Origin: Bolinopsis microptera
Lineage: Eukaryota; Ctenophora; Tentaculata; Lobata; Bolinopsidae
NCBI RefSeq assembly: GCF_026151205.1
Contig: NC_087072.1
Location: forward strand, 16,321,669 to 16,385,668
DNA length: 64,000 nucleotides
Direction: 5' to 3'
Part shown: piece after piece, positions 1 to 64,000 of the stretch
Layout of the letters: each line of letters opens with the position of its first letter
Position numbering within the stretch: position 1 is the stretch's first letter
Made by a program: the position numbers and the translations under genes
The notes under the pieces: model-generated
The model's database searches: none
Told to the model about the DNA's origin: nothing
The model's input: the letters and a program-made list of their open reading frames with translations, nothing else

Positions 1-1761
1 TTAAAAAGACCTCTTAATTTAGCTGTCAGCAAACGTTTTTCATCCTTGATAGCATTCTTATTGCTGACCCTATTGACAAACTCCAACTCTTTCTTCATCA
101 GGTTCAGCAGCAACTCTTGTCTCCTCTCCTCTTCTTCTAGATGCTTCTTAATCAGCTTGGTCTTGCTACCGTCAGTCTGTGTCAGAGCATTGATCTGCTT
201 AACTTGCTTGTTCCACAGAACCCTTGCTGTTTGTGGAGACACGTGTAGGTACGGAAAATCGTCCAGCATTTGTGGGAGAAGATAGTCTTGTATAACATTA
301 TTCGTGCTTTGTGGTCCAGATGCTTTAACTTCAGATTTTGTAGCATTGGGTTTAGTTTTAGATTGTGGTGTTTTCTTGATAAGTTTCTTCTTGGGTGGTC
401 TAGGAGTGGTTCTTTGTTTGGTGATTTCTCGAAGTTTCTTTTTCTCTAAAACAAGCTGGTCCACCTTTTCTTTTAGCTCCTCCTCTAATATTCTCTTCTC
501 CAATTCATATTCGAACCTCTGTTGTTCCATCAACTTGTTGGGATCTTCTGTTTCATCATTAGGTGAATCTGGTACGTTAAATCTAACCTGCCGCTTCTGC
601 GACTTCTTGTTTCCACTCTGTTCCAGTAAAAATAACAACCTGGTTTTAATGCTTTCATCTAATTTCTGGTCAGGAGTTTTAGGGTACTCTTGGCTTTTCA
701 CCACATTTTGGTCAGTTTGAGTGGCAACTGGAGAGCTAACTCTGTACTCAGCCTTTGTTGGATATGGAGTGGACTGAGCAACACAGTCTCCTAGGTCTGA
801 AACAGATGCTGCAAGCAAGTCATTCGTATTTCCTGTTGCTTCCAGTAATTCATCAGTGTCATTTACTTTACTAATTTGCTCTGAAGAAGCTGTGTAATCA
901 TGCACATTTACCCCATTCTTCTTTAATGCTTCAGATAGATTTGGAAGCTGATTGAGCCGGTCAAGTAAAGATGCTTTGTTCTTATTATCAATGCTTACTG
1001 TCAGGTCATCTGGCTCATAAGACATGGCCATTCCCTCCTTGTAACCAGCCAAGAAAGCTGACGTGTTACGAATTTCAGGCTCCACTATTATTTCATCAGT
1101 TGAATCTGATTCATCGTCAAATCTAAGTATTGATCTGATAGGGGATTCTGATAGAATTTCTTTAGTTGGCGTGTAAGTTTTGTTCACAACTTTGGGAGTT
1201 GCCTCTTCATCAGTGAGGTCAGATATATTCTGACTGTTGTCCCCATCACCATCCAGGATATATTCAACATACCCTGCTAGAATCTCTAGTAGATACTCGA
1301 CTGAAAAGAAAGCTAATTTGCTAAGTTCTATTGATGTGAAAAAATGAAAGGAACCTAAAAACAAAAGTTTAGATCATGAGTTTCACATATTATATGCAAC
1401 ATTCTATCAAGGTTAGTGTCCTACAATATTGAAACCAACGCAACATCACAACATGTCAATTTTTATTTTTTATTTTTATAATACCAATACTGTAAAGTGT
1501 ACCTGAGATCGGATCTCCGTGGACAACTTTGAGGCTATCAATGTGACTCAGATCAACTTTCAAAACATAATCTTGAAGATAGCTAAGAATTCTTGATATA
1601 TTCAGGACATCATCTGTCTGACAGGTGGGATCTTTTATGCAACCTGTTGGCAGATGACCAAATATTCTCTCATAGATCTTTATGATGACAGTAGGGGTGA
1701 CATGGACAGGGTCATCACCATAGACTTGAAGGAGTTTGATAACCGACTTGTCATAAACCAT
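1..1761 (-). CDS. CEP95: CEP95-like centrosomal protein, 5' part (runs off the window)
   Basis: Two exons are visible on the minus strand: exon 1 is 1503-1761 (ATG at 1761-1759) and exon 2 runs from 1354 to the window edge with no stop, joined by a GT (1502-1501)/AG (1356-1355) intron that keeps frame. The first ~90 residues (MVYDKSVIKLLQVYG..., then HIDSLKVVHGDP) resemble the N-terminal calponin-homology-like domain of CEP95/CCDC45. A long acidic, Ser/Thr-rich linker follows, then a Lys/Glu-rich stretch with coiled-coil character (ELEKRILEEELKEKVDQL) and a segment beginning FPYLHVSPQTARVLWNKQ that matches the CEP95 C-terminal coiled-coil region. CEP95 family members localise to centrosomes and spindle poles. 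The C-terminus is missing because of the window edge. Family call is from remembered similarity, not a search; another centrosomal CH/coiled-coil protein is the main alternative. Confidence 0.72.
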
Positions 1762-2007
1762 TCTTCTGAGTGAAATATAATGTAGTTATAATGAAACAAT
1801 ACGCTATGCATTTTGTGATCTCAAAAAGGGAAAAAAAGATATTTGATGCCATTTTTAGGAAGAAACCAATAATGTCCAAATGCTGAAACTAATTTCAGTA
1901 CACACTTACAGGGAACATAAGTCAATAATTTATTCTATAAGTTACATTGATGTATACTGGAAAATTATTGGACTTCTGAAAATAAATTATTATATAATAA
2001 TTATATT

Positions 2008-2157
2008 ATTACTATTACTACTACTACTACTACAGTACTTTCACAATTCCTTAATTTTAACAAATTTTTCTGTTGAGATCATCTTGATGCCAGGTGGAGC
2101 AACATTTAATTAATTTAATTACCCAGCGCAGACTACTACTACTACTACTACTACTAT
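2008..2157. repeat. two short (CTA)n microsatellites
   Basis: Perfect or near-perfect CTA runs occur at about 2011-2036 and 2132-2157, separated by AT-rich sequence. The rest of the stretch between the CEP95-like start (1761) and 2155 shows no gene. Confidence 0.85.
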
Positions 2158-2580
2158 GTCGGAACTAAGTCCGATCTACGCCAGATAGCCCCCTCCATAT
2201 ATCCCTGCCCCGCATCAGGGTTCGCAGTTCCTCTTTAGAGTTTGTCCCAACTTCCTTCAGTAACATAGACAAGTAGCTTTGTCTTGGTTGGCCTTGCTGT
2301 GCTCTACCGTGCCCAATAAGACTAAATCACTGGCAAGACGCAAGTAGCTCAGGATATCTGATGAGTGATGCAGTGTCCCGCCATTTTTAATCTACTGCTT
2401 CGTAACTTGTTTGACAGCCTTGGTAGGCTACCATACAAAGTTATATTGCTGACCTTGCCCTTCCATGAGATACCCAGCACCATCTTTGTGTATGTCCCGT
2501 CCAAACTTTTTTCTTGAGCATTTGTCAGTGTCCAGGTTTCTGATCCGTAGAGAAGTACTGACTCACAGTCGATGACTATT
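2156..2580 (-). pseudogene. LINE reverse-transcriptase C-terminal fragment
   Basis: Read on the minus strand, this stretch translates to a piece typical of the post-polymerase region of non-LTR retrotransposons: CESVLLYGSETWTLTNAQEK, then SLDGTYTKMVLGISW and RLKMAGHCITHQ, before stops and frame changes. No full RT domain or endonuclease is attached. The left end is marked by a (CTA)n run and the right end meets a dispersed repeat near 2581. It is a dead 5'-truncated or broken copy; the LINE clade cannot be fixed from this piece. Confidence 0.75.
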
Positions 2581-2698
2581 TAGTAAAACAAAGTATTTTT
2601 AGTAAAACAAAGTATTTTATTTAGGGGGGGGTGTCATGTCCGTCTATGTCCGCCTATGTCCTGTCCTTTTTGGATTCTATGAGACAACGGACGTGTTT

Positions 2699-2856
2699 TT
2701 TGGGACATTGGCGGACACGGACGGACATTGGCGGACTCGGACGGACATTGGCGGACTCAGACGGACATTGGCGGACCCGGACGGACATTTGCGGACCCGG
2801 ACGGACATTGGCGGACTCGGACGGACATTGGTGGACATTAGCGGACAAACATTTTG
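2699..2856. repeat. 20-bp tandem repeat in the left arm of the TIR element
   Basis: The unit is GGACATTGGCGGACTCGGAC, about seven copies with single-base variants (CTCAG, CCCGG, TTTGC). It lies just inside the left terminus of the 2624-5286 element, like the subterminal motif arrays of DNA transposons. Confidence 0.85.
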
Positions 2857-2929
2857 AGAATTTTTCGCAACTTCTATGTATTATAATTTTGTACAAAATC
2901 ACACTAAAGCTATTAATAGCTTTAACTTA

Positions 2930-4995
2930 CCCAGGAGGAGGAGGAGGACTGAGGAGGATGACTCAGGAAGTGGAGGACTGAGGAGGAGGACTGAGGAGGA
3001 CTGAGAAGGAGGAAGACTGAAGAGTACTGAAGAGTACTGAGGAGGATGGCTGAGGAGGATGGCTGAGGAGGATGGCTGAGGAGGATGACTGAGGAGGATG
3101 ACTGAGGAGGATGACTGAGAGGGAGGAGGAGGATCAGGAAGACCCAGGAGGAGGAGGAGGAGGAGGACCCAGAAGGATGACCTAGGAGGAGGAGGAGAAC
3201 TGAGGAGGATGACTGAGGAGGAGGAGGACTCATGAGGAGGACTGAGGAGGACTGAGAAGGAGGAGGACTGAGGAGGATGGCTGAGGAGGATGGCTGAGGA
3301 GGATGACTGAGAGGGAGGAGGAGGAGGAAGAGGAGGAAGAGGACTGAGGAGGAGGAGGAGAAGGACTGAGGAGGAGAAGGAGGACCCAGGAGGAGGAGGA
3401 CCCAGGAGGAGGAGGACCCAGGAAGAGGACCCAGGAAAAGGCCCCAGGAGGAGAAGGAGGACTGGGGAGGAGGAGGGCTGTTGAGGACTGATGAGGATCA
3501 GGAGGACTGAGGACGAGGAGGAGCAGTAGGAGGAGGACTGAGGAGGGGAGGAGGAAGAGGACTGGGGAGGATCAGGAAGACCCAGGAGGAGGACCCAGGA
3601 GGAGGACCCAGGAGGAGGACTGAGGAGGACTGAGGAGGACTGAGGAGGAGGAGGACTGAGGAGGATGGCTGAGGAGGATGGCTGAGGAGGATGACTGAGA
3701 GGGAGGAGGAGGAGGAAGAGGAGGAAGAGGACTGAGGAGGAGGAGGAGAAGGACTGAGGAGGAGAAGGAGGAACCAGGAGGAGGAGGACCCAGGAGGAGG
3801 ACCCAGGAAAAGGCCCCAGGAGGAGGAGGAGGACTGGGGAGGAGGAGGACTGTTGAGGACTGATGAGGATCAGGAGTTCTGAGGACGAGGAGGAGCAGTA
3901 GGAGGAGGACTGAGGAGGGGAGGAGGAAGAGGACTGGGGAGGATCAGGAAGACCCAGGAGGAGGACCCAGGAGGAGGACCCAGGAGGAGGAGGAGGACTG
4001 AGGAGGACTGAGGAGGACTGAGGAGGAAGACTGACGATGACTGAGAATGAGGAGGACTGAGGAGTACTGAGGAGGATGGCTGAGGAGGATGGCTGAGGAG
4101 GATGGCTGAGGAGGATGACTGAGGAGGATGACTGAGAGGGAGGACTCAGGAGGAAGAGGAGGAGGACTCAGGAGGAGGACTTAGGAGAAATGAGAAGGAG
4201 GACTGAGGAGAACTTAGGAGGAGGAGGAGGAGGACTGAATAGGAGGAGGAGAAGGAGGGGGACTGGGAGAGGACTGAGGAGGAGGAGGACTGATGAGAAG
4301 GATGAGGAGGAGGACTGAGGAGGAGGACTGAGGACCGAGGAGGAAGAGGAGGAGGATGAAGAGGAGGGGGAGGACTGAGGAGGAGGACTGAGGAGGACTG
4401 AGGAGGATGGCTGAGGAGGATGACTGAGAGGAAAGAGGAGGAGGAGGACTCAGGAGGAGGAGGAGGACTGAGGAGGAGGAGGACTGAGGAGGAGGACTGA
4501 GGAGGACTGAGAAGGAGGAGGACTGAGGAGGAGGAGGAGGAGGAGGACTGAATAGGAGGAGGAGGAGGGGGACTGGGGGAGGACTGAGGAGGAGGATGGA
4601 GGACTGAGGAGAAGGGTGAGGAGGAGGACTGAGGAGGACTGAGGAGGACTGAGGAGGAAGAGGAGGAGGACGAAGAGAAGGAGGAGGACCCAGGAGGAGG
4701 ACCCAGGAGGAGGACTCAGGAGGAGGAGGAGGACTGGGGAGGGGAGGAGGAAGAGGACTGAGGAGGATCAGGAAGACCCAGGAGGAGGAGGAGGAAGAGT
4801 AGGAGGAGGAAGCATCTAAATGTTATTTCCATTTTTGTCCGTTTTTGTCGGACTGTTGAGGACTGATGAGGAGGACTGAGGACGAGGAGGAGGAGTAGGA
4901 GGAGGACTGAGGAGGGGAGGAGGAAGAGGACTGAGGAGGATCAGGAAGACCCAGGAGGAGGAGGAGGAAGAGTAGGAGGAGGAAGCATCTAAATG
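2930..4995. repeat. about 2 kb polypurine (GGA/AGG)n tract with higher-order repeats
   Basis: The plus strand is almost pure A/G with interspersed CTGA, CCCA and GATGGCTG words. A longer block containing GGAGGATGGCTGAGGAGGAT recurs, for example from about 3264 and again from about 3649, so it expanded in units of several hundred bases. A ~140-bp block ending in AGCATCTAAATGTTATTT occurs at 4806 and 4985. The reverse strand reads as Ser/Pro/Leu low-complexity peptides and is not a gene. Confidence 0.85.
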
Positions 4996-5127
4996 TTATT
5001 TCACTTTTTGTCCGTTTTTGTCCATTTTTGTCCGCTCTATTTTTTGTCTGTTTTGAAAATATAGGGTACCGAACGGACAAAAAACATGATCCCCCTATAA
5101 CAGCAAAATTTTATTTAGCAATTTAGG

Positions 5128-5221
5128 TGTCCATTAATGTCCGCTTATGTCCGTCTATGTCCGTCTATGTCCGCCTATGTCCGTCTATGTCCGCCTATGT
5201 CCGCCTATGTCCGCCTATGTC
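5128..5221. repeat. 10-bp tandem repeat in the right arm of the TIR element
   Basis: About nine copies of GTCCGCCTAT, with GTCCGTCTAT variants, sit just before the right terminus of the 2624-5286 element. The same decamer appears two or three times next to the left terminus. Confidence 0.85.
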
Positions 5222-5286
5222 CTGTCCTTTTTGGATTCTATGAGACAAGCGGACATAGACGGACGTGACACCCCCCCCCCCCCCCC

Positions 5287-5815
5287 TATTTATTAGCAGT
5301 GCAATCAATTCATGTGATATAATTATAAGAATATAATAGTATGTCACACCTATTTAACTGTTACGTTTGAGTAGTCGTGCCATGGCTAAATCTAACTAGG
5401 ACCAGTGGTGTCACATTTTATAGGTGAGTCTAAGTGACACAAATGGAAAATTTTAAGAAAAGACGGATCAAAACACAGATCCAAGGACAAGGAGATCAGA
5501 CCCAACTGCAGGACCATACATGCTAAAGGTTCCAGTTGTCCAGGAAACTGTACGTAGCTGGTCAACTAGTTTTGAATTCAGACTAGGCTTGATGAGTTCT
5601 GGGGTTTCTAGAGGTAAGATTTGATGGTGCCAGGTTTATCCAGGCGGACATGGAAATTATGCGAGGAATATATAGGTATATAAGAATCATATCAATATAA
5701 AAATAGATCCAAAAATAGATCCAAAGATTCACACGGCAGTCAGGGAACTTCCAGACAGGATGCTTTTGAAACAGGTATAATCAGCGCTTTTGTAATTAAT
5801 TGTATGCTTTTGTAA
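5287..5815. repeat. dispersed repeat, copy A (split by the TIR element; left piece at 2581-2623)
   Basis: This ~530-bp block (with its left part TAGTAAAACAAAGTATTTTT at 2581) is closely similar to 40885-41470 and 58671-59260. Shared words include AAGAAAAGACGGATCAAAAC, GCAGTCAGGGAACTTCCAGA and two nearby copies of AAAATAGATCCA. It has no coding content. Because one copy lies outside the right-hand array and two inside it, it is a genomic repeat family, not merely part of the 17.75-kb unit. Confidence 0.8.
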
Positions 5816-6100
5816 TTAATTGTAAAGAGGTAAGGTGCTATAAGGCATCACCCTATAAAACACCCGCAAGTATCTTGAACAATTCTGTTTCTCCGTCACG
5901 CCTGGAGTTAGGACTTTGGACATTCTCTTCTCGTAAATGAGCCAAATCAGCTCTACGATTTTGACTGGAATGCCGTAAGCTCTTAGAATCTTGAACAATT
6001 TCCCACGATGTACACTGCCGAAAGCCTTCTTAAAGTCTATAAATGTCAGAACAGCTGGCAGTTTCCGACTCACGACACCTTCTATTAGTGCAGACTGTAT
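5816..6100 (-). pseudogene. LINE reverse-transcriptase fragment (motif A region)
   Basis: On the minus strand the frame reads VSRKLPAVLTFIDFKKAFGS followed by VHRGKLFKILRAYGIPVKIV, which matches the finger/palm motif A of non-LTR reverse transcriptases (F-x-D-F-x-K-A-F-D-S-V). The expected final Asp of that motif is Gly here. Downstream the frame continues as LIWLIYEKRMSKVLTPGVTE and then decays before the catalytic FADD box. It may belong to the same family as the fragment at 2156-2580, but the two pieces do not overlap. Confidence 0.78.
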
Positions 6101-7230
6101 ATAAAAATGAATAGAATCTCATCGTGTTGATACTGAATAACCTGGAGCTTTCAAGACGACAAAGACCCTCGCCTTTGAAAGTGCGCGGCTCCCCTGGATC
6201 GTAGAAACTTTTACTGGGCCGCGCTCAGCCTGTTAATGAACATAATAGCCTGGGGTCCTCAGGTAAAGAAACTTTACATAGTGAAACGACCGTGGGGGTC
6301 ACGACGTGATACAACTAGATTCAATGTATTTTTAATTGATGATGTCATGTCAACCCTTCCGAATTGAAATCGTAACCCTGCAACTATTCGCGGCGAAGCA
6401 AGAATGCTAGTTTGCGCGTTAACGGTTGATACTCGTAAAATATCTGTTCCATATATTGGACCAACTCCAAACTCGGCGCGCGTCCTGGTAGGTTGTAAAC
6501 CTACAATGTACAAGTTTGCGCGGCGCGTCGAAGCGGCAAAGTCCTCCAATGTATTTTGAACGCTAATTCCAAACTCTGAATCAATAATCAACCGCGGGCG
6601 CCGCGCGACTTGATTTTAATCGTTCTGTGTACAGTACATGCTTATACGTTTTTGTTTTATTGTTTATGCTAGAAAGCTGTGGGATTTAATTGTGAAAGTA
6701 AGCTACACCAATGTTACCTGGGGACATCAGGCTATCACGATGTTCATAAACATATGGAGATTAGACTTAGAGAATAAAAATTATATTAGGCGGAATGACA
6801 GGCTGAGTGCGGCCCAGTATGTTGAATTGATGACCATTGTTAAAGAAAGCGCTACTTCGAATAAATTTAGACTAGTAACATCCGTCAACTCAGTATGCAG
6901 TAACACCAATGTTTGTAGCGCGATGCGTTACTGTGCCGCGCCGCGCACTCAATAAGGCTTCTCACAGCGACGAGATGCGCTACTGATCGGCGAGATGCGC
7001 TACTGTGCCGCGCCGAGCTGCCATGAATTGACACCGTCAATTAACACCAATGTCAAATGTTGAATGTATTTTTAAGCTCATTTCAGTGGCAATTAGATTC
7101 CCATAGCCATGTTATGGAATTAAACTGGAATTTTTAAACTGGAATTAAATTTGAAATTACCAAGAAGAACACTAACGGACTCGTTTTGGCTATACATCAA
7201 TTCATAAATAAATGTTATGTGTATACGCGT

Positions 7231-7406
7231 ATTACTGGGCTGCGCTCAGCCTGTCATTCCGCCAAATCTTTATTCGGTTATATATTCGGTTATATATTCG
7301 GTTTATATGTTAATGAACATAATAGCTTACCTGAGGACCCCAGGCTATTATGTTCATTAACGAATAAAGATTTGGCGGAATGACAGGCTGAGCGCGGCCC
7401 AGTAAC
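7231..7406. repeat. large inverted repeat (about 46-bp arms)
   Basis: The arm at 7231-7276 (ATTACTGGGCTGCGCTCAGC...) is the reverse complement of 7361-7406 with one or two mismatches. A second inner pair, GTTAATGAACATAATAG (about 7310) and CTATTATGTTCATTAAC (about 7345), is nested within, so the stretch can form a long compound hairpin. Consistent with a MITE or a fold-back element. Confidence 0.8.
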
Positions 7407-7683
7407 ATAATAGCCTGGGGTCCTCATGTAAATACGCGTACTGCGGTCACGCGCTACTGCAAGCGAGAGGGCTCTGGTTAGAGCAAGCAATTATATTTGG
7501 AAAAAATAGTCATTCAGGCCCATGGCCAGCTAGAGAATTCGGTTGAAAAAGTTACGTGACAGTTGCAGTCGAGTGTAGATTAATTAATCATCATCCTTAT
7601 CTCACGTTGTAGGCCCGCCGCACTGCTTTCGCCTTGCAGACGCATGACCTATGATGAATGACAGATGTTACTCGTAGATATCA

Positions 7684-7799
7684 AATTTCTTCGAAGTAGC
7701 GCGCCCGCTTTCTTTTCGAAATGTTAGCGCGCCGGGCTAGTTTGACCATTGTTAATCATTAATGATTTGGCCCGGCGCGCGCTACTTCGAAGAAATTTA
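7684..7799. repeat. fold-back element with GC-rich arms
   Basis: AAATTTCTTCGAAGTAGCGC at 7684 is mirrored by GCGCTACTTCGAAGAAATTT ending near 7799, and GCGCGCCGGGC (7727) pairs with GCCCGGCGCGC (7770). The loop is AT-rich (TTAATCATTAATGATT). Confidence 0.8.
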
Positions 7800-8063
7800 G
7801 ACAATCAGTAAGATCCGTCGACAGGCTAGTCCATTAACAATTCATATAAACAATGGAAAAGGTGAGTGGTGACCCCCTTTGCTTCATCGAGCGTGCTAAA
7901 TCACTCTACAGTCGATCTTCGAGATTGTTCTAAAAGGGCCCCCGACATGTTGAAACCAACTTCAATCGATGTATTTTCGGACGCTGATTCCGAATCACCC
8001 CTCATGTCATGACATAGGGTTAAAATGCTCCCCTGACGAGATATTGGCGAAAAACTGTCTCGA

Positions 8064-8468
8064 TCACGTGATATGACCGTATAAGGAAGTTAGTCTAACT
8101 CTAAATTCTCGTTAGGGTTAGGGTTTCAGCATATACTTTTGTTAAGGATTGGGTTAGGGTTAGGGTTGGGATCAGATAAGAGGGTTAGGGTTTCGAATAG
8201 TCGTTCAGGACCAGCTAGAGAACGAACGGGTTGAAAAAGTCACGTGACACTGTCACAGATCGAGATGCTGCGATAATTGCGCAACTCCTCTTCATTGGAT
8301 CCAATTACACGTGATACACTATATTATTCCATATAAGGCCTGGTCAGGAAACTTGAGCTCTGGTGACGTCACGAGATATCCTAGTCAGCATTCGACACGT
8401 TACGAATGTGATCACGTGACCAAGGATTTACGAATCAAGGTCACGTGATAGGATTGGCGGTCACGTGA
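8064..8468. promoter_or_regulatory. cluster of TCACGTGA octamers (E-box type)
   Basis: Five perfect copies of the palindrome TCACGTGA start at 8064, 8240, 8412, 8441 and 8461, with the near-match ACACGTGA at 8307. CACGTG is the E-box bound by bHLH-zip factors of the USF, MITF/TFE and MYC types. The cluster lies within transposon-like sequence about 2 kb upstream of the GPCR start at 10550. Whether it acts as an enhancer or is only a repeat family's internal motif cannot be told from sequence. Confidence 0.5.
8111..8199 (+). repeat. short interstitial telomere-like repeats
   Basis: Runs of GTTAGGGTTAGGGTT at 8111-8125 and GGGTTAGGGTTAGGGTTGGG around 8151-8170, plus GGGTTAGGG at 8191, match the metazoan TTAGGG telomere unit. 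The runs are short and interrupted, so this is an internal remnant, not a chromosome end. Confidence 0.75.
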
Positions 8469-8779
8469 CTTCAGTTATCCCTTATATGGCACAAGTAGCT
8501 GCAACTGATCAGCTCTTAATTGGGCTGCAATCATTGACAGGCCTATAATTACTCATTTTTCAATGACCGATATCTCGATTTTTAATATGATTAGAGCGTA
8601 AAACGAATGCTTCCCGGAATCAGCACAATGAAGAGAACAAGATCCTGTTGGATTCTCAATTATTCATCACCCACCGGTAGTCCCTACGTGACAGTCGAGT
8701 GTAGAGTGATTAATCATCATCCTTGCATCATTCCATTCAGTATCGGGGTACTGAAAGTCACGATATTAAATTGATTGTA

Positions 8780-9085
8780 TCATGTATCACGTCGTGACCC
8801 CTTGTCATACGTTGTATGACCCGCCGCGCACGAGTGTGCGGCTCCTCCTGTATCGTATAAATTCTACAGGGGTATAGTGAAACGACGATGGGGTCACGAC
8901 GTGATACAAGTGACGGCCACGGTCGTTTCACTATGTCCTTTCACCCTATAGTGTCTACGGGACAGGGGGAGCCGCGCATGCTGAGCACTCGTGCGCGGCT
9001 CCCCCTGTATCGTCGAAACTCTACTATAGTGAACCGACAGTGGGGTCACCACGTGATACAAGGTCATACAACGTATATAACCGCG
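8780..9085. repeat. compound fold-back element, CACGACGTGATACAA family
   Basis: Both strands carry the modules CGTTTCACTAT, TCGTGCGCGGCTCCCCCTGT and GTCACGACGTGATACAA in mirror arrangement. Related copies lie near 6280-6310 and at 24508-24703. No coding potential. Confidence 0.7.
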
Positions 9086-9110
9086 CATTCGCGTGCGCCT
9101 ACAACGTGAG

Positions 9111-10549
9111 GCAACTGCAAGAGCTTGCTATTCATGCTAAAAGTGTTGAACCGCTGAACGTGTGACATACAAATTGTACACTTATCTTCGAGCATAATGA
9201 AGATCACGGGCACGTACTTGGAAAAGTTGTGGCCGTTTTTATGACCTAAAATTGAAAATTAACCATGTACACGTATCGCATTATTGTCGACATGACAAAC
9301 GAAATTAGCAAAACATGATAATTTTGAATAACATACAATTAAAACATACAAATTTCTGGAATGAACTGAAAATCAAGTTTGATTTCTCCCAAGCTGACTG
9401 AAAAAAAATAGAACACTTTATCTGCATGCTGTGCAGATTTATATAAAGTTTATTTAAGCTTTAAGAACATCTTATCCGTTAATATTCACAATCAATTCTG
9501 TAAGAAGTTAACGATAGTGTTTAGTGGTGGTTCATGAGTTAAGTGGGTTGCCATGTTCCATCTATCATCTAATTCTATGTATCGAGGGTTAATCTTTGTA
9601 CGCAATACCGCTCGGTTAAATTTAGGTCAGACTAGTAATCGTTTTGTAGATAAACTTAGCAATTTTGACTTCAGAATCATCGACTATATTTGTTCAGGAT
9701 CTGAGGAATGTACCCTTGCATGTTCATCTCTAAAGTTTGCCTAACTGGTTTAAGATTAATCGACATCATAGTATTATTAAAATCAGACCACATTTCTCGA
9801 AATTTGAGCTAATGGAATGTTGAGGAACTTACTAAACTAATAGACTTTGCCATGAAAAGTGGTGAGCTCTTGCTAATTGCTAATGCTATAATGTAGATGA
9901 CTATTTTGACAAGCACGATGTATCTTAAATATCTTATAATTTAATTGTTTGAGTAGAGCAAGGTGATTATTATACATTTATTAGTTTCTCTTATACTGTA
10001 GACAGTAGACACCACTGTCAGTGGACCACTTTTCTTTAGACTTAAATATCTTTTTTACCAGTTTTCCAGAAAACGACACTGAACATGTGACATGCCACAT
10101 GGTCATGGTTCACAGTATTGAAGTTGTATAAAACGAAGCATAATATACCATGTAAGTTATCCAGACTCGTGTAGCCCAGCATATCAAGGAAGAAAAATGC
10201 CATCACTACAGTTACTAGTCGCATTACACTATAGCATAGCTTTTCCATTACACCAAGTGATGTGTACCAATTAAAATGAGGGTGGAACATCATTCGGCTC
10301 ATAATGGCGTTATTGAGGATGTTATTAAAACAGTACAGCTGACCACAAAAAGTTCATTTATTCCAAGTTTGACTTAAATACCCTCCAGGTTGAACAATGA
10401 TTTAATTCTCGACAGGATATTTCGTCGTCTATTTTCCTTTGACAAAACCAGCTCCTGCTTATAATACATTGTCATTTTTCAATCTTAGCATTCCTTCGTT
10501 TGAGAGATCAGAACAGTCAAAGCTCTAATTCCACGTAGAAGCTATTGCG
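9111..10549. other. intergenic stretch upstream of the GPCR, no gene seen
   Basis: AT-rich sequence without recognisable coding exons, structured RNA or repeats shared with the rest of the window. A small minus-strand frame at 10042-10302 has hydrophobic patches but no family resemblance. The GPCR promoter and 5' UTR presumably lie near the right end. Confidence 0.5.
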
Positions 10550-12367
10550 ATGGCTGAAGGATGGCTTATTCCGAGGACGTTAACGCTCTGTTCTGGCGCG
10601 TACACATTTAATAAGAGCGCGATAATTAAGCTGGACATAAAAGGGGACCAGCACACCTACATCGCAGGTTTCACCTTCATGCTGGGTCTACAAACAGTGC
10701 TGCTCAACATGTACGTGTTAGGCTACTACAGGGAGAAGAGGGAGGGGGTATTCCCCCTGTACTACTTCATCACCACGCTCTGTAACAGTATCCTGGGTCT
10801 GGATGCTGTCATCCACACCATCCTCCTCCTCCTCTACGTGCTCTACTCCCCTGAAGACACCCCAGGGTCCCAGAAACTCTTCAACTACCTCATATTTGTT
10901 ACCTACACGCTCACCTCCACTGCTAGGAACTCCAAGTTGGTCTACAATACTATTCTCATATCGATGAGAGCAGTCAAGTACTGCAGTCCCACTCATGTCT
11001 TCTCAAGGAGGACAAGCTCTGCTGTTATCTTACTGTTCCCCATTGGCTGGATGCTGTTTTTGGCGGGAACTCTCGACTTCCAGTTCGCTCTTCCAGCAGA
11101 GGTACGGTTTAGTCACTCTAGGCTTATACTTTTATACGACTACTAGGTACTTTTTACTTGTGGTTGGTATAAGAAATAAGGCAGCTTCTTCATTAATATA
11201 AATATTGATATCAAATAAATATTAATATTTCTTCATTTAAATATAAATATTATTTTACTATCACAACAATGAACACATGTATAGTAGAAGTTAACAGTTT
11301 TACCTAAAGCATTCTGCTTGACTTGTGCTTTTCATCAAACTTAAAACTTGACCACCAATCAATCTACCAGGTAAACATGCAACAGTACATCTACTACCCA
11401 GAGCGAAACACTAAGAAAAATAGTCTCAGGATAGTGTCCATATGTATCCTGTACGTCCTGCCTCTAGGCATCATACTCACCAGTCTGGCAGTGTGTCTCT
11501 ACAAACAGAGACAGAAACACAGAGCGGACTACCTGCACAAACTCAAGGCAGATCAAACTTACAGAGGTGTGGTCCAGCAGCCAACATACGGTCAGAGCAA
11601 GGTTACAGATGTGGCTCTGACGGCTCTGTTACTGGCATGTTACCTGCCTTATGTGGTCCTCATGCTAATCGATGTTGCTTACCCTAAATCCGACAAAAGT
11701 AAGTTGAAAACCCTTGTCAATCCATTGTTATTTTGTACGAGGCTGACCTTTTGTTTCATACAAATCATTTAGAGAAAAACATGAGGCCAACCATGTACTA
11801 TTGTTCACTTGGTTATATTGAATCATTGTTGGATTTTATTATCATACTATCGTCTTTCATAGCGCCGATATTGGACTTATCACAATTGGAATAATGATGT
11901 CCATATTCATATTGTATATAGTATATTGTGTTACAATTAATTTCATTTCAAGTAGAACACATTATAATTGATAATTATGTCTAACAATTTCAGAGCCGAA
12001 CTGCACCATCTTGTTCATTACGGGTGTAATCCTGCCCTTCATGAACTCTGCCTTCGATCCGGTCATCTTCATCACTTATAACGTGGAGATGTCCGGCCGG
12101 ATTTCACTCCGGATGCGCACATTCTCCGGCTCGTGCTGTAACTTCAGAAGAAGGCACCCGGTTAACGTCCGGTTCGATGTGGACCCTGGGATACGGACGA
12201 TGACTTTGGGAAACAGCGAGAGGGCGAGGGGCAGCATGTGCATTATGAAGAGATGGGAAGACCCCGCTGTTATCGAGTACAAGGATTCGTCGGGCTCGGA
12301 GAGCGACAGCAGTTTGGAGAGCTTCGAGCACTATGTAAAGAAACACAAATCTAGAAGGTACAGATAA
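10550..12367 (+). CDS. rhodopsin-like (class A) G protein-coupled receptor, orphan, three exons
   Basis: Exons 10550-11101, 11371-11698 and 11994-12367 join in frame at GT-AG introns to give 417 residues ending in TAA. Seven membrane segments are visible: TM1 about 36-58 (with N53), TM2 about 68-99 (LGLD, the conserved Asp at D85), TM3 about 111-143, TM4 with W168-type GWMLF, TM5 starting SICILYVLPLGI, TM6 ending CYLPYVVLM (CWxP variant) and TM7 ending NSAFDPVIF (NPxxY variant with Asp and Phe). An N-glycosylation site N21-K-S lies in the short N-terminus. The DRY position reads MRA, keeping only the Arg. The C-tail is Arg-rich then acidic/Ser-rich (SSGSESDSSLESFEH), a likely arrestin/kinase target. 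It ends 343 bp from the convergent SLC9B gene. Ligand and subfamily are not recognisable. Confidence 0.85.
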
Positions 12368-12710
12368 GGCACATGTTCCGTGTTAAAACAGCTACTGAGA
12401 CATGGCTTCAGACCAAGTCCTTCTCACCACGTTCAAACCGGGGTCGAGGGCAAGAGAGCAACAACTTCAAAGATGGAAGGGAGTGATGACTGTGATAATG
12501 ATGACTGTACAACAATTTTACGAAAAGTCTGAAGTGATTTGATGAATTAATGAATTAATGTTATCTATATATATATTGTAAAATTACTATTCTATTTACC
12601 GATTTAATTATTGTAACATTAATTAAGCGTCTAGTCAAACTGATTTCAGGGATATGAGTGCTATAATGAACCGTAAATCTCAATCCATTCGTGTATCTGC
12701 TAGTCTTGAG

Positions 12711-15700
12711 TTAAACATTCCTATAACCATCTGCATCGTCAGAGTTATGTACGCTGTTTAAACCAGTGGATACTTCTTCCTTCTCACTCTCCTTCACACG
12801 GATAGGTTCAACTTCTTCTGACCTGTAAAAGGTATCTTTTAGTTTCAGTGAGTGCGAAAAAAAAAGAATTTTACCAAATACCAAACCGATCAAGGGGATC
12901 TTGAAGCAGACTGAATTTTTTTGTGCTAAGTAAAACGGCTCTAGGGATAATTCCTATAAATAGAAGTGTAGTCTGTACTTAAAGTCTAGTAGACGAGGTC
13001 CGAGTAGAGAAATGAGAGCAGCACCAGGTGGGGAGGTGACGATAATAGCCAGCACAGCTACACACAACACTGTTACACCGTACAACTCTGCTGTCTTGTC
13101 TCCTGGGAGGGTCTCTCGTACTCTGTCAAGAGCTATTGACCCAATAGCAGCCTGAAAAGGGAGCATGTCGGTTATCTGGAACATAAGAGAGTTTCAGAAC
13201 TTGAAAAGGGAGTTTCAGAACAGTTATAACAGCTAATTATAAATTATTACAGTCAATAATAGATTATTAACCAAGGAAAACTTAGAGAAATACATGGATA
13301 ATATACCTGCACAGTAGCTTTGGGAGTCCAAGAGGTGCACATAAACAGTTTCTCACTAAGATGCAGGGAAGAGCAGTGGACAGAGAGGAACGCCACCCCA
13401 CATCGTAGCAATACTCCCACTATTAAACAAACCACACCGTAACCTGGTCATTTAAACTCTTCCAGATTTAAAGAATACACAATAACATATTGCTAATTCA
13501 CTATCCTAAAGTAGCAAATGATCAGAGTTAACAGGCCTCATTCTCCAACTCACCGACTATCTTATAGTTGAGTAAAGAAAGTTCCACCTGAGCTCCGACC
13601 AGAGTGAAGAGCAGAGTCTCCCCTACCAGCCATAACTTCTGTAGAGACGCTGATATCTCAGTCTGTTGGGGTGACAAGGTGAGAGGTGATAAATACTGCC
13701 GACAAGGATAGTGAGCTACAAATTAAACTTTATCAGTCCATTGGATAACTTTATTAACAAATAAAAGTGAAAGTAAAAGACTTAAAAACCAGCGGCTCCT
13801 ACCTTAGTCTGCCAGGTTTGAGCAGCTACAGTAGACATAACAAGAGCAGCCAGGACCCCTGCCCCAGCGAAGGTAGCCCTCTTTAGCCCAAACACACAGC
13901 TGAACCCCACCATGGTGAGAAGGAGGGTCTGCACTGATGCCTGGTGAGGGGAGTGGGGAGGCAGGTGGGACAGGATGTACCCTAGTACCACACCACATAC
14001 TCCACCTAAATGTAGGGTCTCTTAAAACTATGTCTTGGTAAGTGGTATAAATTGCTAATTATCGTTATTACAAGTGGGTCATATGCTAGAGAAGTCATAC
14101 TAACTCGTCATCTAAAAATCCTGTACTGTAATGTAAAAGTGTAAAATAATATAGAAGGAGAAGAACGCAAACTAACCCAAGACGACCTCAATAGGCCCCT
14201 CCATGATAACCATAGCAGCATGAGTACTCTCCGGGAAGACAAATTTGAGGGCTACACTGAACCCGGTGATGGTAAAGGCGTTATCAGCAGTTGCAGCAGC
14301 CATGAGAAGGGTAGGGACTCCTGCTCTGTTTCCGTATCCCCTGTCTATCAGGGACAACATACTAGGGATCACCACTGCCGGGGATACTCCAGCTATCACA
14401 AACCTGGGATGGGGGTTACTATCACAAACCTGGGAATTGGGATGGGGGTTACTTTCAAAAACCTGGGATGGGGGTTACTATCACAAACCTGGGACGGGGG
14501 TTACTATCACAAACCTGGGATGGGCCGGGGTTACTATCACAAACCTGGGATGGGGGTTACTATCACAAACCTGGGATGGGGGTTACTATCACAAACCTGG
14601 GATGGGGGTTACTATCACAAACCTGGGATGGGGGTTACTATCACAAACCTGGGATGGGGGTTACTATCACAAACCTGGGATGGGGGTTACTATCACAAAC
14701 CTGGGATGGGGGTCTATCAGGGACAACATACTAGGGATCACCACTGCCGGGGATACTCCAGCTATCACAAACCTGGGATGGGGGTTACTATCACAAACCT
14801 GGGAATTGGGATGGGGGTTACTTTCAAAAACCTGGGATGGGGGTTACTATCACAAACCTGGGATGGGGGTTACTATCACAAACCTGGGATGGGGGTTACT
14901 ATCACAAACCTGGGATGGGGGTTACTATCACAAACCTGGGATGGGGGTTACTATCACAAACCTGGGATGGGGGTTACTATCACAAACCTGGGATGGGGGT
15001 TACTATCACAAACCTGGGATGGGGGTTACTATCACAAACCTGGGATGGGGGTAACTATCACAAACCTGGGATGGGGGTTACTATCACAAACCTGGGACGG
15101 GGGTTACTATCACAAACCTGGGATGGGGGTTACTATCACAAACCTGGGATGGGGGCCGGGGTTACTATCACAAACATGGGATGGGGGTTACTATAACAAA
15201 CCTGGGACGGGAGTTACTATCACAAACCTGGGATGGGGGTTACTATCACAAACCTGGGATGGGGGTTACTATCACAAACCTGAGATGGGGGTTACTATCA
15301 CAAACCTGGGATGGGGGTTACTATCACAAACCTGGGATGGGGGTTACTATCACAAACCTGAGATGGGGGCTACTATCACAAACCTGGGATGGGGGCTACC
15401 TTTCTATTGGAATATTGTGTAAATGTGTGTTATTGGACTGATCGACAGTGATAATAGAGCTCTTAGGGGGGGGGGGGGGGGGGGGGGGGCCAAGTGGATA
15501 TTTGTAGATATTTGTAGATTAATGTAGAGTGGATAATCCACGAAAAAAGTGGATGACATTCTACAAATTTATACATTTATCTCCAAAAATTCAGTAGAAT
15601 TTCTGGGCACATATTTGAGATTACATTTTTTGTAGATAAATGTAGATATTTGTAGATTATTGTCAATGGATAATTCACGAAAATTCTACAAATTCTACAA

Positions 15701-17688
15701 ATTTATACATTTATCTCCAAAATCTCAGTAGAATTTCTGGGCACATATTTGAGATATACATTTTTTGTAGATAAATGTAGATATTTGTAGATTATTGTAA
15801 TGGATAATTCACGAAGAAAGTGGATGACATTATCCAAATATCTACAAATATCCACTTGGCCCCCCCCCCAGCTCTTAGTTGTAGTAAGATTTATAGGTTT
15901 TAGAAAGGATGAAGAAGACGGTGTTACCCGAGGAGAAAAGCCCAGTTCCAAGGAAGGTCTAGAAGAGGTCGGGAAACACAGGCAATTATAATGACCTCCA
16001 CAACACAAGGTAGTACTGACAAACACGCTACCAGCATCTGAGTATTAGTTATATTAATTGATTAATTAAGTGGAATAATCAATTAGGTAAATCAATAACA
16101 GCTAACTTTATCGTCAAACGTTTGACAATGACCAAAGTCCAAACCTTCTTCGACCCCCAAAATAAAGAATTTTTTCTTAAACTACATGTAGTTTTTACTA
16201 TGTACATGTATAGTAAAAAGGTAGGTTGGAGCTATTGATAAATATAGGATACAAAGAATAATGCGAATTAAAAAACACACCTTGTTTTTACGAAGAATGT
16301 CCAACCTAAGTCCCAACCCAGCTCTAAGAAGCAGAATAACAAAAGCCCCGGTTCGGAGAGCAGAGGACCATTTCACGTCTATATCACCTGCTACATTTAT
16401 CTTAGGCACGTTCCTGCGGAGAGGTGTTCACTGTTCATTACATTACAATGTAAGGGACTAAATACGACTAAATAAAATGGATAATGAAGGAGATAGGAAT
16501 TAGGAGATTCTAATATTACAGGATCTCTCGTAAAATTCCAAAATTTAAACGCTCCATTTGGAAAATTTGAAGATTTTAAAACCTGAAAATAATTCCCGAT
16601 GCGATCATCCCGATGAGAGGTGGAATGTTGACGAGACCAAGCAACATTCCCAGGAGTTTCCCGCAAACGCAGGATACCAGGATACCTAAGTGCCATAAAT
16701 CATAATCCCCATAATTCATGTAAAATGTATAGATAACTAACATATTTCTCCCAATTTGGTAGGATTGGTCACCCCTTTGGTTTTCATCTTCTAGAACTCA
16801 ATATTAAATTGATTGTAAGCGTAGCATTTTTGCACAACTTTCACCATTTCATGCTAAATTCATTGATGCCTTTTTTAGGTATATGTTGCAGTTTCTTATC
16901 ATTCTAATATTAGTTGAATTTAGGTCCGGTTTGTTTAATTTACAGCTGAATGGCCACATGGTGCCATAGCGAAGGCAAGTCATGTATCATCATGAAATCG
17001 TTCAAAGATTACATAATCCGAATTTCTCGATAACACTGAACTAAATTCCCAAGAAAGCCCTGTCCTATGTACTACACTCATTATACAGAGAGTATTGCGT
17101 AATAGGAGAGTACATTGAATGTATTAGAAACTGTCAACACCAGTACATGGAGGCCGGGCAGTGAATTCAAAAAGTCAGCTACATTATACAATATACATGT
17201 AGACTGCGGACTAGAAGGTACATTTTACAATATACAGACTACGGACTAGAAGATAAATTATACAATATACATAGACTGCGGAATAGAAGGTACATTATAC
17301 ATACCTTTCTTCGTTTAATTATGGCGGGTTAAATTAATGGCCAAATAATCAATGTGAATTTGATGTACGGGCAGTACCTGCTATAATCTGCACCAGGCCA
17401 CGAAATTTAAAAAAGATGCTCACCGAAGATGTTGGAGTCAGGGAGACACTCATCTCCGAGTACGGACCAACAGGAGGTCCACCCTAGCACTAGGAGCAAC
17501 ACCACTGTAGTAACCTGACGTGGTGAACCAAATTGGAAATGGCAGATAACTTATTTTTTAGTGAACAATTTAAGTAGCCAGAGATTTGAAAGTTGTACAA
17601 ATAGCAAGATGTGTAACTTCACCTCTAAAACAGTTTTCCCAGTAGCAGACTTAGACCACTGAAGAAATCTTGACTTGAAACTAGACAT
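12711..17688 (-). CDS. SLC9B: SLC9B (NHA-type) Na+/H+ antiporter, complete, 11 exons
   Basis: Exons on the minus strand: 17623-17688, 17424-17514, 16583-16685, 16281-16413, 15928-16037, 14177-14403, 13803-14005, 13554-13662, 13307-13443, 12979-13151, 12711-12822. All introns are GT-AG and the sum, 1464 bp, is in frame: 487 residues. Family landmarks in order: TM1 TTVVLLLVLGWTSCWSVLGDE, GKLLGMLLGLVNIPPLIGM, KWSSALRTGAFVILLLRAGL, LDLPWNWAFLLGFVIAGVSP (spans the intron 5 junction), GVPTLLMAAATADN, TLVGAQVELSLL, CTSWTPKATVQAAIGSIALD and LISLLGPRLLD. SLC9B proteins exchange Na+ (or Li+) for H+ across plasma or organelle membranes. The usual paired Asp of the ion site is D208-N209 here. Intron 5 holds a splice-acceptor minisatellite and a MITE. 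The N-terminus is shorter than in vertebrate members. Confidence 0.93.
14389..15400. repeat. 26-bp minisatellite derived from the exon 6 splice acceptor of SLC9B
   Basis: About 37 near-identical copies of the 26-mer ATCACAAACCTGGGATGGGG + GTTACT abut exon 6 of SLC9B. On the gene strand each unit reads CCCCCATCCCAG followed by GTTTGTGATAG, that is, the intron's 3' splice site plus the first 11 bases of exon 6. A 369-bp-offset duplication copies about 60 bp of true exon (14344-14403) together with the acceptor to 14713-14772. Since 26 is not a multiple of three, all plus-strand frames stay open and give a spurious repetitive 400-residue peptide. Confidence 0.92.
15466..15869. mobile_element. 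404-bp MITE with G/C-tract ends, in SLC9B intron 5
   Basis: The left end is 24 G then CCAAGTGGATATTTGTAGAT; the right end is ATCTACAAATATCCACTTGG then ten C. Flanks are AGCTCTTA at 15458-15465 and again at 15870-15877 (9 bp if the first G is counted), so the target duplication is 8-9 bp. The interior contains two direct ~150-bp repeats (about 15515-15660 and 15665-15800) sharing TTTCTGGGCACATATTTGAG. No ORF. An 8-9 bp duplication fits hAT- or Mutator-type mobilisation, but no transposase is present to confirm this. Confidence 0.85.
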
Positions 17689-17739
17689 CGTGCACTGTGA
17701 GAGACTGAAATCTAGATGCTCGTTAACTCTGCAGAGCAA

Positions 17740-18101
17740 AACAAAACACTGACGCGATCAATGAACACAGTTTTAGTACATTCTGAGCTTCAGAAATACG
17801 ATCTACTACTTTTCAAGTTCTAGACTTTTTCAGGAAATAGCTGAAATCATACTTCAGATTATAACACTTTTAAGTCGTCATTTCCTCCTTGCAGTTTAAA
17901 TAGTGAAATAATGCAGTAAATAACTCTTCTTTATTTTTTAAACTTTTTAAAACTGAATTAATTATTAATACAATAAAAGCAGTTCAATTAAAAACCCAAA
18001 TCTAAAAGAATTCTCCCGAATTTGCGATGATAGTGACGATGTTCAACAGTCCGTGACATCAAGAGGGGGTTTCTCTGCATAAGATGATTTTAACTGAATG
18101 C
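17740..18101. other. gap between SLC9B start and PSME3 end
   Basis: Short AT-rich spacer. It contains the SLC9B upstream region and a likely PSME3 polyadenylation signal, AATAAA on the minus strand at 17930-17935, about 170 bp past the PSME3 stop. Confidence 0.55.
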
Positions 18102-21100
18102 TCAGTAGAGGTTCGAACTCATTTGACTCCTCGGCTGCTTGATCTTCTCCAGGTTTTTGTTGATGATATCAAACATACAACACTGTGGGTACGTAGAAGT
18201 TGAAAAAAAAAACAAGAAAACTAGAAAATAAAACTATTGCAAAATTTAAAAACAGAAGAAAACACGAAACTGAAGAAGAGTGTTACACGCTAGATATTCT
18301 GAGAGGTACTCACATAGATCATCTTGAGCTCGTTAGTGAACACTCGGATATGCAGAAACTGCTTCTCGTCTAACTCGGTCAGGTACTTTACGTAATCTTC
18401 CTGCAAATAATCAATATCACAATAATGATTAACTTACTTTGGTCCAACAGTAACAGAACATAGTATAATTACAATTAATTCCGCTAGTTAAACCACTAAG
18501 TCACCTGATTTACAACTGGAAACTAAGAAACTTTGTTTACTAACCAAGTGCGGGTATTTGACGATCTTAGAGGAAACTTTCCCCCGCGTGACGAAGTACC
18601 TGAAAATTCCACGTGTTATGTCCGAGAATTTGGGGAGACTGTAAAATATGGGCAGTGAACAGATTCATAGAAGAATTCCTGTTAAAAAATCAATTCTTAC
18701 CGAGACATATCATCGAAGGAGCCCTTTGCAAATTCACAAAATGTTGATACTTCAGAGATTGTCTCTTCCTGAAAGACAAAGGATAAAATCTAATGTCAAT
18801 CTTTATTTGAGTCTTTACTAAAAAAGGCGGGAAGATGAAACTACGAATAAGCAGAAATATAAAAACTGTAAATTGCTCAAAGTTTAAGTCTCTACGAATA
18901 TTATACCATCGAATTGACCAATATGTGGCTAATGACCTGACCATTTACAAATACCATAAGGTCACTTGTCACTTGATGACGCAACGACATTTGTCAAATT
19001 TTTCCTAAGGCCAACAAACGAGAGTCTGCTAAGGACAATTTTGATGTATGATGGTTGATTGTACTTTGATAATTTCGGAATTATAACGAACTTTAAAGCA
19101 GTTATCCTTCCGAGTTACGACATCAGGGTGTTAACATAAACACAGACCACGCACAAGCTAAGACTGTGTAATAACTAGCGCGCGTTTATCGCTAACTAAA
19201 CGCGCGAGCCGAATGCTGAAAAAGTATACACACAATTTAATTGCGCGCCAGATTCAAGTTCAGTTGTTAAAGACCCTTTAAATGAGGCACGACAACTCAC
19301 AACTGTGTTCCGCTTGTCAATTATGTAACTTGATACTATTGTTTAAGTAATACGAGAGAATATTAACACGAAATAGATGTCATGTTCAAAACCTCATTGG
19401 TCTGATTTGGAGGCCGGGAAATTTGTCTGAACATTATGTAATAAAACAACGAATTGAGCTTATAAAGCTATCTATCTACATATTATATTATGTACATAAC
19501 TCATGTCAGAGAGTTGAAGACAAAGAACGGCTCCAAAAATATGGTTATAAAGCTGTTACCTGAATTGAAACGCCAAAGTTGTTGCCATCTTCTATCTTTG
19601 GTATGAGTAGTTGTATCCACATCTTTATCTGGTTGAATGATATTTTGTTAAATTATTGAAGTTTTTTTTTTAAACGATAAAAAAGACTAAATTTCTTAAA
19701 TGTAGGAAGTAAAATTCAAAGTTAACAAGTAACAACATGCATTGTCTGTTCCTTTGAGAATTAGCACACAGTCGGATTATATAAGAGTAATGTAAGAATA
19801 TTCCTGAATACTTGACATTCTAATGCAGCAGTAAACGCATCACTCATAATGTGGAGAGCTTTCATTTGGTAATATAAACTAGGCCAGGTAACCTTCCCTT
19901 GATGTAACTCAGAAAACTTAAACAAAATAATTTAAAAAGAAGTAATTACCAAAGAAATCGACACCACTGATTAGGGTCATTTGAATAATGAATATAATAC
20001 TGTTTTTGGAGTGAACGTCACACATTATGTTGGTTTCATAATCAGGATCTTATTTCAGCGCATTGAAAGATTGGGTTCATCATGTTTGCTCAACAATGTT
20101 ATTTCTGCTCTAAAAGGTTCCTCTTCAAAATGTTAAAAATAGAGCAGTGTATTTGAAACACTGAATACAGCATCATTATCTATATATATTAACATCCCCC
20201 CGACATTTAAGGAGATTATTTAATTATGATCTTGTAAGATTAAATTAAGAAGATATTAGTCTGTTAGCAGTCGACCATTTTCATTGTCTGACCGTGTAAG
20301 TTATATTACTAGTTAATATAAGAAACCCTCAATTATCAATGCTTGATGCATGGACAAACAAATTAAATAAATTAACTATATGGCTTTGTAACTTAAACCA
20401 CCAAGTATCGGAACATGTATGATGTTAATGCGTATGACAAAATAAAAAGTTAATACACTCACTTTGTTACAGTACTCTATAAGTTCTCTTATCTCTGGCT
20501 TTAAAAATCCTATCAGCTCTGTAACAACCTGAAATTTGTTAATTAGCAATAGAATAGAATAGAATAGAATAGAATAGAATAGAATAGAATAGAATAGAAT
20601 AGAATAGAATAGAATAAAATCAATCGGGTATTATGCAATATAATAATGAATGAAATGAGGTATTTATATTCCGCTCGTATATGATTAACCATCAAGGAGG
20701 GTGGTTAACCATGTCAGATCGGCTGCCTGTGATTATTGTCGGTATAATAAAAGGTACTAGTACATATCAATCAAGACAAATAAAAAAATTCATTTTTTCC
20801 CTCCAAAGCTTCGGATATAGCGATATAATGGAATAATAATGGAATTATCATCGATAGAGTATTCTATTATTCATGTTATTTATTGCAATAAATTCGACCA
20901 TGAAATAAATATATTCCTAACGAGGTATTTTGCCAAAACTTACTGGATTGCAGCTAACTTTAGTGCTAAATCGAATCTCTGAAAAATAAATATTTGTGAA
21001 TTTAATGAAAAATAGCAACCACAAATAATTGGTTTTAAATATTGTACACCTAATGTCAATGAGATAACAATCTCACACTGCCCGCACTAGAAAGGGGTCT

Positions 21101-22385
21101 ATGATTTAAGTACATCGAGTCCCACGCTAGAAGTCTAATAAAGTTTTCCTATAAAGTCAGCTCAAATTATCTTACCCTTCTTAGTGTCATCTCCGTTTTC
21201 AATGGAAGACGATGCGTTGCGTTTCCTCTTGGCTGCTGGTGGAATACTAGTTGCTTCTTTTTGAGCTATCACATCCTTCAGCGAGGCTTTAGCCGCTTCC
21301 TTAACTTCTTCAGCTCTACTCAGCTTTAGTTGATCACTCTAAAGACATGATACAGGATTACAAAGGTTATAAACCAAACTTCGTACATGGCCAGGGAGAC
21401 AGGTTTTTAACTATAAACTTGATGTACAGTAGAACCCCGATTTACCGCCCCCCGATTTAGCATGAACCCCAATTTACCCCGCCCCGATTTAGCATAAACC
21501 CCCGATTTACCACGCCCCGATTTAGCATAACCCCAATTTACCGCCCCCGATTTAGTATAAACCCCGATTTACCGCGCCCCGATTTAGCATACACCCCGAT
21601 TTAGCATAAACCCCGATTTAGCATATACCCCGATTTACCGCGGCCATCTCCAAGCTCCCTTTCCCCAAATAAGGCTTAACACATATGATGTAAACAAACA
21701 AAACCCCGAATTATTGCGAACCCCGATTTACCGCGGATGTTTGCTTTCTTCAAACTCCGCAGTAAATCGGGGTTTTACTGTACATGATATCAAAGGAACA
21801 CAAATACAATCATTAAATACATAAGTTTGGAAATTAGAAATATACTAGAGTTTTGTTTGTTCAGTTATTCAGTAAGAGTAAATTTACCTTATAAAGCTTG
21901 TCAAGCTCTATTATTTTCTTGGGGAAAACATCCTTGAGAATTTCCTCCACCTGAAGAAATTAGTATTTAAAATAAAGGAATTCAATATTATGGAACTGAG
22001 TAATTCAACTAAACCAGAACAATGATGGACGGCTTGAGCCAATTTAAAATGTTGATATATTCTGTAAGAACATAAGAAACATAAAACAGCTCACTTCCTG
22101 GCAGAATTCATTCTTGTATTTATCAACCTGAGAGGATAAGATTATTTACGGAGTGTAGTTAAAATCTAAGCCGCGTTTCAGTTCAAATCTATCTTTTTTT
22201 GTTTACAATTTACATACAGTATAAATTATAATAGGTTATTTCCGTACACAATGCCCCGAATACATATTAGTTATAAAATAATAAAAAACCAAAACCAAAA
22301 GTTACAATGTTCAGGAATATAACTGATGGCTGAGTCTACTTACGATAGCAGTATTTTCTTGGCTTGTTAGCGTCGTTCTGCTCAT
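18102..22385 (-). CDS. PSME3: proteasome activator PA28-gamma (PSME3), complete, 11 exons
   Basis: Minus-strand exons: 22344-22385, 22095-22127, 21888-21950, 21176-21338, 20944-20978, 20463-20528, 19560-19628, 18701-18768, 18545-18599, 18314-18400, 18102-18182. All junctions are GT-AG and in frame, giving 253 residues, almost the same as human PSME3 (254). Landmarks: VFPKKIIELDKLY near the N-terminus; a variable insert with basic stretch AAKRKRN (nuclear-localisation-like, as in PA28-gamma); FLKPEIRELIEYCNKIKMWI; the activation-loop region IEDGNNFGVSIQ; KIVKYPHLEDYVKYLTELDE; and the C-terminus NLEKIKQPRSQMSSNLY, the tail that docks on the 20S core. PA28-gamma forms a heptameric nuclear cap that stimulates ATP-independent proteolysis. 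The first two exons and exon 5 (35 bp) are tiny. A pogo-like MITE sits in the intron between exons 3 and 4. Confidence 0.96.
20551..20615. repeat. (AGAAT)n microsatellite, 13 copies
   Basis: Thirteen perfect AGAAT units, followed by one AAAAT-type variant, lie in the PSME3 intron just upstream (on the gene strand) of exon 6. Confidence 0.95.
21427..21780. mobile_element. 354-bp pogo/Tigger-like MITE in a PSME3 intron
   Basis: The ends are CAGTAGAACCCCGATTTACC and, inverted, CAGTAAAACCCCGATTTACT, flanked by TA on both sides (21425-21426 and 21781-21782). TIRs beginning CAGTA with a TA duplication are the hallmark of Tc1/mariner superfamily elements of the pogo/Tigger type. The interior is built from about ten copies of ACCCCGATTTACCGC / CCCCGATTTAGCATAA, i.e. 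the TIR motif repeated in tandem. No transposase. Confidence 0.88.
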
Positions 22386-22819
22386 TGAATACTTGTACTA
22401 AGTTTGTGTGATGAAATTAGTAAATGTTACCCTTTCTTAACTTACAGCTCCATTGTTATTAGTACTCAGTTATATTTTGGGTACTACCAGTAATAAACAA
22501 TATATCATAGAGAGTCTCAAAATAAATGTGGATATGCTGAATACAAACTTTAAAATATTTTACACGTAAAACAATAATATCAAGAGATGGGTAAGAGGCA
22601 CAAAGTTATTTCTGTAAAAATTTAAATCAAGTGTAACAATCAGTTTACAAAATCCCTGCATGAATATATTAACAGCAGTAAGAATTGCCCAAAAAACGAA
22701 GTCATCTATTGATTAATTCTGGTAAAAACACAAACATAAAATGTTCAAATCAAACTAAAATACACAAGTCCATCGAATTTTATTAGTGAATTGGGAACAA
22801 ACTTAGATCCACTAAGATG

Positions 22820-23329
22820 TTATGAAAAAATGGACTGAGCTTCTGATTTAGCTTTTTCTAACTCCTGGATAAGAGAATCTAACTCTTCCTCGTTACACTC
22901 TACAATAACATCAGACTGGTTTTTTATACTGAATGATAAAGTCACCAGAGGTTCACTGAGGTTTGAGATAGAGTTACTTTCTAATACTAAATTAGCTTTC
23001 CAGTCAAAATTTAGCAGATCTTCCTGATTGGCTAGGAAATTATCTTTAAAACTGTCAATTATGTTATCAGATTCAGCCTTTAAAATCTGCAGAAGAGTTC
23101 CATCAATGTTGTCTCTTTTGTTTGTAACATAACTTTCTGTGTCCTTGAGGATTGCATCAAAACATATCATAATTAAGGCTGGGTCAACTTCCGGAAATGA
23201 TTTGCAAAGATCTGTGAGTGATACTGTGGAAGCATCACTGATACGATAAATACATTTCTTGATGAACTCCAACTTTTTATCTTCTCCAACATTTTCCAGT
23301 ATCAACATAGGGTTATCGTCATCATTCAT
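22820..23329 (-). CDS. COMM domain-containing protein, single exon
   Basis: An intronless 169-residue frame on the minus strand, ATG at 23329, stop TAA at 22820-22822. The C-terminal ~65 residues carry the COMM domain signature: LLNFDWKANLVLESNSISNL, then EPLVTLSFSIKNQ, and a final helix EEELDSLIQELEKAKSEAQS. The N-terminal ~100 residues are helical, with EDKKLEFIKKCIYRI and VDPALIMICFDAIL, the usual HN-domain position. COMMD proteins form hetero-oligomers in the Commander complex that recycles membrane cargo from endosomes. The tail most resembles COMMD8 or COMMD4 by eye, but I cannot assign the paralogue. AATAAA on the minus strand at 22778-22783 is a likely poly(A) signal. The gene lies 435 bp upstream of PSME3 in the same orientation and probably has its own promoter. 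Confidence 0.88.
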   Translation of the reverse strand: MNDDDNPMLILENVGEDKKLEFIKKCIYRISDASTVSLTDLCKSFPEVDPALIMICFDAILKDTESYVTNKRDNIDGTLLQILKAESDNIIDSFKDNFLANQEDLLNFDWKANLVLESNSISNLSEPLVTLSFSIKNQSDVIVECNEEELDSLIQELEKAKSEAQSIFS

Positions 23330-24507
23330 CTTTGAAACCTCAACAAAGACTACATTATTTTATTCATTCATACTTCCTGAAATGAACATATCAGATGCCT
23401 GAATTTATGAAACAATTAAGAATCGAGAATATGTAGTTAAATTTGATTTACATTTCAATTCATATCAGATCAGTTATAAATAACAAGAAAATTAAATGCT
23501 ATGTCTAATTTATTAAATTTTAATTTTAACTTAAATTATTTGTTAAAGGCAACTTATAGATCATGATTGATTATAGTGACTGTGACAAGCTTTAAATACC
23601 CTAATTAAGCTAAATGTACGATTCGAAAGTAGTTTATATGTCAGGCCGAAATTTTAATTGTACAATCTGTTGTTATCAAACCTTAGCCTTGTCAATCTTG
23701 GGTTAGCTTCGATCTAGCTTGCTTAGGCCACGATAACGAGTATCTCCACCGCTATCGGTTCCATAGGTAGTAAATGCGACTACAAATTATTGACTCTTGC
23801 TACCAACTCACTCCAACAGAGAATTTCTGTTAGGCCCAGTGTAACAAGGGGTAGGAAACGTACGAAGAAATCTATCAAGCACTGCCTTGACCTGGTTCAT
23901 GGTCGAGATTGTCTTGATATCAGGTGGAACAAATTGCACAGTGCAGAGGTTATAGATGAAAATGAATGGAATCTCATCGTGTTAATACTACTGTACCTGG
24001 AGCTGCCAAGAGGTCGAAGATATGTAACCTTCACCTAACAGAATACGGAACTCTCTCATATCTCACTTATTTGTCACCGCTAGTCAGCTTTGCTCGATTG
24101 AAATTGAACGAGGAGTCCTTTCCGTTCACTTTGAAGGCACCACAAGAAAGACTCCTTTTCTGACGGAGCAATAAAACAGGAACATGTCTAAGTGACCTAA
24201 CGTACCATCAGCGGCTTTATTACTCGATAATTAAAATTGGTTAGCGAATGTCATGGTAGCGCTCGATTCAATACGTTTTTCAACATGCGCGACACTTAAA
24301 ACTAAAAATTTAAGAACATATTTTATTTTGTGTATATTTAGTGAAAAAAGTTTTAATAAAATAACTATTATAAATATTATTTTTATTTAAGATTAGATGA
24401 TTATATGAAAATTATAAACTTCTGTGTCATGCGTGTTTGGTGTTGAAACTTCATTTTTTGTTTTTACAATTTAAAAATTGTTTATTATTATGAAACCACA
24501 TACAACT
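23330..24507. other. intergenic stretch with a shared repeat fragment
   Basis: No gene is recognised. About 60 bp at 23955-24020 (GAATGGAATCTCATCGTGTT and on to CCTGGAGCT) match 6101-6165, next to a LINE scrap there, so this is probably transposon debris. The remainder up to 24507 is AT-rich and featureless. Confidence 0.5.
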
Positions 24508-24703
24508 TTGTATCACATAGTGACCCCCATTGTCGTTTCACTATAATATAGCTTGATCTCGACTCTGTAGAGTTTCTACGATACAGGGGAAGCCGCGCAC
24601 TCATAGTCATACATTGTATGACCAGCCGCGCACGAGTGCGCGGCTCTCCTGTATCGTAGAAACTCTACAGTGAAACGACCGTGGGGGTCACGATGTGATA
24701 CAA
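24508..24703. mobile_element. 196-bp fold-back element, CACGACGTGATACAA family
   Basis: The left arm TTGTATCACATAGTGACCCC at 24508 is mirrored by GGGGTCACGATGTGATACAA ending at 24703. Inner paired modules are GTAGAGTTTCTACGATACAG and its inverse, and GCCGCGCAC/GTGCGCGGC around a central CATACATTGTATGA. Related copies lie at 8780-9085 and about 6280. No ORF; target duplication not clear. Confidence 0.78.
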
Positions 24704-24722
24704 GTGGGGGTCACGACGTGAT

Positions 24723-25087
24723 CACAGGGGGGCTGAAACCAGGATTTCGATCAAATGCTGCCATTTGTAGTCAAACGTCGCCAACAGTTGCTTTCGTCCA
24801 ATAAAATCGCTGCATTTTGCTTGTAGCGCGATGCACTACTGGGTCGCGCGCGCGCATCCAATAATGCTTCTCGCAACCGTATGCAGATCGGCGAGATGCG
24901 AAGGATTGACATCGTGAATCAACATTTTGCAAGTCAGTATGCATAATTGAATTACATATATTCATATGCGGACTGCGGAGCTTGCCTTGCAAAATGCAGC
25001 GATTTCATTGGACGAGAGCAACTTTTGGCGACGTTTGACTACACATGGCAGCGTTTGATTGAAAACCTGGTTTCAGCTCCCCCTGTG
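24723..25087. mobile_element. 365-bp element with ~98-bp TIRs starting CACAGGGGG
   Basis: Left TIR 24723-24820 (CACAGGGGGGCTGAAACCAG...) and right TIR 24989-25087 (inverse, CACAGGGGGAGCTGAAACCA) are about 90% alike over ~98 bp. The flanks are TGAT at 24719-24722 and 25088-25091. The restored target, GACGTGATACAAG, is exactly the end motif of the neighbouring fold-back family, so the insertion point and a 4-bp duplication are supported. CAC-start TIRs with a 4-bp duplication fit the Chapaev branch of CMC elements; this is an inference. The interior holds part of another GC-rich fold-back module (GTAGCGCGATGCACTACTGG) seen also at 25130-25245 and 26310-26425 in inverse orientation. Confidence 0.8.
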
Positions 25088-26430
25088 TGATACAAGTGGG
25101 TCAAATCATACAACGTATGACAATTGATTGATTCACGATGTCAATCCTTCGCAGCTCGGTGAGGCACAGTGGTGCATCTCGCCGATCTACCGAGAAGCAT
25201 TATTTGATGCGCGCGCGACCCAGTAGTGCATCGCGCTACAAGACAATTGACAAATACAACTTGAGCCGCACATTTTACAAAATAGTTGTTAATTATTGAA
25301 TAAACAATAAATAATAATCCGTTTATTATTAATTTTATAAATTAACCATTTTCGCAACTAAAAAAATGTTGAATATTTAAATAAAATTTGAATGTGCAAC
25401 CAATTGTTAATTGTTGCTATAATAAAAACAAATCGAATCAAATAATATTTAATTCTAAATTTACAGTATATGTTTAATTTTGTATGTTGTAGCACGATCA
25501 TTCACGGGTGATATTTGTTCCATGTCCATATATTGGACCGTCGACGAGTCCAACTAGCGGCGCGCGTCCTGGTAGGTTGTAAACCTACAATGTACAACAC
25601 AATCAGCAATGTTGTACTTAATGAGGCCGCGCCGCGTATCAAATAATGTTTATCGCAACCACAAATGAAAAAGGTGCAAATTACATGTCTACTTGCAACT
25701 TGGAGGACACACGCAAATTATCATTTTTACTTCGCATCGACGATATCGTTGCTTAGTTAATTCGCAGAGCAACGATCTGGATCGAAGGGTTGACATCGTC
25801 TATCAATATGTCTACTGAAAGTTTCAGTGGGCACGTTTTGGTTTCCTGCAATTGCACATTTCCCGCAGCCTTTTTGTTGTCTCCTTCTGAGCTATGTGTC
25901 TGGTGCTCACTAGGATTTAACGAGTGATACTCGTAGAATATAAAACTAAAATATTTGTTCCAACTCGGCGCGCGTCTTGGTAGGTTTTAAACCTACAAAC
26001 TAGAATGAATTTTATTACATTAGGTAGGCAACTGGATGAAAAATTGCGAAACCGGTGTCCTCTGGGGAATTGCTTTTTTGGACTAGTGAAAATTAAATCA
26101 AGTGATGCAATTGGCATGAGAGCACAATACACAAGTAACGGAAATTGTCCACTGCTACTGAAATATCATCAATCAAGTATATATTATACACATGTACTCC
26201 ATCATAGGAGCAGGGATGAGGTTGTAAAAGACTTCTGATAAAGGGGTCTCATATTTCTTCTCCATTTTCTTGCCTTTGTAACCTCATAAGGTGATGAGCA
26301 TTGTCCTTTCACCTTGATTCACGATGTCAATCCTTCGCATCTCGCCGATCTGCATACGAGGTGTGGTTGCGAGAAGCATTATTGGATGCGCGCGCGCGAC
26401 CCAGTAGTGCATCGCGCTACAACCTTTCAC
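25088..26430. repeat. further MITE/fold-back fragments, no gene
   Basis: The inverse GTAGCGCGATGCACTACTGG module is at 25130-25245 and again at 26310-26425. The GGCGCGCGTCCTGGTAGGTT module with the palindrome GTAGGTTGTAAACCTAC is near 25560-25595, and a variant GTAGGTTTTAAACCTAC near 25980-25998. The sequence between is AT-rich. Short frames here contain no recognisable domain. Confidence 0.65.
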
Positions 26431-26439
26431 CTAACCATG

Positions 26440-26966
26440 TGCTTTCCACCACTGCAGGCATGCTTGTTTCACAAGCCGGGTCGGCGGCGTGCGCTACTGC
26501 AAGCGCAAGGGCTCTGTTTAGAGCAACATTGTTCTTAACATTGCGGATCTTATTTTTGTCCTCACATGCCTCACCACGTCGCAATATCTGTCTTTCTTTT
26601 TCCTGGCTATAAGGTCTGCTAATCTGTTTACAAACTGCTTACACTCTTTGGACATGCCTCCAGATGTGAGAAATACAGCCAGGGTGAAGACTGAAGGTGG
26701 CCCTCTTCACATTCAACACTCTCTCTAAGTACCCATCCTTCTTCTCCTTCTCGTTCTCTTCGTATATTTCTCTTCTGGGGAATTGCTTGCCTGGCAATCT
26801 GAAAATATGTTTTTCTATATTGGTTGTCAAGTTGAAGCTGTATGGGATTCCTGGATCTCTTCCTGTTGTCTCGTGGCAGGGTGGTGTTAGTGTCTATAAA
26901 CTCCAGCTGGTGGTCATGGCCGCTATCTTTAAGTGTTGTTCCGTAGACCCCTTTTGTTTTGTCCAA
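26440..26966 (-). pseudogene. fragment of a transposon-encoded protein (GGM...EC type)
   Basis: On the minus strand, reading from 26966 down, three frames in turn give NIEKHIFRLPGKQFPRREIY, then a segment reading TSGGMSKECKQFVNRLADLI and on into ARKKKDRYCDVVRHVRTKIR. The pattern 'TPLVF..GGMgrEc..F..rLa.liarKr...y..v..hiRt.lrfallrs' is one I know from the C-terminal part of retroelement-associated ORFs common in cnidarians, molluscs and other invertebrates. At least two frameshifts make this copy dead. The upstream part of the ORF is missing. A related scrap (LTRALSLAVAR) occurs near 7440-7490. Confidence 0.6.
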
Positions 26967-27679
26967 CTCTTCTTTATTGCAGAATGTGCTTCATCTTTGG
27001 TTAAGCATAGTCTATTTTACAGGGCCATAATTCCATTTTTGAACTTGGGTGATCACAGCCGAGCAAGCAATGCCTGCTCTGGTTTGTCAACTGTAGCAGC
27101 GTACAAAGCACGGTGTGCGCAGAGCCCAATTCAGGGGTTCAAGGGGCAAATTTTTTACTTTTTGAGTACAAAATTTTGAATTTTTTAGCAATTGGAAATA
27201 ATCTTGCACTTATGTATAGAAGCATTTTTAGATAGTAAATTTAATCTTAAATGTGATAATCTAGAATAAAAAGTGACAGTGATCTGATTTTTTAACGGTG
27301 GGCACTTTTCAGGCCTAATGATCAGGTTGATGATAATACAATTATTATCAGAACATTCTACATAACCGACTACGTAAAAATGATGATTTGGTTACCCGAT
27401 ATAGTAAGTAATTTGTGGATGTTAGTATACGTAATGACCAACAAAGCCTTAATTTTTATTTCAATGTTTTTATTTCGCTGATTAATGATACAGAATCAGT
27501 TTTACTGACTTACATAAAGTTGGCAATATTCTAGATTAATCAAAGCTTTGGTTTATTTGCTCGATTCATTCTATTATGTGAAAGCTCTAATTTTTGCGTT
27601 CCTGAATTGTTTAATACATCTTCCTACAGACTCTAAACATCTAAAATATCCATAGTTTATACAAATCCCACCCTGTAGC

Positions 27680-28890
27680 AGAAATGTCGTAAGGGTTCAG
27701 TATCCCCCAAGCTCGAGATCGCCTGGCCTCCAAAACTCGAGAAAAGAGCAACAAGTATAAAACACCTGACTTGTTCTACAAAGACCATAAGACGATGGCA
27801 CACGGAGGCAGATCTGAGCAACACCCGAGACTGTGTGCCCGACCTGCCGGAGAACAGCGAGGTGAAGAACGTGTACAAGTTGTTAATAAACATACAATGT
27901 ACAAGTGTTATAAACGTTTAAAAACGTCTTTTGATTAATTATATATCGTGGCTATGCGGGTACTATTAATTCGAGTAAAATGTATCGAGGGAATAAGTTA
28001 TGGGGCACATAATGGTATGTTTTTTCTTGCAGAGTGCGAGAAATTCTGAAGTCTGCCCCAACCAAAGGCTTGGATGGATGCCACTAGGGGAAGAGGTAAA
28101 AGTGATGCAATTGTTGCGGAGCAAAAGTATGGTCACCGAACAGGAGATAAAGAGTGTACTTAGCCTCTAAATGGAACCATCAGAACGAATCAATTCGTAA
28201 GATCACGAGGACCAATGTAACACATGATACGGCAGAAGGTATGAAATTGCTTGAAGCTAGAGATCCATCGTTGAGGTCTACGTGAAATTGCTAGTTTAGA
28301 AGTGTCTTATACAATTTATCTGACCCGATTTGCCCATCAGTAATGAACCGATCAGAATTCCTTTGATTCAGCTTACACATTTATTTTTGAAAATCCAATC
28401 AAGCAATAAAAATTGATGTTATTACAATTATCAATTAATAATTGATGAATGAATGAAAGAAAGCTTCTTGAAATCGGGTAGCCTGTGCAGACACGCCCGA
28501 TTCAAAGCTATCTACAGACCTACACAATTGCAAGTAAGTAGGTAAATATTCATGCTAGGCAAGTGGCAATTTAATTAATAATTAAATAATTAAAATAATT
28601 CTCAACACGAAGACCAGGATGTAGGAGGCACACCAAAAAGAGTTAGTGAGGATAGCTCAATTGAAAGCAATGATGTAGAGAAGATACTAGTGGTTGGCAG
28701 TGATGAAGACTCCGAAAAAAAAAAAGAAGAAGAAAGAAGAAGATCACGAAGAAGAAAAGGAAAAAAGGGGTCAGATCAATCCACGGAGGAGAAAGATACA
28801 GATCATGGAAAAAAAGAGGAGTTCAGAAAAGAAAAATAAAAAGAAGAAAAAAGGAGACTACATCCGACGGACAGTGAGGATTCAAAAGAA
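27680..28890 (+). pseudogene. exons of an unidentified gene, copy 1 (frames broken)
   Basis: At least three exon-like blocks are conserved among copies. The first (about 27680-27850) reads, after comparing the three copies, as FSIPPTRDRLASKLREK... with a Cys pair (VCPTCRRTAR) just before a GT splice site. The second starts after a TTGCAG acceptor near 28031 (EYLKSAPTKGLD..., MVTEQEIKSVL). The third, about 28600-28890, is acidic then Lys/Glu-rich (TPKRVSEDSSIESNDVEKIL) and ends with a stop. The C-terminal basic/acidic low complexity suggests a nuclear protein. I do not recognise the family. The frame is disrupted by indels that differ from copy to copy. Confidence 0.5.
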
Positions 28891-29611
28891 TGATCATGAG
28901 TTTTCGAGTTTTCTGAGTTTTCTGAACTACGATTTAATCTATAAAATACTGACAAAAAGTTATTTCAATAAAGTACAGTCAACCTAGAATGTTCACGGGA
29001 TAACAAGAAAACAACTATGATATGGATATAAAGGTATAAACTCTTGAATTAAACAGTTTATTTTGTCTACAAAGATCTCAAACAGGCTACGTTTTTTTGA
29101 CCAACTACGACGGAATTACAGTTTTGACAAATATTAATTGACTTAACGTCTACCACAGCCCTATTTACATTTTATATGTGATTGTTAAAGTACGAACATG
29201 ATTTTATAATGTTAAGAAGATACGAACAGAAGTAATTTCTTGTGTTTTAAATTGAAGGCAAAAATTAGAGTCATATCATTACAACTGTATTGCAATGTTT
29301 GCTTTTGGAGTGCCATAATCACGAAACCCTGCTTTAATATCCCGGACCGTTATTATAAATGATCTACAGATAACGCATGCTGTAGAGTGTAGACAACAAT
29401 TATTAAGAAACACAAGCACAACTGAAAAGCCAAAAGATCCTCAAACTAAACGATATCCTTCCCCTTCACATCATCTCCCGATCCGACCCAGGACCTCACA
29501 GCATCAGCTACCATCGAGTGAGATCGTCTTCCTGTCCCGCAAATGATATCTCCTAAATAGATACTGTTCTAACTACAGCACGCCGACTCTTGTCGGCGTA
29601 TTTGTTTTCAG

Positions 29612-30703
29612 GCACTTCAAACACTCCTTCCATTTCAAGTGACAAATCATTATTGAGTGTAGTTGATATTGAGACTAGGAAAGTACAGCATATGTATCAA
29701 AATCTCACGATAATCCGCTGTATGCACGTGTGAAGTCAGGGATGGGAAGGTATTCGCTACTGGGAATAGAACGAAGGTTAAGTTTTGAATTTTACTTTCT
29801 TTAGTTAATAAAGCTCAGTTATTATTATTGAATGTTTTCAGTGAGGTTGAGTAATAATTCTGAATATCTTGCTGATTCTCCTCAAAAAGTCAAAATATCA
29901 TTCAATCTTTCCAAATTATAGCCTTGTGCATTTAACACACTTTAACCTAATGCTTTTTTCCCAATTTACAGTTATAAAATTTGGGATCCTGAGAAAAGAA
30001 GAACCCATCGTGATGAAAAAACCAAGCACGACAACTTCATCTCCTCCTCTCAGTCGATTCCACAGGATCCACCCGGTAGCTGCATCTGGAGAAGGTCGCC
30101 TCTCTGTCTGGAACTCTCACGACAACGCAAACTCATAGCACTATCTGACAATTGACAGTGAGCTGTATTAACAATGACGTGGTGCGTACCAACAGTAAAG
30201 TTGTGAGCGGGACGGATATGGGGTGTGTTGAACATTTTATCGTGGACAACGGGGGGAAAAATCTAGACAGGATACCCGTTCAGGAGAAGTGAGCGTGGAT
30301 ACTGTGTTTGTTATTCTGAGGATATTCCAAGTTTTATGGATGTATGGACGGTGTTATCCGAGCTACCTCCCTCTTTCCTCACAAACCCTGACCCACATTT
30401 GGGATCACTCTGATAACTCTATATAGGACTTGTGTTTTCGCATGATGAATGAGGAGATCTTGTCAATAGGACAGTGATTATTTTGATCCGGGCGTGGTCC
30501 GTCGAGGAAACTGATGAGGATATTAAGAACTTTCTAGTTGAGGACATGATAAGGATAGTGGTGATTCAGAAGGATATGATGATGTATGAGTCAATTCGTC
30601 CAGAAGATGAGCAACCAAGAAAAAGAAATTAAAACTTAGTAGTTTCGAAGGAATTAAGTCGAACGAACCTGCTTGATTTTTTCTCAGCGGACTTAGCTAG
30701 CTT
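29612..30703 (+). pseudogene. WDR55: WDR55-like WD-repeat protein, C-terminal exons, copy 1 (frames broken)
   Basis: Two exons: about 29612-29777 and about 29972-30703, with TTTTCAG and TTTACAG acceptors. Reading through single-base errors with the help of copy 2, they encode LSISSDKSFCVCDIET, GDGKVFATGDERR, IKIWDLRKEEPIVM, DDFISSLSVDSTGSTLVAAS, GEGRLSVWN, LGCMDGVIRATSLFPHKP and a Lys-rich tail ending ADFFSDL. WDR55 has the same order, including the CTGSTDGVIRAVNILPN-type repeat and a terminal DDFF motif. WDR55 is a nucleolar beta-propeller protein required for ribosomal RNA processing. N-terminal exons were not located. The indel pattern looks like sequencing error, so the gene may be intact in the organism. 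Confidence 0.75.
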
Positions 30704-33700
30704 ACTTTTGTGAACGTTTATCAGAGATATTGACTACCGTTTACTCTTTTATTTAACATATTTCTTTTACGCGTATCATATGACTATAGTAAATGGTATT
30801 TAACTGCCTAATTGACTGTTCTCAATTCAATTTTGATTTTATAAACTGTAATTAATTGAACGAATAGTTAAATGCAACATTCACCACATTAATTTCCATA
30901 CTTTATAGTTAGCTGAAACAATGGTTTATCTCAATCGGTTTGGGAAGGAAGTGCAAACGACGATATGAGTAGGGATTGTGCGGGATGGTGAAGTATTGTC
31001 CAACCCCCCGACGCCACCTACTGTCTCCCACGGGTCACGGTTTCTTACCACGTCACAACCGCGCAACATCACCGAACAATATCCTCAAACTAGTCAAACA
31101 GGCTAACGAAGTAAGTGCGTTTAAAACTTAACATACCAATCTCTGGACTTTCACCGAGCCATACTGAAACTGTTTGTAGTTATGTATGGAAAAACGTGCA
31201 GCTTAACAACGTATCCTCTCTTTCCGGCAGCAGGTGTACAATATCCGATAATAGACTGTGTGAGTTATACTAAAAGGACCGGTCATGAGCGCCGCTAGGC
31301 AGCACTGCAGTTGTAGCGCGCACCTGGCCGCAACTCTGGCACATTCCTCTCATGCCTGTTAACATTGTACGCACCAGGTTTGATATGGGAGACAGGTCTG
31401 TATTACATGTTTGATTGTGATTAATCTTGTAGTTTCTTCAGAATGATAGTTCTCCGTGTTTTGTGCAAACAGATTTTCAATCCATTTCTCAGTTGATTGA
31501 GGACAGCCCTTGAATTTATTTGTTTAAAATCTACAAAGGAAAGATATTTTACATACTCTGCACATGGATAAGGAAATCTATGACAGTGTAAATTATTTCC
31601 GATATCAAAATAAGAAATGTTTAGAATTGATTATAATGCAGATTATGTTAATAAGAAGGGTAATCAATACAATAAAAACGTCTGAGGTATACTGAATACA
31701 AAATAATCATGTGTAATGTATACTGACCAGGTAACAGGTTCAAGATAACCCCACAGTAACTCTACGTGTCGGGAGGCAATACACAGGTATCAGTTACATG
31801 AATCAGAGATACATGATATTCGGTGAAACCCTGGATATAGCTGTCGGCAATGTCTCTGGACAGGTTTTAGTTTTAAACGTTTAATCAAATTTAAAGATTA
31901 AATCTCCGCTTTGTTATTTCGGAAAACTAGTTTTTTGTTAGCCAAAACTTTGTATCTTTTTATTTCACATTGAATCTGGCCGGACTTAATCCAAATAATA
32001 CGCTTTCATGCAGGTTTGCCAGAGTGTTGAAGTTAAGTAACGACCCCGTACTGATACAACATTGACAGCTAGCTAAACAGGGAAAAAAGATTATTGAGCT
32101 ACCTTACTGTGTCAAAAAGGAATGGTATGTCAACTTTTTTCTGGTTATTCGCAATAGTTTATTCTAGCAGGAACCCGTCTAACCCTAAAGTGTTTTAAAT
32201 GACTCGAGAGACTAAAATGATTATTACTATTTAAATTCGCGTTTTTGACACCACGTTTGGGAGTCCATATTGTTTTATTTTGGGCACTAAAATTAATTAA
32301 TCCTTGGCCAATTTTTTATTTTTTCATGCTGATATTGAAGCCATTAAAGCATTTGACCCAGTCAAAAAGATTCATGTTGTATATCTTTATACGTTTTTGC
32401 GGAAAGTTGCGTAAAGTTGATGCCGTGTTGTCAGTAAAATGCACGGATATATACATACAAATATATCGTACTCGCTTTATATATAGTAATAACTCGGATA
32501 TTGTTGCATGTAATATCTTCTTCCATAACAATCAACATCCCAATCCTCCGACATTCAATTTGCGTCACCCTGCTAATTTTCCAGGACTTGTTATCGCACA
32601 TTGAAGGGACTGCTGTACAGATCTTGCGGCAGGAGACTGCACTAAGCGATCTTTGTTATTCTTTTACAGGTTTAGCCATAACCAATCATCTGTGCGTAAA
32701 ATTAACAGGTTCACGTTATTAAACGTCAACCAGTTCAAACTTTGCAGTTTTGTTGAAACTTGCCGATAATGCATTTATATCTGTTGAATTTAAACAAATA
32801 ATACTTTTATTTCCATGAAACATGTTCGGCGAAGCTGTGGAGATAAACGAACGAGCATCATCTTCCCAACAACGACAATTCCTCATGCTCCACCATCATC
32901 TGGTTCTGCATTAAATGATAAGCACCTCTATCAAGACCACCTTTAAACCACTATTAATTTATTGACCTATTATACTTATGGTAGTTTATAGACCACATTA
33001 ATTTATTAACTTATCAAAATTAGTATTTGTCTTTTGTGACTGTATCACCCAGTTTTAACATTGAAAATTGTACAGTTTATTGACGACACCATTGACTGAA
33101 GTTATTTATATTCTAAATTAATATTCTAGATATTTTATTTTCTTTTACAACAGACGACAACTTCCTGTAATTTTTCTCTATATTAGTTACTCCTATCTTC
33201 TTGAACAGCTTTTTTACGAAGACATTGACAAATGATACCCACATTAGGCATTCATTAATGCATCTAAATTTTTCACTGCATAGCTTAGAAATTATTCTCT
33301 GGTCAACAGATTTCAAATGTTAATTAATTGAAGTATGACAGTAAGTAATAAAGACGTATTTAATTTTGCTTGGGCTATTATATGGACTAGGTATGGAGGT
33401 TTAATGATGAATATGGCATTTGAATCTATATAAATTTACAGCTATGTGGTTGGGGCATTTTGCATAGTAAATATGGTTATCAACTCATATATATCAATTA
33501 TTATGATGTGGTATTCGATTTCTGATTAATTTCTCTAGGATAAGAGTATTATATCTCAATTTGGCTTTAGGTAGTGCCCCGCTAAAAGAACTGTGATTCT
33601 TCCAGGAAGCATCCCGTGCACAGAGCTTGGTCTACATATATATTAAATTATTAAACCACCATTTCTGTATGTGCACAAAAATTTATTTTCATCAAAACAT

Positions 33701-33890
33701 GAGGAAAAACCTGTGTAGACAACGTAGGAAGAATTCATGAAACAGTGATGCTGAATCGACCTGTCACCAATTACTGCGAATCTCTTCAGTTCAGTCAGAG
33801 ATGGGCATTCATATGTTCATTTGAGAGATACAAGTATAGCGGATCCCGAGATAGAATAAGAAAACCGTGGAGATCCCTGATAAAATTGCT
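30704..33890. other. unit interior between WDR55-like gene and LINE, copy 1
   Basis: Mostly AT-rich. One exon-like block (about 30970-31115; copy 2 about 48630-48770) reads LSNPDATYLLPRSTVSYHSQ and ends near a GTAAGT-like site; a second GC-richer block lies at 31230-31400. Neither is recognised. The remainder shows no gene. Confidence 0.4.
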
Positions 33891-33904
33891 ACACTTGCCT
33901 GAAA

Positions 33905-34800
33905 ATCATGAGAGTTCGTGGCCGACGGAAACTCCAGAATGAAACAGCGATGTTTTATCAACCGTATAAGAAGGCGAAGGGTTATCTGCCTGAACATTCA
34001 GACAATGAACCGGTGATACATCCAGAGTCTAGCATATTGACTCTTTTCCATTGGAGGTGAATGCAAATCCTCTTCACTGAAATGAACAACCCATTCACAC
34101 GCACAAGTGTACTCCAAGATCCAGTTTTACAGGATACCAGACAGAGTCGGCTCACTACAAGCACTCTATTCCATAAGGGTCAGTCACTGTGCAGTACGAT
34201 ATATAGTTTCACCATCAGATCAATAATGGAAAGACGTGCCAGTAATTATCTTCTCTTGATTCAATGGAGCAGTTATGAAATTTGGAAAGGATCACAAAAG
34301 AGCTTGGTAAGTGGCTGCCTGTCGGAATTTTGGACTCTACAATAGGATGGACCATTAACCCATATCTTGGCATGTGGATACAAGAACCTGTTTTATTTGG
34401 GTAATAAATGATGTTATAAGACCATCTGTTAAATCTCAGCGTGAACTTTTTGCCAATTTAGTCCATCTAGAATTCAAGATTGAGCAAATTCAAGAGGCCA
34501 ATCAACTGCCCAAGTATTTTCTTGTCCTCTTTTACAACTCGAAATGCTGATTTAAATAGGAAATGTACTCTTTATAGAACTTAGTCCGTCGTGAAGCTAC
34601 GCCCCAAAAACATTGGTGTCCAGTCGTTGTTGGCTTTGATGACTTTCCATGACAAAAACACTGCTTACTTTGCCTAACCTAGTCCCAGGCTTTGACAGAT
34701 ATGGCGAACGGATTTACCTGCACCTCAATGGAAGGGAGTGGCCAAACTTGCTACTTAATTCCGTAATACTGTCCTTGTTAGATGCATGAGGGACTGATAG
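33905..34800 (+). pseudogene. AlkB-like 2OG-Fe(II) oxygenase plus SGNH hydrolase (LINE ORF1-like), copy 1
   Basis: Frames are broken by indels but motifs are plain. The AlkB part reads GYLPEHSDNEPVIHPESS (the HxD iron-binding pair), then ILTLSIG, and near its end RYSFTFRS after comparison of the copies (the Arg-x-Ser-x-x-x-Arg of AlkB 2-oxoglutarate binding). The SGNH hydrolase part follows: (G)DSNGAGMK (block I), ELGKWLPGR, YVGINDVIRPSVKSQRE (block III GxND), ANPTAQVFLCPLLPTRNADL and RFDRYGERIHLHLNG (block V Asp/His). AlkB enzymes oxidatively remove alkyl groups from nucleic acids; SGNH esterase domains are known in ORF1 proteins of CR1-group LINEs. Whether both are on one polypeptide cannot be proven here. 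Confidence 0.75.
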
Positions 34801-34929
34801 GAGGAAGAGGTGGGGAGGAGGACGGTAAGGTAGGTTCAACACTTTATTCTCATCCCGCCGGAGGACAGCCTCCATGTTGAAGGCATCAGCCTCCACATGA
34901 ATGTTCATTAAAAGAGGTCTGTAGCCCAC

Positions 34930-37900
34930 AGTTTAAAAAGTATTTACTTAGTCAATCTATCAATTGAAATCTACCACTGTAATTGTCCCAGTTCACTCCC
35001 TAGATGTTTTAACACCAGTGACAAACAAATAAAAAAGTTGACTTGTACTGCAATAATTGTATCCACCTAGCAGTAAACCGTTTTATAACCCCTTTAAGCT
35101 ATCTGAATGAGACAATGATGACAGCACAGATGCAGATGAGTAATACGTAAAATCTCTGAGGTACTTGAAAGGCTGTGACTCTTATTCTTGTAAAAGACAT
35201 AAACCGCACCTTTGCTAACGAATTACAAGTCAAAACTCACTAATAATTTAAAATCTTGATGCAACAAATCAAACTTTGAACCGCTTGCAATTGAAATAGC
35301 TAGGTTTAACTAACAAATTCTCCTGTAATATGGACTTGCTGAAAACGAATGAAGGCCCTGAATGAAAAACTTGTACAACTCACAGGCTATGAAGCAGTCT
35401 ATCAAGAACCTTCGACTCGAAAGTAAAAGGCTCAGGATTAGCTCTATAATTCCTGACTCTTCAATGCTGTCAAAAATAACACCCTTCACAAGTAACAGAA
35501 AATCTAGAAACCCTCTTTGTAACTATAAGGTAGTCTAGGAAATTCTACTTCTATATAGTACTATAACCGCCCTGCCAAGTGGCAAGCTGACAAGCTCACC
35601 AAGAACTGTCGTCATACTTATAAAGCACCAAAACATACACACATTGCGTGATTTAACTATAATCTCCATAGTAACCAACAGTAGCATTAATGCACAGATA
35701 TGAAGAATGTTCCTATTTAAGTAGAGGCTTCTTTCCATTGAATATCATTATCAACTCATAAAAGCCTGGATGTAATGCCTCGTGCATCGACACACATACA
35801 GTACAAATGACCTAGACTCTGGTTACTGCATCTGGAGTCATAACTGATCACATATCTCATCACCTCCCAATTATTTAACAATATAAGACTGGGAGAAATT
35901 AGCAAGACCCAAAAATATTCACAAGCACACTCAAAATTATGACTATTGTAAATCAAACAACATGATAATTTTTCGGAAGTCTTGGGTAACAAACTAGAAC
36001 AAGACAATGAACCAAATATAGAATTTTAACTAACTTTCAATGATATATTTAAAAACACATTGACGAAAAACTTGCAAACTAGCTGTACCCAAAACCACTA
36101 AGCGCACTATCCAGAACACCCCATTGATACTGCGGGATAAAGCCCTCAAGTAAACCACTGGCCATGGGCTGTACGATGACTGGTGCGAAAGTCCGGAACG
36201 TTAAGTGTAAACAAAGCGAAACTGACACAAAAGGGGCACATCACTGTGTTCTATCTGCTGTAATAAAAGAAAAACCGTTATGTGATGACAAACAAAAATA
36301 TAGAAAGGCTCTAAAAAAGGTTCGTAAAAAAGCTGTATCTGAATATTTATTCAGACGAAGTTACCTGAAAACTCAGGAAATTTCCAGAAAACCTGGAACT
36401 GATAAATAAAATTCGTGCAAAACAGAAACGTGATTATCAGACCTATAGTTTCCATAGAACAATGCAAGATAACTGCTCGCAGATTTATAGCTAATGAATT
36501 CAATAAGTATTTTGTATCCCTAGCATCTAAACTTAATGCAGCCTACACAAACTAGGAGAGATACAAATAAATCAGCTTCCAAGTTTCTGTGACTTCTTAC
36601 CTAAAAAATTTCCCGAAATACAGCTAATTATAAACTACAGACTAGCTCACCTGAGGAGTGGCTAAGATCAACGGAACTTAAAGAATGGCAAGGCTAGCGA
36701 CATACCAGTACATATAGTAAAGGCATATCATGCATAATTAGCCCACCTACTATCGGGTATTGTAAACGAATGTATGCAACACGTGACTTTTCCAGAAACG
36801 ACCTAAATGTAGTAAATAAGTCAAATATATAAGAAAGAAAATGTCTGAGCTTCTTTGAAAATACAGGCCTAACTCATCTCGCAATATTTCTGTAAAAATA
36901 CTTGAAAAAATCATATTTCTCCAGGCTTTAACAGTTTTCTTTCAGTCGCAAGGATTATTATATGAAAAATCAATAAGGCTTAGAAAAAATCACTCGACAA
37001 GCCATGCACTCAACTTCACTGTCGACTACATTGAAAAAATCATTTAAGAGAATAAAAATCACGTACTAGGCATCTTCATTGATAAAGTAAAGCTTTTGAC
37101 AATCTGTCATGAAACCTGCTTAAAAAACTGAATGATTTATGGAATTTCGGGGGACGGCCAAATAAATTGATAGCACAGTTACCATTTCTAATAGACACAA
37201 TATTATCAGTAACTTGGAGAAGACTCCGAAAAAAAACCTGTCTGTAAATATTTGGTGTCCTCAGGGGTCAGTATTAGGTCCCTTGCTTTTCAATATCTAC
37301 ATCAAAGAAATAACAGAGTAACAGACCTAGGTAAGCTTATACTTTTTGCCGATGACACCAACATATTGTTGTAGATAAATGTATAAAAACACTTTACTGC
37401 AAAGCTAATAAAATTCTTAAACTTGTTCAATCAGTATATGAAGAGTAACTTGCTGCATAACAACATAAAGAAATGTTGATATATCCACTTTAAGCCGACT
37501 GTTAGAAATGATCAGATTCAAACACCAATGAAATAGACTGACACTAAATTAAATATTAGAAATTAAAAATGTGGAGGAAACTAAGATTTCTTGGAAGTCA
37601 TTATTGACCAAACTGAACTGGGATGCTCACCTTAAGAGCGGTAAACCGTAAATTGAATGTGAGATAGGTAGACATGTGGAATTAGACCTGTGTACCTAAA
37701 AAACTATATAGGACCTGTACCACACCCTTTTTGAACACCAACCTCTGTTATGGAATATCTTTTGGGGAGTGTGTATCAATAATAAACTAGAAGCCATATT
37801 TATTAAAACACAAAAGAAATGCAATAAGAATTTCACTTTGGTGAGAATGATTCATACTTCAAAAAGTTCAAAACATGTGCCAGGAGTAAGGCCTATCACT

Positions 37901-38275
37901 AGGGAAAAGACCGTAAAAGTTATCAAGCAGATGTTAGGCAAAAGATTTCTTGAACTAGAAACACAGTAAACCAAACTGTAAGATATACCTTCCTGCCCTG
38001 TCCACAATCTTCATAAGTTGCACTGTTTACTGAAAGATGTTTAAATTAATAAATTTCAATCACCAGTCTCAATGTTTCCCTCTTTATTCAACAGGTCACA
38101 AGACGGACAACTACTTCATCCTCCCACTCCATCCTCACTTATTCCATCTATCAATCAACTCGTATTTGGACTCACTTGCCGTAAGTCAACAAGTGAAATA
38201 GACTACTCCACTCCCATCGAGTATATTCAAGAATAATCTTAAGAAATCATTGTTAGAACTACAATCTAAATAATG
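34930..38275 (+). pseudogene. LINE ORF2: endonuclease and reverse transcriptase, copy 1
   Basis: An endonuclease-like piece is seen at about 35425-35500 (GSGLALYIPDSFNAVK, the GGxALYI strand of APE-type LINE endonucleases); the rest of the domain to about 36100 is too degraded to trace fully. From 36160: KYRKALKKVRKKAVSEY, then LENYRPIS-type region, GFRKNHSTSHALNF (36970), LGIFIDLSKAFDT (motif A, 37065), VPQGSVLGPLLFNIYI (motif B, 37260), LILFADDTNIF (motif C, 37340), KFLGVIIDQ (37590) and a C-terminal tail to 38275. This order is that of jockey/CR1-group non-LTR retrotransposons. All catalytic residues can be found, but in different frames. Confidence 0.82.
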
Positions 38276-40884
38276 ACCGACAAGCATTTGTGCAGTTACA
38301 ACTTTGATGCAATTTGAATTATCATGAAATAGTGATTTAGTAAACATAATCATATGAGTAAACCCACGGAGTTTTAGCGAATAAACCATGACAAGATATC
38401 AGACCTATATTAATACAAAGAGACGACAAAATACGAATCATCATACAACAAATTTTTAAAATCCTGCGCACAGGATCCTGTGTTTCCTACTCTAACTCTC
38501 CCAAACCCCTCTCTCCTTCTCCTCTCATCAGGTTTATTCTTCAATTTTTTTAAAATTAGATAGCAATATATTTGTCATTTACTGAAGTAATGGCATTATA
38601 CATTGTTTGTTATTCGTAGTATGTGTGTATAGTGTTTGCTGACTGGTATATGCTATATATTTTGAGGCTCACGACGTCTCGTCCCATGGGTGAGTTTGTA
38701 GGTGCTAGTATGTTTCAAAATCTCTACATCGTAAAGGTGAAACACTGAAAACGGTTTGCCTTAGCCTATTGGGTCGAAGTGTTTGCCCACCGGGGATCAC
38801 ACATATATGATTATCATGCCATTACTTTGACACATAAAAACTAATCAAAACGACTTAGATGATTCCAAAAATTTTTACTAACTGCAATTAGCTAGTTTAA
38901 AGTAAATAAACACGATCGCAGAATAGAGTGCGAGCACAATTGGTTTCCTTGTTCTGCGACTGTGTTGACCTCGGTGGCCACAGGTTTTTTGTTGTGTAGT
39001 AGTGCTGGTGAAAAAAACGCTTTAACTATCCAATGAGTCAATGAGAGTACAAAATTTTTAATTCTTGCCTTAGTGCCACAGATTTCAGTGGTAAAACAAA
39101 TTTATTAGTTAAACGTGATATAATGTAGAAGGGCATGATTTACTCCACACACTAAGCACTGGATGAAAATTGCACACAAAGATAAACTGACCTTTAAACA
39201 TGACCACCAGCTATACCACGTAACCATACTCCGAAATAAATAAATTGCTCTACATATAACATCTGGCCTGATCCCATCACATTGTGGGTCCCAGGGTTCG
39301 TAAAGCCCTTACAGGCAACTGGGTCCTTTACCACCACAAAAAAATTGATCAAGCCAGTACTGCCCAAAACTTAACCCAACTAGTTTTTAAAAATATAGAA
39401 ATCTTTTGCTAATTTGAAATTTAATCAAAGAGCAATCTTCTCAATTTTTAAAATTTTTAAGAATTATAATTTAACCCTAACTATGATGTGGAGCATTTCA
39501 TACTTAACTAAATTTCAACTTGAAAGTAAATAGATTATTATGCCAACAAATATAGTTTAAGACATCCATTCTGCATTGTTTTTCCATATTAGAAATTATG
39601 ATATGTATGATTGAATAATGGTAATAAATTTTAACTTTTGTTTTATTAACTTTTGTTTTATTATTTGGCAAAAGGAGCCAGTTGCCTGCAAGAGCGTTAA
39701 CTAGCACCCGATTACCACTTTTGGGCACAAACTCAAACCTAAAACCGCCAACACAAAGTATGTTATCGCACGATTGGTGGGATTGATTCCCAAAATAAGT
39801 TATCAGCACGCGGCACAATAATATAGAAGTTCATTATTCAATTTAGATATGCCATCGAGCGTTAACACATATATAAAAGGTTATTAAAGAATAATTAATG
39901 TTGTTGTTGGTATATATCCGATATTAATCCATTAATTTAAAATAGTAATTGGATTTTGTGTTATTATTAACAATTGAGTACGATCGATTTAAATATTAAC
40001 ACACTACTACAATACATTTCATCAAAAACAAAACGACGTGGAACACAGATAGGAGAAGGACAACACATCACACGGACCGGAAACTCTGCTGTTGATGAGT
40101 ATCTGATTATATTAAATTATGGATCCTTGTTCATTTCAAATAGGTGTGATCATACTTCTAGAGTATATTGGGCTGGCACAGTGCTGCAGTTAACATTGAG
40201 GTTCCAAAACCGGGAGTGTGATACAACTTATTTTCGCGTTACGTTCGTAAGAGATACCAAATAATAAAATATAAAGAACTAAAAGACTGCAAGTTACGGA
40301 TAAGCGCGTGCGCCATTTCATTATATCGGCGACGGTAAATCACGCAGTGGAAATGAAAAGATAAAGTTTATACAATGTTTAAGTTTGCTGCGCTTATCCC
40401 ATGATTGACAATGTCACTCCGACCAGATCGTTTGCTCTCGAAGCAAGCAACGACGACGACTGACGACGACGACGACAGAAGACGCGCATCTGAAGAATGC
40501 GAAGCAAGAACTGCAATTACGCGCGGCGTGCGTCGACGGCGGCTAAGTCCTCCACACAATACCAAAAATCAGATCCCAATATCACTTCATTAAGCCGTTC
40601 GAAAACAAGTGTCGACATATAAATAATTAAATATAAAAATCAAAATGCACGTCCTACCTCGAATAAACGTGTTTTTCCGAGATTTCTTATTTAGTTTAAC
40701 TTATTTACATGGCACGCCAGTCACTAGCGCTTTCACGGTCGCTTTTTTCAAGCTTCATGAACGTCCTGCTTCCAGGATGAAAAATCCTTGAGAGGAGCAA
40801 ACAAGGAACAATCAAGCTAGGTAATGTCAAAGCACAATCCCAAACTTATTCAATGGTTAATGAAATGCAGACCCAGCCGCTGCC
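38276..40884. other. unit interior: LINE 3' tail and unassigned sequence, copy 1
   Basis: To about 38850 the sequence looks like LINE 3' UTR (GTTTATTCTTCAATTTTTT, then TTGAGGCTCACGACGTCTCG). The rest is AT-rich. Around 40405-40545 a (GAC)n-rich, CpG-rich patch occurs (copy 2: 58180-58330). No gene recognised. Confidence 0.4.
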
Positions 40885-41470
40885 TCTTCGTAAAACAAAG
40901 TATTTTTAGTAAAACAAAGTTTTATTTATTAGCATGCACTCGATTCATATGAATATAAAAATAAGAATATAATAGTATGTCACAACCTATAATAACTGTT
41001 ACGTTCGAGAAGTCGCGCCATGGCTAATTTAACTAGGACCAGTGGTGTCGATTAACATTTTAAAAGGTGTATTCTAGTGACACAAATGGAAAATTTAAGA
41101 AAAGACGGATCAAAACACAGATCCAAGACAAGAGACCCCACTGCAGGACCCATACATGCTATTGGCTTGTGCATGGCCCAAAAGGTTCCAGTTGACCATG
41201 AAACTGGAACTTATCTGTTCAACTAGTTATGAATTCAACTAGGCTTGATGAGTACTGGGTTTCTAGAGTAGATTTGATTGTGGCCATTGTTTCAGGCGAC
41301 AATGGAAATTAAGCGATGAATATATAGTATATAAAAATCATATCAATATTCAAAATAGATCCAAAAATAGATCCAAAGATTCACCCAAAGGCAGTCAGGG
41401 AACTTCCAGACAGGATGCTTTTGAACAGAATAATTAAGCGCATTTGTAATTAGGTTGTATGCAAGGATGG
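40885..41470. repeat. dispersed repeat, copy B (empty site for the 2.66-kb TIR element)
   Basis: Closely similar to 2581-2623 + 5287-5815 and to 58671-59260. Here AACAAAGTTTTATTTATTAG runs on uninterrupted, where copy A has the TIR insertion. Confidence 0.82.
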
Positions 41471-42970
41471 GAATGCTGATTGACTAGCTGATCATGCCCC
41501 AGCTATTTATGGGAGCCACTCAATTCACGCCCGCAGGTGTTGTCATCGATCTGGGATTCAAGTAAGAGCTTTTTGATACGGCTCTTGATAATTGAGATGG
41601 GGGAAGAAAGTCGGAAATTTACTAGAGGCCAGGGACCATGACATTGTTTTCTGGTGGAGATCAAAGGAAGCAGCGAGCTCTACTTCGAATGAATTAGACG
41701 AGTATAATTGCAAATCCCCAAACTGAATGCATTGCAATTATGTAGGTTCATAACCTACAAAAAAGCCCCGCGTGGCTGACACTCGCGACCGTTCTTGGAA
41801 ACAAATTATTTTACCAGTATCACCCTCAAGGACTTGTCCGCCTCGTACGCTGCGCACATTCATGATGCAAATAGGAAACACTTTATTGTCGTTTATAAGC
41901 ATTGATAAACAAGCATTGAATATTACAAATGGACCATGCGTAATTTGTGCCAAAAATTTTTAAATCGAGCCGCATATCGATCGTACAATTTTTATGAAAA
42001 TATTCACACAACGGTTTGTTTATATGTATCATAGTATATAACAGGTACCTCAGGGGTCGCACACTATATTACTAAACAGCCGAGGGAGTAAGGTTTCCCA
42101 ATGATAACGATAGTGTAATTATGACACAATCGCTTTGTGTAAAACAGATTAACGGAGGAAGTGGGTAAAATTGTCCAAAAACTGATACGTATTTATTGAA
42201 CGACCCCAAATACTTGATTTGGAGTCGCATGTACCTAACAGGAACTCCATTTTCGGCGTGGTGGTATAACCCTGTCAATGTGCTTTGTCTTTTTCATTTC
42301 CCGTCTGAGTATATATAAAAGATGTTAGTTGACACTGTAACTTGACCTCACAAAATCGACAATCTTTGCACAAGTACTACTACAAATTGCTTCCCCAGAG
42401 CTATTTAATACTATGAAATTGTGTCCCAGTCAAACAGTTGTATTTGAGATTGCATGAAAATTAAGCACATAGTATAAACCTGTATATCTCAAATTATAGT
42501 CTTTCATTACTTAATTTCTCATTATTTGTATTTCCACCAATATATAAAACTAAAAATGAGTTGTTTATATAATTTACACAGATTAATTAGCATTACTCTT
42601 AATTTAAGATATAGAGGTGTTGTTTTGGTAAGCTACATAAACCAAGTTATAATTCTTGTACTATTATAAAGATAACTGTTGTTCTGATAACACCATACTC
42701 ACGATTTAGAGTTTTTTTATATCATGAAATTGGGACACAATGCAATTACTACAAATGTTTTAAATGTAAGAATGGTGATATATTTAATCATTCGACCATT
42801 ACTTATGTGTTCAAATAAGTTCAGTAAAATCCAGTATCTGTGACCCATGTATAAGATTCCATCTATCTAACTAATAGAGCGCTTTAATGGCTTTTACTCA
42901 AACAGATGACATTACATCATAACAAAAATTCCCTGAAATTAGAATATTCATTTATTTAAAACTAACTTTT
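41471..42970. other. unit interior upstream of SLC35B1, copy 1
   Basis: AT-rich, no gene recognised. The palindrome-like TAGGTTCATAACCTA occurs near 41744 and connects this part to the MITE modules of the left half. TATA-like and short repeats are present but not interpretable. Confidence 0.35.
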
Positions 42971-42973
42971 CAG

Positions 42974-44620
42974 GAATATTCAGTTTCTACATCAACTACG
43001 GCATAGAGTCCAAGAGAAAATAAACAAGATGAACATATGGGGTCTGAAAATGAGAATATATACTACTCCATGTTTCTTGACTTTTGCCAGTGCATCATCA
43101 ATGCTATGTTTCGCCAAAGGTATGGTTACTACATAATCATGTCCTAAAAAACCATTTTACTAACAAACCTTGATATGAACTATTATACTTGGCTATTATT
43201 TTAGAAGCCAAATAGTGATTCATGTACCTGAAAGAGTGGTCTAACATTGTGTGCTGTAAAAAACACTTTAATTACAGGAATACTTCTGGTGACAGACTCG
43301 CCTCCAGGACAAACACCACATACCTAGTTTAACTGCGAGTTACTTACGCTGGAGCCATTTTGGCTTCCAAATGCCCGTCCCCTTAAATGTTCAACTAATC
43401 CGACTCAAGCGTTGGGAAAGAGTTGTAACCCCAGTCCCGTGATGCTGCTTGGAGTATATTAGCTGGTACTTTAAAACAAAGCAGATGACTGGTTTTTATG
43501 ATGTAAATTTGAACAGGAGAAGCTTAGCTCCTTGTAACACAATTGTGAGTTATTGAAAATAACATGACATTAATGTTAAGTGACGATAACTTTGGTTTAT
43601 TTTCAAATTAACTCAGAGAAAAAGGTATAAATATTGTCAATACCTGTCGGTGATGTAGATAGTAGTTGAGTTGCTCTTTGTTCATGTATAAAGACGGATA
43701 AATCGGGACGTCTCCTGGATTTACATGATTCTGGTGAAATTTACTTCTCACATCCTAGACACTTGGTGGGTACACGACAAAAATAACTACCTTCTTAACC
43801 GAATCAGTTACTTTTTGATTTATGTAATGGACTTAACATTTTGATCAAATCTGTATAATCAGCACAATGCCGTCGTTTACTATAATTAAACCGATTTGAT
43901 TAAAATGTTAAATACTTTGACCATATAATACTTGGCCAAGTAGTAAGACTTCTCATCGCTGACAATATAGCCTGCTCTTGCATGGCTATAGGTATCCATG
44001 ACCGTAACTCACGAATTTCCACAATTAAAAGGCACTTACAGACGGTCTTACTAACTGAGTGGCTCAAGGAAAGATAGACACGGAAATGAAATGCCACAAC
44101 ATGAAGTAGATGAACCTGTCAGCAATGGTAAGATATTTTCAAACTTTATAACATCCTAGCTGTGAGAGTTATCTCCTGAACATTGCAATTGGTTTGGTTA
44201 ATTGCTGTCACGTGTCCATATATTAACTTCCGTGGCTTCTTAAGTTTATAAATAAGAAGATGTCTATTGCATAATCAATTATGACAATATATATCAGGTG
44301 TCATGACGAATTCTCTGTTGGCCACTGGAGAGATCTGGGAAGCCCTCACATTCTGCACAAAACACCCCGAAAGTCGTTCCCCCGAAATCATCAACTTTAC
44401 GATATTGCCAGTGCTCTCTGGTCATAACTTCATCTTCATACCCCGTGTCATGAAGTGTCGGGCCCCTGATGTTCTCCTCATAGACACTAACCCAAGTATC
44501 TTTACAATCCTGGGATCTGTCGTTTTTGTTTGGTAATGCATATGCACTGGCCACCTCCGTCAGTGGATAGGTATGCTGTTGTCTATGCAGGGACTAGTCC
44601 AGAACGATAGGTTTTGGTAA
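42974..44620 (+). pseudogene. SLC35B1: SLC35B1-like nucleotide(-sugar) transporter, copy 1 (frames broken)
   Basis: Several exons follow the SLC35B1 order on the plus strand. About 42974-43120: FYINYGIE..., YSMFLTFASAIINAMFAKG (TM1-TM2). About 43279-43460: VTDSPPG, YVGAMLASNAALKCFNYPTQ, ALGKSCNPVPVMLLGV. About 43655-43770: LIVVGVALFMYKDGKSGRL. About 44050-44135: DGLTS-AQEKM. About 44305-44600: TGEIWKFLTFCTKHPE, then IGHNFIFITVSEFGPL, TTTRKFFTILGSVVLFGNAL. SLC35B1 is a ten-helix carrier of the ER membrane, studied as an ATP/ADP exchanger and a sugar-nucleotide transporter. Minus-strand frames over the same exons are shadows. Frames are restored only by combining both copies, so error rather than decay is likely. 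Confidence 0.82.
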
Positions 44621-45025
44621 AACATGTACACGGTTGAGACACTCAGAAACAATTAATTTGGTGTTAAATGGGTTAAAATTATCTGTCTCCACAGACTGAT
44701 ATCAATTCCGTTAATTCATAAAAAAATTGCAACCAGTATAGCTGTATTTTATTTTAAATTCCCTACTAAATTTCATCTAACATTAACAATAGTTTTGTCT
44801 GACAGTTTCTGATAATCATAATTTTATCTATTCATAACGAATATTATGTTTAATAATTATATGGGAAGTTAGATTAATAACATTTAAGTAGTTTCAGATG
44901 TCTTATGTTGCCTTTAGCTCAATTCGGTCTGTTTTAGGGATTTAATATTTAACTATCAGAAATTTCACCTAGACCCCTAGACTTTTTAGATATATTCTCG
45001 ACGTGGATTCAAAAAAATTTATTCG
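44621..45025. other. end of tandem unit copy 1
   Basis: AT-rich sequence downstream of SLC35B1 with no gene. Its counterpart at 62420-62830 is colinear; the first unit has unrelated sequence at the matching left side (before 27322), which marks the array boundary. Confidence 0.45.
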
Positions 45026-45379
45026 AGTTGATGATAATACAATTATTTTTCAAGAACATGCTACTAACCTGACTACGTACAATGATGATTTGGGTAACCG
45101 TATAAGTAAGTATTTGTGGATGGTTAGTATAACGTATGACCAACTAAGCTCTTAATTTTTATTCATTTATTTATTTCGCTGATTTCAAGATCAGAATCGA
45201 GTTTAAAACTGACTACATAAAGTTGGCAAAAATCGAGATTAATCAAAGCTTGTTTATTTTGCACATTCATTCTATAAATGAAAGCTCTAAGTTTCGTTCA
45301 CTGATTGTTTAAATCATCTTCCTACAGACTCTAACACCTTACTAAAATATCCATTTTATACAATATCCCAACCTGTAGC

Positions 45380-46600
45380 AGAAATGGTCGAAGGGTTCAG
45401 TATCCCCCCAACTCGAGATCGCCTGCTCCAAAACTTCCGAGAAAAGAGCAACAAGTAAAACAACTGGACTTAGTTCTAACAAAGGATCCAATTAGAAGAT
45501 GGTCACGGAGGCAGATCTGAGCAGAACCCGAGGCTGATGTTCCGCCCTGCCGGAGAACAGCGAGGAAAGAACGTGTACAAGTTGTTTATATACATACAAG
45601 GTGTACAAGTTATTTAAAAACGTTTAAATACGTCCTCTTTTGTGATTAATTTATATTCGTGGCTATGCTGGTACTATTAATTTCGAGTAAAATGTTTTCG
45701 AGGGAAATAAGTTATGGGGCACATAATGTATGAATTTCGTGCAGGTGCGAGAATATCTGAAGTCTGCCCCAACAAAAGGGCTGTGATCCACTAGGAAGGA
45801 GGTAAAAGTATTCAATGTTGGCGAAGCCAAACATTATGGTCACCGAACAGGAGATAAAGAGTGAACTTTACTCTAAAGGAACCTTCGAACGAACAGTTTC
45901 GAAAAGCACGAGGATCCAATGTACCACAAGATGCGGCAAGAAGGTATGAAATTGCTTTGAGCCTAGAGATCCTTCGTGGTTCTACGTGTATTGCTAGTTT
46001 TTAGAAGAGTCGATTAAAATTGAACGACCTGATTGCCAATCATAAATGAACGATCAGTATTCTTTTTGATTCAGCATACACATTTATTATTGAAAAACCA
46101 ATCAAGCATAAAAATTGTGATGTTATTTACAAATATCAAATTAATAATTGATAATGATGAAAGCAGCTTCTAAATTCGGATAGCCTGTGGCAAGACAACG
46201 CCCGATTCTAATGCTCTACAGACCTACACAATGCAAGTAAGTGGTAAATATTTCATGCTAGCATGAGGCCAATTTAAATTAATAATTAAATATTAAAATA
46301 ATTCCTCAGCACGATGACCAGGAATGAGGAGGCACACCAAAAGAGTTGAGGATATGCTCAATGAAAGCCATTATGTAGTGAAGATAAAAGTGGGGTGGCA
46401 GTGATGAAGACTCCCAAAAGAAAAAGAAAAGGAAGAAGGAAGAAGTGCAAAAGAGAACGGAAAAATTCAGATCAATCCAGCGAGGAGAAAGAATAAGATC
46501 ATGTAGAAAATGAGGAGTTTCAGAAAAGAAAAATAAAAAGAAGAAAAAAGAGGAGACTACATCCTCCGGACAGGATGAGGATTCAAAAGATTGATCATGA
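45380..46600 (+). pseudogene. exons of the unidentified gene, copy 2 (frames broken)
   Basis: Same blocks as 27680-28890: the RDRL...EKSNK exon at about 45385-45565, a second exon after GTGCAG near 45745, and the acidic/Lys-rich 3' exon at 46310-46600. Indels differ from copy 1, for example the Cys-pair region reads differently although the nucleotides align well. Confidence 0.5.
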
Positions 46601-47304
46601 GTTTCTGAGTTTCTGAAGTTCGACTACGATTTAATCTTAAAATACTGAAAAAGTATTTCAATAAAGTACAGTCAACTAGAAATGTACGGGATTACAAGAA
46701 TACACTATGATATGGGATATAAAGTATTATAACTCTTGAATTAAACAGATTTTATTTTGCTACAAATTCTCAAACAGCTACTGTTTTTTGACACAACTAC
46801 TACGGACTTACAGTTGACAAATATTATTTGACTTAAAACGTCTACCAACAGCATATTTCTTATTTATTGTGAGTTTTAAATTACGAACTGATTTTCTAAT
46901 GTTAAACGATACGAACAGATGTAATTTACCTGTGTTTTATTGAAGGCAAAAATAGAATCTTATCATTAACTTTTGGCAAATGTTTTGCTATTTGAGTGCA
47001 TAACACGATACCAGTCTTATATCCCGGACCCGGACCGTTATTATAATGATGATCTACAGATAGCATGCTTAGAGTGTAGACAACAAAGTTATTAATAAAC
47101 ACAAAGCACAATAGAAGAAGCCCAAAAGATGTCGACAAACTATACAGCCTTCCCTTCGACATCATCTCCCCATCCGACCCATGACCTCACAGCAGTCAGC
47201 ACCATCGGAGGTGAGAATCCGTCTTCCTCTGTCCCTGCAAGATGATATCTCCAAATAGATACTGTTCTACGCACGCGGAATCTGTCGGCGTATTTTGTTT
47301 TCAG

Positions 47305-48375
47305 AGCACTTCACACCTGTCCATTTCAAGTGACAAATCATTTTGTGTGTGTGATATTGAGACTAGGAAATTACAGCATAGGTATCAAATGCACACGATA
47401 ATCCGCTGTATGAACTGTGTGAAGTCGGGATGGGAAGGATATTCGCTACTGGTGATGAACGAAGGGGAAGTTTGTTTTACTTCATTAGTTTTTTAAGCTA
47501 CAGTTATTATTATGAAAGTTTTTTGTGAGGTTGATAATAATTCTGAATATCATGCTGAGCTCCTCAAAAAGTTCAAAATTCATTCAATCTTATCCTAATT
47601 ATAGCCTTTTGGCATTTAACAAACTTTACCTAATGCTTTTCCAATTTACAGAGTATAAAATGTGGGGATCTGAGAAAAGAAGAACCCATCGTGATGCATA
47701 AACCAGAGCACGACAAACTCATCTCCCCTTCTTCAGTCGATCCACAGGATCCACCCTGGTAGTCTTACAAATCTGGAGAAGGTCGCACGTCTGTCTGAAC
47801 CACGACAACGCATCTCATAGCACGTATCTGACCGAATGTGTACATGAGCTGTAACATGTTACGTGGTGCATAACCAACAGTAAAGTTGTGTGCGAGGGAG
47901 ACGGAGAGGGGGTGTTGAACAAAATTTACGTGGACACTGGGGGTATAAATCAACAGGATACCCGTTCAGGAGAAGTGTAGCTTGATACTGTGTTGTGTAT
48001 TCCTGAGGAAATTCTAGTTTTAGGATGTATGGACGGTGTTATCCAGCTACCTCCCTCTTTCACACAAACCCCTGACCCACAACTAGGGGATCACTCTGAT
48101 AACTCATAGAGGCCTTTTGTTTTGTCGCATGATGAAGAGGAAACTTGTCAATAGACATGATTATTTTGTCGGGCGGGTCCGTTTGAGAAACTGGATAGGA
48201 TATTTAAGAATCTTCTGTTGAGACAGTGATAAGGATAGTGGATTCAGAGATAATGATATGATGAGTCAGATCGTCAGAAATGAGCAACCTAAGAAAAAGA
48301 AATTAAAACATAATAGTTCGTAAGGAAATTAAGTCCTAACGAGACTGCTGATTTTTTCAGCGACTTAGCTTAGCT
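47305..48375 (+). pseudogene. WDR55: WDR55-like C-terminal exons, copy 2 (frames broken)
   Basis: Exon at 47305-47465 is open and reads TSHLSISSDKSFCVCDIETR (first acceptor TTTTCAG). The second exon, about 47652-48375, aligns with 29972-30703 and carries the same WD-repeat and Lys-rich tail words, with different frameshifts. It ends GATTTTTTCAGCGACTTAGC then TTAG (DFFSDLA and stop). Confidence 0.73.
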
Positions 48376-51300
48376 TACATTTGTGAACGTTTTAAGAGAA
48401 TAATTGGACTACCGGATACTTTTTATTTACCTAATTTCTATTTACCGTATAATTGATCTAAGTATGGTATTTTACTGCCTAATTTACGGTTCTCATCAAT
48501 TTGATTTTATATACTGTATAAATTGAACGATAGTGAAGCACATCATCACAATTATTTCCATCTTTATAGAATTAAGCTGAAACAATGTTATCACAATCTT
48601 TGAAGGAAGTGCATACAAGATAGGAGTATGGATTGTGCGGGATGGTGAAGTATTGTCCAACCCCGACGCACCTACTTGCTCCCACGGTTCCACGGTTTCT
48701 TACCACTCACACCGGCGCAACATCACCGAGACTCATATCCTCAAACTAGTCCAAACAGGCTATCGATTAAGTTGCTGTTATGAAAACTTAACCATACACA
48801 ATCTCTGGACTTTCACCGAGCCATCACTGAACTTGTATTGTGTTGTTTTGTAAGGAAAAACTGCAGCTCTAACAACGTAATCCTCTTCTTTCGGAAGCAG
48901 TTGTATCAATATCCGATATGAACTTGTGTGAGTTATACTATCGGACCGGCATGGGAGCGACCGATAGTCAGCACTGCAGATTGTAGCGCGCACTCTGAGC
49001 GCAACTCTGGAACAATCCTCTCAGCTGTTAACCATTTGTATCGCTCGATGTTTGAGATTGGGAGAACAGGTCGATTACATGTTTGTTGTGAATTAAATCT
49101 TTATTTTACTTCAGAATGATAGTTCTCGTGATTTGATGAAAACAGATTTCTCAATCCATTTCCAGTTGAGATGAGTTACAGCCTTGATTATTTGTTTAAA
49201 TCTACAAGAAAAAGATATTTTACATACTTTCTAGCACATGGATAAGGAAAATCCATGACAGAGTAAATTATTCCGATTATCAAAATAATAAATGATTACA
49301 AATTGATTATAATGCAGATATGATGTTTAATAAGAAGGTTAATCAATACAATATAATCATCTGAGAGGTTATACCTGAATAACAATATAATCATGTGTAT
49401 GTATACTGACACAGGTAACAGTGGCAGATAACCCCACAGTACTCTACGTGTCGGGAGCAAAACACAAGGTTAACAGTTACAAGACTCAGAGATACAATGA
49501 TACGGTGAAACCCTGATATAGCAGTCGGCAATGTCCTGGGACAGGATGTAGTTTAAAAACTTAACAAATTTTTAAAGATGTAAATCTCCGCTTTGTATTT
49601 CGTAAAACTAGTATTATGTTAGCCAAACTTTGTATCTTTGTATTTCAACATTGGATTCCTGGCCGTACTTAATCCAAATAAGACGCTTTCATGCCAGGTT
49701 TGCCAGAGTGTTGAAGTTTAAGTAACGACCCCTGTCCTGGATACAACATTGAGCAGCTTGCAAACAGGGAAAAAGTTTATTAGAGTCTACCTACCTGTGT
49801 CCAAAGAATTGATGTCAGTCTTTTTCTGGTTTGTCAAGATGTATATCTAGCAGGAACCCGTCCTAAACCCTAAAGTGGTTTTTAAGACTCGAGAGACTAA
49901 AATGATTAATTACCTATTTAATTCGCGTTTTTGACACCACTTGGGAGCCCAAATTGTGGCACTAAAATTATTTATTCCTAGGCCAATTATTAATTTTTTC
50001 ATGCGATTATGAAGCCATAAAAAGCATTTGACCCAGTCAAAAAAGTTTCAGTTGTATATCTTTACGGTTTTTGCGGAAAGTTGCGTTAAAGTTGATGCCG
50101 TTGTGACAGTAAAATGCACGGAATATACATACATATTAACGTCTCGCATAATATATGTAAATAACTCGGATAGTTGCATGTAATATCTACTTTCATAAAC
50201 AATAACATCCCATTTCTCGACATTCCATTGGCGTCACCCGGCTATTCTTCCCAGGACTGTCTATCGCACATTGAAGGGACAGCAGTAACGATGCCTTGCG
50301 GCAGGGAGAACTGCACTAAAGCGGATCTTTGTTTTTCTATACAGGTTAAAACCATCACAACATCCACTGATGCGTAAAATTATAACATGAGGTCCACCTT
50401 ATAACACTCACCAAGTTCAAACTTACAGTTTTGTATGAGAACTTGCCTGAAATATGCATTTAAATCTTGATTAAACTAAATAATACTTTAAATCCAGAAA
50501 CAGTGTTCGCGATGCTGGAGGAGATAACCGTAACGAGCGATCTACTATCTTTCCCCCACCGACGACAATTCCTCATGATCTAGCCATCTTCTGGTTCTGC
50601 ATTAAATGATAAGCCCCTTCTATCAAAGACCACCTATTAAACCACTTCTAATTATATATGACCTATTATACTAGTGGTAGTTTTATAGACCACATTTAAA
50701 TATTAAACTTATCAACTTATTTATATATTAATTTGGTGAACAGTATCACCCTAGTTTTAACATTTGATAATTGTACAGTATTATTTGACGACACATTGAA
50801 CTGAATTTTATTTTATATTCTACTTTATATTCTAGATATTTTTTTTATTTTACCACAGACGACAACTGTCCTGTTTTTTCTTCAATATTAGTTACCATAA
50901 CTCTTGATACCGACTTTATTACAAGACATTGCAAAGATACACACCATTAGGCAATCATATTTCATCTAAATTATTTCACATGCATTAGGCTTAGAAATTA
51001 TATTCTCTGCGTCAACAGATATTCAAATGTTTAATTAATTATGTAGTATGAAAAACCAGTGTTAAAAAAAACAAAAAAAAAAGAGTATATAAGAAGTTAA
51101 TTAATATTAGCTTGGGCTATTATATTGAACTATGTATTGAGGTTTAATGAAGATATGGAATTTGAAATCATAAAATTAACCTATGAGGTTGGGAATTTTG
51201 CATAGTAAATAGGATTACAACTCATATATATCATATTATTTGAGATTGGTAATTCGATTTCCTGAATATTACTCAAGGAATATGATTATTAATATCTCAT

Positions 51301-51640
51301 TTAGGCTTTAGGTAGGTGCCCCGCAAAAAGAAACTTGATTCTTCCAGGAGCATCCGAGCAAGAGCTTGTCTACATATATATTAAATTAATAACCAACATT
51401 CTGTATGTGCACACGAAAAATTATTTCACTCAAACATAGGAAAAACCAGTGTAGACACCGTGGAAGAATTCATCGACAGTATGCTGAAATCAGACCTTCA
51501 CCAATGACGGCGAATCTCTTCAGTTCAGTCAGGTAGAAAGCATTCAGTATGTTCTTTTGGAGAGAGGTACAAGTATAGCGATCCAGAGATGAGAACTAAG
51601 AAAACCGTGGAGATCCCTGATAAAATTGCTACACCTTGTC
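48376..51640. other. unit interior between WDR55-like gene and LINE, copy 2
   Basis: Colinear with 30704-33890. It contains the exon-like block at 48630-48770 and no other recognisable coding sequence. A run of A and a TATATAAG-containing stretch at 51065-51095 differ from copy 1. Confidence 0.4.
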
Positions 51641-54600
51641 CTGAAAATCATGAGGATTATCTGTAGCATAAGAAACCCTGTAATGAACAGCGTGTTATAC
51701 AACCGCAATGAGAAGTGCGAGGTTATCTGCCTGAACATTCAGACAATGAACCGGTGATACATCCAGAGACTAGCATATTGACTCTTCCATTGGGAGGTGA
51801 AAGCAAAAGTCCCTTTCTCTGAAAAGACAAACCAGTTCACACGCACAAGTGTACTCCAAGATTCAGTTACAGATGACCAGAAGGAGTCAGGCTCACTACA
51901 AGCACTCTATCCAAAGGGTCAGTCACTGTGCACAGTACGATATAGTTTCACCTCCGATCAAATAGATGGAAAGGAAATCGTGCCAGTACATGTATCTATC
52001 TCTGATTCAAATGGAGCAGGTATGAAATATGAGAGGATCACAAAGGAGCTTTGGGAGTGGCTGCCTGGTCGGAATGGTTTGGCTCCTACAATAGATACAT
52101 AACCCATATCATGCTGAGGATACAAGAACATAGTTTTATATGGTGGTACTAAATGATGTATAGAAGACCATCTGTATAAATCTCAGCGTGAAATTATTTG
52201 CTATAATTAGTCATCTAGAATGCAAGTAATGAGCAAAATCAAGAGGCCAATCCAACATGCCCCAAGTATTTCTTCTTTGTCCCTTTTACAACCGAAATTG
52301 CTGTTTAAATAGAAAGTTCTATACTTTATAGAACTTATTCGTCGTCAGCTACTCCCCAAAAAACTTTTGGAGTCCAGATACGATGAGAGGCAATGAATGC
52401 TTCCTTGACAATAACACTGCTTACTTTGCCTAACCTTGTCCAGGGAGTTTGACAGAAATGGCCGAACGAATTACCTGTCACCTCAATTGGAAGGAGTGGC
52501 CAAACTTCTACTTAATCGTAATAACTGTCCTTGTTAGGATGCATGAGGACGATAGAGGAAGAGGGGGAGGAGGGACGGTAAGGAGGTTCAACACTATTTA
52601 TACTCATGCGCCGGAGGACCGCCTCATGTTTGAAGGCTATCAACACTCCTCCAACATGAATGTTCATAAAAAAGAGGTCTGTGCCCACTGTTTAAAAAGT
52701 ATTTTACTTAGGACAATCTATAATTAATGCAACCACTGCAATTGTCCAATCCCTCTAGATGATATTAACACCAGTGACAAACAAAATAAAAAGTTACGTT
52801 GTACTTGCCATAATAGTAATCCACCTAGCATTAAACCGTTATAACCGCAATTAAGCTACTGAATGATGGACAATGAAGACAACAGCTGATGCAGATGAAG
52901 TAATAACGTAAAAATCTCTATTACTTGAAAGCTGTGACCATATTCTGTTAAAAGACATAAAACCGCACCTTTGCTAACGAATAACAAGTGCAAAACTCAC
53001 TAATATTTCAAATCTGATAGGCAACAAATCAACTATGACTCCTTGCAATGAAATAGCTAGGTTAACTAACAAATTCTCTGTAATTGGTCCTTGCAGAAAC
53101 GAATGTAGCCCCTGAAATGAAAAACTTGTACAACTCACAGGCTAAAGAGAGCATCCATCAGATACCTTCGTGATCGAAAAGTAAAGGCTCAGGAGTACTC
53201 TATAAGTCCTGAACCCTTCAAGCAGTCAAAATAACAACCTTACACAAGTAACAGAAAACTATAAACCCACTTGTAACTATAGGGAAGTCTAAGGACATCA
53301 ACACAATAGGAGTTAATATACCGCCTCCAAGTGGTGCAATTCTGAGCAACTCACCAAGAACAGTCGTCAATACTTGATAAAGCCCCAAACTTACACACAT
53401 AGCAGGTGATATTAACATAATCACCATAGTAACAACAGTAGCATATAGCATACAAAAAAAAAACCAAAAGTATGAAGAAGTCTCCTATTTGTAGAGGCTT
53501 CTATCCATTGATATTCAAATAGCAACTCATGAAAAGCCTGGATGAAAATGCCTCGTGCATCGACAACCATCATTACAAATGACCTAAGACTCTGTTACTG
53601 CCTCTGGAGTCATAACTGATCACATAATCTCTCACCTCCCTATATTTACCATATTTGACTGGGAAATTAGCAAGACCAAACATATTTCACAACACACTCA
53701 ATATTATGACAATTGTAAATCAACACTGATGAAATTTATGCTAGAAGTCTTTGGTGAACAAACTAGAACAATGAACCAATTTAATAGAATTTTACTAACT
53801 TTCATATATCTTAAAAAAACAGCATAGACGAAACCTGCAAACTAAGCTGTACCAACAACCACTAAGCGCACTATCCAGAACAACCATGGATTACTGGCGT
53901 ATATAGCCTCATAAACCACTGCCAAGCGCTGTATGAAGACTGGGCGAAAGTCAGGAAAGTTTAAGTGTAAACAAGGCGAAACTGACACAAAAGGGGGCAC
54001 AAGCCTGTGTTCCTATCTTCTGTAATAAAAGAAACCGTTATGGATACTACAAAGAATATAGAAATGCTCTAAAAAGTTCGTAAAAAAGCTGTATCTGAAT
54101 ATTATTCTGACAAGTTACTTGAATAACATCAGGGAAATTCTACCAAGAAAACTGGGAACTGATAAATATAATTCGTGGCCAAACATAAACGTGATATCAG
54201 AACCTATATTTATTACCATAGACGAAGAAAAGATAACAGAGCGCAAGTTTTAAATCAAATGATTCAATAAGTAATTGTGTAACCCTAGCATCAACATTAA
54301 TGCAGCCTACACATGACCTAGGAGAGATACAAAATAAATCAGCTTCCAAGTTTCTTTACTTCTTACCTTAAATCGACTACAGCTAATATATATCTACCAT
54401 ACGCTCACCTGAGGAGGTGCTAATAACATATCGGAACATAAGAATGGCAAGGCTAGCGACAATATACCAGTAACAAATAGTAAAGGCAGTATCATGCAAA
54501 ATTACCACAAAGTAACTACGGTATTGTACAACGAATGTATGCAACAGGGACGTATTTCACCAGCGACCTAAAAGTAGTAAAAATAAGTCCAAAAATAAGA

Positions 54601-56035
54601 AAGAAAAAGCTAGCTTCTTCAGAAAATACGGCCTATTTCTCCACCCCAACCTTAAGCAATAACGTAAAATACTTTGAAAAAATCATATTCTCCAGGCTTT
54701 ACAGTTTCCTTTCAGATCGCAAGGATTAAATATATGAAACACTATGGCTTTAGAAAAATCACCGACAAGCCATTCACTCACCTTCTCTGTCGACTTACAA
54801 TGAAAAATCTTTAGAGATAAAAATTCACGTACTAGTCCTCTTCAATGATTTAAGTAAAGCATTTTGACACAATCTGTCATGATAAACTGCTACAAAACTG
54901 AATGGATTATGGAATTCGGGGGGACTGCAAATAAATTGATAGCCATTACCTTTCTATAGACAGCAATATGTTCAGTACTTGGGAGAAGAATCCGAAAAAC
55001 TGTCTGTATATTTGTTGTTTCCTCAGGGGAACATATTAGGTCCCCTTGCTTTTCATTATCTACATCAATGAATATACCGATAAATCAGACCTAGGTAAGT
55101 ATATACTTTTAGGCCGATGAACACCAACGATAATTTTGTAGATAAATGTAATAAAAACACTTTACTGCCAAGAGCTAATAAAATTTCATAAACTTTGTTA
55201 CATCATATATGAAGAGTAACTGGCAGCATATCAACATAAAGAAATTTTGTTAATCCACTTTAACCACTGTAAAAATGAACCAGATTCAAACACCCAATGA
55301 ATTAGAACGGACACTAAAAAATATAGTAATTAAAAGGGTGAGGAAACTAAGTTTTCTTGGAGTCATTATTGACCAAAAAACTGAAACTGGGATGCTCACT
55401 TAAGAGCGTTTAAACGTAAATTGAAATGTGAGGATAGGTAGACCTATGTGGAATTAGACGCTGTGTACCTAAAAACTATATAAGGAACCTGTACCACACC
55501 TTTTTGAATCATCACCCTATGTTTTGAATATCAGTTGGGGAGTGTATCAAATAAAAATCTAGAAGCCATATTTAAAACACAAAAGCAATGCATAAGAATT
55601 CTCTTTGGTGATAATGGATGCTACTTCAATAAGTTCAAAACATGTGCCATAGTAAGGCCTATCACAGGGACGTAAGAACCGGTAAAGTTATCAAGCAGAT
55701 GTAGGCAAAGATTTCTTTGAACTAGCACACATTAAAACCAATCTTAACGATATAACATTCCTGACTGTCACAATCTTCATAATTCACTGTATTACTGTAA
55801 CTGTTTAAAATTAATAAGTTTCCAATCCACAGTCTCAAGTTCTCCTTTATTCAACATTTCACTCATGACGAACCACTACTTCATCCCACCCACTCCATCC
55901 TCACTATCCTCTATCAATCAACTTAGTATTATGGAATCACTGCCGTAAGTCAACAAGGAAATAGACTTCTCCACTCCCATAATATATTCACAAGAATACT
56001 CTTAAGAAATCTTTGTTAGAACTACAATCTAAATA
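51640..56035 (+). mobile_element. LINE with AlkB-like oxygenase, SGNH hydrolase, endonuclease and RT, copy 2
   Basis: Same order as copy 1. AlkB/SGNH block about 51650-52570 (LPEHSDNEPVIHPE at 51727; SISDSNGAGMKYERITKELW then WLPGRNG at 52000-52080). Endonuclease trace GSG-LALY near 53190. RT traces include KISP-IRKKK (54575), EKIIFSRLYSF (54677), GLGPL/LAF near 55040, the ADDT region near 55115 and KFLGVIIDQ near 55355. The C-terminal tail reaches about 56035. All frames are broken. Confidence 0.78.
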
Positions 56036-58670
56036 ATGACCGACAGCTTTGTGCATTACAACAACTTGAAGCAAATGAATTACATTGAAATAGGTTGGAT
56101 TTAGTAAACATAATCATATGAGTAAACCATGGTGTTATTGCAAAAACCAATGACAAGTATCAGACCTATATTAATCTAAGAGACACAAAAAACGAATCAT
56201 CAACAACAAATTTTGAAAATCCTGCGCACAGGATCCTGTTTGTTTTCCCTACACTACCTCACCAAACCCCACTCTCCTTCTCCTCTCTTCAGGTTTATTC
56301 TTCAATTTTTTGAAAAATAGATAGCAGTATATATTTTCTATTTTAAATGAATAATGGCATTATACATTGTTTTGTTTTATCGTATGTAATTGTGTATAGT
56401 GTATGCTATGACTGGGGATATGCTAGATATTTTGAGGCTCACGACGTCTCTTCCCATGGGTGGAGTTTTGGTAGGCTGAGTATGTGTTCAATCTCCTTAC
56501 ATCGTATGGTTGAAACACTGAAAGGTTGCCTTAGCCCTTTGGGATCAGTGTTTTTGGCCCCACCGGGGATCCAATTATATGATTACATGGACATTACATT
56601 GACACCCATACTAATCAAACGACTTTAATGATTCAGAAAATTTTTACAACCTGCATTAAGTCAATGTATATAGAAATACACACGATCGCAAAGAAAAGAG
56701 GACACAAATGGTTCCTCGTTCTGCGACGTGTTTCCCTCGAGGTGGGCCGACAGGTTTTTTTGTTGTGTATAGTGCTGGGGAAAAAAACGCTTTAACTATC
56801 AATGAGTCAATGAGAGTACAATTTATAAATTCTGACCTAGTGCCACAGTTTCTGTGGTAAAAACAAATTAATAATTAAACGTGATATATTGTAGAAGGGC
56901 ATGATTTACTCAACATCACTAAGCTCAGGATGGATAATTAGCACACAAAGAATAAACTGACCTTTAAAACATGACCACCAGCTATACCAACGTAACCATA
57001 GCTTCCGAATAAAATAAATTGCTCTCACATAAAACAACTGCCTGGATCCCATGCACATTGTGGTCCCCAGGTGTTCGTAAAGAGCCCTTACAGGCAACTG
57101 GGTCCTTTTACCAGCCACAATAAAATTGAATCATGCCAGTACTGTCCATAGAACTGTAACCAACAATTTAAAAATAAGATATCTTTTCTAAATTTAAAAT
57201 TTTAAGTCAAAGAGAAATCTTCTCAATTAAAATTTTTAAGAATTAATATATTACCCTACTATGAAGTGGTGGCATTTCAACTTAACTAAATTTCAACTTT
57301 GAAAGTAAATAGATAATTAGCGACCAACAAAATTATATTATTAAGACATCCATTCTGCATTGTGTATTCCAATATAGAATTTATGATATTGTTATTGAAT
57401 GAATAAATGGTAATTAAATTTAACTTTGTTTTTATTAACTTTTGTTTTATTATTGCAAAGGACCAGTTGCCTGCAATAGCTTACTAGCACCCGAATTTAC
57501 CACTTTTGGAGCACAAACTCAACTAAAACCGGCCATGCAGCAAAAGTATGTTAGCGCCACATGGGAGGATTGAATCCCAAAATATTTATCATCACGCGGC
57601 ACTAATAATATGAAGTTCATTATCGAAATTAGATATGCCATCGATCGTTAAACACATATATAAAAGGTTATAAAGAATAATTAATATATTGGTTGTTGGT
57701 ATATATCGATATTAATCAATTATTTAAAATAGATTTGTGTTTGTTATAATAAACTATTGAGTTACGTTTCGATTAAATAATAAAACACTACTACAATACA
57801 ATACACAAACACAACTGACGGGACACAGAAATGAGAAGGACAACACATCACACGGACGGAAAACTGCTGCTGTTGATGAGTATCTGATTATATAATTATG
57901 GATCGCTTGTTCATAAAATAGGTGTGATCAATACTTCTAGAGTATATTGGGCTGGCACAGTTAGCTGCAAGGTTAACATTGGGGTCCAAAACCGGGAGTT
58001 GTGATACAACTTATTTCGCGTTACGTATAAGAGATACAAAAACTAAAATATAAGATATAAATGACTGCAAGTTTACGATATAGCGCGGCGCCATTCATTA
58101 ATCTGGCGCGGTAAATCACTGCTGGTTAAAGAAAAATGATAAAGTTATACACTGTTTAAGATTTTGCGCGCTAAACCTAAGAATGACAATGTCAATCCGT
58201 CCAGAACGTTGCTCAGCGAAGCCGAGCAACGATCGACGACGAGACGATGACGACGACGACGATGACGCGCATCGAAGATGCGAAGCAAGAAGCTAGTACC
58301 GCATGCGCGACGAGGCGGCGAAGTCCTCCAACCCTATACCAAAATTGTCAGTCCCCATATCTCATCCATTAAGCGTTCGAAAAACAAGTGCGAAAATAAT
58401 AATTTAATATAACATCAAAATGCACGGTCTACCTCGATAAAAAAAGTTGTTTTTCGTGATTTTCTTTTTATAGTTTTACTTAATATTTACATGGCACGCC
58501 AGTCACTAGCGCTTTGCACGGCGCTTTATTCAAGCTTCATGAACGTCGATACAGGAAGAAAAATACGTGAGAAGGAGCAAACAAGGAACTATCAAGCTAG
58601 GTAATGTCAAAGCACAATCCCAAACATTTCAAATGTTAATGAAATGCAGACCCACCGCTTGCCTCTTTTT
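56036..58670. other. unit interior: LINE 3' tail and unassigned sequence, copy 2
   Basis: Colinear with 38276-40884, including the TTGAGGCTCACGACGTCTC word near 56430 and the (GAC)n-rich patch near 58230-58265. No gene recognised. Confidence 0.4.
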
Positions 58671-59260
58671 AGTAAAACAAAGTATTTTTAGTTAAAAACA
58701 AAGTATTTTATTTATTATCAAGTGCATCGATTCATATGATATAATTATAAGAATATAATAGTAGGTCACACCTATTTAACTGTTACGTTCGATAGTCGTG
58801 CCATGAGCTAAATTTAACTAGGAGGACCCAGTGGTGTCGATTAAAATTTAAAAGGTGATTCTAAGTTGACCAAATGGAAAATTTTAAGAAAAGACGGATC
58901 AAAACACCGATCCAAGACAAGGAACCCCACTCTGCAGGACCAAACATGCTAATTGTCTTGTGCATGTCCCAAGGGTTCCAGTATGACCAGTGAAACAGTA
59001 ACGTAGCCTGGTCAACTAGTTTTGAATTCAACAAGCATGATGAGTGCTGGGGTTGTCTAGAGTAGGATATTGATGGTGCCAGGTTTGTCAGGCGGACATG
59101 AAATTCTGCGAGGAATATAAAGGAAATAAAACTCATATCAATAATAAAAATAGATCAAAAAAATAGATCCAAAGATTTCACACGGCAGTCAGTGGAACTT
59201 CCATGACAGGATGCTTTGAAACAGGTAATAATTAGCGCTTATTGTAATTAGTTGTTGCAA
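58671..59260. repeat. dispersed repeat, copy C (empty site for the TIR element)
   Basis: Similar to copies A and B. AAGTATTTTATTTATTATCA is uninterrupted. Internal words AAGAAAAGACGGATCAAAAC and AGTCAACTAG-like segments are kept. Confidence 0.8.
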
Positions 59261-60770
59261 GGGTGGGATGCTGAATGACTAAGTCTGGTTCAAGCCCAGC
59301 TATTTAGTGGGGAGCCACTCAATTTCACGTCCCAGGTGTATTGCAAATGCTGGGTATTCAGTACGAGCTTTTTTATACGTGCTCTTGATAATTGAATGTA
59401 GGAAGAAAGGTCGGAAATTTACTAGAGCCATGGACCAAGACATAGTTTTTCTGGTGAGATCAAAGGGAAGCAGCGTGCGCTACTTCAGCATAAATTAGAC
59501 GAGTAAATTTGCAAATCCAAACTGTATCATTGCAATTTTGTAGGTTTATAACCTACAAAAACGCTGGGCGGACTCCGTCGACGGTCTTTGGAACAAATTT
59601 TTACCAGTATCACCCGTCAAGGACGTTGACGCCTCGTACGCTGCGCACATTCAATGTGCAAATAGGAAAAAACACTTTAATTGTCCGTTTTATATCAATG
59701 ATAACAAGCATTGAATAATGTTACACAATGGACCATCGCGTATGTTTGCCAAAAATTTTAAATCGCGCGCTATCGAATTCGACAATTTTTTTATGAAAAA
59801 TATTCACACAACGTTTGTTATATGTTTCAAAGTAAGTTACCAGGTACTCAGGGGTCGCTCACACTATTACTAATCAGCCGAGGTGAGAAGGGTTTTCCAA
59901 ATGAGTAACTAAGGTGTAATTTTGACGAAACAATAGCTTTGTGTAAACTGCTTACGAGGTGAAGGGGGTTAAAAAATTGTTCCAAAACAGATTACGTAAT
60001 ATGTGAACGACCCCTAATAGCTTTGATTTTGGAGTCGCTTGTACCTAACAGGAACTCCATTTTTCGGCGTGAGGTAACCCTGCAATGTGCTTTGTCTTGT
60101 TTTCTTTCCTCTGTAGTATATATAAAAGATTGTTGTTGACAACTGTACTTTGACCTCACAAATCGACAAATCTTTGCACAAAGTACTACTACAATATTTG
60201 TTCCCAGGAGCTATTTAAGATTACTTTGATTTGTGTCCAGTCAAACAGTTTGATTTGAGATTGCAATGAAAATTAAGTCACATAGTAAACGCTGTTATCA
60301 CAAATAATGTCATTCATTACTATAAATTTATCATATTTGTTTTCACCATAATATAAATCGTAAATGAAGTTGTTTTTTTATACTTACCAAGTTTTTTTAG
60401 CATTAACCTTATTTAAAGATTAGAGGAGGTGTTTTGGGTTAAGTTACATAAACCAATTATAATAACTTGTAATATTATAGTTAACTGTTTTCTGATAACA
60501 CCATTCTCTCAGATTTAGAGTTTTATATCATGAAATTGGGACACAAAGCCAAGTTACTACTATGTTTTAATTAGGTAAGATGGTGATATATATAATTCAC
60601 TCGTACATTACTTATGTTAAAATATGTCAGTAAATCAGTATCTGTGTCCATGATTAAGATTCCTCTATCTAACCAATTGAGCTGCTTTAATGCTTACTCA
60701 AACAATGAACATTATCTTATTCATAACAAAAATCCCTTAAACTTAATAGTTTCATTTTAAACTACTTTTC
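59261..60770. other. unit interior upstream of SLC35B1, copy 2
   Basis: Colinear with 41471-42970, including GTAGGTTTATAACCTAC at 59542-59558. No gene recognised. Confidence 0.35.
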
Positions 60771-60771
60771 A

Positions 60772-62430
60772 GGAAAATTCTGTGCTACTCTACAACTGCA
60801 ATAGACCAAGAGAAAATAACAAGAGGAACATAGGGGCCGAAATTGAGAGATATTTCTATCCCATGTTCTGACTTTTGCCAGTGCAATCATCAAAGCTAGT
60901 GTTCGCCAAAGGTAATGGTACTACATAATCATGTCTAAAAAAACCATGTACTAACAAACGCATTGAACTATTAAAATTGGCTATTTTTTAGAAGCCAAAT
61001 AGTGTTCATGTACCGGAAAGTGGTCTTACATTGTGTCCTGTAAATGACACATATAATTACAGGAATACTTCTTGTGACAGACTCGCCTCCGGAACAAGAC
61101 CCAGCATACCTTGATGTTTGAATCTGCGGATTACTTACGTTGGAGCCGATGTGGCTTCCAAAAGCCGTCCCTTAAAAGGGTCAACAAATCCGACTCAAGT
61201 GTTGGGAAAGAGTTTGTAAACCATTCCCGTGATGCTGCATAGGTGATATATAGCTGTACGTTAAAACAAAGCAAGTCTGGTTTTATGATGTTAAATTTGA
61301 ACAGTCAAGCTTTGCTCCATGTATCACAATAGTGATTAATTTGAAAATAACAATGACAAAAATGTTATAGTGACGATAACCTTAGGTTTATTTTCAAATT
61401 AACTCAGGACAAAGGTATAATATTGTCAGTACCTGTCGTGATGTTGATAGTAGTTGGAGTTGCTCTTTTCATGAATAAAGAAACGGTAAATCTGACGGCT
61501 TGATTTACGATTTGGTTCTGTGAAAATGTACTTCTCACATCCTTGACACTTGGTGGGTACCACGACAATATAACTAACTCTATCGAACAGTTAGCTTTTT
61601 GATATATGAGAGTGACTAACATATAGATCAAAACTTATAATCTGCACAGATTGCCGTCGTTTTTACTTATAATTAAACCGATTTGATTAAAATGTTAAAT
61701 ACTTTGACCATAAAATACTTGCCAGTATTACAGACATCTCATCGCATGACAATATAAGTAGCCTGCTCTTGCATGGCAAAGTTTTCCATTACGTACTCAC
61801 AATTTCCACTAATTATTATTCACTTACAGACGGTCTAACTTAGTGGTGGCTCAGGAGAAATGATAGGACACGGAAATGAAAGCTCAACTTAACCATAATA
61901 ACAAAAAATGATTTTAATGATGAACCCTTTTCCCCCAGCATTGGTAAGAAATATTTAGATAATCCAACTATCAATAAAATTCCAAGCAGAGAGTGTACTC
62001 TCCTAGAGAACATTGGCAAATGGTTGGTTAAAATGCTGTCCACGTGTCCTAATTAACTTCCCGTGGCATCCTTAAAGTTTATAAATAAAGAGATTATATT
62101 GCATAATCAATTATGACAATATATTTCGTAGTCATGACGAATCTCTGTTGGCCACGGAGAGAACCTGGAAGCCCACACAATCTGCACAAAACAACCGAAG
62201 TCGTTCCCGGAAAACATCACTTTCGGATTTGCCAGTGCCATCGGTCAAACTTCATCTTCATCACCGTGTCTGAGTTCGGGCCCCTGATGTGCTCCATACA
62301 TGACCACTACCCGGAAGTTCTTTTACAATCCTGGATCTGATCGTTTTGTTTGGTTAATGCACAGTCCACCCGGCCGTGGGATAAGTACGCTGTTGTCTTT
62401 AGCGGACTTCCAGAACTAGTATTGTAAACT
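60772..62430 (+). pseudogene. SLC35B1: SLC35B1-like transporter, copy 2 (frames broken)
   Basis: Same exon series as 42974-44620: first exon after TTTTCAG at about 60773; GTGACAGACTCGCC at 61075; the VGVALFMY-type exon near 61440-61480; the DGLT exon near 61830; and the C-terminal exon 62130-62400, which contains GPLMCS(I)H and the FGNAL region. Indels at different places from copy 1 allow a consensus reading. Confidence 0.8.
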
Positions 62431-62836
62431 GTCCAAGGTGAGAAACTCTGAAAACATTTAATTTTAGGTTGGGTTAAGGTTTAATATTTCTGTCTCCACA
62501 GACTGATTTATAATTACTCGTATTTTTCATTAAAATGCAACCAGTAGCTTATTTTACTTTAAAGTCCCTTAAATTTCCATCTACCATTAACATAGTTTTA
62601 TGCTGACAGTTACTTATAATCATATTTTATCAATTCTTAACGTTATTTGATTATTAATTATATTGAATTAGTGAGAATAACATTTAGAGTTAGTTTTTCC
62701 AATGTCTATGTTGTACCTTTTAGCTCATCGGTCTGTTATTAAGGATATAATATTTAACTAATCAAAATTTCACCTTGGACCCTCTTAGCCCTAGACTTTT
62801 TAGTTATATTCTCGACGATCAAAATATTATTTAGAG

Positions 62837-64000
62837 TTGATGTTAATACATTTATTTTTCAAGAACATCTACATAACCGACTACTAAAATGATGATATGG
62901 TAACCGATATATAAGTAAATTGTGGAAGTTATATACGTATGACCACCAGCTCTTTAATTTTTAGTTCATGTTTTTTATTTCGCTGATTAATGATCAGAAT
63001 CGAGTTACTGACTACATAAAGTTTGGCAATATTCTAGATAATCAAAGCTTTGGATATTTTGCACGATTCATTCCTATTATGTGAAAGCTCTAATTTTCGT
63101 TCCTGAATTGTTTTAATTCATCTTCCTACAGACCCTAAACCCTCCTAAAATATCCATTTGTATATACAATATCCCACCCTGTAGCGAGAAAAGTCGAAGG
63201 TTCAGTATCCCCCCAATCTCGAGATCGCCTGGCCTCCCAAACTCCGAGAAAAGAGCAACAAGTTAAAACAACTGGACCTGTTCAACCAAGATCCATAGAA
63301 AGAGGTCACGAGGCAGAACTTGAGCGAAAACCCAGGAACTGTGTGCCCGACCTGCCGTAGAACTGCGAGGTAAGAACGTTACAAGTGTTTCTAACAAACA
63401 AGTGTAACAAGTTGTTTATAAACGTTTTAATACGTCTTATTGATTAAATTTTATATTCGTGCTATGCTGTACTATTATTTCGAGTAAAATGTTTTCGAGG
63501 TAATAAGTTATGGCACATAATGTATGTTTTTTCGTTGCAGTCGAGAATTTATGAAGTTCTGCCCCAACAAAAGCCTCCGCTGGTGGATGTCCACTAGGGA
63601 AGGAGGTAAAAGTGATGCAAAGTTGGCGATGCCAAACAGTTTGGTCACCGAACAGGAAAAAAGAGTGTACTTTAGCCTCTAAAGGGAACCTTCAGAACGA
63701 ACAGTTTCGTAAGATGCACGAGGATTCCAATGTCACATGATGCGGCAGAAGTAAGAAATGCTTTGTGAGCTAGAAGGATCTTCGTTGGACCCTACGTGTA
63801 ATTCTAGTTTTTAGAAGTGTTCGTTTTAAAAATGTAATCGACCGATTTGCCCATCAGTAATGAACGATCAGTATTCATAGTTCACTTACACATTTATATT
63901 TGAAAATCCAATCAAGCAATAAAAATTGATGTAATTACAATTATCAATATAATAATATGATGAATGAAGAAAGCAAGCTTCTAAATTCGGGATAGCCTGT
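62837..64000 (+). repeat. start of tandem unit copy 3 with first exons of the unidentified gene
   Basis: The window ends about 1.16 kb into a third copy. It includes the exon with RDRLAS (about 63210-63370) and the next exon after TTGCAG near 63540, colinear with 27680 and 45380 and with its own indels. Confidence 0.8.

Follow-up and report, generated by a model that had tools for sequence, protein, structure and literature searches.

The closest described counterparts of the elements reported here are the CR1/L2 LINEs with an esterase-type (type IV) ORF1, such as zebrafish ZfL2-1, in which an ORF1 encoding an SGNH esterase is followed by an ORF2 encoding an endonuclease and a reverse transcriptase (EN-RT), as set out in the portions of PMC3905857 and PMC4120745 drawn on here. 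The same portions record PHD fingers in CR1/L2 ORF1s. The PMC4120745 portion places esterase-type ORF1 in vertebrate groups only, and section 13 of PMC3905857 notes these proteins as having no known RNA-binding domain. The words oxygenase, dioxygenase and AlkB do not occur in the available text of either source. No description of an AlkB-bearing LINE was found in the open-licence literature, and subscription papers could hold one. Unlike a ZfL2-1-type ORF1, that of the present elements has an AlkB domain immediately upstream of SGNH.

Phalaenopsis orchids harbor Ty3/Gypsy retrotransposons that encode an AlkB-family dioxygenase (PMC9289625, excerpts). The orchid AlkB occupies a separate ORF of an LTR element and is nearest to plant m6A demethylases, whereas the present AlkB lies in a LINE ORF1, is fused to SGNH and is ALKBH2/3-like. 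According to the same excerpts, plant flexi- and closteroviruses carry AlkB on a single-stranded-genome replicon; these carriers are RNA viruses, whereas the present ones are transposons. In fungi, 2OG-Fe(II) dioxygenases occur on unrelated transposon lineages of one genome, including Helitrons, and have moved between them (PMC12730594, excerpts); they are TET/JBP rather than AlkB enzymes, and the excerpts report no retrotransposon carrying them. Fish texim is an SGNH gene tied to a Helitron, with the SGNH of CR1 elements among its relatives (PMC4021074, in the portion cited). That gene was captured beside a transposon, with no AlkB mentioned in this portion, whereas the SGNH and Helitron domains described below lie in one ORF.

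The element in the window and its clean relatives

The DNA analyzed here, referred to as the window, is a 64,000-nucleotide stretch of the Bolinopsis microptera genome. In this genome, one iGluR frame (L038) has the Mnemiopsis receptor ML032222a as its top PDB hit, and a second frame (L037) is nearest to vertebrate kainate receptors. A sequence-only reading of the window had claimed that, in both copies of a repeated unit, a LINE has AlkB motifs next to SGNH motifs, with an EN-RT downstream in the same orientation. In translation, the AlkB and SGNH motifs between 33.6 and 38.4 kb are spread across frames and are followed by RT motifs, with YLPEHSDNEPVIHPES at ~33.99 kb, an INDVI block and DRYGERIYLHLNG in unit 1. 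Frame translation, together with mapping of a clean copy (L015), confirmed the adjacency and gave the domain order AlkB, SGNH, ORF2 in unit 1 and identically in unit 2. The block was also recovered in unit 2 by tblastn, where 51460-52150 matched the AlkB and SGNH region of an ORF1 from a clean LINE (E 1.3e-12), and the unit (51.5-57.5 kb) repeats the AlkB, SGNH and RT motif content of unit 1. Many copies have this block ahead of EN-RT in the same orientation. The features of the window are as follows.

32860-32947, + strand: unit 1, ORF1 linker remnant upstream of AlkB, its left edge being the tandem-unit junction (blastn against L015 and the C2 segment)
32948-33694, + strand: unit 1, insert of ~747 bp in ORF1, also at C2/L013 and missing from L015
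33820-34219, + strand: unit 1, AlkB-like 2OG-Fe(II) dioxygenase domain (L015 mapping; PF13532 in the clean copy)
33995, 34162 and from 34197, + strand: unit 1 AlkB residues, namely HxD, distal His and RxSxTxR
34238-34746, + strand: unit 1, SGNH/GDSL hydrolase domain (L015 mapping; PF13472 below cut-off; fold match)
34254, 34401 and 34711, + strand: unit 1 SGNH blocks, namely Ser block, GIND and DxxH
34897-38332, + strand: unit 1, ORF2 (L015 mapping; RVT_1 and endonuclease families in the L015 ORF2)
to 35046, 35252-35873, 36831-37605 and 37345, + strand: unit 1 ORF2 parts, namely zinc-finger N-terminus, EN, RT and FADD
38333-39663, + strand: unit 1, 3' UTR ending in AACTTTTGTTTT-type repeats (end of the match to L014)
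51556-51957, + strand: unit 2, AlkB domain with HxD at 51736 (tblastn; L015 mapping)
51982-52504, + strand: unit 2, SGNH domain (tblastn; L015 mapping)
52656-56093, + strand: unit 2, ORF2 with RT at 54597-55370 (tblastn; L015 mapping)
27326-64000, no strand assigned: apparently error-rich tandem array of the ~17.7-kb unit that holds the LINE; third unit from 62836

Three further observations concern other parts of the window. A 26-bp unit forms a tandem array with long + strand open frames at 14411-15473, Ser/Pro-rich frames lie in simple repeats on the - strand at 2899-4822, and three frames at 10529-12367 resemble, by eye, exons of a GPCR gene.

The window feature is the ORF1 of a non-LTR retrotransposon, with a PHD finger, a linker, AlkB and SGNH. 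In the C2 copy, a PHD frame of 307 aa precedes an insert, after which come an AlkB-SGNH frame of 421 aa and an ORF2 of 1133 aa. L015 lacks the insert, and its PHD frame and its AlkB-SGNH frame (448 aa) differ in phase. PHD, AlkB and SGNH shared one open frame in none of the four fetched copies of the window's family (0/4), the split being due to a frameshift in L015 and to the insert in the C2 copy; in the sister families F676, F692, F697, F707 and F749 the three domains stand together in one frame. In Pfam searches on L015/L013, the PHD finger scored 27.2 bits (cut-off 24) and PF13532 55.8 bits (cut-off 31.2). The reverse transcriptase of the clean ORF2 scored 124.6 bits to RVT_1 (PF00078; cut-off 29.6), and SGNH scored 27.9 bits to PF13472, under the cut-off of 32.9. 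The endonuclease families were likewise under cut-off (PF14529, 22.5 against 27.4 bits; PF03372, 19.0 against 24.5 bits). The ORF2 downstream of the AlkB-SGNH ORF1 carries a zinc finger and a reverse transcriptase, together with a putative endonuclease of the AP type. The type of ORF1 and the tail only suggest membership of the CR1/L2 clade.

One window-family copy, L014, is a single 5.95-kb insertion into ORF2 of an AlkB LINE of the unrelated family F593, with a match to the empty site L004 on either side. Instead of a target site duplication, this site shows a loss of about 32 bp of target, and the 3' end of the copy consists of AACTTTTGTTTT repeats. L014 and L015 are 99.77% identical across 5.2 kb, and therefore the window's family has moved recently. 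The sequence-only reading had weighed a chance abutment of a host gene or another element against the LINE; since L014 is one insertion inside another LINE, this is refuted, and the ORF2-anchored sample described below also excludes it.

Origin of the broken frames in the window

The tandem units of ~17.7 kb that fill 27326-64000 are 82% identical to each other in a self-comparison of the window. Against the clean copy L014, unit 1 showed 4.35 substitutions per 100 positions, with 46 transitions to 205 transversions, and ~5.1 indel events per 100, and unit 2 was similar; the clean-copy pair L016/L014 showed 4.49 substitutions per 100, with 163 transitions to 90 transversions, and 0.11 indels per 100. 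Differences from L014 affected 413/5933 positions in unit 1 and 463/5933 in unit 2; 59 positions differed in both units against 32 expected if independent, 33 of them with the same state. Three short matches (134-440 bp) in the window before 27 kb had 0.8-1.6 indels per 100, with transitions at least as frequent as transversions. The noisy tract was found 100% identical on two other chromosomes, C4 and C5 (queries of 971 and 2001 bp; 3971/3971 bp for L011 and 3252/3971 bp for L010). Because the differences are indel-rich, transversions exceed transitions and the noisy tract recurs unchanged on two other chromosomes, the broken window frames look like uncorrected sequence error rather than decay.

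The clean counterpart of the array unit lies at C2:4.10-4.12 Mb (C2:4101525-4118750). The unit junction in the window (32856/32860) joins both ends of this segment inside ORF1, and for this reason the PHD end is absent from the window copies. The array is possibly uncorrected long-read sequence across a tandem or circular amplification of the C2 segment. The ~747-bp insert (32948-33694), which splits ORF1 upstream of AlkB, is flanked by AAAC microhomologies; both the C2 locus and the array have it, whereas L015 and L016 do not; its interpretation as a canonical intron was rejected, as its edges lack GT-AG. The clean counterpart on C2 also contains a WD-repeat-like frame (L051/L052).

Distribution across the genome

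A PF13532 search of the genome (264.65 Mb, 232 contigs), in which the best 150 of 587 first-look candidates were scored, yielded at least 151 matches, one of those listed containing stops. Sequence was fetched for 29 of these loci and for one more that lies within L014. The 29 loci comprised 22 LINE ORF1s, four Helitron-type copies and three cellular-type genes (L001, L002 and L032). Whether AlkB and SGNH share one ORF had been raised as a check by the earlier reading, and they did so in 20 of the 22 LINE ORF1s, the remaining two frames breaking early. Many LINE families in this genome carry AlkB and an esterase in one protein. The shared ORF was seen in four divergent LINE groups (A-D), B and C being represented by few loci each, and the ORF2s likewise form four groups with ~25-37% identity over aligned stretches. 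A full RT was seen in the window family, F593, F552, F611/F646 and F778/F843; the other families showed ORF2 starts or nothing.

A second sample was drawn independently of AlkB. With the ORF2 start as query, the best 103 of 1436 candidates were scored, rows 1-32, comprising the window's own family and copies close to it, were excluded and every seventh of the other 71 was taken (n=11). AlkB was found upstream in 7/11 and SGNH in 10/11 of these copies. In the four copies without AlkB, similarity to a full sibling ends downstream of AlkB, i.e., they are 5'-truncated; altogether, 5/11 of the sample were 5'-truncated.

Two side observations concern individual loci. L005 and L006 are 98.3% identical in ORF2 and yet differ in the AlkB of ORF1 (dN 0.21, dS ~1.8); this pairing of near-identical ORF2 with a diverged AlkB-SGNH ORF1 suggests an exchange of ORF1 between these LINEs. 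In group D (L008, L009, L025 and L028) a long region separates AlkB from SGNH within ORF1.

The Helitron-type copies were assigned by Pfam (L017), by a shared frame (L020) or by similarity (L018 and L019). L017 is a single frame of at least 2839 aa with the order PF13472 (26.5 bits, below cut-off), PF13532 (75.9 bits), DUF6570, Helitron_like_N (PF14214, 79.7 bits) and PIF1 (PF05970, 78.2 bits), so that AlkB follows SGNH here, the opposite of the LINE order. At least 6 of 41 Helitron_like_N matches share contig, strand and frame length with a listed AlkB match. The sequence-only reading had correctly placed AlkB-SGNH within a LINE, and had missed the PHD finger, the Helitrons and the apparent sequence errors of the window.

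Motifs, selection and predicted structure of the two domains

PF13532 exceeded its 31.2-bit cut-off in all eight AlkB-bearing ORFs examined (55.8-82.6 bits). The iron triad HxD...H and the 2OG motif RxxxxxR were present in 31/31 transposable-element (TE) rows, for which HxD and the R motif were themselves selection criteria; the distal His, which lies outside the selection pattern, was kept in 31/31. In the unselected ORF2-anchored sample, HxD was present in all six AlkBs long enough to reach it. The earlier reading had named purifying selection as a further check, and by the Nei-Gojobori method AlkB dN/dS was 0.05-0.23 in 12/14 sibling pairs, which share sequences and include two low values with saturated dS (2.8 and 1.8). 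The two outlying pairs gave 0.50 from 3 changes and a saturated estimate. As judged from these ratios, the AlkB of these elements is under strong purifying selection. The part following AlkB (SGNH) gave dN/dS of 0.07-0.32 where computable in LINE groups A and C, 0.21 in group D with the long linker included, and 0.63-0.92 in the Helitrons, where this region is not SGNH.

Searched against the PDB, the ORF1 profile A1 matched, in its AlkB part, ALKBH3 and ALKBH2 at 92 bits, ALKBH8 at 58 bits and E. coli AlkB at ~45 bits; ALKBH5 and FTO were absent among the 54 sequences of this search. Group D AlkB alone matched ALKBH3 at 59 bits and ALKBH2 at 38 bits. An AF2 model of AlkB (pLDDT 75.8, pTM 0.74) gave Z 21.5 to both ALKBH2 (rmsd 2.0 over 170 residues) and ALKBH3 (rmsd 2.2 over 174), with lower matches to ALKBH6 (Z 19.9), ALKBH5 (18.6) and FTO (17.1). 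Among the matched entries of ALKBH2, ALKBH3 and ALKBH5, two bear titles that name bound 1meA-dsDNA and 3mC-ssDNA, and AlkB domains of plant RNA viruses were among the fold neighbors. A scan of viral contigs with A1 yielded no sufficiently conserved stretch. The TE AlkB is therefore nearest to ALKBH2/ALKBH3 in sequence and in modeled fold.

Among ten aligned SGNH sequences, S14, G62 and N64 were invariant and D167 and H170 were conserved in at least 90%; the block I Asp was lost in F552/F611/F646 and the Asp of DxxH was not seen in F593/F592/F631. PF13472 stayed under its 32.9-bit cut-off throughout (17.2-30.9 bits in 7/8 ORFs, with no match in L023). In the PDB search with A1, the SGNH part matched a PAF-type protein (42.8 bits) and 4c1b, the ORF1-encoded zebrafish LINE esterase (32.2 bits, E 5.1e-7). 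The SGNH model (pLDDT 71.6) gave Z 15.3 to sialic acid esterase (161-162 residues) and 14.7 to PAF acetylhydrolase; 4c1b was not among its best 50 fold matches.

Relationships of the AlkB domains

In a tree that included human ALKBH2/3, a branch with support of 97/96 parts the AlkBs of LINE groups A, B and C and the Helitrons (17 rows) from the cellular AlkBs and group D (7 rows). Placement of all TE AlkB rows on one side had a support of only 77/73, and a clade of LINE groups A-D without the Helitrons was not rejected (p-AU 0.123). Nesting of the Helitron AlkB in LINE group A (92/94, with a long-branch warning) was lost once human ALKBH2/3 were added. The SGNH tree had no outgroup. The TE AlkBs likely share one lineage; the AlkB of group D may be a separate capture, because the tree places it with cellular ALKBH2/3.

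Proposed role and alternatives

N1-methyladenine (m1A) and N3-methylcytosine (m3C) carry their methyls on the base-pairing face, block polymerases and are substrates of ALKBH2/3. Since LINEs and Helitrons pass through single strands, on which such methyls would stop polymerases, we tentatively favor, at a probability of about 45%, a putative ALKBH2/3-type demethylase in ORF1p that clears polymerase-blocking methyls from the element's own single-stranded RNA or DNA. The absence of a nucleic-acid domain from esterase-type ORF1 proteins (PMC3905857, in the portion cited) is a further reason for this preference. Under this proposal, ORF1p would coat the element RNA, its AlkB domain would strip m1A and m3C off the template RNA or off the growing single-stranded cDNA, and target-primed reverse transcription would then be able to finish. 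In Helitrons, which move as single-stranded DNA, the same enzyme would guard that strand. SGNH could anchor the particle to membranes or serve its assembly there, a role already suggested for the esterase of the zebrafish LINE, and AlkB possibly supplies the nucleic-acid contact missing from esterase-type ORF1 proteins. The sequence-only reading had suggested that the element may edit or protect its own RNA or act on host RNA or DNA methylation. From the similarity to ALKBH2/3 in sequence and fold, we infer that m1A/m3C-type demethylation is favored over the m6A-eraser type. This similarity does not fix the substrate, whose assignment stays putative, and the split of most TE AlkBs from cellular ALKBH2/3 in the tree (97/96) counts against the role, as does the lack of a joint PHD-AlkB-SGNH frame in the fetched copies of the window's family.

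Among the alternatives, somewhat unlikely in our assessment is an eraser of m6A in element RNA, or of 6mA in element DNA, through which the element would escape host readers or silencing. An m6A target is possible because the host possesses MT-A70 and YTH genes (7 and 5 matches, respectively, in a genome search); moreover, the orchid Ty3/Gypsy AlkB demethylates m6A in vitro (PMC9289625, excerpts), and TET/JBP enzymes on fungal Helitrons and other DNA transposons have been read as a means of methylation escape (PMC12730594, excerpts). However, the m6A erasers rank below ALKBH2/3 in fold (ALKBH5 Z 18.6 and FTO 17.1, against 21.5), and both are missing from the 54 sequences of the PDB profile search. 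It is considerably less probable that AlkB serves chiefly as a nucleic-acid-binding domain of ORF1p, taking the place that an RRM has in other LINEs, and that its catalysis is of lesser importance: the Repbase esterase-type ORF1 proteins without RNA-binding domains (PMC3905857, in the portion cited) fit such a role, but the iron and 2OG residues are retained and AlkB dN/dS falls to 0.05.

Slightly more doubtful still is an AlkB directed at host RNA or chromatin, e.g., to favor expression, rather than at the element. Chromatin placement is conceivable through the PHD fingers of ORF1 and the zinc finger at the start of ORF2, but the ORF1p of a LINE is generally expected to remain with its own RNA. 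Only a very slight chance attaches to the window feature being a copy in decay or an AlkB gene of the host that lies beside a LINE by chance. The broken window frames would agree with this, but the difference spectrum is of the error type, open clean copies exist and the nested single insertion L014 carries AlkB-SGNH together with the LINE; for the family, this reading is refuted.

Considering LINEs and Helitrons together, AlkB-SGNH could be a portable two-enzyme cassette, shared or repeatedly acquired by unrelated transposons with single-strand intermediates (RNA/cDNA in LINEs, ssDNA in Helitrons) in this animal lineage, although we regard this as doubtful. If true, the cassette would be a template-clearing or mark-erasing one, in which AlkB demethylates and SGNH either deacylates or serves to dock the particle.

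Implications

Of all parts of a LINE, ORF1 is understood least, and a fused, selected and catalytic-looking AlkB provides an esterase-type ORF1p with a nucleic-acid enzyme and a testable job. The kept AlkB suggests that these jumping genes may clean or unmark their own genetic material. If m1A/m3C is cleared, base methylation or damage of the template would be shown to limit retrotransposition; if m6A/6mA is erased, these elements would be an animal counterpart of the mark-erasing transposons of orchids and fungi. With the Helitron copies, convergence or exchange between retrotransposons and DNA transposons becomes directly testable.
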